64,000 nt of DNA from Zoroaster sp. YZ-2022 (taxonomy: Eukaryota; Echinodermata; Asteroidea; Forcipulatida; Zoroasteridae): positions 14,187,695 to 14,251,694 of the forward strand of contig CM055820.1 of NCBI GenBank assembly GCA_029582265.1, read 5' to 3'. The position numbers and the translations under genes were made by a program. A model generated the notes under the pieces. That model did no database searches, had not been told where the DNA came from, and saw only the letters and a list, made by a program, of their open reading frames with translations. This document shows positions 1 to 64,000 of this stretch, piece after piece (within the stretch, counting starts at the first letter, position 1; each line of letters opens with the position of its first letter).

Positions 1-690
1 TTTGGCTACCCCTCCTGACCCCCTTGGCTACCCCTCCTGACCCCTTTGGCTACCCTCCTGACCCCTTTGGCTACCCTCCTGACCCCCCTTTGGCTACCCC
101 TCCTGACCCCCTTTGGCTACCCCTCCTGACCCCCTTTGGCTACCCTCCTGACCCCTTTGGCTACCCCTCCTGACCCCCTTTGGCTACCCTCCTGACCCCT
201 TTGCTACCCTCCTGACCCCTTGGCTACCCCTCCTGACCCCCCTTTGGCTACCCCTCCTGACCCACCTTTGGTTACCCCTCCTGACCCCCTTTGGCTACCC
301 CTCCTGACCCCCCGTTGGCTACCCTCCTGACCCCTTTGGCTACCCTCCTGACCCCCCCTGGGCTACCCCTCCTGAACCCCCTTTGGCTACCCCTCCTGAC
401 CCCCCTTTGGCTACCCCTCCTGACCCCTTTGGCTACCCCTCCTGACCCCCTTTGGCTACCCCTCCTGACCCCCTTTGGCTACCCCTCCTGACCCCTTTGG
501 CTACCCTCCTGACCCCTTGGCTACCCCTCCTGACCCCTTTGGCTACCCCTCCTGACCCCCTTTGGCTCCCCCTCCTGACCCCCCTTTGGCTACCCCTCCT
601 GACCCTCCTTTGGCTACCCCTCCTGACCCCCTTTGGCTACCCCTCCTGACCCCCCTTTGGCTACCCCTCCTGACCCCCCCTTTGGCTACG
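1..690. repeat. 23-bp GC-rich minisatellite (window-edge clipped)
   Basis: About 30 tandem copies of a unit reading roughly TTTGGCTACCCCTCCTGACC plus a variable C run. Units differ mainly in the length of the C run and in occasional loss of bases, as expected of slippage. Open frames across it are by-products of the repeat. The array begins before the window, so its full size is unknown. Confidence 0.97.
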
Positions 691-997
691 CCACTGATCC
701 AGTGTCTCAAAAAGGGGGACCATGCCAAAATAAGAAGGGGAACTACCAACCAGGGGGAAAACACAAAATGTATAGTAAACGTACATGCAATGGATCCATC
801 AGTGGTTTATAAATATAGAAGTAACACGCGCTTAGACATCAATATTTGTTATAAAGTGTTAAGGTGAGCAATAGCCACAATTAGATATGACCAGGTCATG
901 CACAGATATAGGCAATAAAGCACTATATCAGTAACCCTAATGGGCCAATCAGTGCTTCACAGCAGCTTAGGGAGATGGCAAAGAACTCTCTGCTACT
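691..997. other. unique intergenic stretch
   Basis: No gene, RNA or repeat recognised between the minisatellite and the LINE remnant. Confidence 0.5.
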
Positions 998-1354
998 TCA
1001 AGAATCTAATAGAAGATGTTGATGCAGGCGACTCTTGAAGGACGGAATACCATTATTACTGATCTCTCCAACTACATTGTGTGGGAGTCTGTTCCAGACA
1101 TGGACCGCAGTATGGATGAAAGTCCTGCCAGTGGAGTAGGTTCTAGAGACTGGTACAGTGAGTGCATGGATTGGCATTGATAGACTAAATCGTTGCGTTA
1201 AGATATACAATGGACTTATTCCATATGTTTCGATTTTTTCGTCGGTAATTTTGTTTTTAATCGTGAAAACTAGTGGACCCCTAGACTGTGAGAGCACTCT
1301 GTCTGCGGCAATGCAGGAGCACTTGTGTGAATATTTGACAAGTGAGGGCGCCAA
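998..1354 (-). mobile_element. LINE reverse-transcriptase C-terminal remnant
   Basis: A 118-codon minus-strand open frame ends in a pattern typical of the C-terminus of non-LTR retrotransposon polyproteins: a histidine/valine-rich stretch, W-N-R-L-P (VWNRLP), then an S-F-K-S-R-L motif near the stop. In jockey/CR1-like elements this tail follows the RT domain. No RT catalytic motif is present here, so this is a 5'-truncated copy. The exact clade cannot be told from the tail. Confidence 0.6.
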
Positions 1355-2947
1355 ACAAATACACCAATGCCATAGAAATAACCATTGTTGTTTATTTACG
1401 TGGTGGAAGTAAAATTACAGAAACATATTTTATACACCCGTATTGCAGATGATTTTATTTAGAACAAAAAATGTAATTTGATTTGATATTTAAGTTAGGT
1501 CAACAACAATTTTATATTAAAATGAGACAGCAAACAACATGATGAAGTTATGACGTTTATTTACAATTTTTTATATAAATAAGTTGGCATTACTTATTTT
1601 ATTTCTATATTATTGCCGTTTGTAGTTAATTAACTAATCTCAGTGGACACACCTTTTAACGTATGAGTGTGTCACATGCAAGTTAATCATTGCTTGTTTG
1701 ATTTATAGGCCTGTACCCAGCTGGGTGTGGGGGTGCCAATGGTGCGCACCCGCAAATCACATTGAGGTCCACTTTTTCATGTTTCCCAAAATGAAAAAAA
1801 ATATCTGAGATAACAAACAATTACTTTGTTTTCGCTCGATGTTGCATTGAAAATCTTTGGTAACCCCCCCCAAAAAAAAAAAAATAAATAAAAATAAAAA
1901 ACAAAAAAAAATACAATAAAACAAACAAAACAATAAATAAAATAAAATAAAATAAAATAAAATAAAATAAATTAAAAAATAAAATAGCAAATCTTATTTT
2001 AATTAAACATTTTGAAAAATAAATTGCGGCTTGATATTTTTAGGACGTTCAGTGGGGGTAAGGTCATGGGACCAAATTCCTACCGTGTCCCCCTCTCCCC
2101 GCCCCATCTCCAATCAAGAACTACTGCCGAAAAATAATTTGCAGGGAAACAACAGTACGAAAAGAACAATAATATACATGTATGTCCAAATGTTATCATT
2201 TGCATGCAAATGCAAAAACTGAGCCGGTAATCCTATTATCGGCTCAGTTGTTGAATCCTGGTCAACCTTTTATCGGTATATGACCTGTACAACTAGACAT
2301 TTATATACAAAGTCTGTGTAAATTTACAAAGGGTCCTGATCCGAAGGGTTTGTATTACTGTACATGTTGTTTGTACTGTACTTCTATATCATTGACACAC
2401 TACACATTGCATTCAGGAAGGGTAAATACAAAGTACACAAAAACCTTGGCTTGATTATTGCCACGGTAACGGGGAATACGAAACAAGCCAGGGTCGATTA
2501 GCAATAGCTGCACACTTTTGTATGTCAACATTCCTACATTGATGCATTACCCAATATCACAGCGGGTTGTGTTACCTTGAAAGAGACCATCGGGGCCCCT
2601 CGTATACGTTGCTGAAACCCGTGTGATCCATTCAAACATGCATGAATAAACTTGAATTGAAATCAGCAAATGAGTCTGGCGTTGTCCAGGCGCTAGCATT
2701 TTTTTCAGCGTCGAGGTCACTACTACTGCCGGGTGATAGTAATTATATGCTCTCTCGTCAGCTCTTCGGGGCGGTACTCTCATCATAAGTAGCTAGTGGT
2801 TTGCGCCAGAAAACCAATCAGTCGTCCTACCCTAGACAGACACGGGTATCCGCAAGTACGCAGCCTGTTTTAATCAGGCGCTGTCTGTAATATTTAACCA
2901 TCAACATTTTTTTCTCTTGCAAACGACGTTTACGACAGCTAGCCGGC
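1355..2947. other. intergenic DNA upstream of the kinase gene
   Basis: AT-rich DNA with an A-rich low-complexity tract at about 1871-1990 that includes (AAAAT)n. No coding feature recognised. The last 200 bases lie just upstream of the kinase start and may contain its core promoter; no TATA box is evident. Confidence 0.5.
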
Positions 2948-2955
2948 TGACGTCA
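2948..2955 (+). promoter_or_regulatory. full palindromic CRE (TGACGTCA)
   Basis: A perfect 8-bp cAMP-response element lies 22 bp upstream of the proposed kinase ATG. CREB/CREM/ATF proteins bind this palindrome, and CREM-driven sperm genes in animals often have such sites near the start. Its position so close to the ATG suggests a TATA-less promoter with a short leader. A chance match is possible. Confidence 0.45.
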
Positions 2956-2976
2956 ACAGTGGAGCGTACACATTTT

Positions 2977-5900
2977 ATGGGTAAGATTTCTTTCCTTCAA
3001 AAAATAATTTGCAAAGAAGTTCATTCAAAATAAATTGTGTTATAATCACTGGAATGACAATATTAATTCTTAATTCCTGGTGTTAAGATCCTGATGAAAT
3101 TATACTGCGTGAAATTTTTAACTATTTACTAGGCAAATAAAATGATAGTTCTGTTCCAATTTCAAGAAACGGTTGTATTTTTTGTAAACGTAGGCCCCTA
3201 TATTCGATTTTTTAAATTTGCATCTCGGCATAGGCTTGAAGCCGTGCTATCGGCCAAATGAATATGTACATGATCAAAACTGCCATTTGAGCTGCGTTAC
3301 TACCACACGCCGTTGTCCCTGTTGGCTATCATTATAAATAATATTCGCATAATTTATGTTATACGATCCCCTATACTGCTATAGTATATAGACACAACCT
3401 GTTTTTTTCACGCCATTACAGCAGTACCCAATCGTATCTACACGGCGTGCAATTTTTAAAGGAAGCATCGACTGAATTAATAAAATATGCGTTCTGTTCG
3501 TGGTAGAAAATTGCAATTATTTTTAAAGGGCATTTGATAAAATTACTAGAAATGGTTAATATATGAACTGAGTTGTCAATATTGGCAACGCTATTAACCC
3601 TAACTCCTAAAAATCATTCTGACAAATGGCAGCCGCCGTTTGATTTCCTTCTTAGTGTGATATTTTGCTATGACATGTTATAGCCCGTGAATTATTTTCA
3701 ATGCTGTTGAAAACAATGACGTTGCTAAGGAAACTGCTCCGTGAATTTGAAGTATTCAGTGTCAAAAGTTCAATTATTTGTGTGTTTGGATTTCGTATGT
3801 TTATTGGGAATGAATGTAGCTGAAAGCCGTCACTGTTATCACCAACTAAGACAAATAGGAAAGAATGTCGTATCCGACCGCCACTTTTTAAGGGTTTTTT
3901 GGAAAAAATTTTTACAACCACTAACCAGTTAAAAAATGATTCCATCGATTTTTGGGGGTACAGAAAGCGAAAACTATCTTTAAAATCCACTTTTATGATG
4001 GTTTTCGGACTTGATTTCCCTTCTAAAAAGATCCTCCCCTTCAGAAAGTAGAAGGATCCTATTATAGTTGCCACTGCGCATGTACAATGACCATGTTGGT
4101 CACTTATGGGGGAGTTGACAAGATCAGACTGACATGACTGAGGAAGTCATCGTATACCAAAAATGCCTGATTTTTCATGAAATAAATATCCTGGAATAAT
4201 TTGAAGTATATGTCCATCATCATCCATATGTTCACCACCTTACTAGGTAGGTAAGATTACATTATTGGTTGTATTTAATGAGAAAAAGTGGCCGTCGGAT
4301 ACGACATTCTACCCGACAAATATCACTAAGTTTCCTGCACAATATGATAGAGGACAAACTAAAGGAGAGGAAAATGTGAGATTTGGAGCAATGAATTTGT
4401 GCACATCTTTTGAGATGCCATTTTGTCGTCTGCTAAAGCTACATGCATATGCTTTGTGCACAAGTGGTATCAGGAATATTGTTTCCCTGTATTTGAAATC
4501 ACCAAATGACATTACATTCGACTGTGACGAGAGCCTTACCAACTGCTGCGTAGGTTACAATATTATTTTATTGTATCATTGGTTATAAATCTCTATTGTA
4601 TATGTGACTGCATTATTTCTGGTCGTTGATTTCGATTTCAACATGTACATGTACGTTTTGAGGCTTTGCATGGTGGTATTGTTATCGGTTTTTGGTTACC
4701 CTGTTGCTGTGCACCTTTTATATGCAAATCCACAATTTGTATGGCGACTATTGATTAGGCTTTTCCTTCCTCCATGGCCAAACTAAATAATATGTGTGTC
4801 TCTTATTACATTGGGGGAAAATAGGTTGGTTATATGGGTAAATTTCCTTTTGTAGTGGATTTTAGGGCCCACCACTAGCATAGCTGGTGCGTGATTTGTA
4901 CATCATGTCAAGTCGGCGATCCTAGACTGAGGCATTACAGGGAATATTTAATTAAACTTTTATTTGAATTCTTTTTTGGTGAAAATTATTTTCTTTTTTG
5001 TTTCTTTTTGGAAAATATATAGGCCTATAATGATAATTTGCAATGGGATTGCGTGCATGGAACAGGACCACCATCTTCCACACATTAAAATATAAGCTGT
5101 CGGGGGCATGACAACTTTATGGAAATTTAACTGTATTACGGTGACAATTTCAGTAACAAATTTATATCAAAACTCACATGACAGTTTTGTCAAAATAGCG
5201 CTGCTATTAAGCGTCTATAAAGCGCCTCGCTCTTGGATCGGCCACGCCATCAAGTGAATATCGGTACATCAAGCTACAATCCCGGCCAAATCTCGCTGGA
5301 CCCCCCGTCCCCCGGACAATGTTGGTTCTCATCGCGCGGTCTGTGCTCCGGCTGGAGATAACAACATTGGTGGGGGAGCGAGGGAGCGGGGGACAGGGAA
5401 GGGATTTTTTTTGTCACGTGTCCCAACTATTTTGGCCGGGATTGTAGCTTGATGTGTGAGCGGCTTGGCGCACAGAACATGTGCATACTTTGCAAGTGTA
5501 ATTTACCAATCGTATGCAAACATCGATCCCTCAAAAGACGGAGGCCTTTTGGGGCTATCTATTCATCATACATTTTTTACACAAGCAGAAAAAATAATAC
5601 AATAATCTTCCAACTGCTGTACAACAAATTAGAACTGGGATTGGCTCCATTCTTTTCGATATATAATCTTTATTTTCTTAATTTATTGTGGATAGTCCAG
5701 GTTTCCAGGGAGTTATTCTTATCCCAATGAAAACCACCCTCTACAGTTGTGAAAACGACCACACTGAAAAACAGCCATTTTGGAAAAAGGCCTTACGCTT
5801 GAAATCAAATTAGGACCACTTTTTCAGGGCCTAGTGTATCCAAAATACTCACAGTTGGAAGTCAAGGACCCCAGGTTATGATATTGGGCCATTTTTGCAC

Positions 5901-8225
5901 AAACCATCAAATGTATGGGCCTCAAATATTTGTTTATCAGAAAAAATTGAGCGTCATACACTTTATGATAAACAGCTCGGCGCATGAATTCCTCACTATT
6001 TAGTGGGGTGCATCCACGTACTATAGGCTATACTGTATACAGATTCGTAATCGATTGGGTAGAATCGATTTAGAGAAAGGTTGCCACAAATGGCACAGAC
6101 GGGTTATCTATACATACATTTATTAAAGCGTTGCGTTGCATGGAAACTAGCATCCTGAATCCTTATAGAAAGCGTCACCCCAAACCGAGATTATTTTAAC
6201 CCCAACCAGAAACCGGAAATATCGTTTGCGGAAATGCATGAGGAAAATACCAACCACTGTTAAATATACCATTTCTAAGTTCATGTACTATCTTAATGTA
6301 AAAGAGTGAAAACCACTCTTTCAAGAGCTGTATGGCGGACAAGTCTTTTTGGAGTGGATAAAGAGTAAAATTAGTAGTATATAAAGAGTGAATTGGTAGC
6401 CTTTTTACTGTATTTTTCATTCGAATCAGAGTGGGTTTCACTCCAAAAAGACTTGTCCGCCATATAGCTCTTTAAAAGAGTGGTTTTTCACGCTTTTACA
6501 TTAAGATAGTAGGTCTATACATTTTTATGTAAAGAAAAGCTGACAGTACACTGTTGGCTTATGAATCACACCTGTAGTACTCACATCTGTAACAAATGTT
6601 TTTTCAATTTTGGATTACATCAAAAATAGAGAGGGGTTTAATAATCAGATGTCTTTGTTATTTTAATATTTTATGGAGGCTGGGGAAGGCTATTCATTTA
6701 TTCATTCACTCACTCGTTCATGATTATTCTTTAAAAGTCACATAGCAGTATTGCATCCGTGGAATTTTTAAAATATGAAAGAGTATCGATCTAACTTAGA
6801 ATGTATAACCAAAATAAATCGTGCGTATCATTCATTGTATCGTAAATATTGCATCTTTTTTGTCGTTTGTTGTTAATAGGAGGCTGTAATAGTACATCTA
6901 CAACTGGTACATCGGCACCTAAACGTCCAGAAAGTACACCAACTCCAGGAAGTGAAGAAAACAAAAAATCCACAGACAACATGCCCCAATCTTCCGTCAG
7001 TTATGTGACCCAGTCACAGGCCGCTAAAGATCCTAAGGTGGATCCATATTTTGACCTGATTATGGACGACGATCTTGCCAAGAATCAGTGGCCCCAACAG
7101 CTCACCAAGCATCAGAAGGAGCAGCCCATGTCTCTTATGGCTCAAGTGATGACACCGGAGCTCTTTGAGAAGCTGAAAAATGTGAAAACCCCCACTGCGG
7201 GATGGACCATCGCCCGTGCCATCAACACAGGGACCTGCTACTCAACATCATTTGTCGGATGTCACGCTGGCGATCCTGAATCTTATTCCATTTACAAGGA
7301 GCTCTTCCACCCTGTTATTGAGAAATATCATAAGGGGTATAAGCTCGATGGTTCAATGATGCACATCACCGACATGGATCCAACCAAGATTACATCGGAG
7401 CTTACTGATACAGCAAAGACTAAGATAGTCTCTACTCGTATTCGCGTGGCCAGGAATCTCAACTTCTTCCCTCTCAACCCAGGTGGTTCAATCGATACCA
7501 GGAACCAGATTGCAGATCTTATGGAGAAGGTGTTCGCTACTTTTACCGATGACCTGGCCGGTACGTTCTACCGCCATGTCAACATGACGGCCGAAGAAAC
7601 CAAATCACTTGTTGACCGGCACTTTCTCTTCCGTGGCAAAGACAAGATGCAAGCTGCATCGGGATACCATCAGTTCTGGGCACAAGGGAGGGGCATCTTC
7701 CTCAGCAAAAGTGAAGAATTCATCGTTTGGGTGAACGAGGGAGACCATCTCCGTATCATCTCCATGGAGAATGGAGGTAACATCATCAGTGTGTTCGAGC
7801 GTCTATCACGGGCCATCTCAGCTATAGAGAATGGTGTTAAGAAGATCACGGGCAAGGATTCAGTCTTTGCAAGTGATCCTGCTATTGGAATGATTACCTG
7901 CTGTCCATCCAATCTTGGCACAGCTATGCGTGGCAGTGTCCACATAAGAGTCCCAAGTATGGCTTCAGCTATTGGTCTTGCAGAGATCGACAAGATGGCT
8001 CGTAAGGTTCAGTGCCAGGCTAGAGGAAGCACAGGAGAACACTCTGAGATTGTCGACAGAGTTGACATCTCCAACTGGCGGCGTCTTGGCTTCAAGGAGT
8101 ACGACCTTTGTCAAGACTTGATCAAGGGCGCTAACTTACTGGCGGCACTAGAGGACAAGTGCATTGAGGAGAATATTACAGATGCTTCTAAATTGGATGC
8201 ACTTTTGTCTCAACTTACAGTGTAA
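2977..8225 (+). CDS. arginine-type guanidino kinase of creatine-kinase lineage, acylated N-terminus (exons 2977-2980, 6880-8225)
   Basis: Reversible phosphoryl transfer between ATP and a guanidino compound, predicted arginine. Exon 1 contributes only ATGG before a GTAAGA donor; exon 2 begins after a TTAATAG acceptor and runs to TAA, giving 449 aa. The product starts MGGCNSTS, a myristoyl (Gly2)/palmitoyl (Cys4) motif like those of membrane or flagellar kinases. A Ser/Thr/Pro-rich linker follows to about residue 35, then the kinase body. Visible landmarks: STRIR (186-190), CPSNLGT with reactive Cys343, and all five ADP-binding arginines (188, 190, 293, 352, 383). GEHSE (387-391) supplies the Glu388 that marks arginine kinases (Limulus E314). 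The VGC-AGD region is creatine-kinase-like, as in echinoderm arginine kinases. Oddity: the invariant NEEDHLR reads NEGDHLR, so the second Glu (AK E225/CK E232) is Gly. A body start at Met36 (6981) is the alternative. Confidence 0.9.
3862..4310. mobile_element. possible MITE or foldback with 28-bp inverted ends
   Basis: AGAATGTCGTATCCGACCGC at 3862 and its reverse complement ending at 4310 form a 28-bp inverted pair with one mismatch, about 390 bp apart. No clear target duplication was found, so the outer borders may lie further out. Confidence 0.45.
5268..5455. mobile_element. short MITE with 24-bp terminal inverted repeats
   Basis: CATCAAGCTACAATCCCGGC at the left end and its complement GCCGGGATTGTAGCTTGATG at the right end enclose about 185 bp of GC-rich DNA (CCCCCGTCCCCC and GGGGGAGCGAGG blocks that are themselves partly complementary). 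The layout is that of a non-autonomous DNA transposon. Confidence 0.7.
6285..6512. mobile_element. foldback element with ~75-bp arms
   Basis: The left arm, reading CTATCTTAATGTAAAAGAGT and on through TGGCGGACAAGTCTTTTTGG, recurs in reverse complement at 6439-6512 with few differences. The arms are separated by about 85 bp. It lies in intron 1 of the kinase gene. Confidence 0.75.
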
Positions 8226-10281
8226 AGCTAAAACACCCATACATCTATACACTTAAGACACTATAACTATATAGTTTGATTGAGTCTCTGTCTAGCTATC
8301 TACAAATTTCACATTGTCTTCCCTCCTTATTCACCAGGCTATATGCAAAATATTATCAGTGTTTCTGTGTTTTATTTATTATATGATAAGCTGAATGTCT
8401 ATTTTCAGGTTTGTCCGTCTCACTGTCTTTCTGTCTCTCCGTTCGATTATTTGTGAGCTGTAAATGTTTCTATAGTCAAACCTTTGTAGAGTAGCCGTCA
8501 GTTGACCCAAAGAAAAGTGATTAGAATGGTTAGCTAACCATTCATCCACTGACTATTGATTGGTTCACTGACCATGGTCAGGGTACCGTCAGATCTTAGG
8601 CTGTTCCCGTTAGATTTGTTACCAAAGTATGCAGGTTTAGACTGCTGGTACTATAAGCTTAAACAGTAATCGTTTTGGAAAGCGTTTTGTGTTGTTGGTG
8701 GTGGTTGGATGTTTAATTATGCATATCCTTGCGAATATTAAAAATTAAAAAAGAAATCAATAAAAATAGGGAACGTGTTCGATTTAGCTTTAGTTGTTCG
8801 GGTAAAAAAAATAATAAATAGATTTTCATATTTTCTAGAGCTGATTTAATATAATGTTTGCAGTGCAATTAATGTTGTGTATATTTTTTGAGAAACTAAA
8901 ACCGGTACTTAAAACGCAGTATGCGCACATTCTAATTAATACACGAACTCTTTAAAGTATGAAACTTCTGTTACATATTAAAGGTTTGTTAAGTATGGAC
9001 TATTAATTCTAAACATTTATTTTTGTTTAAAAGAACTAAAATTTTTGAATTGAAAGAGAAGAATAACTATTGAATTCACTCACTTCCTAAATTTTAGTAT
9101 GTTAAACGCAAGCATAAGCTTCTAATCAACATTAATATTTCCAAAAATCTTAATTAAAGAAACACAACCCATGAAAGCTGTTTGATGTAACACTTTGTTC
9201 ACGCAATATTTTTAGTCTTTAGTAGTTTGTCATTTTAAAAGATGAATGAGTGATTACTAACTTTTCCATATTTTTTTGTTTAAATCCATACATTGCTCTT
9301 TTCCGAGAAGAAATTAATTATTATTACTTACAAACAAGTTATTTCACAAAATGATTGATAATTGAATTGATGGCACAATGTAATTCTTTATTACTGCTGG
9401 AATAATGTTGCATTTGTGACAGTTGAAAATGTTTCAGTCGGTTATTTAATGAAATATCTCGTTTGAAAGGGATTTACTTCAATTTTACAAATACAAGGAA
9501 TGTAGAATTGAATGGATTAAAACAAAAATTGCCTTTGAAACGGCGAAACTCATGGAATATGTATCTCTAAATAAACTCGTATATAATAATAATGTCCCGT
9601 GTTTGGTCTGGAAATGAAAAGGCTTCAAATTCCCTCAAACATTCGAGCAGTCATTAAATGAGCTAAAACCTTTTTATTTTCATTCTGATTCTCACGAGGA
9701 AATATGAATGCACAAAGAAGTATTGTATCAAGTGTTCGGACATTATTTTTTGTTTTTCCTAAAATAATTTACCAAATTTCTATTAAATTGGACTTGCACA
9801 ATTGGTGTTTAAGACTTATAATGAAAGATTTGAATTTAGTTTGGATTCCATGTGTTGTATTTAACTGGTAAAATTATTAAATTATAAACTGTCTGCGCCA
9901 GTAGAAAAAACTCATTTGCCTCCGTGTGTTCAAATTACTGTTGTACTTTACAGCACGTGTTATTGGAGCCTTATAGGCGTACTATGTTGATGCAGTAATA
10001 CAAACCAAACGGTTAAAGTTTCATCAGTCTAAACGTTTCTCAAAAACGTGAATATTCCTGCTTACAACATAACACTCGGAAAGCACCGAGTATACAGTGC
10101 TATATACACACGTCGGTGTAGGGCAAAATTTAATCAATTGTTTATCACCCAACGCAAGAATTTCATCAAACTATAAACATGAATATTGATGTTAGCTGGA
10201 GCCTGAGCTGATGATTTCATTTAATTTTAATACCATGCAGTGTACTTGCACATCAACTCAGTTATAACGCGACACGCCTAT
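8226..10281. other. kinase 3' UTR and AT-rich intergenic DNA
   Basis: Starts as the kinase 3' UTR. AATAAA signals occur near 8759 and again in the following hundred bases. Beyond that the stretch is AT-rich with no recognised gene or element. Confidence 0.55.
8759..8764 (+). terminator. candidate polyadenylation signal AATAAA
   Basis: The hexamer lies 534 bp downstream of the kinase stop codon and is the first good match in the 3' flank. Others occur around 8810-8820. Which one is used cannot be told from sequence. Confidence 0.4.
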
Positions 10282-10500
10282 TAATAATAATAATAATAAT
10301 GTGGACTTATATAGCGCACGTATCCACCAAACTGGTGCTCAAGGCGCATTATATTATTACCCCTGCTCATCAGGCTCATAAATCATTCCTTAAACCATCT
10401 CAGTTCCCTGTGGAGTATACAGCTCAATTGCTGCCATTACAGCGCATATAGGGCTAATCAAACACAACAACCAACTCTGCTCTCACAGGTACCCATTGTT
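10282..10500 (-). mobile_element. tRNA-derived SINE, 3' part, reverse orientation
   Basis: Reading on the minus strand, the copy ends with GTGCGCTATATAAGTCCACA followed by (ATT)n. The body matches the SINEs at 11287 and 63318. The tRNA-like head is missing. Confidence 0.8.
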
Positions 10501-10569
10501 ATTAATCCTAAATATATACGTGTATTAGGTTTTCTAAACCTTTTATAAGGGACCGAGTATATTCTGACA

Positions 10570-10985
10570 TTGTATCCACATGAACAGAGACAAGAACCAC
10601 ATGAACAGAGACAAGAACCACATGAACAGAGACAAGAACCACATGAACAGAGACAAGAACCACATGAACAGAGACAAGAACCACATGAACAGAGACAAGA
10701 ACCACATGAACAGAGACAAGAACCACATGAACAGAGACAAGAACCACATGAACAGAGACAAGAACCACATGAACAGAGACAAGAACCACATGAACAGAGA
10801 CAAGAACCACATGAACAGAGACAAGAACCACATGAACAGAGACAAGAACCACATGAACAGAGACAAGAACCACATGAACAGAGACAAGAACCACATGAAC
10901 AGAGACAAGAACCACATGAACAGAGACAAGAACCACATGAACAGAGACAAGAACCACATGAACAGAGACAAGAACTACATGAATA
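10570..10985. repeat. 21-bp tandem array, 19 copies
   Basis: Near-perfect repeats of AACAGAGACAAGAACCACAT plus G. Because 21 is a multiple of three, several frames stay open, giving heptapeptide repeats such as MNRDKNH on the plus strand. No signal peptide, splice context or flanking coding sequence supports a protein. The very low divergence suggests a recent expansion. Confidence 0.95.
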
Positions 10986-11286
10986 TTAAATCGACCCATC
11001 TCAAGTTAAAGCCAGTGCTACAGTGTACAATTACATAAAGAAACGCATGCTTTCACGCACATAGGATTACATCCTTTTGACGTACATGTTTTGTCAAGAT
11101 GGCAGCGCCAATTAAATTAAAAAGGGCACTTCTTGAGGGAAAACAATCAAGCAACAGTAGGCTGTTATATTAAAATTTAAATAATTAAAATGTGTATCGC
11201 CCGTGTTTTACCGAAAATTTTAGATTTTTTAAATATTTTTATTGAAATATTGATAATTTCCTTTTTGAAAGGAATACAAATACATG

Positions 11287-12024
<738 letters not shown>

Positions 12025-13160
12025 TTGAAATTATATTTTTCGCAAACTAGGCGTCAGAAGCTTGGTTTAACAGTAAAAGAAATACCAAAATGAATTTATG
12101 ACGGGACCCACCATCAATTCCTTTCGGTATATATTTACTGAAAACCATTCTTCTCGAGACTAATTTGAGAAACGTTTCATTTTTAATGATTTTTTATCGT
12201 TTCCTCAAGACAAATAGGAATTTTCCGTTGAATTTTGTTTCATCAATTGCCATCAAAAAAGCGAAAATTATGGGCGATACATACATGTATTTAAAAGTTT
12301 CATATATGCAGACTGGTGAAAAATAGTTAAATTGTTTAGCCTTTAAAAAACATCAAGAGTGAAACTTGGTATCTCATGTATGTAAAATACTTTGCCAGAT
12401 CCGGTTGATAACAGAACGTAGGATGTGAATATAATCATAAGCTACAAGGCCATGAGGAAGCAATGGACTTTCCTTATTAACATTGCAGTTGATTGCCAGT
12501 GGCAACAAAATAGTGTTGCATGTTGATTGTACAAAGGTGTCATTATGTCAACTTCTCACAGTGCCACACTAATTCCCCTTGAAAGGGCCGTAGCGTGCGC
12601 CCCTCCCCAAATCTTTGTTGGGCTAACATACAGTACATGTACATGTATATTACACCCCTCTCCTAGCTGTTTAATGAAGGTACAACATATTTGTTGCTAA
12701 ACTTAATATGTTGGGGTTTTTTAAAGGTCGTTCGTTTTAGGGGGTTCAAGCCATATATTGCATCACAGAGCATCTACATGTAACCATAAAGCTTCTGAGG
12801 TTTCTGGGTAAGCCTTGGACCCCACGCCATTTTGGCTTCGCCATGTCCCTCGACCGGACTTATAATTAGCCTTTCGACATCCCCAACAAAATACATGTAC
12901 ATGTATTAATATTCATTATGGTTCCCAGTGGTGGTTGTATACAAAACGGTTCACAAATGATCAATAATAAGCATGTACCCCTCGAACTAATTTATACAGT
13001 GTGTAAAACCCTCTTAATATACAAATTAATTCAACATTATATGAAAATAAATAAACTGCTTTTGGAGATGCAAGCTAAAAGCAGACCCAAAAAGCTTCTT
13101 GAATTGATTCACATGTAACAATGATCAATTAATAATGTACAGCAGTGACATAAAAGCTTT
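12025..13160. other. intergenic DNA with a dispersed-repeat piece
   Basis: No gene seen. The segment near 12048-12150 (GTCAGAAGCTTGG, ATTTATGACGGGACCCA) resembles 25120-25215, so both are copies of one undefined dispersed repeat. The rest is unique AT-rich DNA. Confidence 0.5.
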
Positions 13161-13382
13161 TAAAGGTGCAGTATCGTCACGATCAACAGGGCATGGAATC
13201 AGAGTGCTAGTTTTAGATTAACTCAATGACTTAAATTAATAGCCCATGTGATAAGGTCATATTACCGTTGCTGCTGCATAAATGATCCAGTAATTTTCAG
13301 TCACTGTGTTAATATTAAACTAAGACATCGATTCCATGTCCTGTCGAAAGTCTGCTTTGATCGTGACGATACTGCCCCTTTA
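13161..13382. mobile_element. MITE family C, copy 1
   Basis: The ends are TAAAGGTGCAGTATCGTCAC and, inverted, GTGACGATACTGCCCCTTTA. The 222-bp body includes GGGCATGGAATCAGAGTGCT and ATTCCATGTCCTGTCGAAAG. Two relatives lie at 14232 and 18277, the first of them full length. Confidence 0.88.
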
Positions 13383-13685
13383 AACTGAATTTATAGGATT
13401 GTTTCTGTTACGAAAACCTGTTGGTTCGAAGCACATCTTACACAATAGAGCAAAGACCGGTCCATTCTCTGTTCCAGGGGTGGCCAACTTGAGGCTCTCA
13501 ATGCGGCCGCGAATCCTCTTCAAGAAATAATAATTGCCTCTATTTTCGCTACAAATATTAACCTGTCTGTGTAAATACACTGTCAATTTTAAAAGTACAC
13601 GTAATATACTGCATAAAGATAAATTGCCGGTAATAATTATGTAAAAAATGGACCATATGTTTATGCCATCCTGTACCCATGTATA

Positions 13686-13883
13686 ATGCCTGGACATGAT
13701 ATCATACAAACACATGCCACGCCTCTAGAGCTCTTAAATAATGGTTTAAAGCAGTCTGATATCGATCGCTTGCAAAAGCTTCAACACAACACCGCTCGTA
13801 TCATTTTTCTCCCAAACAAAATACACACACGTATTAAATTTAAAATATGCGTTAACATCGAATACACGCGTCAACATAACTGA
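13686..13883 (+). mobile_element. LINE reverse-transcriptase fragment
   Basis: The frame reads LLNNGLKQSDIDRLQKLQHN followed by TARIIF. This is the stretch after the RT palm in jockey-like LINEs, where a bulky-GL motif precedes RLQ..QN.AAR. Only this block survives, so it is a short dead fragment. Confidence 0.6.
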
Positions 13884-14039
13884 TCTGCTTGTTGACCTAA
13901 ACACGCCTGGCCGAAATGAACTTTGTTCCGGTCGTAATTGGAATATCCCATCTTTCAAAAAGGCCGGACCTTCCGGACCTTCCGGAGACCGGACCTTCTA
14001 AGATGTTGGACCCAGATCCTGGAGCTCTTTGCTATACAA

Positions 14040-14165
14040 CAAATCTACACACAGGTTCTTCTCAAAGTATACCGTAACCGTGGAGGAACAGAGTTACCCA
14101 CAGGTTCTTCTCAAAGTATAACCGTGGAGGAACAGAGTTACCCACAGGTTCTTCTCAGAACCACA
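14040..14165. repeat. short tandem duplication (~45-50 bp, 2.5 copies)
   Basis: ACAGGTTCTTCTCAAAGTAT and GTGGAGGAACAGAGTTACCC recur in direct order two to three times. Confidence 0.8.
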
Positions 14166-14231
14166 CAACCTAAGGGATACTATTGCATGTTTTACATGGT
14201 GTTACTCATCACTTTTCACCATGAAGACCTT

Positions 14232-14452
14232 TAAAGGGATAATATCGTCACGGTCAACAGGGCATGGAATCTGAGTGGTAGTTTTAGATTAACCCAGTGA
14301 CTGAAAATAACACCCCACATGATAATGTCATATTACCGTTGCTGCTGCATAAATGAGCCAGTAATTTTCAGTCACTGTGTTCATCTTAAACTAGGACACC
14401 GATTCCATGCCATGTTCAAAGTCTGCTGTGATCGTGATGATATTGTCCCTTA
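14232..14452. mobile_element. MITE family C, copy 2
   Basis: The ends are TAAAGGGATAATATCGTCAC and GTGATGATATTGTCCCTTA. The body matches copy 1 throughout in the same orientation, with scattered substitutions. Confidence 0.88.
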
Positions 14453-14663
14453 ATCAATTCTCTCAACCAATACAAGAGTAAACTAAAAACACATGTTTTC
14501 ATCTTCATCCCAATTGGTTAGTTCCATGGTTGCTGGATGAACTCTTTCTGGAGCTGTCCTCTAAAGCGCATTGTATAACCGTTGGAAAATGCGCTATATA
14601 AATCTAAATACATTGTATTATTTTTTTCATCTTCCTCAAACTAGTCGCCACAATTCTATTCCT

Positions 14664-14842
14664 TTATCGAGGCACAAAACACACTTTAAAAGGTTTTGGA
14701 TTCCTTGTGAAGTCCAGTATCCCATCAGTAGTGGGTGGGGCCTCTCCTGGAGGGGTCTGTATTCTGAAGTGTTTTATTAGAGATGTGAAGAAGATGAAAA
14801 GTTCCATCTTGCCGAGTGATTCTCCCATGCAGGCTCGACGAC
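14664..14842 (-). CDS. P450 exon 6 (haem-binding loop, C-terminus)
   Basis: Begins after TTTATTAG with two bases completing a glycine codon, then RRACMGESLGKMELFIFF: haem Cys and L-helix. It ends in TAA. Residues 395-453. Confidence 0.93.
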
Positions 14843-17800
14843 CTAATAAAGGTGAGAACCGATGAATCAAATGTAAATCAGTTTGAGAATCTGAATTTCT
14901 ATTGAGCCACCCCCCCCCCCCACCCACCCATAACACACACACATCCTAAAAGCACATTAGATATAGCCTAGACGATGTGACCAATGACGTCACATGTTTA
15001 CAAAAGAGCCCCAAAGATCAAACTGTGCCGGGCACAAAATGTACACTGGTCTATGACAAGAAACCATCAAATCTGATCATTTGAGATGTCAGCAGAAAAA
15101 TTATTAATTTGATTTATATTTAATCAAATTTAAGGTCCAAACGTAAGGTCCTAGCATTACATCTCAAATGTTATTAATCTTATAAAATTAAAAATCTTAT
15201 AAAATTAACAATTCTTGATGTTATGTGGTGAAGCACAAAACGTACACACTCTGCCAACAAATACACACACTTTTGCCCGGCGGGAAATCACCCTAGTACT
15301 CTAAAGGTCACGCAAAGTGTAAACAAGTCACCTGGTCTATACAATTGTACGTATATATCTTTGATCATTTTACTGAGTGCTGTAAATTAATAATAATGAC
15401 AAGTGTGATGAAAATAATGTTTGTTTAATTCCATTTAAAATTCAAAACTTGTGAGAGTTTATGGAGGCACATTCAGAGGCTTGGGATGTCTTCTTTCAGG
15501 TCATGCTTAATGCATACGTTTGTTTGATCGTCTAAGGAGCATACAATCGAACACAATTAATCAATAGCCTATAAGGTCACATGATTTTATAGACAACAGA
15601 CACTGCTCCATTTTCATTTTCCATTGTTTACTATTTTCTACAAAGCCTCTGGACAAGAAAATCTTGAAGACGATTATTTATTCATTAGCTATTTGCATTT
15701 TGATAAGCCGATAATGACTTAATTTCCCATGCGATAGGAGAGCACTATTGACACTGACGGTAGCCCAGGCAACATTACTCAATACGTCATCTCATCGGAT
15801 CACTGTCGTCCATTATCAGAGTCCATTGCAGTACATTTGAAGTAAAAAAGAGTAAAACTTCACAAAGAATACTATAATAATACTGCATTTAAACTGTAGA
15901 TTTTTGTAGAGTAAAACTGGATTTTTGCTTCGGTATTGAAATAGCACAAGTGAGCTCAGTGCCAGAAAGGAGGGGTCATGACCCCTCCCTTTTGACCGCC
16001 GTTTTGTTGACAGCATCCTGAAGTAACCATAAAGCTAGTGATTTGTTGGACCGATTTAATAAATTGGGGCTAATTTTGCGAATGACTGTTTCTTATGACA
16101 CCAATGATTTCAACCATGACACCCTTGTGGATCTACCCCTGAAGCTGATGGTGTAGTTTTTAACACCCGGTCGGTTTACAGCAAAGCCATGATTTTCTGA
16201 GGAGTCTAAAGATTGTTTTGTTTAATAATACCTACCAAATAAGGATCGTATAATGTATCCACAAAATCAAAAAAATTACTGATTGCCACTAACCCCGCGT
16301 TTTCCCAAAAACGACAGGACGTTCGGAACCATCACAAACCGTAACATCAAGCAAGTTGTCAGATTATAATTCAATATTTTTGTAATCGGCTAAATACCAA
16401 AATGTGTATGCTCCCTTTATAAAATCCGTGAAAAATCTGTTAAATGTTTTTATGTTTTTCAAAAAAACAACATAAGAGAGCATACCTATCGAGAACAGTA
16501 CAAGTTTTCGCTGCTTAAGGTACAGAAGCGAAGCTTGAGGTCAAGAGGCCTAACCCCTTAGTGTGAACATTTCACGTCCAAACATAAATTCTATAATCTT
16601 CAGAAACTGTTTTTCCTTCCTTTTGTTTTTTCTTACCAGCAGAGAAAGGTATAAATCCTTCGTGACGAACCATTTCAGTCCCCTCCGCGTTCAGAAATCG
16701 ACCGGGGTTAAATGCCTCTGGGTCCGACCATATCGACGGGTCACGATGGACAGACCTGAGAAGAGAAACGGAAAGGTACTATTACGAAAACAAGAAAGAT
16801 GTAGCTGAACTTCACAAATCATTGATACAAAAAAGCGGGGGAAATTAAAATCAAAGTCCCTTATCCAAAAATTTAATGTAAATTTTTTTTTTTTTTTAAA
16901 TGTCCTGTTACTTGATTTATTTAAGTGGGATGTATTTTTCTTTAAAAAAGGCAGGTGCCACCATGATTTGGGGAGAAGGCTTTCGCCGACCATAGCCTGT
17001 ATTCTTTGATAGATTGTTCTTGATATTTCTTAACATTCGTCTGTCGATAATACTCTTCTTCTTCTTTTTTTTCTTTTTTTTGTTGCAGGGCTGCGTATAT
17101 AGCACTGAAATATATACTCATGGGCATTCGATCGTGAAGTAAAAAGGGGCAATGTTTCCCCTAGTTATCATTATTCATCTTTACTTCTTTTGTAATTTAC
17201 CTTCCCCTTTTGGCTGTCTCCCCCCCCCCCCCTCCCCCATTCAGCAACCTTGATGCATCTCTGTTCCTGGGTTAATGTAATCATGTATGCATTTATCGCT
17301 TACTGTTCCCATACCAGGAGCGGCAAATCTTCTGAGCTGGGGATTAATTGATGTTTTTCGCATCCTTGGCAATCAAAGGTGTATTTGTTTGAGTATTCGT
17401 GGTCTTTTCTTACATATCCTCTGCCGATTTATATGAGGTCAATTTCGTATAGCACAAAACCCTTTCTTTTCTTTAATTAAATTTTCCCTCACGGTTGCTA
17501 CTGCCTTGGAAGATGCATGACTGGATATGGAAATCTAACTGCCACGGGTCATGCAAACAAGTCTGAAAGAACAAACACAATATTTCTCCTGCAGTCTAAT
17601 TGTCATTGTAGTTTTCTTAACAATGTATGACCACAAGGGTCGCTAATGCTTGCATGTTTGATGTGCACTTAGTGGTAATGTCTGTAAAAAATACATGTAA
17701 TATGTCTGTAAATGCATGCAATATGTCGGTACATTCATGTAATATGTCTGTAAATTCATGTTAGGCCTATGTCTGTAAATGCATGTAATGTCTGTAAATA

Positions 17801-20800
17801 CATCCATACTTACTATCAAGAGAAAAATAAACCAACCTAAGAAAGTGTCAGCCAGGGATGGATCAAGGGTCTCGAAAGGAACTAGGACACCTGGTAGAAA
17901 AGGGGGAACACTGACTAAAAGTGGGCAGGCAAAAAAAGTCTGGTAAATTAACATGCATGATGATACAATAAGGTGTCACCTGTTCCATTGTCCATCCACT
18001 GGAATGTCAGTGGTGTCAGATTATTCCATTGCGTGTCGTAAATGAGAATATAGTGAAAAATTCAATTCAGTTTGTTCAGATTTCAAACGTGGACTATTGA
18101 TGAACTCGAAAATTCATTTGAAAAATTATGTTACTCATTTTACTAAAATTTTTAGCATCGATCAGATAGACAGATTTCAAAAAATGTTTGATATAATTAT
18201 ATCATCATAAATTTTACACCGAAACTGTGATCATTTATGTTGGTGAGATTACCAATAGTGTATAGTAGATGACTTCAAAGGGACAGTATCGTCAGGATCA
18301 TAAGGGCTTGGAATCGGAATGCTAGTTTTAGATTAACTCAGTGACTAACATACCGTAATACCCCACATGATAAGGTCATATTACCATTGCTGCTGCATAA
18401 ATGAGCCAGTAATTTTCAGTCACTGTGTTCATCTTAAACTAGGGCATCGATTCCATGCCCTGTCGAAAGTCTTCTCTGATCGTGACGCACCGTACTGAGC
18501 CAGACATTTCAGCAAAACATTGTCCTTTTGTATGCAAAATAGGTCTTATGAAACCATATTTTTCAAGTGTTGCATGGTTCTGTCCTTCATTTTTTCTTTT
18601 TGTTTTGTCTGTCCTGTTTGTCTGTCCTGTTTGTCTGTCCTGTTTGTCTGTCCTGTTTGTCTGTCCTGTTTGTCTGTCCTGTTTGTCTGTCCTGTTTGTC
18701 TGTCCTGTTTGTCCAAGGAAAAGGGTTTAGGCTATTCAGAAAGATCAACTTTGTTGGAACAACCTTCATATTCTGACTTTTATACTGTAATAGTCTGTAT
18801 TTGAAATACACATAGGAATCCTCTGAAGCCAAATTAGCAGCCAAACTTTAAAAAAAAAACTTTGGAAGATCCGGGAAGATTCGATCCCGGTACCTTTCAC
18901 ATGCAAAGCGAGCGTTCTACCACTTGGCCTTAATCCCCATCTAAGTTCCTTACATTCTTTAAAATTAAAATTAAAACTGAAACTCCCCTAACGCGAAATT
19001 TGCAAATATACTTTTGACCTAAACCTTGCAAAACAAATATTGAAAGACAACATTAAATCTGCTATTATGAGAGAATTATTTTGGTACTTTTTTCTAAAAT
19101 CTTACTCATCTGTAATTTTAACATTATGGCCTACATGATTATGTGTGGAGATACAAAATGTAAAACTGCGCTGTTTACCTGCTATTAAATCGCCCTCGTA
19201 CTCTCAAGGATACTTTACTGAGTGGATGTCAAAAGTGATGTATAGCCTATTGATGATAAATAGGACAACTTAGCATCGCACTTTGGCCTACAAGTCGAAG
19301 CTTCTAAGTATTCGGGCAGTAAGCTGTTCGTGTCAATATGGAATTCATGATCTTACTTTGGTAATCTCGATATGCTTAATGCAAAATATCTAGGATACTT
19401 TTTTTGTTGTGGTTATATTTAATGCTTTTTTTAGGGTCTTGATGAAGTCTCAAAATATTATATTATTTTTCGTTCCATGGCTGCCATCGCGAATTGTATA
19501 AGACGGCCATTTTTATTGTCTTATTACTTTGACTTGCGAGCGAACTGATAAAGCAATTTACAATAGTAAAGTCAACATCAGATTTGAAGAGGCCTGTTTG
19601 TGTCTTGACAATCCAAGCAACTTGAATTAAATTTTTAAGCCAAAAGCTTTATATGTACTTTGAATGAAGGATGGAGGAAAATAGCATAGTACCATCATAG
19701 AGCAGGGAACAGTAATGAACTCGGCCGACTGTCGTGATCAATGGATCAGACTTTTTATAATCCATACCCACTCCTTATGCTTATATAAGACCCGTCTTCA
19801 CTAGACAGATAATAGTATGTATAAGACGAATGATAGGGACATTTCTATGATCTTTAGGGACTATTATATCATTGTGAGGATTTTAACATTGCATATCAGG
19901 AAATCTCAACGGGAAAGTAGTAATATGATTATGTTCAGGGTTCATAGTGCATGAATGTTAAGTCAATGTTATATTATAAAAGGCGGGTCACTTGAGAGTT
20001 CACAATGACGTATACAGCAAATAACATGGATTACGGTTTCCATAGCATCGGAGGTCCTTATCAACAAAAGGTGTAGCCAGATGGTGAATAGGTCAAGGTT
20101 GAACATTGTTGTCTGTATAAGTGCACGACAATAAACTCTAATCGAAACACTCAATATTCAACAATAGCTCAAGTTCATTCTCACAATGGTACGTGTCTGC
20201 TGAAACTATATATATTTTATGTTCAATATTTTATTTCATTTCATTCACATTTATGTCAATGCTGCCCTTATATTACATTTTGTGTACATGATTGATGACA
20301 AAGTTAGATCAATAATTAAATAGTAACACTGAATGCAATGAAATTTGATCTAAAATATATTTTGTTGACTTCTTTTTCCCATTTGGGAACCACATCCTAC
20401 CATATACCATATAGTATAGCAGTTAAAGTTTCAATTCTTATCGCTAGCTAAGATTTGCCTAGATAACATTCAACATACCTTACCATTAAGGGACGGGTGT
20501 TCGCCAGGCAAATCCAAAAGATTCCTAAACCTTTTAACAATTCGCTATGCGTAAATAGCCATGCGAACCTGGCCTATACTATAGCCTGTGAAAACACTCA
20601 AGTCAATCGGAAAAGCAGATATTTAATCAACCGCAGGCTATAGAATATCAGAACTAACATTTTAAAGGGAAGTTACAACATGGGTATAATTACCTGTTTA
20701 CAAAATGTATTATAAGTAAGACTAATTGCGGTGACACCATGTGGAATCTCAATTGAGTAGTAATTAGTTCTGAAAAGAACTGGGGGTACAACTCGACGTT

Positions 20801-23800
20801 TCGATCAGTATGCTCTGATCGTCCTCAGGAGAAAATGTATTATCTGAATGCTAACTTGATGTGTGTTAAGTTGGCAAAGGTATCCATCGTCATTTCAGAG
20901 AAAAAACGAAAAATATGCAAATTTGCTCCAAGAGTTGTTGTTGTCCTCTGTCGGCTGCTCCCGTTAAGGGTCGCCACAGCGGATCATGATCCGCATATTT
21001 GATTTGGCATAGGTTTTACGCCGGATGCCCTTCCTGACGCAACCCTCCCATTTATCCGGGCTTGGGACCAGCACTAAGCGTGCACTGGCTTGTATATCCC
21101 CAGTAGCTGGGTTCAATTCGGCCCTCGCAGCAATTATGGTAAAGTGTCTCGCTCAAGGACACAAGCGCCATGGTCGCGGCAAGGCTTCGGACCTGACACT
21201 CTGACGACTCAGCCATCAGAACACAAATCCGATGCACTAAACCGCTCGACCTTGGCACCCCACATATTTGCTCCAAGAGTGTCGGGGAAAAATAAATGTT
21301 TTTTTTTTCATGCTTTTCACATCATGACTTCGACTCTGCATTGAGCTGAAAATTCCACAAATTGATTATTTAATTTATATATTGATCCAAAGAAAGTACG
21401 TAAATTCATACAAACAGGTCTGTCAACATTACCAATATAATTTTATTAAACTTCTCCTTTATTAATAAGGCATTCAAAGTCACGACATACTATACAACAA
21501 TTTGTAACCAGTTAAATTACAACAACAAATTCATATTGGGAAATATTATTATTTGACATTCAGACAAACTAAAACAGCTTACCAAATGTTCACCCAAATT
21601 TCGGTTCCTTTGGGAATCTTGTAGTCGAAGATGGTAGCGTCTGTGTGTGCTGCCCTGACTACCATGTACGACAAGCTAGCGACTCTCTGTATCTCCATCA
21701 AGGTAGCCTGACTATATGGTAATGAATGACGATCTTCCCAGGTGATATAACGATTTTCAATGACCTATCAACAGACAGCAGACGGCACAATTGTGGCTGT
21801 AAATACCACGTCTTGATCGCTGACTCCATATTTAGCAATATACCCCATTCAAAGGCTTCAGTTAATCAGAAAAGGATGTGTTATAATGAGACATGGAAAA
21901 GGAAATCTGAAAGTCATTTTAAAATACTGAGGCCATGCACCCACTACGGAGATAAGATGTGATCTGCACATTTGTCAATTGAAATGAAATAATGCTTGAA
22001 TATTCGCAGACCTACTCAATAACAGTAGCCTCACGTTTCGACTCTAGCAGAGTCTTTCTTATCATTTTCTTTTTGTAATATATAAATCATGGTTTCCTTT
22101 GATAAAATAATCAATAGTTTCAACCCTCTCACATACTCCCCCCTCCCCTCCCTGTCTTGTTCCTATCATATATCAGTGTTGTAGGTGGTGAGACCGATCG
22201 CGTATTTTTTTCCCAGGACGAAAGTGGGCACTTTCTATGAAATTCCCATTTTTTAAAAGAATTAAAGAGAATTAAAGAGAAACTCAGAAACTGAGTTTCT
22301 GTATACGCGAAAAGTGCAGTACATGACTGAAACCATTAAATACCCTTGATTGTTATAATTCCACTAGGACACAAAATCAAGCCACTTATCCTTGCATAAA
22401 TATTATTATTCAGCACATATCTGTTTTCTTATGTTATTATTTAGACGGGAGACCCCCATCTTTGTATGCTCAGACACGAACGACTCGGTGTCCCCCTCGG
22501 ACCAGTGGGTCTCCTTCTCGGTCTTGGTCTTGGACAGGGAGATCTCAGTCTTGATCTAGGTCTTGGGCTACTGGTCTCGACTACAACAGTGAATGTACTC
22601 TAGGAATCCAAATCCCATAATGCGACTTTAAAATCGACACCCCCCTCCCCCCCCCCCCCACACACACAGGAAAACAATAATTATGATTGCAAAACGCTAC
22701 ATAAAAACGTCTTGTAATGACCTAAATTCCGACCCTTCGACTTCAAAGAATTTGCAACATTCCAAGGTCAGTCCTGGGATGGCGTGGGGGAGGGAAGTAA
22801 CCAGGCCATTAAGGAAAATACTAGCACGCATGCACGATCGAGTATGAGGCATTAATTAGCGCCCTCAATTGTCCTTTACTACTGGATTGCACACATTGGT
22901 AAAAACGTTTCTAAAATGCATCTATACTTTTTAACATTGAAACAAACCTGTTAAAGTTTTAAGTTATTTCGTTTTGTCATTAACGAGAAAATAGTGAAAA
23001 AAGTGGGGAAAAAATGAAAAGAAAACAAAAATTACATACTCGCTTAATTTCATGATGGACTTTATCCTGAATGTCCGGGTGAAGACACATGAACAACACA
23101 GCCCACAGTAGAGTGAAAGATACTGACTCTGTACCAGCACCAAGTAAGTCCATCAATACATAAGAAAGTTCTTCGTAACTAAAGTTGCTTGGATCCTCGT
23201 CAATCTTTGCCAAATATGCATCGGTGAAATCTCGAGCTTCCTCACCTTCAGTTCGAGATTCTTCGTGCTTCTGGATCTGATCACTTAGAAATGTCTCCAG
23301 TCCTTTTGCCGCTTCTTTAACGTTGGTGCCCATCGATTCCGATCGTGAACCACAGTAGTCTATCATGAGAGCCCGTGAATATTTAAGGAGGCGCTGGAAC
23401 TCAAGATCTTCGTGAGCAAAACGAACACTAAAAGTTATAGCAAAGAGAATGTTAGCAGTGTGCGCTCCCAGAAGATCCCTGGGCTCCAGTGGTCTGCTTT
23501 GATGACTCTGAACAGACAAAACCAATTTGATAAGGGGTTTCAAAATGATAACATTTTGGGCCTATATCAAGAGTTTGAGGCTGTTTATATATATTTTTAG
23601 ATTTTTCATTGAACCGGAAGTTAACCCGAACACCACGTGAGTTCTAGTTTAGATTGCTACTATCGAGTAAAGGGAAAAGATGGGAAGGACATGGGAACAA
23701 TAAACCTGAAACCTTTTTTGGTGAACTTTATGAAAAAGTAGGCTGTTAAAAACTACACCATCAACATTTCATATTAGGCAACTCGCCATAGGCCTATTAT

Positions 23801-26800
23801 ACACCCATCACAACTTCTAAGTTCCCCCTAATTTTTTTTAGAATATCTCAACAAGTATTGCATGAATTTTAAAAATTCAAAAAGCAAACGACAGAATGAC
23901 ATGTTCTACACAGCTCGTAATGAAATAGTTGAAATTCAATCATGCATGCACAATTGACAGTGATTTGAATGCAAATTCAGCTGGAAAAAAAGTTGCAGTA
24001 CAAGGCATTGCTTCAAGGGCATGTTACACATGTAGTTTTCTGTAAGAACTCAGTTACGGAGAATAATGGAGGACCAATTCCATATTAAACTCTTGCTCTA
24101 CCCTTCTAAAACAATGGACATGCATGTTGCATGTTGCTCTTTGAATATTCTTTTCTTATTATGAAACAGCCATCAATACCATTGTTATTGATGCATGAGT
24201 TCTTACAGAAAACTACATGTGAATGCCCTTGAAGCAATGCTTTGTACTGCAACTTTTTTTCAGCTGAATTTTCAATCAAATCACTGCAATTGTGCATGCA
24301 TGATTGAATTTCAACCATTTCATTACGAGCTGAGTAGAACATGTCATTCTGTCATTTGCTTTTTGAATTTTTTAAATTCATGCAATACTTGTTGAGATAT
24401 TCAAAAAAATATTAGGGGGAACTTAGAAGTTGTAATGGGTGTATGAACAACATGGAAGAATGAATGTTACACCATTGGTGCTATTATAACACCCCAGTGT
24501 TCGCAGAGAATAGTTCCAAATTTTAAAACTTATTATTGGATGCAGGGGGAAATGACAACTGTATACTTTATAATAGATAACATCGAACTGGAATAATCGT
24601 ACCGTCAGTTCCGTCACCAGATCGTTAACTTCCTTCGTGATAGAGCCTTTACCGAAACCGAAGCTCCGAAGAGTGGTGAGGGTGAAACTTCGTTGGCTTT
24701 TCCATCGATCATCGCAGGGGGCGTCAAAAATACCTACAGAAAAGTTGATTTGTCTTCGAATAATTAACCCCAAGTATATTTTTGTAAAATACTTTAAATT
24801 CGAGAATCAAGGTGTATCGTTGTGAGAAGATTTCATCACGAATCTTTTACTTGAAGATATAGGGCTATTTCAATGTCGGTTTTTCAAATAAATCATTTTC
24901 AAATGCGATATATAACAAAATACTTGACCTGAGCAATGTTAACAGTCTGTACTTACCAATTAATAACAACAATTAAATGATCACGTTGCGCCATCATTTC
25001 ATTTTCTTTTACCTGATGTATAACTCGTGTTTTACCGGCAATTTCTGGAAATTTGTGTTCTCATTGGAACACTGACAATTTCCTTTTAGAAAGCAAACCA
25101 AATATACTTCACAAAATAGTTGTCAGAAGCTTGGGAAATAGTAAACAATTTCCAAAATTAATTTATGACTGGACCCATCATAAAAATAATTTTAGTACGT
25201 ATTTACTGTAAAACCTTTATTTTGAAAAATGTGTAATTTTACACTTCTTTAAGTAAAAGAGCAATGTTTCGATGAAACATAACATTTCTGGAAATTGCCG
25301 TAAAATAGCGTGTTCTTTATCCCTTCGCAGGTCAATTATTCTGTGACAATGAATTAACTTTCTTTCTGTTCTGCAAGAAAAATAGCAATGTAATGATTTA
25401 AACATTTAAAATATGACGGAAAATGTATAAACCGCTTATGTTTCTTTAATATTTTTAATCTATATGTATTTGAAAAATAATTGGCTTGCATCGCTTGCCC
25501 ATAATTATATGGGCAAGCAATGCATTTCAAACATATTCCCCAGTAATAAATTCGAAAACCCACAAAGGCCCTCTCTCATTTTAGCCGTTTCTTTAAGAAT
25601 GCTTAAAATATGACGTCAGCAATCAGTTGTACAGCCATGCATAATCATATAGGCGCAATTTCACAATTACCAAGGTACATCCCTTATCATGGTCATTGAC
25701 TCTCAGTAAGAAAGCTGACACTGGATATATTTAGGATTATAAACCTTCGCTATTAATCATATACGTACGGTGTTCCTAAGCGCCAAGCTTATAATTGCTC
25801 ATGTGTTATTATTATATATATGGATATTGCAGACGGTCCATGACCTGACGTTGATTCATTATGCGGGTATAGCTCTGAAGCACTCATTCAGACATGAATT
25901 AAGCACAGTGGCGGGGATTTATTGTTATTATTGGGGGAAGGGTAGGGATTAGGACCCATCACCTACCCCCAAATGACCCCCACCCACCCACAACCGATAT
26001 CATCTCAACATTATTTGAAATAAAGCAATAAGTTAAATTTTAAATTTGTTTGTGTGTGTCCGCGAAAAATAACGTGAATTTCATAAATAATGAGAGCCTT
26101 GTGAGGGGATGCCCCCCCCGTCCCCCCTCTCTCCCCCTCCCCAGTATTTCCCATGATTATGCATAATAGTTAAAGTTGATGTACAAAAATATTATAGTAT
26201 TACGCTAGTAATAGTTATTGCAATGGTTCTCCATACAAGTGCCATATCGTGTTGAATTGCCAGTCTAGTTATGTACAAACATGTCATGCAGATAAAAGGC
26301 CAGACAGAAAAAGTATTCAGTTTCTTATCCCTCTGCTTATCCTTGTTTTTACTTCAAATTTCTTTTCTTTAAACATTTAGTTAACTTAATATACTCTTAT
26401 CCGCTTGGCTTTGTTTACGCTAAAGTCTATTTTGCTTTTTTGTAAGATGGCCTTGCTTTACATTAGTGAGGGATCCAAAGAGGATGAATCACAAAACAAA
26501 ATGTTATTTCAAAACATGCACCCGTTTTTACAGCTGAGCTTTGAGAACCGGAAATTTATTATTTTGTTTGTGTTTCAATTAGTAAAACAATATGTTACAA
26601 TATGTTACTATTATTATTATTATAACTGTTATAAGTATAATTATGTTATGTTTGCCTCGGTGGATTTAGGTTGCAGGAGAAAGCAAGCCCGCGGTCCCCT
26701 CACAATTTCATTGATTAAAATATAGGTTCTCTCCATACATCATGAAACGTTGTCTCAACGCGAAGGTACTGCCGGCGAATAATATCCATACTGGTCCCAT

Positions 26801-28290
26801 GTCTTTATCCTCGAGGATAAAGACAGGCTCCTGGCATACCATTCAAGGAATTTCATTGGATACGTTGTGCTGAAGATCTGACATCACGCTTCGAGGCTCG
26901 CGCGCTAGCTATCAACCAAGGTCAAAGTTGAATCTCGGGGAAAACATGGCGGCTGCGGTCAGTATCTGGCGTAATTCACGAGCCTCAAAGCATGAAGTCA
27001 GATCTTCAGGCTAGTACAATGTACCACCGCAGCCTGAGGATCTGACGTCACGCTTCGAGGCTTGTGAATTACGCCAGATACCAGCCGTGCGCGTGCCGCA
27101 GAGATTCAACTTTGACCTTGCGCGCGAGGATGGGCGTCCACGCGCAATATCTTCAGCCATAGGCTATTTGGATCAGCGGAAGTATGCGCGCGCGTAGTAG
27201 AGTTACATTCGCCCGCAAGCCTCGAAGCATTAAGTGCGTGACGGAAGATCGTTGGCGCATAACTTATCCAATGAAATCCCTTGAATGGTACGTCTGGAGC
27301 CTGTCTCTATCCTTGATAGGATAAAGACATGGGTCCCAGTCTAGTACCACCGCAGTTATGGCGGCGCACAGAAAACTGGTCAACGGATTCGTCTATACCC
27401 AGTGAGCCAACAATAATATTATTATTCAAAAGGTTTTCTCTCGAATGCACGCCAATTCGAATCAAGACAATTCACCCAGTGAATTCGAAAATTATTTTGT
27501 ACATTTTGGATGCGATCGTGTCACAACCTCGTCTCATGATCTATGATCGTTTCCACAACAACCTCGTTCCCACCACTAGCCGTGGCGTCTATCACTAAAG
27601 GGAACGATGCAGACAGTGCACTTCTGGAATCCTGGATCCAACCTTGGAACCTCTAAGGATCTAGGTACAATCCCGGTAAACAATATGATGTTAACGATCC
27701 ACGGTTATGCATATGCCTTTTGCTCAACATGGCCGTAGATTGTCAAAAAGAGCTAGAATGATTTGTTTAATAAATAGCTATTCCCAATTTCCCTTCTGTT
27801 AGTTTGACCTGGCAATATCTCGAGAATGGTTCAGATCCGTCGCCGCACGCCGCATGATGGCGCTACACGGTTCGTGATTGTAGCGTTCGTGTAGCGCCAT
27901 TGGATCGTGTATCAAAAACATACAAACACAGTCTTGAACCAAGACTAGGTATGCAGAGGTCAACAAACCTCCTTCTCGTTTTTTTAAAATATAGATTCAA
28001 ATCTTACCTTTATAGTCTGGGTTATAGCGCTCAGCCGACGGATACCGCGGTTTATCGGCAAAGTCAAGCCCCTTCCTCACCAAGACCTCCCGTGCCGCTT
28101 CCCAACCGGTGACGAACACCACCCACCGACCCTCAATCTTAATGCTGAACACACTACCATATTCTCTGCATAACTCAACCCACTTGTTGAGAAATGCGTC
28201 GTTGTTACCGAAGTCAACCAGGCTACCGAGAAATGGAACTGTCTTTGGGCCCGGTGGAAAGTCATTTGTACCGGGTTGGTGATTCCCCAT
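14664..28290 (-). CDS. cytochrome P450, CYP2 clan, six coding exons found
   Basis: Haem-thiolate monooxygenase, expected on the ER membrane; the substrate cannot be predicted. Exons in transcript order: 28290-28008, 24733-24603, 23507-23040, 21764-21583, 16755-16637, 14842-14664. All junctions are GT/AG with matching phases, giving 453 aa. Landmarks: PPGP hinge (12-15), C-helix WKSQR (105-109), I-helix GAGTES (261-266), K-helix EIQR (318-321), a PERF-like NPGRF, the haem loop FSAGRRACMG with Cys399, and a C-terminal FVPR before TAA. The order and CYP2-type wording (LPYSQATLMEIQR, SVHRDPSIW) fit the CYP2 clan. The model begins only 11 residues before PPGP, so the usual 30-40-residue signal anchor is missing. 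An upstream stop in frame means the anchor would need an unseen 5' exon. No inactivating lesion was seen in the six exons. Confidence 0.92.
14907..16636 (-). other. P450 intron 5 content
   Basis: Holds a C-rich run at about 14909-14930, an unexpanded dispersed element at 14960-15350 and otherwise AT-rich DNA. Confidence 0.6.
14960..15350. mobile_element. dispersed element, unexpanded form (family E)
   Basis: GTTTACAAAAGAGCCCCAAA, then GTGCCGGGCACAAAATGTAC, then ACTGGTCTATGACAAGAAAC and CATCAAATCTGA. Read in reverse, this is the same sequence that flanks and composes the 32-bp array at 46.03-47.40 kb, here with only one copy of the 32-bp block. The ends are loosely complementary (GATGTGACC near the start, GGTCACGCAAAG near the end), suggesting a MITE. 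Confidence 0.8.
16637..16755 (-). CDS. P450 exon 5 (meander, before the haem loop)
   Basis: After TCTTCTCAG, one base completes Trp, then SVHRDPSIWSDPEAFNPGRF and a tail ending IPFSA. The donor is G|GTAAG. Phase 2 in and phase 1 out match the neighbours. Confidence 0.93.
18277..18488. mobile_element. MITE family C, copy 3
   Basis: Starts AAAGGGACAGTATCGTCAGG and follows the family body to CTGATCGTGACG. The last terminal bases are lost. Confidence 0.82.
18607..18713. repeat. 13-bp tandem array (TGTCTGTCCTGTT)n
   Basis: About eight near-identical copies of a 13-bp unit. 13 is not a multiple of three, so all frames cycle through the same residues and no protein is implied. Confidence 0.95.
18863..18938 (-). 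pseudogene. tRNA-Ala(TGC)-like pseudogene
   Basis: A 76-nt minus-strand segment reads GGGGATTAAGGCC at its 5' end, has an anticodon arm CTCGC-TTTGCAT-GTGAA with TGC in place, and carries a T-arm built on CCGGGATCGAATC. Length and anticodon loop match animal tRNA-Ala. However, the acceptor stem has two mismatches plus G-T pairs, the D-stem is broken and the T-loop has an extra base. It is probably a decayed tRNA copy or an orphan SINE head. Confidence 0.5.
20716..20835. mobile_element. MITE family A, truncated copy
   Basis: GCGGTGACACCATGTGGAAT, AGTTCTGAAAAGAACT, CTCGACGTTTCGATCAGTAT and GCTCTGATCG occur in the same order as at 50.04-50.16 kb. The left end is degenerate and the right half is absent. 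Confidence 0.8.
20935..21265 (-). mobile_element. SINE-like composite with widespread GGATGCCCTTCCTGACG block
   Basis: Contains GGTCGCCACAGCGGATCATG, CGGATGCCCTTCCTGACGCA and CCCATTTATCCGGGCTTGGG, a block I recall as a common interspersed repeat in fish and other animals. It is joined to the local SINE body and a reverse A-box (CTAAACCGCTCGACCTTGGC). The orientation follows the tRNA-like part. Confidence 0.65.
21583..21764 (-). CDS. P450 exon 4 (K-helix)
   Basis: After TGTTGATAG, encodes VIENRYITWEDRHSLPYSQA and the K-helix EIQR, ending IPKGTEIWVNI before the donor G|GTAAGC. It is in phase 0 with exon 3. Confidence 0.93.
21765..23039 (-). other. P450 intron 3
   Basis: No element recognised. 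Contains a C run near 22645 and a CT/GA-rich block at 22440-22570. Confidence 0.6.
23040..23507 (-). CDS. P450 exon 3 (D- to I-helix)
   Basis: 468 bp, phase 0 at both ends, residues 139-294. It carries the I-helix with GAGTES in place of the usual A-G-x-D/E-T-T, and ends HHEIKR. Vertebrate CYP2 genes split this region over several exons; here they are one. Confidence 0.94.
23800..24442. mobile_element. foldback element with ~250-bp arms
   Basis: The left arm, from ACACCCATCACAACTTCTAA to about 24050, recurs inverted from about 24190 to TTAGAAGTTGTAATGGGTGT, with roughly 90% identity by eye. The central spacer is about 140 bp. It sits in P450 intron 2 and would form a long hairpin in the pre-mRNA. 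Confidence 0.85.
24603..24733 (-). CDS. P450 exon 2 (C-helix)
   Basis: 131 bp, residues 95-138: GIFDAPCDDRWKSQRSF and LRSFGFGKGS, with the haem-propionate contact pattern W..xR. Acceptor CTGTAG, donor ACG|GTACGA. Confidence 0.92.
24734..28007 (-). other. P450 intron 1 content
   Basis: Holds a dispersed-repeat copy at about 25120-25215 (cousin of 12.05 kb), a small perfect hairpin near 25490-25518 (TTGCCCATAATTATATGGGC plus AA), C-rich runs near 26110, and the CpG-rich foldback at 26.8-27.3 kb. Confidence 0.65.
26790..27340. mobile_element. CpG-rich foldback element
   Basis: The outer arms are CTGGTCCCATGTCTTTATCC and, at the right end, GGATAAAGACATGGGTCCCAG. Inner arms repeat GATCTGACATCACGCTTCGA, GAATTACGCCAGATACCAGC and CAAGGTCAAAGTTGAATCTC in both orientations. 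The whole is an imperfect palindrome of about 550 bp with many CG dinucleotides, unlike its AT-rich surroundings. Confidence 0.82.
28008..28290 (-). CDS. P450 exon 1 of the model (proline hinge, A-B helices)
   Basis: Starts at ATG 28290 with MGNHQPGTNDFPPGPK and ends NPDYK before the donor G|GTAAGA. There is no hydrophobic anchor before the PPGP hinge. An in-frame TGA lies about 50 bp upstream of the ATG, so any anchor must come from another exon. Confidence 0.88.
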
Positions 28291-28827
28291 AGTCGAGTTG
28301 GAATTGAGACTTGTACGGTCACTTGGACCAGTTGGGGTTCATCTTTGAAATACCTTCTGCCACACCAGAAGCCTTCTGTTGAATTGTGTTTAGTTCATTG
28401 TAATAGTCAAAACAATTTTATGTTATCACCCTAGTTATCTAAAATACAAGCCTATAACTGAAATTATGAGACCTTGAACTTTCTTTATGCTTCCTATGCC
28501 TATTGTATAGCTTTATTGTCATCGCGCATGCAAACATACCTGCCGCATTGAGTTATACGGACGCTCGTTGGCGTACGTGCTTTCAACTCTGATAAAACCA
28601 TCGGGTGTTTGCGTTTGTAGATTGTGTTTGGCAAAACGTGAACCTTAAATCATTAAAGATCGTAACGTATTCACCACACTTTTTAAACATGGATTGACGG
28701 AGGCAGAACTCACAAGTAGACTCCAATTAATTGCAGTGGAGGCTATAACCATGCAGTAGTGTACTGTCTCTGACGACCGCTTCGAACAAGTCATTAGGGA
28801 CCATAAGAAGACCGTGCATGTAACTGA
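28291..28827. other. 5' flank of the P450 model
   Basis: Unique DNA. It may hide a short anchor-coding exon or the promoter; none is recognisable. Confidence 0.4.
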
Positions 28828-28832
28828 ACGTA

Positions 28833-29215
28833 CATGGGCGGATCCAGAACATTTTTAGGGGGGGGGGTATGGTATGGTATGGTATATCCCATAGCCTTTG
28901 AAGGCCGTTGGGGCGACTATCTTGATGGCTCATAGTCGTTTCTGTGGGTGATACTATTACACTTGGTGGCACCCATCTCCTCTCATCTCCAAGTGTAGGG
29001 GGGGGGGGGGGGGCTGAATATCAAAAACAATTTTTTTTTCAGTACTACAAAAATTACAATGAAATAATTAAAGGGAGAGAAAAACAAAGCACAGTGAGGG
29101 AATGGGAGTGCGTTCTCCCCTCCCCCTCTCTCTCTCTCTCTTTTTTTTATTTTTTTAAAAACGATTTTAGGGGGGCTACAGCCCCCTTAGCCCCCCCCCC
29201 CTGGATCCGCCAATG
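28833..29215. mobile_element. MITE with TSD ACGTA
   Basis: The termini CATGGGCGGATCCAG and CTGGATCCGCCAATG are inverted repeats, and both sides are flanked by ACGTA (28828-28832, 29216-29220). The interior is rich in G and C runs with a CT microsatellite. It resembles hAT-type MITEs with GGCGGATCCAGGGGGG ends, although the duplication seen is 5 bp. Confidence 0.75.
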
Positions 29216-29220
29216 ACGTA

Positions 29221-30000
29221 TGCGTGTGGACCAGTCATAGTTGTGTTGACGTCATAGTTTTATGTGGTAAAAGTCACAGACTCGCGTATCCCGCACATGC
29301 GCCATACGTCAAAAGTTTATTTTTTCGATAAACCTTTACGCAAATATTGGTCAAATGAATCTTTAAATTGTGAAACCTCATGTGGGACTAATAATATTGA
29401 ATACAAATGTAAATTTTTGTGAAATTATAGCGACTACACTGAAAAAAAGTGCCTTTCTCGTGATGAAACAAGCCATTGGGGATTCCATCAGTTGTTCATG
29501 TTGCATGTTTTTCGTGAAAAAATACATTCGGGGATGGGTGGCTGTTTGATTGCCCTATATTTACGGTACACCCGGAACGGTAAGGTCTCACGGTTCTGGG
29601 AGTATATTCACGGATACTCACGGAGAACTCAAGCTCAAAGCTTAGACAAAGATAGCTCTGATCATGCTGATCTTACTCTTATTAGCACCGTGCATGAGCC
29701 GTTGAGGGCACATGTTATTAGACCACCGTGGGGCGAAAGGGCAGCGATAATGCGTCGCGTTTTGCGTATTTTGCAGTTGATGTGCGTACGCGCAGTATAG
29801 CTCCAGCGATCATTGGCTGGTAGAAGTACACGCGCGTGTAGTACCATAACATACGCGCATGAAATGTACGCACAACGATCACATGACGCCAAAGTGGCTA
29901 TCATCAAGACACTGGGTGCAAATTCAGAGGGCTACGATGTGCACTGAGCAAATAGTAACTCAATGACAATATCATGACACTGTTGTAGTGTAGGCCCTAT
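29221..30000. other. intergenic DNA
   Basis: No gene recognised. Becomes CpG-rich from about 29700 (GCGTCGCGTTTTGCG, GTACGCGCAG). Confidence 0.45.
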
Positions 30001-30372
30001 TACTATACCTCATACATATTCATGATCGAGAGCCGAATTCTCACTGGTCCATTCACCGTCACGTGCCAGATGCTATTTTTGCTGTTTACCTCGCGTCCGC
30101 CAGTATTCACGCACAGGGTAAATACGCATGCGCAGTAGTGCGTAGTAGACTGTCGCATCGGGGAACAGTCCCGGCGGGGAAATAGTCCCAACGATCTGTT
30201 CCCTGCATCCGGGAACATGCCAGCGGGGACCAGTAGTACGCACGCGCGAACATCGCCTTAGCTAGCTACGTACACATGAAAAGATGGCGGCACACGTAAA
30301 TGTCGCGTTTGAATTTACCAAGCTCAGTGATGCCGAACTAGAGAATATTGTGAATATGTATGAGGTATAGTA
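30001..30372. mobile_element. 372-bp element with 22-bp TIRs, copy 1
   Basis: TACTATACCTCATACATATT plus CA at the left is matched exactly by its complement ending GAGGTATAGTA at 30372. Inside are a CpG-rich segment with an NRF1-like CGCATGCGCAG and a small frame MAAHVNV...LSDAELENIVNMYE that stops at the right TIR, which contains a GTATAG donor-like sequence. See the second copy at 30547. Confidence 0.82.
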
Positions 30373-30546
30373 AAACAGATATAACATGGTTTATTTCGGG
30401 TGGACAGTCGATATTAGCTCCCCTCGGTATTGGAAGTTGAGAAACTAGTTACCTCGGCTTCGCCTCGGGGACGAGTTTCTCAACTTCCAATAACACGGGG
30501 AGCTAATATCGACTGTCCACCCTCAAACCATGTTATATCTGTATAT
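30373..30546. mobile_element. 170-bp palindromic element, copy 1
   Basis: ATATAACATGGTTTATTTCG, GGTGGACAGTCGATATTAGC and GTATTGGAAGTTGAGAAACT are answered by their complements across a loop of CGGCTTCGCCTCGG. It is nearly perfect and would form a hairpin of about 75 bp. Confidence 0.88.
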
Positions 30547-30912
30547 TACTATACCTCATACATATTCATGATCGAGAGCCGAATTCTCACTGGTCCATTC
30601 ACCGTCACGTGCCAGATGCTATTTTGGCTATTTACCAAGCGCCCGCGAGTATTCACGCACAGGGTAAATACGCATGCGCAGTAGTGCGTAGTAGACTGTC
30701 GCATCGGGGAACAGTCCCGGCGGGGAAATAGTCCCAACGATCTGTTCCCCGCGCGCCGCGAACAGTCGCACGGGCGTAGTACGCACGCGCGAACATCGCC
30801 CTAGCTACATATTTATATACATGAAAAGATGGCGGCACACGTAAATGTAAATTCGCGTTTTCCCGAGCTCAATGATGCCGAACTAGAGAATATTGTGAAT
30901 ATGTATGAGGTA
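30547..30912. mobile_element. 372-bp-type element, copy 2
   Basis: Same left TIR and body as 30001-30372. The right TIR is altered (GAGGTATCG) and is followed by a family-A-like insertion. The small frame here reads MAAHVNVNSRFPELNDAELE plus NIVNMYE. Confidence 0.82.
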
Positions 30913-31085
30913 TCGTTTCGGTTTGCGGTAACACCATGTGTTTATCTCAACTAACGTGAAGCTGAGATACAGGTTCTGAAAAGAACCGTATCGCACAACT
31001 CGTATCTCAACCTTCGTTAAGTGAGAAAGGTTCAAGGGAGAACCAATTTCGGGCAACTCGTTTTTCTCTACTGTCGCTAAGTGAG
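30913..31085. mobile_element. MITE family A relative
   Basis: TTTGCGGTAACACCATGTGT, GGTTCTGAAAAGAACCG and CGCACAACTCG follow the same order as family A. A second CGGGCAACTCG block with CTAAGTGAGAAA repeats the pattern. Confidence 0.65.
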
Positions 31086-31125
31086 AAATATGAGGTATAG
31101 TAATGAGGTATAGGTATGAGGTATA

Positions 31126-31308
31126 GTAAAACAAATATAACATGGTTTATTTCGGGTGGACAGTCGATATTAGCTCCCCTCGGTATTGGAAGTTGAGAAA
31201 CTAGTTCCCTCGGCTTCGCCTCGGGAACTAGTTTCTCAACTTCCAATACCTCGGGGAGCTATAGTAATAATGACTGTCCACCCTCAAACCATGTTATATT
31301 TGTATACT
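31126..31308. mobile_element. 170-bp palindromic element, copy 2
   Basis: Same arms as 30373-30546 (AACATGGTTTATTTCGGGTG; loop CGGCTTCGCCTCGGG), with a small rearrangement in the right arm (CTATAGTAATAATGACTGTC). Confidence 0.86.
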
Positions 31309-31332
31309 GTTTTATACGGTGGCCCACAACTG

Positions 31333-31618
31333 TCACGGCAAAAGCAAAAGCGTCACGGCAAAAGCAAATTCCCCACGGCAAAAGCAAAAGCGTCACGGCA
31401 AAAGCAAATTCCCCACGGCAAAAGCAAAAGCGTCACGGCAAAAGCAAAAGCGTCACGGCAAAAGCAAATTCCCCACGGCAAAAGCAAAAGCGTCACGGCA
31501 AAAGCAAATTACCCACGGCAAAAGCAAAAGCGTCACGGCAAAAGCAAATTACCCACGGCAAAAGCAAATTCTCTACGGCAAAAGCAAATTCTCCACGGCA
31601 AAAGCAAAAGCAAATGAC
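31333..31618. repeat. left subterminal array (20-bp units)
   Basis: About 14 copies alternating between CACGGCAAAAGCAAATTCCC and CACGGCAAAAGCAAAAGCGT. It is part of the left TIR of the 5-kb unit. Confidence 0.96.
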
Positions 31619-31790
31619 TGGTAGCCAGTCATCATGGTTCACAAGGCCGACAGAACACGTACATAATTACATGTAGTACATATTTACATGTACATAATTA
31701 TGTACATGTACAGTATGTATCGTCCGCCGTATATACCATGACCACCGCGGGCATTCAAGCTTGACATTTTGAACCTCTTACTTCGGTGGG

Positions 31791-34530
31791 ATGGTTTTTT
31801 GCAGCAACTGCGGGCACAACTTGAGCAATGCCGCCATTTTTTGCTCAAGCTGTGGAAAAGGTGGGTAATTTAAACAGGTGTTAATTATGTAAACATCTTT
31901 TCAAGGTACATGTGGCTACATCATCACGATTTACTTTACACTAGCCTACTAAAAAAAAACTAACGTTAGGCTAGGCCTACAATTCGTTAGTGACTAGTCC
32001 AAGTACTACGGGCTCAGAACCGGGCATGAGCATGGTCGTACTGTATAAAAAGTGTCTATTAAGTTAATCTGAGCAACTGGGACTCAAAAACTGGCATGAG
32101 CCAGTGAAGTCCAAGTCAATACTGTACCAAAAATTGTCTTGACTCTACTAGTATAGTAAAGTAGTAATAAGTACATCAGTCACAAATGCCTTCAATTTCA
32201 AGTCACAGAAAATGACCATTTGGCACTGGTTTCTGTGTCCTGTGAGCAAGTAGGCCTTTAAGGATCATAGAAGGTGATAGGCCTAATAATACTATTCTTA
32301 CCCGCTCAAAAAGTGAAAATCTAGGCCCAAAACATGCAAAATGGCGGTGGAGCAGTTAAATGTAGAAATTGCATTTTTCACTATTGCTCCACCATTTGGA
32401 ACCTACTTTTTCACTTTTTGCACATGTCGGAACACAAGGATATTATAATTATTACCTTCTATGATCCATACTTGTTACTAGGAACAATCTTCAATGTTGC
32501 AACTGGTCATTTTCTGGGACTTTTGGAGCGAGACATTTGCTATGTACTAATAGATAATGTTTTGTACAGTATTGGCTTGGACTCTACACTGGCTCAAGCT
32601 GGTTTTTGAAACTGGTTCCTAATACTATTAGCAAGTAAAGATTATACTAACCCTGTGTCCATACCCTTGCAAAAAGTGAGAAATTAGGCAAAAAATAGTA
32701 GAGCAACAGTTCAGAAATGGCACACATTGATGATTGACTGCCATTTTTCTATCATTTCTTAGCCATGTATGGCCTAATTTCTCAATTTTGGACACAAGTA
32801 TGGACACAAGGATAGTATTAAAGTAAGGATTATAGAGGATTAGAAATAGTTCAAATTGATTGTTTTGTACATCAACTATTGTTATGGTGCCTATCTTTAA
32901 GGGTGACACTAAAGTCATACTTCATGCCATATATTTGGGGTATATGATTTGTAAAATACCTGACAAACCAAGTATTCTGAGGAATTCAGATTGTCTAGTA
33001 ATACACATGCAATGACAGACTGTTCTTGGCTTACATTACAAGTGCGTTGGTATTTTTCATTCAAGCAGAACACACTAGATCTACAGATTAATAGTATAAT
33101 ATTATATGAAACCCAAAACTTTAAGAATGAAAATGCAAAGTCTACAGTTTTATTAAAAGCACAGCAAGAAAAGAACAAGATTCTCTGAAATACACTAACT
33201 TTAAATCCTTAATTCTTTCAGAGCCTTAACTCAGCCACAACTTCACAAGCATGTATACTCATGGTCTAAACCAGAATATAACTCTGAGGCATGTGTCCCT
33301 AACCCTAGGGCACATGGGTGTCACCTTACATCACTTACCATGAATAATGTATGAGGACAGTGCAAAAAGTGCCTGGTCACACATGCAAGCTCAGGAATTA
33401 AAACATTGATAAACTATGGTTCACTTAGATTTCTTACAACAGACGATTTGCAACTTGCAAGAAATGGTAATCCCATATGAAAACTTTACTTTTACTGGTG
33501 AGGTTTGTTAGGCAGTTTACATACCTTACGCCAAATATTTTGGTATGCAATGACCCTTGGCTTTAGTCAAATTTCACAAAATATATTTGCATTAATTATT
33601 ACGCGAGTGGTATTTTACTTAAATAGTACAGCAATTCTTTACTGACAGTGTACATTTCACTGTACTTTTGCACTAGCTAACTTGACATTTACTTTTCCAT
33701 TAATTTTCAGGAGAAGTTAGTTACATGCTACTCTTACAAATTATTGTCTGTTTCTTCTGTTTATTTAGAACGGACTTCAGTGGCTGAAAATTTTCAAGAC
33801 AGACCTATGCCAGGTAAGAAACAAATGGGAGAGGTAACCTGAACTTGCCAATTTTGGGAGCTCAGAGTGAGCATGAAGGAAGGTGTTCCAACCTGTGAAA
33901 GTTTTAGTTAACTCATTTTATTGCAATATATGAGAAAATGGTAAAGTATGTTTACATCTGTAATTGTTTTATTAACTTTGTCTATGAAATTTATACTTAG
34001 TTGAGGCGTGAATTAATTTTGTAGATTTGATAATTTGTTTTTACTAATTTCTCAAAAACAATATAAATACATCAGGTAGAAATATTTCAAGTCAGGTTTC
34101 CTATCATCAACTTAACACCCATTCAGTACGGACCAATAGTGTATTCAAGGGGCTGTAAAAAATTGTTCCATCTCTCACCTCACACTTAGCCTTACCAGTA
34201 TGGCAGAAAATAAAATATTTAGCCATAGATTTTGATAACTTGGTGTGTATAATAACAGACAAATATTTCATGTGTTTATTACTCATGTAGGAATTTATCC
34301 AAGAGATGGATGACCACAAAGTGAGCCATCATAAGCTACTTGAGCAAGCAGTTCAGACAGTGTTTCCATCACATCCAACCTATAAGCAGGAAAAACAACG
34401 AAAGAGAGCCCTGCCTCAAAAAAGACCCTTCCGTGCTGATTTCATGTCTCAACCACCACAAAAGAAAATTCCATCTGACCTTGTCTTGAATGAACATGAG
34501 TACAGTGCATTTCCTGATATTGTTGAATAG
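31791..34530 (+). CDS. small zinc-ribbon gene, tentative (31791-31860, 33769-33813, 34292-34530)
   Basis: The first exon starts at an ATG and encodes MVFCSNCGHNLSNAAIFCSS plus CGK, a clean CxxC...CxxC zinc ribbon, then a GTGGGT donor. A second candidate exon (TTATTTAG...CAG|GTAAGA, 45 bp) and a terminal exon after CATGTAG follow. The terminal exon's long frame encodes EFIQEMDDHKVSHHKLLEQA and a Lys/Arg/Gln-rich tail ending FPDIVE. The phases do not join all three in that frame: direct splicing of the three ends in an early stop after IYPRDG. Either an exon is missing between the first and second, or the terminal frame belongs to another isoform. Function unknown; it lies wholly inside the 5-kb TIR unit. 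Confidence 0.45.
31861..33768 (+). other. interior of the 5-kb unit, no exon recognised
   Basis: AT-rich. Contains two loosely similar blocks around AAAAAGTGAAAATCTAGGCC (32.3 kb) and AAAAAGTGAGAAATTAGGCA (32.67 kb). Confidence 0.45.
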
Positions 34531-36050
34531 CAACTAGCAAAACCAAGTGGTTTATGAATAAAATTATTACATAATAAAATTTGTTATAATCTAAAATCAT
34601 CAACTGTTCTACTTATTTCCCAAATGTACATGTAGACCGCATTCCTTTTATGTTTCGGCAATTCTTAGCTGACCCCCTCATGATGTAGCCCATTATACCC
34701 CCTTTCAAATGATGCCATTTTCATATTAATGGTACTGTCCTTGGAAAATATGTGGCGCCGCTGTGATTTAGAACTTCTTTAGTTCTTCACTATCTTTTAT
34801 CATTTAATTAGTCATTTATAAATACATTTAATTGTATATATATATATATATATATTTATTTCTCCCAGAAACAATGTAAAAGTGGGATTCTTTCTGTTGA
34901 CTGAGCGGCTACATAGATTTATCTATCTAATCTGTCTATTGGGGGACAGAGGCAAATTGTGCTGTGAATATTTGTTGAGTTGGTTTACACTAAATACATT
35001 AATTTCTTAATTAAATTATGTATTATATATATTTTTTATATTTAATTATTTATTGGCGTATTGATTAATTAATTTATAGAAAAACTATTTCAACAAGTTT
35101 TTTTTTACAGGCCTGTGATTTTTCAGTAGGCCTAAGTTACAAATCTCCCTTTTCCTCAAGGAAAGAAACAAATATCCGGTATTTTTCCAAACCTCTAGTT
35201 TCTTTGTTGGGATGTGGACAGTGTGTAGGCCTAATCCTACAATATTAAATATTAAGGGGCTTTGTCCTCTGCCCTCTAACCCTCAGTCCCACTACCCATT
35301 TTTCAGGGTTCTTTATTTTTGCCAATGTATATTTTTAATTTTTTTTTATTTATTGATTTATGAATTAATTTTATAACATGTTTATTCATTTTGCTTTAAA
35401 AAAAAATCACAGGTAGGGAAGGGCAGGCCTGCTACAATGATTGTTTTATCAAAATTTGTTGAATATAAATAAGAATATTTATTTTGATGAAGATGTCAAA
35501 TGATCTCTGTGTCTCAATGTTTGGTGTACTTTGTAACTTACAATCAGGAAATAGGTTTTACTGTGACTGTTGGGATAGTGAGCGACAGTAGCGCGGGCAA
35601 AGTGTTTTAACCGAGTGTACATGTATTACATACCGGGGATACTTGGGCGAAGAGAAATTATAATTTTAAAATGCATTTTCTACCATTTTATTCGGTAAAT
35701 TAATCAATGTTACCGACTATCTTTCATTCAGGTCAAAACAAACGAAATAATTCATAAAAATCAACTTTAAACGGCCCCCCGTTTTTCAGAGACAATAGCA
35801 TAACGCGCTATTTTGTGGGCACATCCGGGCATTTCACATTCATTTTGCCCACTTTGAAAATGGCGGCCGTGTCTCCACAGTGGCATCACGGCTCCGATCC
35901 GTAACGTACACGTACACGACAGCGACTGGAGGCTCTAGTTCTTATATTAGATAACTATGATCAACCGCACCAGTACCACCGGGCGTGCTGACCATTTTAC
36001 ACATTAACTATCCCATAGTTCACCGCGACCAAATTTGACCTTTAACCCGT
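34531..36050. other. right interior of the 5-kb unit
   Basis: An AATAAA lies about 25 bp after the zinc-ribbon gene's terminal stop. The rest is AT-rich, with a (TA)n run near 34838 and GC-rich DNA near 35860-35900 (AATGGCGGCCGTGTC). No coding exon recognised. Confidence 0.45.
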
Positions 36051-36055
36051 ATAAA

Positions 36056-36345
36056 TGGGAATTTGCTTTTGCTATTGCCGTGTCGAATTTGCTTTTGCCG
36101 TGGGGAATTTGCTTTTGCCGTGACGAATTTGCTTTTGCCGTGGGGAATTTGCTTTTGCCGTGACGAATTTGCTTTTGCCGTGGGGAATTTGCTTTTGCCG
36201 TGACGCTTTTGCTTTTGCCGTGAGGAATTTGCTTTTGCCGTGGGGAATTTGCTTTTGCCGTGACGCTTTTGCTTTTGCCGTGAGGAATTTGCTTTTGCCG
36301 TGACGCTTTTGCTTTTGCCGTGAGGAATTTGCTTTTGCCGTGACA
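36056..36345. repeat. right subterminal array (20-bp units)
   Basis: Reverse-oriented copies of the left array: TTTGCTTTTGCCGTG units with alternating GGGGAA, ACGAA and ACGCT joints. It is part of the right TIR. Confidence 0.96.
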
Positions 36346-36704
36346 GTTGTGGGCCACCGTAGTTTTATGACTGTGGGTGAAAGTTTTAGATTGAAATTCA
36401 CTTGATCGACTGAAACTATGGACAAATATTTTGTCTTTTATTTTTACAAATTTTAATCCGTTAGAGTGCCACACTTTTTCTTTTATGTACCCTCCCTTTC
36501 TTGGCAGGGTGCCCATCCTTTTGCCGAGTCCCGCTATTTTTCGAGACACTGGATCCACTCCTTTCTTGCTTGTTGGCTGATCGTTCATCTTTGTTTATTG
36601 TAGGAAATTCAATATGACATCATACGCACGCGTGCATGTATTAACATTTTATTTATTGACATGTGGTCCAAACATTACAGAATTTAAACATTAAAAAAAT
36701 ATTT

Positions 36705-37050
36705 AAGGGAAGATACCACATCGGTATTTGGTAATGTACGTTCATTTTAACCATCTATTATTCAAGAAATATTATGTTATAAAACTGAAATGTGAAAGTT
36801 TCATAGGTGCTCACTATTTTGAAACAAAAAACGACGATTAGTTATGTTTTCTATGTTTTTATATGTTTTACAAAAAGTTGTCAACTGTTTGTAAATTTGA
36901 CCTAACATTTCATGTTTTCTCTAAGATAAAAGCACTTCACACCATATCATTTCTCAGGATGATTTTAAGGTGTGGCCAACATAATAACACCATCCGTTAA
37001 ATGTGATAATGTGGTAATAATTACCAATGTTGTGCCTGCCTTTTCAGACA
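36705..37050. mobile_element. MITE-like family B copy adjoining the satellite
   Basis: Starts TTAAGGGAAGATACCACATC and ends GGTAATAATTACCAATGTTG plus TGCCTGCC. The middle has TTCTCTAAGATAAAAGCACT like the family copies at 43.25 and 61.92 kb. Its ends are the motif from which the neighbouring satellite is built. Confidence 0.72.
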
Positions 37051-37067
37051 CCACATATCCAACCTGT

Positions 37068-40000
37068 AGAAGGCTTATTAGTCTTATAAGGGAAGGTACA
37101 ACATTGGTAATTACCAGATTAGCTTATTAGTCTTATAAGGGAAGGTACAACATTGGTAATTACCAGATTAGCTTATTAGTCTCATAAGGGAAGGTACAAC
37201 ATTGGTAATTACCAGATTAGCTTATTAGTCTTATAAGGAAGGTACAACATTGGTAATTACCAGATTAGCTTATTAGTCTTATAAGGAAGGTACAACATTG
37301 GTAATTACCAGATTAGCTTATTAGTCTTATAAGGGAAGGTACAACATTGGTAATTACCAGATTAGCTTATTAGTCTTATAAGGGAAGGTACAACATTGGT
37401 AATTACCAGATTAGCTTATTAGTCTTATAAGGGAAGGTACAACATTGGTAATTACCAGATTAGCTTATTAGTCTTATAAGGGAAGGTACAACATTGGTAA
37501 TTACCAGATTAGCTTATAAGGGAAGGTACAACATTGGTAATTACCAGATTAGCTTATTAGTCTTATAAGGGAAGGTACAACATTGGTAATTACCAGATTA
37601 GCTTATTAGTCTTATAAGGGAAGGTACAACATTGGTAATTACCAGATTAGCTTATTAGTCTTATAAGGGAAGGTACAACATTGGTAATTACCAGATTAGG
37701 TCTTATAAGGGAAGGTACAACATTGGTAATTACCAGATTAGCTTATAAGGGAAGGTACAACATTGGTAATTACCAGATTAGCTTATTAGTCTCATAAGGG
37801 AAGGTACAACATTGGTAATTACCAGATTAGCTTATTAGTCTCATAAGGGAAGGTACAACATTGGTAATTACCAGATTAGCTTATTAGTCTCATAAGGGAA
37901 GGTACAACATTGGTAATTACCAGATTAGCTTATTAGTCTTATAAGGGAAGGTACAACATTGGTAATTACCAGATTAGCTTATTAGTCTTATAAGGGAAGG
38001 TACAACATTGGTAATTACCAGATTAGCTTATTAGTCTTATAAGGAAATACAACATTGGTAATTACCAGATTAGCTTATTAGTCTTATAAGGGAAGGTACA
38101 ACATTGGTAATTACCAGATTAGCTTATTAGTCTTATAAGGGAAGGTACAACATTGGTAATTACCAGATTAGCTTATTAGTCTTATAAGGGAAGGTACAGC
38201 ATTGGTAATTACCAGATTAGCTTATAAGGGAAGGTACAACATTGGTAATTACCAGATTAGCTTATTAGTCTTATAAGGAAGGTACAACATTGGTAATTAC
38301 CAGATTAGCTTATTAGTCTTATAAGGAAGGTACAACATTGGTAATTACCAGATTAGCTTATTAGTCTTATAAGGAAGGTACAACATTGGTAATTACCAGA
38401 TTAGCTTATTAGTCTTATAAGGGAAGGTACAACATTGGTAATTACCAGATTAGCTTATTAGTCTTATAAGGAAGGTACAACATTGGTAATTACCAGATTA
38501 GCTTATTAGTCTCATAAGGGAAGGTACAACATTGGTAATTACCAGATTAGCTTATTAGTCTCATAAGGGAAGGTACAACATTGGTAATTACCAGATTAGC
38601 TTATTAGTCTCATAAGGGAAGGTACAACATTGGTAATTACCAGATTAGCTTATTAGTCTCATAAGGGAAGGTACAACATTGGTAATTACCAGATTAGCTT
38701 ATTAGTCTCATAAGGGAAGGCACAACATTGGTAATTACCAGATTAGCTTATTAGTCTTATAAGGGAAGGTACAACATTGGTAATTACCAGATTAGCTTAT
38801 TAGTCTTATAAGGAAATACAACATTGGTAATTACCAGATTAGCTTATTAGTCTTATAAGGGAAGGTACAACATTGGTAATTACCAGATTAGCTTATAAGG
38901 GAAGGTACAACATTGGTAATTACCAGATTAGCTTATTAGTCTTATAAGGGAAGGTACAACATTGGTAATTACCAGATTAGCTTATTAGTCTTATAAGGGA
39001 AGGTACAACATTGGTAATTACCAGATTAGCTTATTAGTCTTATAAGGGAAGGTACAACATTGGTAATTACCAGATTAGCTTATTAGTCTTATAAGGGAAG
39101 GTACAACATTGGTAATTACCATATTAGCTTATAAGGGAAGGTACAACATTGGTAATTACCAGATTAGCTTATTAGTCTTATAAGGGAAGGTACAACATTG
39201 GTAATTACCAGATTAGCTTATTAGTCTTATAAGGAAGGTACAACATTGGTAATTACCAGATTAGCTTATAAGTGAAGGTACAACATTGGTAATTACCAGA
39301 TTAGCTTATTAGCCTTATAAGGGAAGGTACAACATTGGTAATTACCACATTAGCTTATTAGTCTTATAAGGGAAGGTACAACATTGGTAATTACCAGATT
39401 AGCTGATTAGTCTTATGAAGGGAAGGTACAACATTGGTAATTACCAGATTAGCTTATTAGTCTTATAAGGAAGGTACAACATTGGTAATTACCAGATTAG
39501 CTTATAAGGAAGGTACAACATTGGTAATTACCAGATTAGCTTATTAGTCTTATAAGGGAAGGTACAACATTGGTAATTACCAGATTAGCTTATTAGTCTT
39601 ATAAGGAAGGTACAACATTGGTAATTACCAGATTAGCTTATTAGTCTTATAAGGGAAGGTACAACATTGGTAATTACCAGATTAGCTTATTAGTCTTATA
39701 AGGAAGGTACAACATTGGTAATTACCAGATTAGCTATTAGTCTTATAAGGGAAGGTACAACATTGGTAATTACCAGATTAGCTTATTAGTCTTATAAGGA
39801 AGGTACAACATTGGTAATTACCAGATTAGCTTATTAGTCTTATAAGGAAGGTACAACATTGGTAATTACCAGATTAGCTTATTAGTCTTATAAGGGAAGG
39901 TACAACATTGGTAATTACCAGATTAGCTTATTAGTCTTATAAGGAAGGTACAACATTGGTAATTACCAGATTAGCTTATTAGTCTTATAAGGAAGGTACA

Positions 40001-43000
40001 ACATTGGTAATTACCAGATTAGCTTATTAGTCTTATAAGGAAGGTACAACATTGGTAATTACCAGATTAGCTTATTAGACTTATAAGGGAAGGTACAACA
40101 TTGGTAATTACCAGATTAGCTTATTGGTCTTATAAGGGAAGGTACAACATTGGTAATTACCAGATTAGCTTATTAGTCTTATAAGGAAGGTACAACATTG
40201 GTAATTACCAGATTAGGCTTATTAGTCTTATAAGGAAGGTACAACATTGGTAATTACCAGATTAGCTTATTAGTCTTATAAGGAATGTACAACATTGGTA
40301 ATTACCAGATTAGCTTATTAGCCTTATAAGGAAGGTACAACATTGGTAATTACCAGATTAGCTATTAGTCTTATAAGGAAGGTACAACATTGGTAATTAC
40401 CAGATTAGCTTATTAGTCTTATAACTATAAGGGAAGGTACAACATTGGTAATTACCAGATTAGCTTATTAGTCTTATAAGGGAAGGTACAACATTGGTAA
40501 TTACCAGATTAGCTTATAAGGGAAGGTACAACATTGGTAATTACCAGATTAGCTTATTAGTCTTATAAGGGAAGGTACAACATTGGTAATTACCAGATTA
40601 GCTTATTAGTCTTATAAGGGAAGGTACAACATTGGTAATTACCAGATTAGCTTATTAGTCTTATAAGGGAAGGTACAACATTGGTAATTACCAGATTAGC
40701 TTATTAGTCTTATAAGGGAAGGTACAACATTGGTAATTACCAGATTAGCTTATTAGTCTTATAAGGGAAGGTACAACATTGGTAATTACCAGATTAGCTA
40801 TTAGTCTTATAAGGGAAGGTACAACATTGGTAATTACCAGATTAGCTTATTAGTCTTATAAGGGAAGGTACAACATTGGTAATTACCAGATTAGCTTATT
40901 AGTCTTATAAGGGAAGGTACAACATTGGTAATTACCAGATTAGCTTATTAGTCTTATAAGGGAAGGTACAACATTGGTAATTACCAGATTGGCTTATTAG
41001 TCTTATAAGGGAAGGTACAACATTGGTAATTACCAGATTGGCTTATTAGTCTTATAAGGAAGGTACAACATTGGTAATTACCAGATTAGCTTATTAGTCT
41101 CATAAGGGAAGGTACAACATTGGTAATTACCAGATTAGCTTATAGGAAGGTACAACATTGGTAATTACCAGATTAGCTTATTAGTCTTATAAGGAAGGTA
41201 CAACATTGGTAATTACCAGATTAGCTTATAAGGAAGGTACAACATTGGTAATTACCAGATTAGCTTATTAGTCTTATAAGGAAGGTACAACATTGGTAAT
41301 TACCAGATTAGCTTATTAGTCTTATAAGGGAAGGTACAACATTGGTAATTACCAGATTAGCTTATTAGTCTTATAAGGGAAGGTACAACATTGGTAATTA
41401 CCAGATTAGCTTATAAGGGAAGGTACAACATTGGTAATTACCAGATTAGCTTATTAGTCTTATAAGGGAAGGTACAACATTGGTAATTACCAGATTAGTC
41501 TTATAAGGGCAGGTACAACATTGGTAATTACCAGATTAGCTTATTAGTCTTATAAGGGAAGGTACAACATTGGTAATTACCAGATTAGCTTATAAGGGAA
41601 GGTACAACATTGGTAATTACCAGATTAGCTTATTAGTCTTATAAGGGAAGGTACAACATTGGTAATTACCAGATTAGCTTATTAGTCTTATAAGGGAAGG
41701 TACAACATTGGTAATTACCAGATTAGCTTATTAGTCTTATAAGGAAAGGTACAACATTGGTAATTACCAGATTAGCTTATTAGTCTTATAAGGAAGGTAC
41801 AACATTGGTAATTACCAGATTAGCTTATTAGTCTTATAAGGAAGGTACAACATTGGTAATTACCAGATTAGCTTATTAGTCTTATAAGGGAAGGTACAAC
41901 ATTGGTAATTACCAGATTAGCTATTAGTCTTATAAGGGAAGGTACAACATTGGTAATTACCAGATTAGCTATTAGTCTTATAAGGGAAGGTACAACATTG
42001 GTAATTACCAGATTAGCTTATTAGTCTTATAAGGGAAGGTACAACATTGGTAATTACCAGATTAGCTATTAGTCTTATAAGGGAAGGTACAACATTGGTA
42101 CTTACCAGATTAGCTTAATTATTAGTCTTATAAGGGAAGGTACAACATTGGTAATTACCAGATTAGCTTATTAGTCTTATAAGGGAAGGTACAACATTGG
42201 TAATTACCAGATTAGCTTATTAGTCTTATAAGGGAAGGTACAACATTGGTAATTACCAGATTAGCTTAATTATTAGTCTTATAAGGGAAGGTACAACATT
42301 GGTAATTACCAGATTAGCTTATTAGTCTTATAAGGGAAGGTACAACATTGGTACTTACCAGATTAGCTTAATTATTAGTCTTATAAGGGAAGGTACAACA
42401 TTGGTAATTACCAGATTAGCTTATTAGTCTTATAAGGGAAGGTACAACATTGGTAATTACCAGATTAGCTTATTAGTCTTATAAGGGAAGGTACAACATT
42501 GGTAATTACCAGATTAGCTTATTAGTCTTATAAGGGAAGGTACAACATTGGTAATTACCAGATTAGCTTATTAGTCTTATAAGGGAAGGTACAACATTGG
42601 TAATTACCAGATTAGCTTATTAGTCTTATAGGAAGGTACAACATTGGTAATTACCAGATTAGCTTATTAGTCTTATAAGGGAAGGTACAACATTGGTAAT
42701 TACCAGATTAGCTTATTAGTCTTATAAGGGAAGGTACAACATTGGTAATTACCAGATTAGCTTATTAGTCTTATAAGGGAAGGTACAACATTGGTAATTA
42801 CCAGATTAGCTTATTAGTCTTATAAGGGAAGGTACAACATTGGTAATTACCAGATTAGCTTATTAGTCTTATAAGGGAAGGTACAACATTGGTAATTACC
42901 AGATTAGCTTATTAGTCTTATAAGGAAGGTACAACATTGGTAATTACCAGATTAGCTTATTAGTCTTATAAGGGAAGGTACAACATTGGTAATTACCAGA

Positions 43001-43100
43001 TTAGCTTATTAGTCTTATAAGGGAAGGTACAACATTGGTAGTTACCAGATTAGCTTATTAGTCTTATAAGGGAAGGTACAACATTGGTAATTACCAGATT
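37068..43100. repeat. 6-kb satellite, 49-bp unit with frequent 40-bp variants
   Basis: Roughly 125 direct copies of CTTATTAGTCTTATAAGGGA followed by AGGTACAACATTGGTAATTA and CCAGATTAG. Shorter units lack TTAGTCTTA; other variants have TCTCATAAG, GGAAGG for GGGAAGG, or AATTATTAG. Each unit contains two palindromes, CTTATAAG and GGTAATTACC. Variant types occur in runs, for example several TCTCATAAG units near 37.8 and 38.5 kb, which indicates segmental duplication of blocks. No open frame. Confidence 0.98.
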
Positions 43101-43244
43101 ATAAAATTACCTAATTATTTTCAGTGGAATTTGTCGAATTGAAAGTTGCCATATGTCATTGCGATGAAATATTGACAGGTTTGTATTTTATCATGATAGT
43201 TCTTCTTGAAAGATGGAGGTGTGAAATGAACTAGTTACCAAATA

Positions 43245-43600
43245 ACACTGTTGAACCTTCCCTTCGAAAGGAAGGTACATCATATAGCATTGGTTATGTT
43301 GGTAAAACTGCTTCTATGGGTATGCTTTCTTTCTTTGAATAAAGTTATACAACAAAAAACCCAAATTGTGAAAGTTTCAGCTCAATGCAGAATCTAAGTC
43401 ATGAGAAACGTGCAAAAGCATTCATAATTCTTGCTCCATGTACATATTCGTGACGTCATTTCTCTGAAATGAGAACACTTAGGATGATAGGTATCTTTAC
43501 AAATTTCACATCATATTAGCTTTCAGATAATAATTCAGTAATTATGTAATCAGGTAATGACCAATGTTGTACATTCTCTAAATGTTGTGTATATCTTTGT
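43245..43600. mobile_element. MITE-like family B copy, right of the satellite
   Basis: From CGAAAGGAAGGTACATCATA to GGTAATGACCAATGTTGTAC. Shares TAAGTCATGAGAAACG, TCTCTGAAATGAGAACACTT and TTCAGATAATAATTCAGTAA with the copy at 61.92-62.25 kb. Confidence 0.8.
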
Positions 43601-43693
43601 AATTACCTAATTAAATAATAATTGTAATCTCAAAACTTTTGTCTGACATTTGAAATTCATCATGTCCGAGATCTTTTTGCCATGTACATTAGA

Positions 43694-43776
43694 ATGCATA
43701 AACAATCTGAAATAAATGCATAAACAATCTGAAATAAATGCATAAACAATCTGAAATAAATGCATAAATAAGCTGA
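43694..43776. repeat. 21-bp tandem repeat, four copies
   Basis: AATGCATAAACAATCTGAAA plus T, repeated about four times. Confidence 0.9.
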
Positions 43777-44145
43777 AACTTTCTATACATATTTCTTCAT
43801 TCTTATAAAAATGTATACATTTACAAATGGTGTACAATTCCTATAAATAGACAAAAGTTACAAAGTTACAAATCCTATCAAATTATGTAAAAGTTTAGTA
43901 CTTTTAAAGAACGATTTGACAATAATAGTTTGAAATAAAGATTTATAATTGATTTATGACCTGAAGTTTTTCGACTTTATCAATATCAAGTATGACAGAA
44001 TGTTATTGATTGAGGTACAAAAATGCTTTAAAGTAATGCATTGGTTTGATCACTCACAACTGTACGTGTCTTGTATAGTCTTGTATATATATGCATTATA
44101 GTGAGGTAAAAGATTTTGTCTTGTCGTCAGCGACCTGAATACAAT

Positions 44146-44385
44146 TTAAGACGTGGAATTAATTTCTCGAGAGCTCTTTTCTCGGGAACAAGATTTCTTC
44201 TTTGAGGAGCATGCCATCCACTTACATGTACCGTCATCACACGATGAAGAACACGTCATTTGTTGCACGATCATAAACCCATACCTACGTTGCATTACGC
44301 ATCCATAACCGAGAAGTGCCCCCTGTAAGTCACCGAAACAGTACTGCTCTGGATCTTCTGTCTGTTCAACGTAGCATCTCACTAT
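44146..44385 (-). CDS. TIMP-like exon 4 (C-domain)
   Basis: Begins after CACTAAACAG in phase 0 with IVRCYVEQTEDPEQYCFGDL. It includes LLGYGCVMQRRYGF, where TIMPs have their conserved C-domain turn, then CSSSCDDGTCKWMACSS and a basic Ser-rich end with TAA at 44146. Confidence 0.87.
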   Translation of the reverse strand: MVRCYVEQTEDPEQYCFGDLQGALLGYGCVMQRRYGFMIVQQMTCSSSCDDGTCKWMACSSKKKSCSREKSSREINSTS

Positions 44386-47300
44386 CTGTTTAGTGAATAT
44401 CAAGAAATAGGATACCGGTAATTGTTACAATTACTCAATGTCGTAAAGAGTTAATTCAACAATTCGAACGTTCGAACGAGTCCAAAACGTCCAAAACACA
44501 ATCTGCACAAGTAAAGACTGTTTGCGGTGACACCATGTGAAATTCTGAATTCAGGAGAAGATCAGAGCATACTGATCGAAACGTCGAGTTGTAACCACCT
44601 GTTCTTTTCAGAACTTATTACTACTCAATTGACAATTTCATATGGTGTGACCGCAAACAGTCTTTACTTATCCTTTTCACCATGCAAAGCTACAAGTTGC
44701 ACAAATTGCACAAATATGCCTATACATTTTAGATGGCGAAGCGTGAAACCAATGCAAATTCGTACGCCGAATGTTAATTTTGTCTAGTTGGTAACTTCAT
44801 GTCATTCGTGTGACCATGTGTTCTCACCTCACAGCGGCAGCTGTTAGCATACGCCCCAGTTAGGCCGTGTTTTTGTTGGGCACTCAGCATAGATCGTGGT
44901 TGGAACCATGAACACCCCCAAATGAAGTTCAGTTGATTCTCCACGAAGGTATGTCTTCCAAGCATAAGTTGACTGGCGCAGTAATCGATGCCTTGTGGTA
45001 CATTCTTCAAGTGGACAAATCCTTCAGATTACAACAGATTGGACATTAACAGGTGCGTACACTAAAGACTCGTCTGGCAATCTATAGACCATACTACTTT
45101 GCGTGACCAGGGTGCATGGGCGTAAATCCCGGGAGATGGAGGGGATATATATACCCCCCCCCCCCCACTTTTTGGCCCGGGGTGGTTTAAGAGCTCACTT
45201 CTGTGAGAACGCCCCTATCCCTTCCATTAGCCCTCCCGCTCTGATACATTCTCCAGCAGCTGATCTGATTGGGCCTCGCAGGAAGGTTTGGGGGAGATGG
45301 TTTGGAACTGCTTTCCACTCTCTTTGGTGCAGTAAGCGTGCATGTTTTCACCTTGCTCACGATTGCAAGTGTAGACTGTGTGGCTCCGATGCCGCCCTCC
45401 GGCGCGAGCATCTTGTGCATTGTGAGTGGGTTTTAGCTGATTTTGTGGGTTTCGATGCCATTGAGCTCCTTAAACTTGAAAAAGTTCTCTATGCCTCCCG
45501 CTCCTCCCAGTAATCTTCTTGGGTGTCCTCCCCTTGTCATCAGAATTCAGCCTTGCTGTTGTCCGTAGATTGTGTGTAGGTCATGTTGACCTTGTATTCT
45601 TTTTGAATAAATCGTTATACAACAACAACAACAATAGAATCATCCCCCTCCCCCCAGAATTTGTCGTTTGTTTAAATATTTTTATCGGTTTGCTTCTTTG
45701 TCCTGTTGGTTTAATGATTAGCTGTGCATCAGTGGCATAACAACAGTGGTTCAACCCACCCACCCCCCTTGGCATGCCGTTAAAAAATATTGTTTAAAAA
45801 ATAAATAAATAAAAAAGAGAGAGAAGAGAAGTGGTACACAAAGTGATGTTTTTTGCGGTGTTGGGGCTGGAGGGGGGTATCCCTCCGTTGACCGACGTTC
45901 GAAATCCAGTGCATAATGTAAACAAATTTCAATATCAGTATCAATATAGTTTTTAGATGAATAAGATGTGATGTAATGTTAGTGCCTTATTAAAAATAAA
46001 TCAAATTATGATCTTTTTCTGCTGATATCTCAAAATATCAGATTTGATGGTTTGTTGTCATAGACCAGTGTACATTTGATGGTTTGTTGTCATAGACCAG
46101 TGTACATTTGATGGTTTGTTGTCATAGGCCAGTGTGCATTTGATGGTTTCTTGTCATAGACCAGTGTACATTTGATGGTTTGTTGTCATAGACCAGTGTG
46201 CATTTGATGGTTTCTTGTCATAGACCAGTGTACATTTGATGGTTTCTTGTCATAGACCAGTGTACATTTGATGGTTTCTTGTCATAGACCAGTGTACATT
46301 TGATGGTTTCTTGTCATAGACCAGTGTGCATTTGATGGTTTCTTGTCATAGACCAGTGTACATTTGATGGTTTCTTGTCATAGACCAGTGTACATTTGAT
46401 GGTTTCTTGTCATAGACCAGTGTACATTTGATGGTTTCTTGTCATAGACCAGTGTACATTTGATGGTTTCTTGTCATAGACCAGTGTGCATTTGATGGTT
46501 TCTTGTCATAGACCAGTGTACATTTGATGGTTTCTTGTCATAGACCAGTGTACATTTGATGGTTTCTTGTCATAGACCAGTGTACATTTGATGGTTTCTT
46601 GTCATAGACCAGTGTGCATTTGATGGTTTCTTGTCATAGACCAGTGTGCATTTGATGGTTTCTTGTCATAGACCAGTGTACATTTGATGGTTTCTTGTCA
46701 TAGACCAGTGTACATTTGATGGTTTCTTATCATAGACCAGTGTACATTTGATGGTTTCTTGTCATAGACCAGTGTGCATTTGATGGTTTCTTGTCATAGA
46801 CCAGTGTACATTTGATGGTTTCTTATCATAGACCAGTGTACATTTGATGGTTTCTTGTCATAGACCAGTGTACATTTGATGGTTTCTTGTCATAGACCAG
46901 TGTACATTTGATGGTTTCTTGTCATAGACCAGTGTGCATTTGATGGTTTCTTGTCATAGACCAGTGTGCATTTGATGGTTTCTTGTCATAGGCCAGTGTA
47001 CATTTGATGGTTTCTTGTCATAGACCAGTGTACATTTGATGGTTTCTTGTCATAGACCAGTGTGCATTTGATGGTTTCTTGTCATAGACCAGTGTGCATT
47101 TGATGGTTTCTTGTCATAGACCAGTGTGCATTTGATGGTTTCTTGTCATAGACCAGTGTGCATTTGATGGTTTCTTGTCATAGACCAGTGTGCATTTGAT
47201 GGTTTCTTGTCATAGACCAGTGTGCATTTGATGGTTTCTTGTCATAGACGTACCAGTGTGCATTTGATGGTTTCTTGTCATAGACCAGTGTGCATTTGAT

Positions 47301-50300
47301 GGTTTCTTGTCATAGACCAGTGTACATTTTGTGCCCGGCGCAGTTTGACCTTTGGGGCTCTTTTGTAAACATGTGATTGTGATGTAATTGGTCACATCAT
47401 CTATAATACGGAGACCCAGGCGCATAGCCAGTAATCTGACAAGGGAGGGGCGGCGAAAAATGTTTGAAAAAAGTAGCCCCAGCTAAATTTTTGCCAAGAA
47501 ATGTCTTTGGTTGCGGTCATAGAACAACTACTCCCACCCTCCCTTATACGGCATAATTGTTTTGCTAGAACAATGCACATCCAAGAATGTATAATGCTGA
47601 TTTACTTGAAGCCCTCTCACGGAAGGATCTTCAGACACGTTGGCATCAGTGGCGGACCGTCAGGGGGGGCTGGGGGGGCAGCCGTCCTTCGGCCCGGAGG
47701 GGGGGGGGGGCCCGGACCCCCCTCCCCAAAGAATGTTTTTTTTTTATGTTTTTTTTTTACATTCTGGTGGGGGTGGTTGGGGTGGTTGGGGGACCGGGCC
47801 CGAGCTGGAACTTACACAAATCAACCGGGCCCTTTCTTTATTTTGAGCTCCCCTGAAAACATGAAGTGTAATCATGACGGGTCTCTCGGAAATCACGTGT
47901 GGTTAGGGAATGATGCCTGGGGGGCCCGACCGTGCGCTCTGTCCCCCCGGCCCGGCGGTAACTTGTTCCGCTACTGGTTGGCATGATCATAGGGATGTAT
48001 GATGTTTATTAATTGTCGTAATAAGCTCGTTCCACAATATCTTAGTGATCGTTTTGTCTTGTCATCTCACTTTATCAACACTCGTTCCAAAACTAATGGC
48101 AATTTCTGTATGTCTACTGCAACTGTGACATTTTATTATTGTCCCTCCCCAGGATTTCTGTATTTTTAATAAATAATAATTTTTATTTTCCTTCTTCGTT
48201 TTGATTCTACTTTTCATTTTATTTTGTTTCTGTATTTTATTTTAAATGCAGGACCCTCAAGTAATTTCCAAAATTAATTTCATGTAAGACAGAAATTCAA
48301 CATTGGAATGAAAACAAAATCATGGATCCGCATGACTCGTACAGGCCCCACGGTATGACTCGTACGGGCCCCACGGTATGACTCGTACGGGCCCCACGGT
48401 ATGACTCGTACGGGCCCCACGGTATGACTCGTACGGGCCCCACGGTATGACTCGTACGGACCCCATGGTATGCAAAGATATTTGCCAGATGAGGATAAAG
48501 GATGTCATAACTGATAATGTATACAAATTTGAATGAAATTTGCTTGGAATATGCATTTATAAACATGAGTAAACAAAACAAATACTAAACTTACCAGAGA
48601 AGACATATGATTGCCGTACATCAACCCTCAGACGTGTCACTTGACTAGTAACCAACACCACGGTGTTTCCTTGCTTGACCAAGCCCCGGCCCTTGAACAC
48701 GCGTTTGACTTTAACCACTAAGACCGTGACATTGGCTGGAAGTTGGTGGGTCTTGGCCGATGATTGAGACCAAATTATAAATTTTGGACGATTATGCAGT
48801 GATAAGGAAGACTTCATTATCCTCAGTACTTTGCCTATCAATACTGTGTGCGAAAATTAAAATAATAACTTGGTAATAGTTACATTTGTGTAAAGGGAAG
48901 GTACAACAAAATGCCTGCAAAACTTCTTCAATTGGTATGATTACTTTCTTCAAAACTTCTTCAATTGGTATGATTACTTTCTTCAAAACTTCTTCAATTA
49001 GTATGATTACTTTCTTCAAAACTTCTTCAGTTGGTATGATTACTTTCTTCAAAACTTCTTTCTTCAAAACTTCTTTCATACCAATTGAAGAAGTTTTGAA
49101 AGTAATCATACCAATTGAAGAAGTTTTGAAAGTAATCATACCAATTGAATTTTAATAATCATACCAATTAAAGTTTTGAAAGTAATCATACCAATTGAAG
49201 AAGTTTTGAAGAAAGTAGTCATACCAATTGAAGAAGTTTTGAAGAAAGTAATCATACCAATTGAAGAAGTATTGAAGAAAGTAATCATACCAATTGAAGA
49301 AGTTTTGAAGAAAGTAATCATACCAATTGAAGAAGTTTTGAAAGTAATCATACCAATTGAAGAAGTTTTGAAAGTAATCATACCAATTGAAGAAGTTTGA
49401 AGAAAGTAATCATACCAATTGAAGAAGTTTTGAAGAAAGTAATCATACCAATTGAAGAAGTATTGAAGAAAGTAATCATACCAATTGAAGAAGTTTTGAA
49501 GAAAGTAGTCATACCAATTGAAGAAGTTTTGAAGAAAGTAATCATACCAATTGAAGAAGTATTGAAGAAAGTAATCATACCAATTGAAGAAGTTTTGAAG
49601 AAAGTAATCATACCAATTGAAGAAGTTTGGAAGAAAGTAATCATACCAATTGAAGAAGTTTGGAAGAAAGTAATCATACCAATATTGAAAAAGTTTTGAA
49701 AGTAATCATACCAATTGAAGAAGTTTTGAAGAAAGTAATCATACCAATTGAAGAAGTTTGGAAGAAAGTAATCATACCAATATTGAAGAAGTTTTGAAAG
49801 TAATCATACCAATTGAAGAAGTTTTGAAGAAAGTAATCATACCAATTGAAGAAGTTTTGAAAGTAATCAATTTGACATCAAGTACTACCTTTATCACTTT
49901 GACATCAAGTACTACCTTTATTACTTTGACATCAAGTACTATACCTTTCCGATAATAATTCAGTAATTTGGTAATAATTACTAATGTTGTACCTTTCAAC
50001 TAAGATTTGTAGCTTTGTATGGTGAAAAGGATAAGTGAAGACTGTTTGCGGTCACACCATGTGAAAAAATTCTCTTTTGAGTAGTAATCACTGAGTTCTG
50101 AAAAGAACTGGTGGTTACAACTCGACGTTTCGATTAGTATGCTGTGATTGTCCACCTTTCCTTTAAATAGATGTTACTGGCTTCATTTTTTCAACGCTGA
50201 GCTAGCATATAGAGTAAATTAGAGAAACAAGCTATATATAAATTGTTAATGGAGGTCATACTTTTAGTAATCAAAAAAGAAATAAATGCTCATAGTTTTA

Positions 50301-52970
50301 AATAAAAGGCGATCAAACTTCCCTCACAATTGTTCTGTCCGAGGTGTAATAATTTTGACAAAATAAATAAAGTAATAATTTCTTGACGACTTCATGAGAC
50401 AAACAAAATCCACGTTGGAATGAATACGAAATGCATTTTCACTATTTTCTTATAAATGGCACAATAAAAACAATATGAAATTTTTACAGGATGGTTTCTG
50501 TTTACGTCACGGTTCATCTCTTGATTCTTACAGAGTATTGAAACATTTTACAGACATTTTACTAAAAGTGTCATGTATACTGGCTTTAATTAATTATAGA
50601 GGAACATTATTATCATATGTTGTATAAATTATATACAACAAATTTGAAACACACAACCAAAATTTAGCAGTGTCAAACTTGAAGTAATTTAACTCTTATA
50701 GACCATGGAGTAAGTGGTACGCGCGCCGTGACTTGGACCAAACTCGGACCAAATTATCGTGTCGTACAACAACCACCCTATTCCCAAATGTTTGTACGAT
50801 GGTAGTCCGATGGGCTCCATCAGACGTCCTGTAACTTTACACGAAAATTCCACGTCAGAATGAATGCAAACTATTTTAATGCATTTTCATTTTTTTCTCG
50901 TTAACGAAATAAGCTGATACTTCCTGTTGATTCATGGATGCATTTACACACTCTTCCAAACATTGAAGTCAATGGATTCCATTAGGTTGTTCGCAATAAA
51001 AGATTCATGTTACTTGCTGGTTGTTAAATTCATTTAATTTACTAACGAATTTTCAAAGAACATCATTTTTTAACGAAAATAATTCCTTCACACGAATTTT
51101 TGGGAAACATATTCGATCGATGTTATTATAAATTTGTAAAGAAATATTAAATTCAAGAAATCATAGTTATTGTTTGTTAGCTTCAGTGGAATTTGTCAAG
51201 ACTGACGTTTATCCCCTTTTCTTTTTGCAGTAAATTTTCTGGAAGAAAACTTAATTAAGGCAGATTTTATTTATGTGGATTATTTAACAGCTCAAGGAAA
51301 GTTTGGTTAAAATTTCACACTATTTTGAATGCGGATATTGTTTTTTTTAGCCAATTACGCCACTTAAGACAGGTCTCAAATAACGGTTAAATTGTAATAT
51401 AATTTATATTTTTCATCCAAAAAGCTTCAAAAGAAAATTTATAACTTTGTTATTGAAGGTGACATTTTTTTAGATTACGTACATTTTTTAATATAAATAA
51501 ATACATTCATTTAGGCATTAAATAATTAAATGTTCCAGCTTCTGACAATAATTCTTATGTGAATAATTACATTTATGATATATTTGTTTCTCTTTCTAAA
51601 AAGAAAATAACAGTGTTCCGATTAAAACAAAATCCTCCCAGAAATCAATGACAAACCAGGTGATAAATTTGTTGTTAAAGTTTGTTGTTAATTTCCGGAT
51701 ATTGTTTTATTTTCATCTAAACATTTCTACGGTACGTTACATGCTTTAAAATGACGCATTTCTCAAAATAATCGTGGGAAGCATGGGAATCGTGAAAATT
51801 ATTGATGGTAAAAAAATAAACAATGAAATATCTTGTGCAATATTGTAATTAAAAGGTTAATTTATGCAGTTACGGAGAAAGGATGTAAATTATACTCCTC
51901 AATGGAGACATAAATATTTCAAAAGATTTTTAATGCCATCATCTACTTTACACCAAAATAATGACATAAAACATTATTTGAGATATTTTTTTCTTTCGAG
52001 AATACCACTGTTTTATAGGTGCTTCGACATGTACACGTTTTATATTTTGTTGTTTGCAAACAAATGCATTAAGATTGATTGTATTCCACTCAATAGAATT
52101 TATTATGTGTCCGGAAGGTAACACTTCATTTGCAAAATCTTTACACAACTTTACACAAATAACCTTCCTGAGAAATAGCAGAATACCGTGAGTACTATAC
52201 ATGCTTCCGATTGGAATACGTTTTATTACAAGACAAGATGGAATTTGCAATAAATGTGAGTCTAAATAATAACATATGATGATCGGAATTATAGTTAAAA
52301 GGGTTTGGAAGATTGGAATAGAATGTTGGCAGGCAAGTTGCGGTTTGTAAGCAGCCACACAGCTGGTTTAAAAACGGTACATTCTGTTTTTGAAAGTAAG
52401 GACCCTCAACTTGCCACTGTAAATTTATTCCTAAATAAGATTTTTAATTAAGATGGGCCTCTATAGGTACTTTCGTAATTTCTGCATAAATTCGTAATTT
52501 ATATTGATTTGTCTTTGGAAAATGAAAACAAAAATATTTTCTAAAATCGGACCCGTAGGCCTATAACACGGAACATTCTTCCTTCGGTGGAATAACGTGA
52601 CAAACAGTACGGGTTTTGCAAACATAACTCAGTGAAGGGTTTAAATTTAGGGGTAAACGTGACACCACACCCTCCAATTTGGGATCCCCAGTAAAAATAA
52701 ACTCGCCAAAATTTGAACCCAAGACGGCCATAAGTGAATGTTAGGGCTACTCGCCTCAAATTACCTTTCTTTTCTTTATTTTATTGAGAGCTGAATCCCA
52801 TTCCTACATTGGTCATAATCCCAGGTCCGCAATTGTTACTTACCAAAGTCCGCTTCACAAAATAATTCCTGTGGGTGTTTGTCAACGAAGAAGTCAGACA
52901 CCTCCAAACTGCCGACGGCTGGCTGACACCATACTAAAGCTAAGAGTAGATACCACTGTAGGAGCAACAT
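44146..52970 (-). CDS. TIMP/tensilin-like secreted protein lacking the N-terminal CxC, four exons
   Basis: TIMPs inhibit matrix metalloproteinases; the sea cucumber TIMP relative tensilin binds and stiffens collagen fibrils. Exons: 52970-52844, 48735-48595, 45021-44828, 44385-44146. All are GT/AG with phases 1, 1 and 0 consistent, giving 233 aa. Residues 1-20 form a signal peptide. HPQELFCEADF (32-42) matches TIMP HPQ-x-x-F-C-N-x-D around Cys13; NVTVLVVKVKRVFKG is the first NTR strand. Cys104, Cys126, Cys151 and Cys153 match TIMP positions 70, 99, 124 and 127. The last exon is a cysteine-rich C-domain (YGCVMQRRYGFMI; CDDGTCKWMAC) ending in a Lys/Ser-rich tail. The zinc-chelating Cys1-x-Cys3 is absent (Asp26-Phe-Phe28 there), so classic protease inhibition is not expected. 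The introns are packed with repeats. Confidence 0.87.
44511..44667. mobile_element. MITE family A, complete copy
   Basis: TIRs GTAAAGACTGTTTGCGGTGA and, inverted at the right end, GACCGCAAACAGTCTTTAC. The interior includes GATCGAAACGTCGAGTTGTA and GTTCTTTTCAGAAC. Flanked by TCCTTTTCACCATGCAAAGC, which is also seen next to the copies at 50.0 and 55.6 kb and so may belong to the element. It lies in TIMP intron 3. Confidence 0.88.
44828..45021 (-). CDS. TIMP-like exon 3 (end of NTR domain)
   Basis: Residues 90-154: IDYC (Cys104), the LGRHTFVENQLNFIWGCSW strand pair, LSAQQKHGL (TIMP L-S-x-x-Q-R/K-x-G-L) and SCRCE. Acceptor CTGAAG, donor GAG|GTGAGA. The acceptor was chosen by phase and is the least certain border. 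Confidence 0.83.
45103..45600 (+). mobile_element. non-LTR retrotransposon-like 3' fragment
   Basis: A frame includes CRLCGSDAALRREHLVHCEW, a C-x2-C...H-x-x-x-C knuckle like those at the C-terminus of several LINE polyproteins, and then LLKLEKVLYASR. It is followed by AATAAATCG and (CAA)n, as a LINE 3' end would be. Preceded by a C run and CGTAAATCCCGGG. Inside TIMP intron 2. Confidence 0.5.
46034..47400. repeat. 32-bp minisatellite (~40 copies) inside a family E element
   Basis: Unit CATTTGATGGTTTCTTGTCA plus TAGACCAGTGTA, with A/G variation at the last-but-one base and a few GTTTGTTG early units. The array is followed by TTTTGTGCCCGGCGCAGTTT, GGGGCTCTTTTGTAAACATG and GGTCACATCATC: the reverse of the unexpanded element at 14960-15350. 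Located in TIMP intron 2. Confidence 0.97.
47560..48140 (+). mobile_element. LINE RT C-terminal remnant split by a hAT MITE
   Basis: The upstream part encodes ADLLEALSRKDLQTR. After the MITE the frame resumes, with a shift, as FINCRNKLVPQYLSDRF and NTRSKTNGNF, the familiar L-V-P-x-Y-L...NTR pattern at the end of LINE RTs. The 8-bp duplicated target shows where the MITE interrupted it. Confidence 0.65.
47647..47976. mobile_element. hAT MITE with 8-bp TSD GTTGGCAT
   Basis: Starts CAGTGGCGGACCGTCAGGGG and ends TTCCGCTACTG. Flanked by GTTGGCAT at 47639-47646 and 47977-47984. CAGTGGCGGA-type ends and an 8-bp duplication are hAT hallmarks. The interior is GC-rich with G runs. Confidence 0.88.
48335..48470. 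repeat. 23-bp tandem array, six copies
   Basis: ATGACTCGTACGGGCCCCAC plus GGT, nearly perfect, in TIMP intron 2 about 125 bp from exon 2. Confidence 0.95.
48595..48735 (-). CDS. TIMP-like exon 2 (first NTR strands)
   Basis: After ACTTCCAG, the exon completes Ala43 and encodes NVTVLVVKVKRVFKGRGLVK and further to SYVFS, then donor G|GTAAGT. Phase 1 to phase 1. Confidence 0.86.
48890..50000. repeat. ~33-bp array with internal inversion, nested in a family B element
   Basis: Units such as GAAGAAAGTAATCATACCAA plus TTGAAGAAGTTTT, 27-33 bp. Up to about 49075 they run in the opposite orientation (CTTCAATTGGTATGATTACT); beyond that they are direct, so the junction is a palindrome. The outer borders are AAAGGGAAGGTACAAC (48893) and GATAATAATTCAGTAATTTG...TAATGTTGTACC (to 49993), the two ends of family B. 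In TIMP intron 1. Confidence 0.93.
50005..50160. mobile_element. MITE family A copy
   Basis: GTGAAGACTGTTTGCGGTCA, GTTCTGAAAAGAACTGGTGG and CTCGACGTTTCGATTAGTAT. Preceded by TGGTGAAAAGGATAAG. The right TIR is missing. Confidence 0.82.
50161..52843 (-). other. remainder of TIMP-like intron 1
   Basis: 2.7 kb of AT-rich unique DNA. The short open frames near 51.9-52.4 kb have no recognised domain. Confidence 0.55.
52844..52970 (-). CDS. TIMP-like exon 1 (signal peptide, HPQ-FC motif)
   Basis: ATG at 52970. MLLLQWYLLLALVWCQPAVG is the signal peptide, followed by SLEVSDFFVDKHPQELFCEA and DF, then donor G|GTAAGT. A second in-frame upstream ATG was not seen; the Leu-rich start supports this one. 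Confidence 0.87.
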
Positions 52971-53942
52971 GATGATCACTATGACCGGTCAATATAACAT
53001 TCATCTATGCTAGTGCAATGTATATTTGTTTTATGACCGTTACACACTAACTGAGAACAGAGAAATGTGCCAAGTTGGTTTTATAAATGAAACTGGGTTT
53101 TTTTTTTTTAGTTTTTTTTTTTTTTACCAGTCGATAAAATCAAAGCAATCGACTTGAATGATAAGAGCTCAGTTCCGCCCCGATAACGAATAGGGGAGCT
53201 TGAAACTGATCAGGGGTCTAAAAAATGTTGCGTGGGAACCCACACACTACCAAAAGGCATTAAGCCCCAAACCCCAACCGCCCTCCCATCCCAAACAGGT
53301 CATTCACTGTGCGCTTAACATTTTAAGCGGTTTCTAGTTAGATTTTATAGGCTTGAGTATACGTTATTAATACACTGGTAAAATGTCTGCATCTATACTT
53401 CATAAAAATCAAGATTAATAAAAACTAACAAGAAATGCAAACGTTTTACAGGGACTCAACTAGTCCAGTGTAATGGTTCCTTTGTACCACCAGCCCTTCC
53501 AGGATCTGCCCTGAACATTGGCATTATGTTATAATTATAAGCTGATTTAAAAAATTAAAAATAAACTTCTTAAATTAATACACCGAAAATTTCGAATTTC
53601 GCAAATTTCGTTAGGATCAGATTGTTTTATGTTTTGTATACATTTATTTTATTTATTTATTTGTTTGTAAAGTAAAAAATTAATTCAGAAGCAAAGTTCA
53701 AAATTAATTTTTAGAATACAAATTTATACAAGTGTATACGTATAGAAAAAAACAAAATCGGGATCCACCAATAATAGGTTTCCGTGCCTTAGCCAGTACC
53801 AGTAACTGATGTGTATTTGAGTGTCTTAAAATTGTTGCATTCTATTGTTATGTTATTTTTAATTCATTGTTTTTATATTTATATTTTTATTTTTATTTAT
53901 CATTTCCTGTAATTGGCGGCTCGTGCGCTGTTGGAATTGGAC
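52971..53942. other. 5' flank of the TIMP-like gene and intergenic DNA
   Basis: Contains two T runs near 53100-53125 and AT-rich DNA. No further feature recognised. A promoter is expected within the first few hundred bases but shows no clear motif. Confidence 0.45.
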
Positions 53943-53944
53943 AA

Positions 53945-54032
<88 letters not shown>

Positions 54033-54060
54033 AAATAAATAAATAAATAAATAAATAAAT
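53943..54060. repeat. (AAAT)n microsatellite
   Basis: About 29 AAAT units with one phase slip near 54030. Confidence 0.97.
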
Positions 54061-54899
54061 ATTGTCCAGATTTCCTGGCAATTTGCAAGAGCGCCACCAA
54101 GCGTTGGAATAATTCAATCTCGATCCAGCATTCACATTCCATGTGTGTACTATACTGTACTAACCACTGATTTCTATTATACTACTACTACTACTAGTGT
54201 CAGTATCTGTGGTATAAGCCACTTCGGAGTTCCTACTGCGCATGTGCCATTTGACCTTGACCTCTTTTCTGGATAAACAATGCATGGTACCGTTCATATT
54301 CATGCATACAACGCGTGTGTACGTGTGTACGTGATCGCATCAATGTATTTACACGTGTAAACGGAATATCTTCTCGAGTTGAAAACCTTTTTTTTCATCA
54401 ATTTTCTTGTGGTCAGGAACAGCACTTTCATTACTGAATGGTAAGAGAAAGAAAATAAAGAAAAATATTGTTGGATTTGTTTGTAAAATGTCTGTGATTT
54501 TCCGTGTTTCTTTTTGTTTTGTTTTTCGTAAAACGGAATGCAATGCCATGTGGCCAATGAATGTAGTAAAATCTTCTTAAAATTAGGGCCTATTCAATTT
54601 TGTATAGGCCCTAATTAAGATTTTACGCTTTTAAGAATCCATATAATGACCCTTTTTTTTAAATCTGAAAGCCTAAATGATTTTTTGCATGATATTTTCT
54701 CACTTTCATTTTTATTTTTGCTGTTCATTCGCACTGTAGTATACTCAGTAACATGTAAATTCTATGTTATGTATTGTGGGAAAGGACAACAAAAATAGCG
54801 TACCGAAAATATTTTGTTTCTAACTAGGCACATACATATGTTAATTGTTTTATTATGTTATCTGATTAACAGGTTAGCTGATCAAGACCAATTTCAACA
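54061..54899. other. intergenic DNA with a hairpin
   Basis: A palindrome at about 54569-54626 (AAATCTTCTTAAAATTAGGG, GCCTATTCAATTTTGTATAG, then the complement) is a short foldback. No gene recognised. Confidence 0.55.
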
Positions 54900-55105
54900 A
54901 TGAGGATATGTGCTGTTACAGGCTGTGGGAACAGTACCTATAAACTTGAAAAGTGGAAACAAGGTTATTGCATAAAACATGCATGGCTGCCATTTTGGAT
55001 TTGGAACTTGTGATTGTGAGCCACCTTTTCATATATATATATCCATTTCCATCTGAGAAAAAGTGGCCAAACTTCGCATACATGTTGAGCGTCCTATCGT
55101 AGATC
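54900..55105 (+). pseudogene. THAP-like/C2CH zinc-finger fragment, frameshifted
   Basis: MRICAVTGCGNSTYKLEKWK and then YCIKH give a C-x4-C...C-x2-H arrangement at an N-terminus, reminiscent of THAP-type fingers in transposon-derived proteins. After CIKH the frame breaks. A shifted frame continues FGTCDCEPPFHIYIYPFPSE plus KKWPNFAYM and then stops. A frameshift or an unseen short intron explains the break. No transposase follows. Confidence 0.4.
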
Positions 55106-55588
55106 AAAGACCTTCAAAATATTTAATGACACATTTCCCACCCTCTAGTTCCTTCTGCTGATGATGTCATTACTATTTTTGCAACCAGGTCTCATTGTTT
55201 AGTACACCTGTATGTTAAATATTTCCCCGTTCAAAATATTCATTAAGAGTAACACAAAGTTTCAACTAAGCATGTACTTGATAAAAAGGAACTTTATTTA
55301 AACTATACAAGAAATGAAACAGTAAAACAAACCTCAAAATAACAATATTAATAATTCAGTTATGTATACATTTATAATAATAATAATGTCAACAATTAAA
55401 ATATTACTGAGAAATAAATAATGGAGAAATAAATAAATAGTAAGTTGAAATATTGTATTTATGTTGCAAAATGGAATAATAATGCATACACCTGTACAGG
55501 TACACTGTAGCTATGTTTGTGGAATATGTGAACACTCCTCTTTGTATCAAGAACTTTGGCTTTGAAAATACATTAATCAAATACAAAT
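55106..55588. other. intergenic DNA
   Basis: AT-rich, nothing recognised. Confidence 0.45.
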
Positions 55589-55690
55589 AAGTAAAGACTG
55601 TTTGTGGTGACACCATGTGAAATTCTCATTTGAGTAGTAATTAGTTCTGAAAAGAACTATTGGTACTTATCCTTTTCACCATGCAAAACT
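55589..55690. mobile_element. MITE family A, internally deleted copy
   Basis: GTAAAGACTGTTTGTGGTGA, AATTAGTTCTGAAAAGAACT, then directly CTTATCCTTTTCACCATGCA. The middle is deleted. Confidence 0.82.
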
Positions 55691-56143
55691 AGAAATATTA
55701 CTTAAATACAAATAACTTAATTGTGTTATAAAGAATATTTATGTCGTGTTTTTATTCAAGTAAATGTGTACATTTTTAACACTGCATTGCTAATAATGCT
55801 CTCTGGACCTAAATTGTGATTTTAAATTCAATATCACTATTTAAATTAATTAAATAAGAGTTTGTCAAGTATACAGTTTGTCAAGGGTTATTAAATTTTA
55901 ACAAGAATGCTCCCCTTTTTCTGGTCATTATCAGTTTAGTATAGATCACATAAAGTGCACCTCTACGTGTCAAATCCCCTTCCCCTCTAGCCTTGAACTG
56001 ACCTAATTTGTATTAAAATTATTGAAGCCTGACCACATGTTAAAATTGTTCAATACTAAAAAGTAAATGTGCAGTTCTATATTAAAAACAAATGTTCAAA
56101 AGGTAAAATACAAAAAGTAAAATATATGTCTTCAGTGACTTCG
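55691..56143. other. intergenic DNA
   Basis: AT-rich, nothing recognised. Confidence 0.45.
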
Positions 56144-56329
56144 TCAGTTTTTTTTTACTGTTGCATGTACATTCAGCTTGCGATGCCGAGAAGACAAGCG
56201 CTTGGACTTGGAGTTCCTTTTTCCGACCAGTAGTTTTGTCCCCTTAATCTGAAAAAAATCCTTCAAATCATCAACATTCCAGTGTTCTATAACGTCTAGT
56301 GTCAAAGCAGAAGATTCCTCCGAAGACAT
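56144..56329 (-). CDS. small SAP-like coding exon, tentative
   Basis: ATG at 56329 begins a 61-codon frame: MSSEESSALTLDVIEHWNVD then DLKDFFQIKGTKL and a Lys/Arg/Ser-rich end. W-x-V-x-x-L-K-x-F-x-x-x-x-G is the pattern of SAP domains, which bind DNA and often start transposon-related or nuclear proteins. The 5' flank is CpG-rich (ACGCGCGTCGCTAG near 56430). It could be a complete micro-protein or a first exon; no convincing donor was found. The tail after GKRNSKS does not look like a normal SAP second helix. Confidence 0.35.
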   Translation of the reverse strand: MSSEESSALTLDVIEHWNVDDLKDFFQIKGTKLLVGKRNSKSKRLSSRHRKLNVHATVKKN

Positions 56330-57239
56330 TTACAAAATTCACTTGAAAAAACCCCGATAAAAATGCTATATTTTAAAATAAGAAATCCATGTTCCACGTT
56401 CGCATTGCAATGCCAAAGCACGCATTATACGCGCGTCGCTAGTGGCGACCCCGATTGTTTATCTTCGTTGAACCTTGACACGATCCCACCATGCTTTGCG
56501 CGCGTGAGATTCCGAAGAGGCTTATACTATTACTAGCAACGGAGTAATTTAAATTAATGTTAAAAAGTTGTAGTTGTACCATGGAGAAAGGACTTCCACT
56601 ACAGATTTCACTTGGCCTATGAAAGTTACTGCCTTTGCTGAGAAAGGAAAGGATTAACAAATAACAATGGTAAAATACTATACAATAGTCTGTTGAATTT
56701 ATTGTGGGCTGCTGTGTGCATGATCTTTAAATTCATGATTAAATTCAATGATCGATCAATTAATTATTTTTAATAAACAATTATTTACAAGCAGATTAAT
56801 TGTATTTTTCTTTCACATGATCAACACTTGGCATGCACCAGTTCTATTCCTAATGTGTTTGTGTTGTTTAATTATTTAGGTATTGCTTTTTTTTTTGGAA
56901 ACCTCCATCCACACTTTATCATTTTATGTAATGTTTAAATATTACATAGGCCTACTTAAATATTGAGCTCTCGGTGAATGATAATTGTTTTCAAATCATT
57001 TTTCTGACCAATTATTAGCTAGAGCCAGACTCAAGTGATTTCTCACACGCATATCGAGCAGCGCACGGAATGATTGCACTCGGAATGATTTCTGGTGTCA
57101 ACAGCAAATTTAACAGTCATCAAACTATTGTGCCAATTCTCATTCACACACATACATGTACACAATGTAATATTAGTCAGCCATATAACTTTTGGACACC
57201 TGTTCCCACATATCATTAAAGCCATTTATTTTTATTATT
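56330..57239. other. intergenic DNA
   Basis: CpG-rich for 150 bp next to the SAP-like frame, then AT-rich. Nothing else recognised. Confidence 0.45.
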
Positions 57240-57545
57240 TTTTTTAATGCAATTCGTCCCGCACAAGGCCAATGGCTACTCCAAGGTGGGGGCTACTCAG
57301 TCATTAAGTTGTTACAACGACTCCACACTGAAGAAACCAGTCCCTCGCACCGAAACAAGACAAGTTAATAACCAGCCTCTTCACGGTGCGAATAGGACTG
57401 GGAGGGGTAACTAGTCCAGAACAAGGCAGTTGTTAAACTGCCTCTGCCCCTATAAGCAATTATGGTTAAGTGTCTTGCTCAAGGACACAAGTGTCACGGC
57501 CGGGGTTCGAACCCACATTCTGCTGCTAAACAGAATGTATCTGTT
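57240..57545 (-). mobile_element. SINE, head-bearing copy with a different body
   Basis: On the minus strand a B-box GGGTTCGAACCCCGG is followed by the shared GACACTTGTGTCCTTGAGCA and AAGACACTTAACCATAATTG. It then switches to another body (GGGGCAGAGGCAGTTTAACA, CAGTCCTATTCGCACCGTGA). This indicates at least two SINE subfamilies sharing one head. Confidence 0.68.
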
Positions 57546-57687
57546 GTCATCAGAAATCATTCTATATTGAATCATTATATATGCTGCGTGCTGTGGCACT
57601 GTCAACACAATCCGCTAATCCTTCACTGATTATTTATTACACTTCACAAGTGTTTATGAAATTGAATTAATTGCAATTTTCAGCAAC

Positions 57688-60600
57688 ATGAGAGTACCTT
57701 GTGATCGACGTGTTCGGATCGGAGCCATTTTCTTGCTTGTTACAGTCCTGACAATCTATGTGTTTCTTGGTCGGCATCTTGTTATCCTAACCAAGGATGA
57801 CATCTCTCATAAAAGGTAATTGTGAGACTTTTGAGATGTTTGATGGCAACAGACTATTTATATATTTTTTAATTGTTCATGATATTGTGATATTAACAGT
57901 AGGATAAGGGCTGTACGTGTCGCACCAACATCTTAAGAATCATGTCTTTAAGACAACACTGTCTTAAAGCCAGTATACACTTTTGATAAAATGTCTGTAA
58001 ATGCATCCGTATCAGAATCAACCTGTGAAAGTTTCAGCTTATTAGATTGTATTGTTTAAAACGAGAAAAACATTATGCATTAAGTAAGGCTGTGCAGGGT
58101 ATCCGGATACCCGACCAAAACGGTCATTACCCGGTTCCATTTTTCGGTTCCAATTACCCGTAAACAACTTTTTAAAATTCGAACTTAAAATTTGAGCGGT
58201 GCAAACAGAAATTGAACAATGCACTTGTACAGACAATTATCTATAAATTCAAGAGATTGCACTCCAATAAAGAAAAGATCGATAGTATGGTATCCTCTGT
58301 ATTATAAAAGTCAATTTGTTACCATTTACAGTACATGTATTTGTATACCACAGGAGGCATGTTTTCAACAAAAATGAAAACGGGTATCCGGGTATCCGAA
58401 GTTTCCTGATTTTGGGTATCTGGTTCCAAAAATATCTGAAAACGCACAGCACTAGCATTAAGGTTGTACCGTCTTCATGAATACAACATTTATTTTTGAA
58501 ATAATTTCCTTTATTTGACTAAAACAGCAGCACCTAAAGGCAGAAATTTTGAAATGGATGTTTGTAACCATCATCAACTTCCCATCAAGTAAGTTTTATG
58601 TTAAATTGTCATCATTTATGTTTTTTTAAAGATTACCAGTGGTGTAGAGTGGTTTTAAACAAGTTTATACAATTTACACAAAATAATACAGTTTATGCAA
58701 AAGGAAAACAAATTTCCAGACCTTGACAATGACGTTCACTGTTCTTGACGTCATGAAATTCGCTATTACAAGTTCTATTTTTTTAAATTGAGGCTAGGCC
58801 AACCTGACAGGAAAGAACTTTGGTAAAGAACACTGCCCTCTGTTGATTATGTGAATGTTTTTAAAGAAATGTGTTTTATAAATGAATAAGAAAATAATCA
58901 TAATAATGGAGACTTATATTGTGCCAAAATCCACTAAAAATTAGCGCTCAAGGCCAGAGTATAAGCCAGGACTTCCAAATTTGTTATTCTTGGCAAAACA
59001 GTGTTCAAATGTGTCCCAAAGTTTGATGTATTCCAAGTAAAAGAGGTCCATTTAGCAAAACAGGACGTCTAAAAGACACTCCAAGGTATTGTTGGCTAAT
59101 ACTATGCTCAAGGCGCGTAGTCACATCTGCACAATGAAAAACAGTGGACTAAAGTTAAGGGAAAGACTTCCTGAGGAGGGTCCTGAGGTGGGTCCTGAGG
59201 TGGGTCCTGAGGTGGGTACTGAGGTGGGTCCTGAGGGGGGTCCTGAGGTGGGTCCTGAGGTGGGTCCTGAGGTGGGTCCTGAGGTGGGTCCTGAGGGATA
59301 TGAGTGTACTTCAGGTTTGGATGTGAAGAGGTTATTTATTCTGAGATACTGAAGCTGACCCCAAAAAAATGCACATTTAAATGGAAAATTTCAGAATGTA
59401 AATTTTGATGATTATTTTAAGATTTTAGAACGTTAGGGGGTTCAAGTGCCCCATTTGTCCAGTACACCAATACCCACCAAGTTATGGCCAAAGTTCCTGC
59501 CCACCATACACCAATGTATACCCACCAAGTTATGGCCAAAGTTCCTGCCCACCATACACCAATGTATACCCACCAAGTTATGGCCAATGTTCCTGCCCAC
59601 CATTAGCAATGCTGAAAACTCGGCCACACACAAAAGCAAAACATGAGACCGACAAAGTAACAATTGTCATGAAGGCTTGACTCTATTGCTTAATCTTTGC
59701 TGCTTGATTGACAGGCTGGATGGATGGAAAAAACATGTTTTATACCACTGGGAAAAAAACACCGTAACTGGACCTGAATCCACCTTTGTTCTAGAAAACC
59801 ATGATATCATCGTGGGACATACTTTAACCAGGTTAGGTTGAAATAGTGTGTGATAAGACATATAACCTGTCATGTGTTATCAGAAAGCCAAGTTATTACC
59901 ATTTCCACCAAATTCTTTCCCATCATCACAAATAGATTTCCTCCCATATTTACCTTATCAGAATACATTACTGGGGTATAATTTTCTGAGATTGTGACCT
60001 GATCATTAGGTTGAGAATGTATGTAGGTTCACCCAACAGTCATTCACGGAAGAAAAAATGATGTCAGCTTTCTAGAAGCCTTTTATATTTGGGAATAGAT
60101 ATTTGTCTAAGTACAGTCCTGGATTTTCATTTTTGAAGTGGAAAGGCCACTTTTCTATTAGAGTAACGGTCCACAGACCAGGGCAACAGAGGCCATGGTC
60201 TCTGTGAAATTTCAGGCCTGTAAGTATTTGTGATTTTATTCCTGCAAATTGACTAGTGTTAGGACAGTTAACCAGTTAACTAACCGAAACTGACCGAAAA
60301 TGACCGTTTATAAATAAATTTGCTAACCAGCTAACCAGCTAACCAAAAGCAATATTTAAAAAATACGACCAACAATTTTGGAAGAATTTTGTTGTTTTTA
60401 GACTACATTGGTTATAAAACAATCATTTTGTCATTTGCCAATAATCTAGTTTGTTTGGCCGTCAGGTGCTGACTTCGGTTAACCAACCATGAAAGAACAG
60501 TTAGATAACTAACTAGTAACTCCCAGCAGTAAAATTGATGGATTCTATGTTTAATAATAGTTCATAAATAAGAATATTGTACAATGTTATTCTATGGGCA

Positions 60601-62582
60601 GATTGACATACATACGTATAATGCAGATGTAATTTCCCCAATCTTCCATCTATGTGAGCTTGGTTCAAATCCCACCATGCACATATTGTTATTCGTAAGT
60701 CTTTCTGTTTATCATTAGAGTTCATAAATCAAGTTATAATTCAGCCATGCCCTAGTCTAGAGGACATGTCTAGGCTGGGTTGTTGATGTTATAGCAAGAG
60801 TTTTCGACAAATAGTTAAATGTTCAGTAGTTTAAAGCCATGTTCATTCATTTGTGAACCAATCCAATAATCGATGTGATAATATTGACTGGTCAGGCATT
60901 AACTTCTGGTTTTTGTTTGCTGGTTTTTGTTTGCCACATGTACAGCTAGCACTACACACTAACCACACCTGGCAAACCCACAATTACAAAGTGCAAGCAA
61001 AAGTTGCTCCATTTGCCAGCTATTGTGCACAGCGTCTATTCATAATGTTGAAACAGATGTTGCTGAACAAACAACAGCTGCTGACTATTGAGCCATGAAA
61101 TTGAGGCTTGTGTATATCAATGTCCGAAGAGTACAGGTAGTGAATTTCTAGTTTTATTGCCTTGTGTTGTTTGTCAATTAATTATTATTTAAGATTAAAT
61201 CTAAATTTAGCTTTATTGATTATTTTGTTTTTCTAAAAGTTTTTTGTCTAGCATCTGTCCTCCTCATCTGTGCCTTATTTTCAGTTTTTCTGTTGTGATA
61301 ACATGTTGGTTGCATATATTTCTTGGCCACTGTAGAGTTGAAATGAACCAACCAATGTTGTACATGTACCTTTCCTTTGTAGTGGTCTGTTTTTATGGCA
61401 TTTGTACATAACTCAAGGGATGAAGGTTGCATCTTTTCAGTAAAATTTTGGTTTTATTTTTGATCATGCTTTGTAGGAAATCAGAGATGAACCAAGTGAT
61501 GACTGATGTAGACAATGAACATCCACAAATACTGCACACCGACTTAAGAACTGAAACTCTGCAAAATAATCACCTCATTAAACTGAAGAATGATGACCCA
61601 GAATTTAGCTTCAGGAAGAATGATTTATTTGTGCCGTCGGTATGTTCTCTCTGAGTAATTGGCTCATTTGAGGGAAGGTATAACATGTGTAATTACCAGA
61701 GGATCAAATTAACAACTTTTATCTAAAAAGTTACTTAGTGTAAAGTTGGTAAAATAATTTTGTTGGAAAATATTTGGTAATTTATTTTCCACGCATACAT
61801 CAAATGTTCACAGTGGTTATTTAGAAGAAAAAAACAATTCATGAGCGGGTCATCTAGAAATCCATGGAGCTTGTATCAGTAACCCTTTGTAGGAACTGTA
61901 TAAGTTGAGAAAGTTAAAGGGGAAATACAACATTGAAAATGTTGGCTAAATTGCTTCCATGGTTATCCTTACTTTCTTTGAATTAGTGAAACGTTCAGTT
62001 GAGTAATGAATGTAAGTCATGAGATTAGTGTTTTCACATTTTGTACAGAAAACACTTGGAGTAAAAAGTTGCTGTCAGCAACCTTTGTGTAACGGCATAG
62101 CATTTTTGTTTGAATATTCTCTGAAATGAAAGCACTTAAGATGGGTAATTTTGTAGGATGATTGGTACATGTACCTCACCAATGTCACATCAAGTTAACT
62201 TTCGGATAATAATTTAGTTAAATTACCAATGTTGCATCTGTCCTTTAAATAGTTTAATTTGATATTTCTAAATAAAATTCACTGGTAATTTCAGAATGAT
62301 TTCCCTGTTAAAATTGTAAGCACAAATGCAGTCAGTATCGTTTTATTGCATTTTAATAAATATTTGTCTTAACTTTTTTATGAATATTAATTTTTTTCTC
62401 TCAGAAATGTCCAACATCTATTCAAAAAAAGCTATCCAATATGTCTTGGACATCTGAGCTATACCATCCAGAGATCAAGCAACTGCTTACAAGTACCGAC
62501 ATCAGTGTGGAAGAATACAATAGACTACTCCATTACTGGATGCCTTTTGGCTTCAAATATCACCAAAATTTCACATATAAAG
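57688..62582 (+). CDS. probable GT29 sialyltransferase (ST6GalNAc-like), 5' part, three coding exons
   Basis: Exons 57688-57815, 61477-61639, 62405-62582; GT/AG borders and phases 2 and 0 agree. 156 complete codons lie in the window. The start MRVPCDRRVRIG and hydrophobic IFLLVTVLTIYVFL (11-27) make a type II Golgi anchor. The second exon is a polar stem. The third reads CPTSIQKKLS, W-x-x-x-LYHP, EEYNRLLHYWMPFGF. This resembles the region before sialyl motif L in ST6GalNAc enzymes (C-P-x-S...W...L..P...E..RL...PFGF), which add alpha-2,6 sialic acid to GalNAc. The sialyl motifs themselves would lie beyond the window, so the call rests on the stem junction only. Sequons: N109 and N152. An acceptor CAG just before the ATG implies an upstream non-coding exon. 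Confidence 0.72.
58085..58457. mobile_element. MITE with GGTATCCGGATACCC palindromes
   Basis: The left end AAGGCTGTGCAGGGTATCCG and right end AAAACGCACAGCACTAGC are inverted relatives. The interior repeats ACCCGGTTCC and GGGTATCCGG. hAT-like by its GTGC ends; no clear target duplication. Confidence 0.65.
59176..59294. repeat. 12-bp tandem array (GGTCCTGAGGTG)n
   Basis: Ten units, a few with GGGGG or GTACT variants. The frame gives GPEV repeats but has no coding context. Confidence 0.94.
59465..59605. repeat. 48-bp tandem repeat, three copies
   Basis: TACCCACCAAGTTATGGCCA, then AAGTTCCTGCCCACCATACA and CCAATGTA, three times. Confidence 0.94.
60252..60515. mobile_element. MITE rich in TAACCAG/GGTTAAC
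   Basis: Left ACTAGTGTTAGGACAGTTAA and right AACAGTTAGATAACTAACTAGT are loosely inverted. The interior has repeated GCTAACCA. Borders approximate. Confidence 0.5.
61665..62260. mobile_element. MITE-like family B copy in sialyltransferase-like intron 2
   Basis: An isolated end motif at 61672 (GAGGGAAGGTATAACATGTG) is followed at 61916 by AAAGGGGAAATACAACATTG. The family body then runs to AAATTACCAATGTTGCATCT. The body aligns with 43245-43600. Confidence 0.75.
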
Positions 62583-63307
62583 GTACAAATCAAATTATTT
62601 CACAAATTACTTTTCAACCTACAGAGGACGGAAATTCCAGAGAATTTATACAAAATCTGAATATCTGAAACTTGAACAAGTTTGTTTTTATACATATCTC
62701 TTGATTCTTAATATCAAAATATGGATGTATTTTACCAAAAGTGTGTACTGGTTTTAACCATGCTTTTGACAATAGCAATTATTTTAAACAATTTTTTCCC
62801 TCTCCACTGTTAAAATCCTTATTGATTTAAAACAAAAATGTCGGGGGAAAAAGCAAGAAAAGTTTTACAAGTTAAATTATTTGTTTGTCACTAACACCTG
62901 CTTGATACAAATTCCAGACACGGTGTTCATTTACAAGTTAAATGGTTCTCTTTTAATCAATAAATCATTCCAGAACCATCAACATGATAACAATTATCAG
63001 GAGTGTTCAGTGTTCTTTTAATATTATTTAACCAACCCAAGCACACTTTTATTCTCATTAATAAATACCTGTAGTGATTTCGGTTTCAAAGTTTCAGACA
63101 CTGCAAATTCACATGGAAACACTTGCAAAGTGTACGAGTCAGTGTGATGCGAAACAAACTTCATCACTCTGATTGGTTAAATTTTTTGACGTACTGTGGT
63201 AAATGTAACAGCTGGGGCGACTCCTCTTTACTGGCTGTTAATACACCCCCACGTGATCAGATTGTATAATCCGTCTTGAGCATTTCATTAATAAATCATC
63301 ATTTTAA
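62583..63307. other. sialyltransferase-like intron 3 (start)
   Basis: AT-rich DNA downstream of the GTACAAAT donor. No further exon recognised before the window ends. Confidence 0.5.
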
Positions 63308-63654
63308 TATAATAATAATGTGTGGACTTATATAGCGCACGTATCCACCAACTAAGTGGTGCTCAAGTCGCATTATATCATTACTCCTGCTCATAAGGCT
63401 CATAAATCATTCCTGAAACCATCTCAGCTCCCTGGGGAGTATACAGCTCAATTGCTGCCATTACAGCGCATATAGGGCTAATCAACCAACTCTGCCCTCA
63501 CAAGTACCCATTTAACCCCTGGGTGGAGAGAAGCAATTATGGTTAAGTGTATTGCTCAAGGACACAAGTGTCACGGCCGGGATTCGAACCCACATTCTGC
63601 TGCTAACACCAGAACTTGAGTCCGGTAAGCTAGACCGCTCGGCCACGACACTCC
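63308..63654 (-). mobile_element. tRNA-derived SINE, full length
   Basis: The minus strand reads GGAGTGTCGTGGCCGAGCGG (A-box), then GTGGGTTCGAATCCCGGCC (B-box). The family body and GCGCTATATAAGTCCACAC with an (ATT)n tail follow. This is the best-preserved copy in the window. The head resembles tRNA-Ser/Leu. Confidence 0.92.
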
Positions 63655-64000
63655 TTGAACAAGAAGAACAAGAAGAACAATGCATGGCAAGTAATTGCAC
63701 CACACAAACTGAAAGATGTTGCTATCCATTGTGTAAGTTTACAAACAAACAACTTTTTGCTCTATTTTGAAGCAAAACAAAAATAATAATATAATAATGA
63801 TAATAAATAAATAGAATTTAATGAAAAATAATTTTAAAAATCATAAAAACAAAAATATGGCCATAGCATTTTGGAATACATGTATTTTATTTCCAAAGGC
63901 TGTGTAACAAAGTGAAAGCAAGTTTTACCTTTATTTCCTTGCTTGGAAAGTATTGGAAATAAAATGGGATTACTGAGCAGGTACATAAATAAAACAATTT
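63655..64000. other. AT-rich end of window
   Basis: Short (AAGAAC)n at 63656-63680, then AT-rich DNA. Nothing recognised. Confidence 0.45.

Follow-up and report, generated by a model that had tools for sequence, protein, structure and literature searches.

The N-terminal segment of a TIMP is fastened to two loops by the disulphides Cys1-Cys70 and Cys3-Cys99. For TIMP-2, the available text of PMC3779175 describes a catalytic zinc bound by the amine and carbonyl of Cys1, with the N-terminal segment disulphide-linked to cleft-filling loops. Among echinoderm TIMPs, the standard C-X-C motif was reported for 121 of 144 proteins in the accessible part of PMC5897022, and according to the excerpted text of PMC4807446 the first cysteine is absent from the 70% consensus of asteroid and crinoid TIMPs, the second being kept in both. 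Some echinoderm TIMP-like proteins from several species have no C-X-C at all; as described in the text of PMC8467561, such proteins arose repeatedly, and group IV of that study consists of crinoid and asteroid TIMPs only. The tensilins are treated as a holothurian clade in the text of PMC10381214, which describes, in most of them, first and second cysteines separated by two or three residues and a C-terminus with a hydrophobic region after the twelfth cysteine, followed by a hydrophilic region with two further cysteines, the last of which is flanked by K/R. Tensilins and their tail are also covered in the available part of PMC10053443. The reviews PMC10381214 and PMC8467561, in the passages available, report no tensilin-like gene from asteroids or crinoids.

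The window, that is, the whole stretch of 64,000 nucleotides analysed here, lies at C5:14187695-14251694 in a source genome of 1.0 Gb. It contains a predicted four-exon gene of the TIMP family on the minus strand (52970-44146), with an open frame of 269 residues after joining of the exons. The features of this gene, with the basis for each in brackets, are as follows.

52844..52970, minus strand: exon 1, with the start codon, a signal-like stretch, DFFVDK, HPQ and Cys38 (equivalent to Cys13), ending in phase 1 (reading frame, tblastn)
52878..52895, minus strand: DFFVDK codons, opposite TIMP residues 1-6, with Asp at Cys1 and Phe at Cys3 (alignment columns 1 and 3)
48595..48843, minus strand: exon 2, strands A-D, without cysteine, leucine in the Cys70 column, ending at YVFS-G in phase 1 (alignment, paralogue introns)
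44828..45021, minus strand: exon 3, an insert of about 24 residues with the new Cys140, then Cys162 (equivalent to Cys99), Cys187 and Cys189 (sequence, alignment)
44978..44980, minus strand: codon of the new Cys140, numbered Cys104 in the initial annotation (sequence, alignment)
44912..44914, minus strand: codon of Cys162, the TIMP Cys99 equivalent, initially numbered Cys126 (sequence, alignment)
44146..44385, minus strand: exon 4, the C-domain with canonical Cys194, Cys206, Cys219, Cys235 and Cys244, a basic tail and the stop codon (sequence, alignment)

The four phase-consistent exons of the initial annotation were retained: the joins fall in phases 1, 1 and 0, the donor sites read GTAAGT, GTAAGT and GTGAGA, each acceptor is AG, and tblastn with the Asterias rubens protein P0001 matched exons 1 to 4 (E-values of 1e-5, 7e-24, 7e-27 and 6e-25, respectively). 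The acceptor of exon 3, by contrast, had to be corrected to 45021. The acceptor at 44991 is also in phase and yields a Pfam score of 57.6 bits, versus 56.1 bits for 45021, but it was rejected because the residues added by the use of 45021, GFVHLKNVP, align in all three starfish orthologues (GFVHLKNVP, GFVRIANVP and GFVHLANVP). Cys239, Cys249 and Cys256, in the basic tail of exon 4, are extra cysteines. Searches with the relatives by tblastn identified no further TIMP copy within the window, and no second copy of this gene was found among the best-scoring candidates in the genome, the four matches corresponding to its own exons.

The assignment of the protein to the TIMP family, as initially annotated, is borne out by its score against PF00965 (56.1 bits, cut-off 23.1); the five relatives described below scored 48.6-72.2 bits. 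In all six proteins the match begins at profile position 8, that is, without the CxC, and HPQ and Cys13 are present in the N-terminal segment. Of the 12 canonical TIMP cysteine columns, the window protein fills nine and lacks Cys1, Cys3 and Cys70. The hydrophobic signal-like stretch at the start of the protein, read by eye, makes secretion likely, in agreement with the initial annotation. The two models obtained with AlphaFold2 were both poor (mean pLDDT of 44.1 for the Patiria miniata orthologue, and 45.4); a Foldseek search with the poor P. miniata model returned TIMP-2, TIMP-2 again, N-TIMP-3 and TIMP-1 as its top matches (best E-value 7e-4). Judged from its sequence, the window protein is TIMP-related, and is not a canonical TIMP.

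When some 5.8 billion database proteins were searched for near relatives, the best found were those of A. rubens (LOC117303287, 69% identity), P. miniata (LOC119722992) and Acanthaster planci (LOC110982155; 52% identity for each of the latter two). All three are uncharacterised, and a full-text search for these identifiers found no paper. A profile of the starfish relatives added a protein from Antedon mediterranea, and a search with the Antedon protein added one from Anneissia japonica, annotated as "metalloproteinase inhibitor 3-like"; both species are crinoids. With A. rubens as the nearest of the relatives found, the window probably comes from a forcipulatid starfish and not from a sea cucumber. 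A further sequence, P0004 (a 252-residue frame on a 1321-base ENA contig), whose match is confined to exon 3 and is identical there to A. rubens, was left out of the counts and trees. Like the window protein, the five relatives have no CxC before KHPQE and no Cys70, and carry the insert, with its new cysteine placed 22 residues ahead of the Cys99 equivalent. They differ from it in their tails, in the absence of the Cys124 equivalent from A. rubens and in the crinoid pair, which has a cysteine where the signal peptide is likely to be cleaved (residue 21 in both; cleavage read by eye). The three starfish and two crinoid proteins are probably orthologues of the window gene product.

The CxC was reported as missing in the initial annotation, and it is absent from all six sequences. 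The window protein has no cysteine between the signal-like stretch and HPQ, and none of the six proteins (window, three starfish and two feather stars) has a cysteine pair at the canonical place ahead of HPQ, so that an N-terminal Cys1-x-Cys3 was found in 0/6. The A. rubens protein does contain CSC, at residues 11-13, but within the likely signal peptide (again with cleavage placed by eye) and more than 20 residues ahead of HPQ. An upstream exon supplying a CxC directly after the signal peptide, which would have overturned the initial annotation, was sought in the DNA. Within exon 1, no AG occurs closer than 24 nt (8 codons) upstream of the codons for HPQ; an upstream exon spliced to an AG acceptor therefore cannot set a CxC three residues before HPQ, and for AG acceptors this route is excluded as far as DNA can show.

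Controls were provided by ordinary TIMP genes arrayed in tandem at 15.90-16.04 Mb, which lie 1.65-1.8 Mb away along the same contig and are on the same strand. A scan for first exons with a phase-1 donor, run without any cysteine requirement, identified 10, all of which encode two cysteines before HPQ or HTQ, in the arrangement C-x(1-3)-C (CxC in eight, CxxC in one and CxxxC in one). The positions of introns 1 and 2 are the same in these paralogues as in the window gene, in which intron 2 splits YVFS-G as it splits YVLTG, YAITG and similar sequences in the cluster. A Cys70 equivalent lies shortly before intron 2 in each of the 10 second exons read. Seven genes were assembled as far as exon 3; in these, Cys70 precedes the intron by 14-15 residues and Cys99 follows it by 12-14. 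Genes F, G and I of the cluster, with an unclear exon border or no exon 3 found, were counted for exons 1 and 2 and kept out of all trees.

The alignment columns are named according to the TIMP cysteine numbering and bridge list. In the alignment of the six proteins with three paralogues and four other TIMPs, the Cys1, Cys3 and Cys70 columns are devoid of cysteine in all six, bearing out the predicted loss of bridges 1-70 and 3-99. Cys70 is considered lost from the window gene because the paralogue introns place it in exon 2, which is here cysteine-free; in its column the four starfish have leucine and the two crinoids methionine, whereas seven paralogues and the four other TIMPs have cysteine. 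Throughout the six, cysteine is retained at Cys13, at Cys99 and at the seven C-domain positions, with the exception of the Cys124 equivalent in A. rubens. The distance from intron 2 to the Cys99 equivalent is 36 residues in the window gene, versus 9-14 in nine paralogues (two of them measured by eye), and the cysteine of the insert lies exactly 22 residues before that equivalent in every one of the six. This new column is occupied by cysteine in 6/6 proteins, versus 0/7 others (the three paralogues and four other TIMPs). Twelve cysteines, less three and plus one, give ten, which is the exact count after HPQ in the crinoid proteins; the starfish counts are 13 (window, A. rubens and P. miniata) and 12 (A. 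planci).

Two other interpretations of these cysteines were tried. The 22-residue spacing from Cys140 to the next cysteine, presumably equal to that in Drosophila TIMP, had suggested that Cys140 was Cys70 itself. Profile comparisons disagreed, one placing Cys140 on Cys70 and another not; the identity was rejected on intron positions, in agreement with the second comparison. A rearrangement of the C-domain, in which an old cysteine was lost and a GxGC cysteine gained, was dropped, the cysteines falling in canonical columns. The two cysteines initially said to be left free to pair are indeed conserved in all six proteins, but they are not Cys70 and Cys99, exon 2 being cysteine-free and Cys140 being new in the exon 3 insert.

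Phylogenetic analysis was performed on 13 full-length rows (the six proteins, the three paralogues A, E and J, which are the cluster genes with a placed fourth exon, and four other TIMPs), with removal of the N-terminal, Cys70 and insert columns. The six proteins grouped together with support of 98/97 under the mixture model and 98/98 under LG+G4, and the N-domain tree based on all columns united them at 100/99. Support was lower in the N-domain trees without the trait columns (17 rows; 80/78), and the group was absent from the best LG+G4 tree, though recovered in 62% of bootstraps; removal of five long-branched rows from the N-domain tree gave 65/70. These weaker values, and the repeated origin of CxC-less proteins in general stated by PMC8467561 in its available text, speak for an independent loss of the CxC in crinoids and starfish, with no ancient lineage. 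We consider this improbable, given the high support in the full-length and all-column trees and the cysteine common to all six at the same distance from the Cys99 equivalent. A single origin of the crinoid and starfish CxC-less genes is thus favoured, but not proven, by trees without ordinary TIMPs from crinoids or any TIMP from urchins, brittle stars or sea cucumbers.

With Cys1, Cys3 and Cys70 missing, the inhibitory ridge would fail to assemble, and inhibition of MMPs by the canonical route has probably been lost. Cys140 and Cys162 may pair and so close the loop from strand D to strand E, which is enlarged here; we infer this bridge because the other eight core cysteines have canonical partners. 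Each starfish protein has 12 or 13 cysteines downstream of HPQ, which would allow other pairings and weakens the case for this bridge. No other 20-residue stretch is as conserved as the edge around HPQ, with the conserved motif VxKHPQExxCEADxV: 12 of 20 positions are invariant among the six, a figure attained by 10 of 5000 shuffles. A binding role therefore seems to have been kept, and the edge may bind another matrix partner.

Such strong conservation of the HPQ edge could also mean that protease binding has been kept. The protein might then still inhibit metalloproteases, of the ADAM/ADAMTS kind or by another edge, through its HPQ face and without zinc chelation by Cys1. In the text available for PMC7283274, the addition of one alanine before Cys1 of N-TIMP3 abolished MMP inhibition and left most aggrecanase inhibition in place. 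That variant, however, keeps all its cysteines, whereas the window protein has lost both staples along with the Cys70 loop, and we regard retained inhibition as unlikely, albeit the most serious of the alternatives. The conservation of the HPQ edge, together with the open frame and intact splice sites, argues against decay; with intron positions shared with other genes and five annotated relatives as well, a decaying pseudogene or an artefact of the gene model is highly improbable. On balance, we lean towards a non-inhibitory extracellular ligand, rather than a zinc-chelating protease inhibitor, as the product of this predicted four-exon gene, in which Cys1, Cys3 and Cys70 are missing, Cys99 is retained and the exon 3 insert contributes a new cysteine. 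A matrix role is plausible. More tentatively, and with slightly less than even confidence, we propose that a TIMP lineage dropped zinc chelation once, before the feather star/starfish split, that three bridge cysteines were swapped for one closing the enlarged D-E loop, and that the resulting pseudo-inhibitor has been held since as a matrix ligand.

The initial annotation had suggested a tensilin-like gene; on this reading, the product would be a stiffener that binds and aggregates collagen fibrils. The window protein is indeed a TIMP relative in an echinoderm, as tensilin is, and the hydrophilic, basic tails of the window and A. rubens proteins, with extra cysteines, the last of them flanked by K/R, resemble the tensilin tail and its 14th cysteine, as described in the text of PMC10381214. 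Only these two of the six proteins have such a tail, which is absent from P. miniata, A. planci and the crinoids. According to that published description, tensilins keep their first two cysteines and a hydrophobic tail region; the window protein has neither, both cysteines being absent, so that no spacing of two or three residues between them exists, and no hydrophobic stretch follows the twelfth canonical cysteine. The nearest relatives found are from starfish and crinoids rather than being sea-cucumber tensilins, and the reviews cited above, in their available text, place no tensilin-like gene in either class. A tensilin-like stiffener is therefore a poor candidate, and this reading is removed for the window gene as far as sequence allows.

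The CxC-less class was already known; the shared crinoid-starfish lineage and the cysteine swap were not found in the literature text available, figures and supplements aside. The view of repeated, independent CxC loss is qualified by these data, as one lineage appears to be common to crinoids and starfish. Echinoderms have many TIMP genes, and a conserved non-canonical lineage, found as a single copy in this genome beside ordinary paralogues, provides a test of the reuse of the TIMP fold beyond protease inhibition. The window gene shares PF00965, HPQ, Cys13, Cys99 and the C-domain cysteines with canonical TIMPs (human TIMP-1 to -3, Drosophila TIMP and the cluster paralogues), from which it differs by the three missing cysteines and by the insert with its new one. 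With the CxC-less echinoderm proteins of PMC8467561, as far as its text describes them, it shares a TIMP/NTR domain without the N-terminal C-X-C; some of those proteins also lack HPQ, whereas the lineage described here keeps it.

Tandem repeats were identified within and near the predicted TIMP-family gene of the window:

37073-43101, roughly 126 copies of a 49-bp unit spanning 6 kb, downstream of the gene
46042-47329, roughly 40 copies of a 32-bp unit, within intron 2
48918-49869, 33-bp minisatellite present in both orientations, in intron 1

In the 33-bp minisatellite, the units at 48918-49060 and 49156-49861 are reverse complements of each other.

Other reading frames were recognizable in the window:

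6846-8222, plus strand, single-exon open frame of 459 residues with guanido-kinase domains (Pfam)
14667-28338, minus strand, fragments of one or more cytochrome P450 genes

The first of these frames contained both guanido-kinase domains (PF00217, 197 bits; PF02807, 72 bits) and, as a single exon, is perhaps a retrocopy. Three cytochrome P450 frames (14667-14945, 22983-23561 and 28000-28338) passed the Pfam cut-off. A match to XRCC4 in a plus-strand frame at 62384-62665 remained below threshold (16 bits, cut-off 26.2).

Further TIMP genes were found on the same contig, 1.65-1.8 Mb from the window gene:

G000:C5:15892001-16052000 (genome coordinates; stretches L009-L024), cluster of ten or more tandemly arranged TIMP genes, same strand

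Among the first exons of this cluster, one carried CxxC and another CxxxC. Both crinoid relatives (from Antedon mediterranea and Anneissia japonica; P0005 and P0006) had a cysteine at residue 21, the likely signal-cleavage point (context A-C-HRYIAADSNFYV). This cysteine might be N-terminal in the mature protein, some 15 residues ahead of the conserved HPQ motif. The Cys124 equivalent was retained in the window protein and in four other relatives, unlike the Asterias rubens protein (P0001), in which this position is occupied by an asparagine (NSNRC, residues 188-192), and its Cys13 would therefore lack the canonical TIMP partner.
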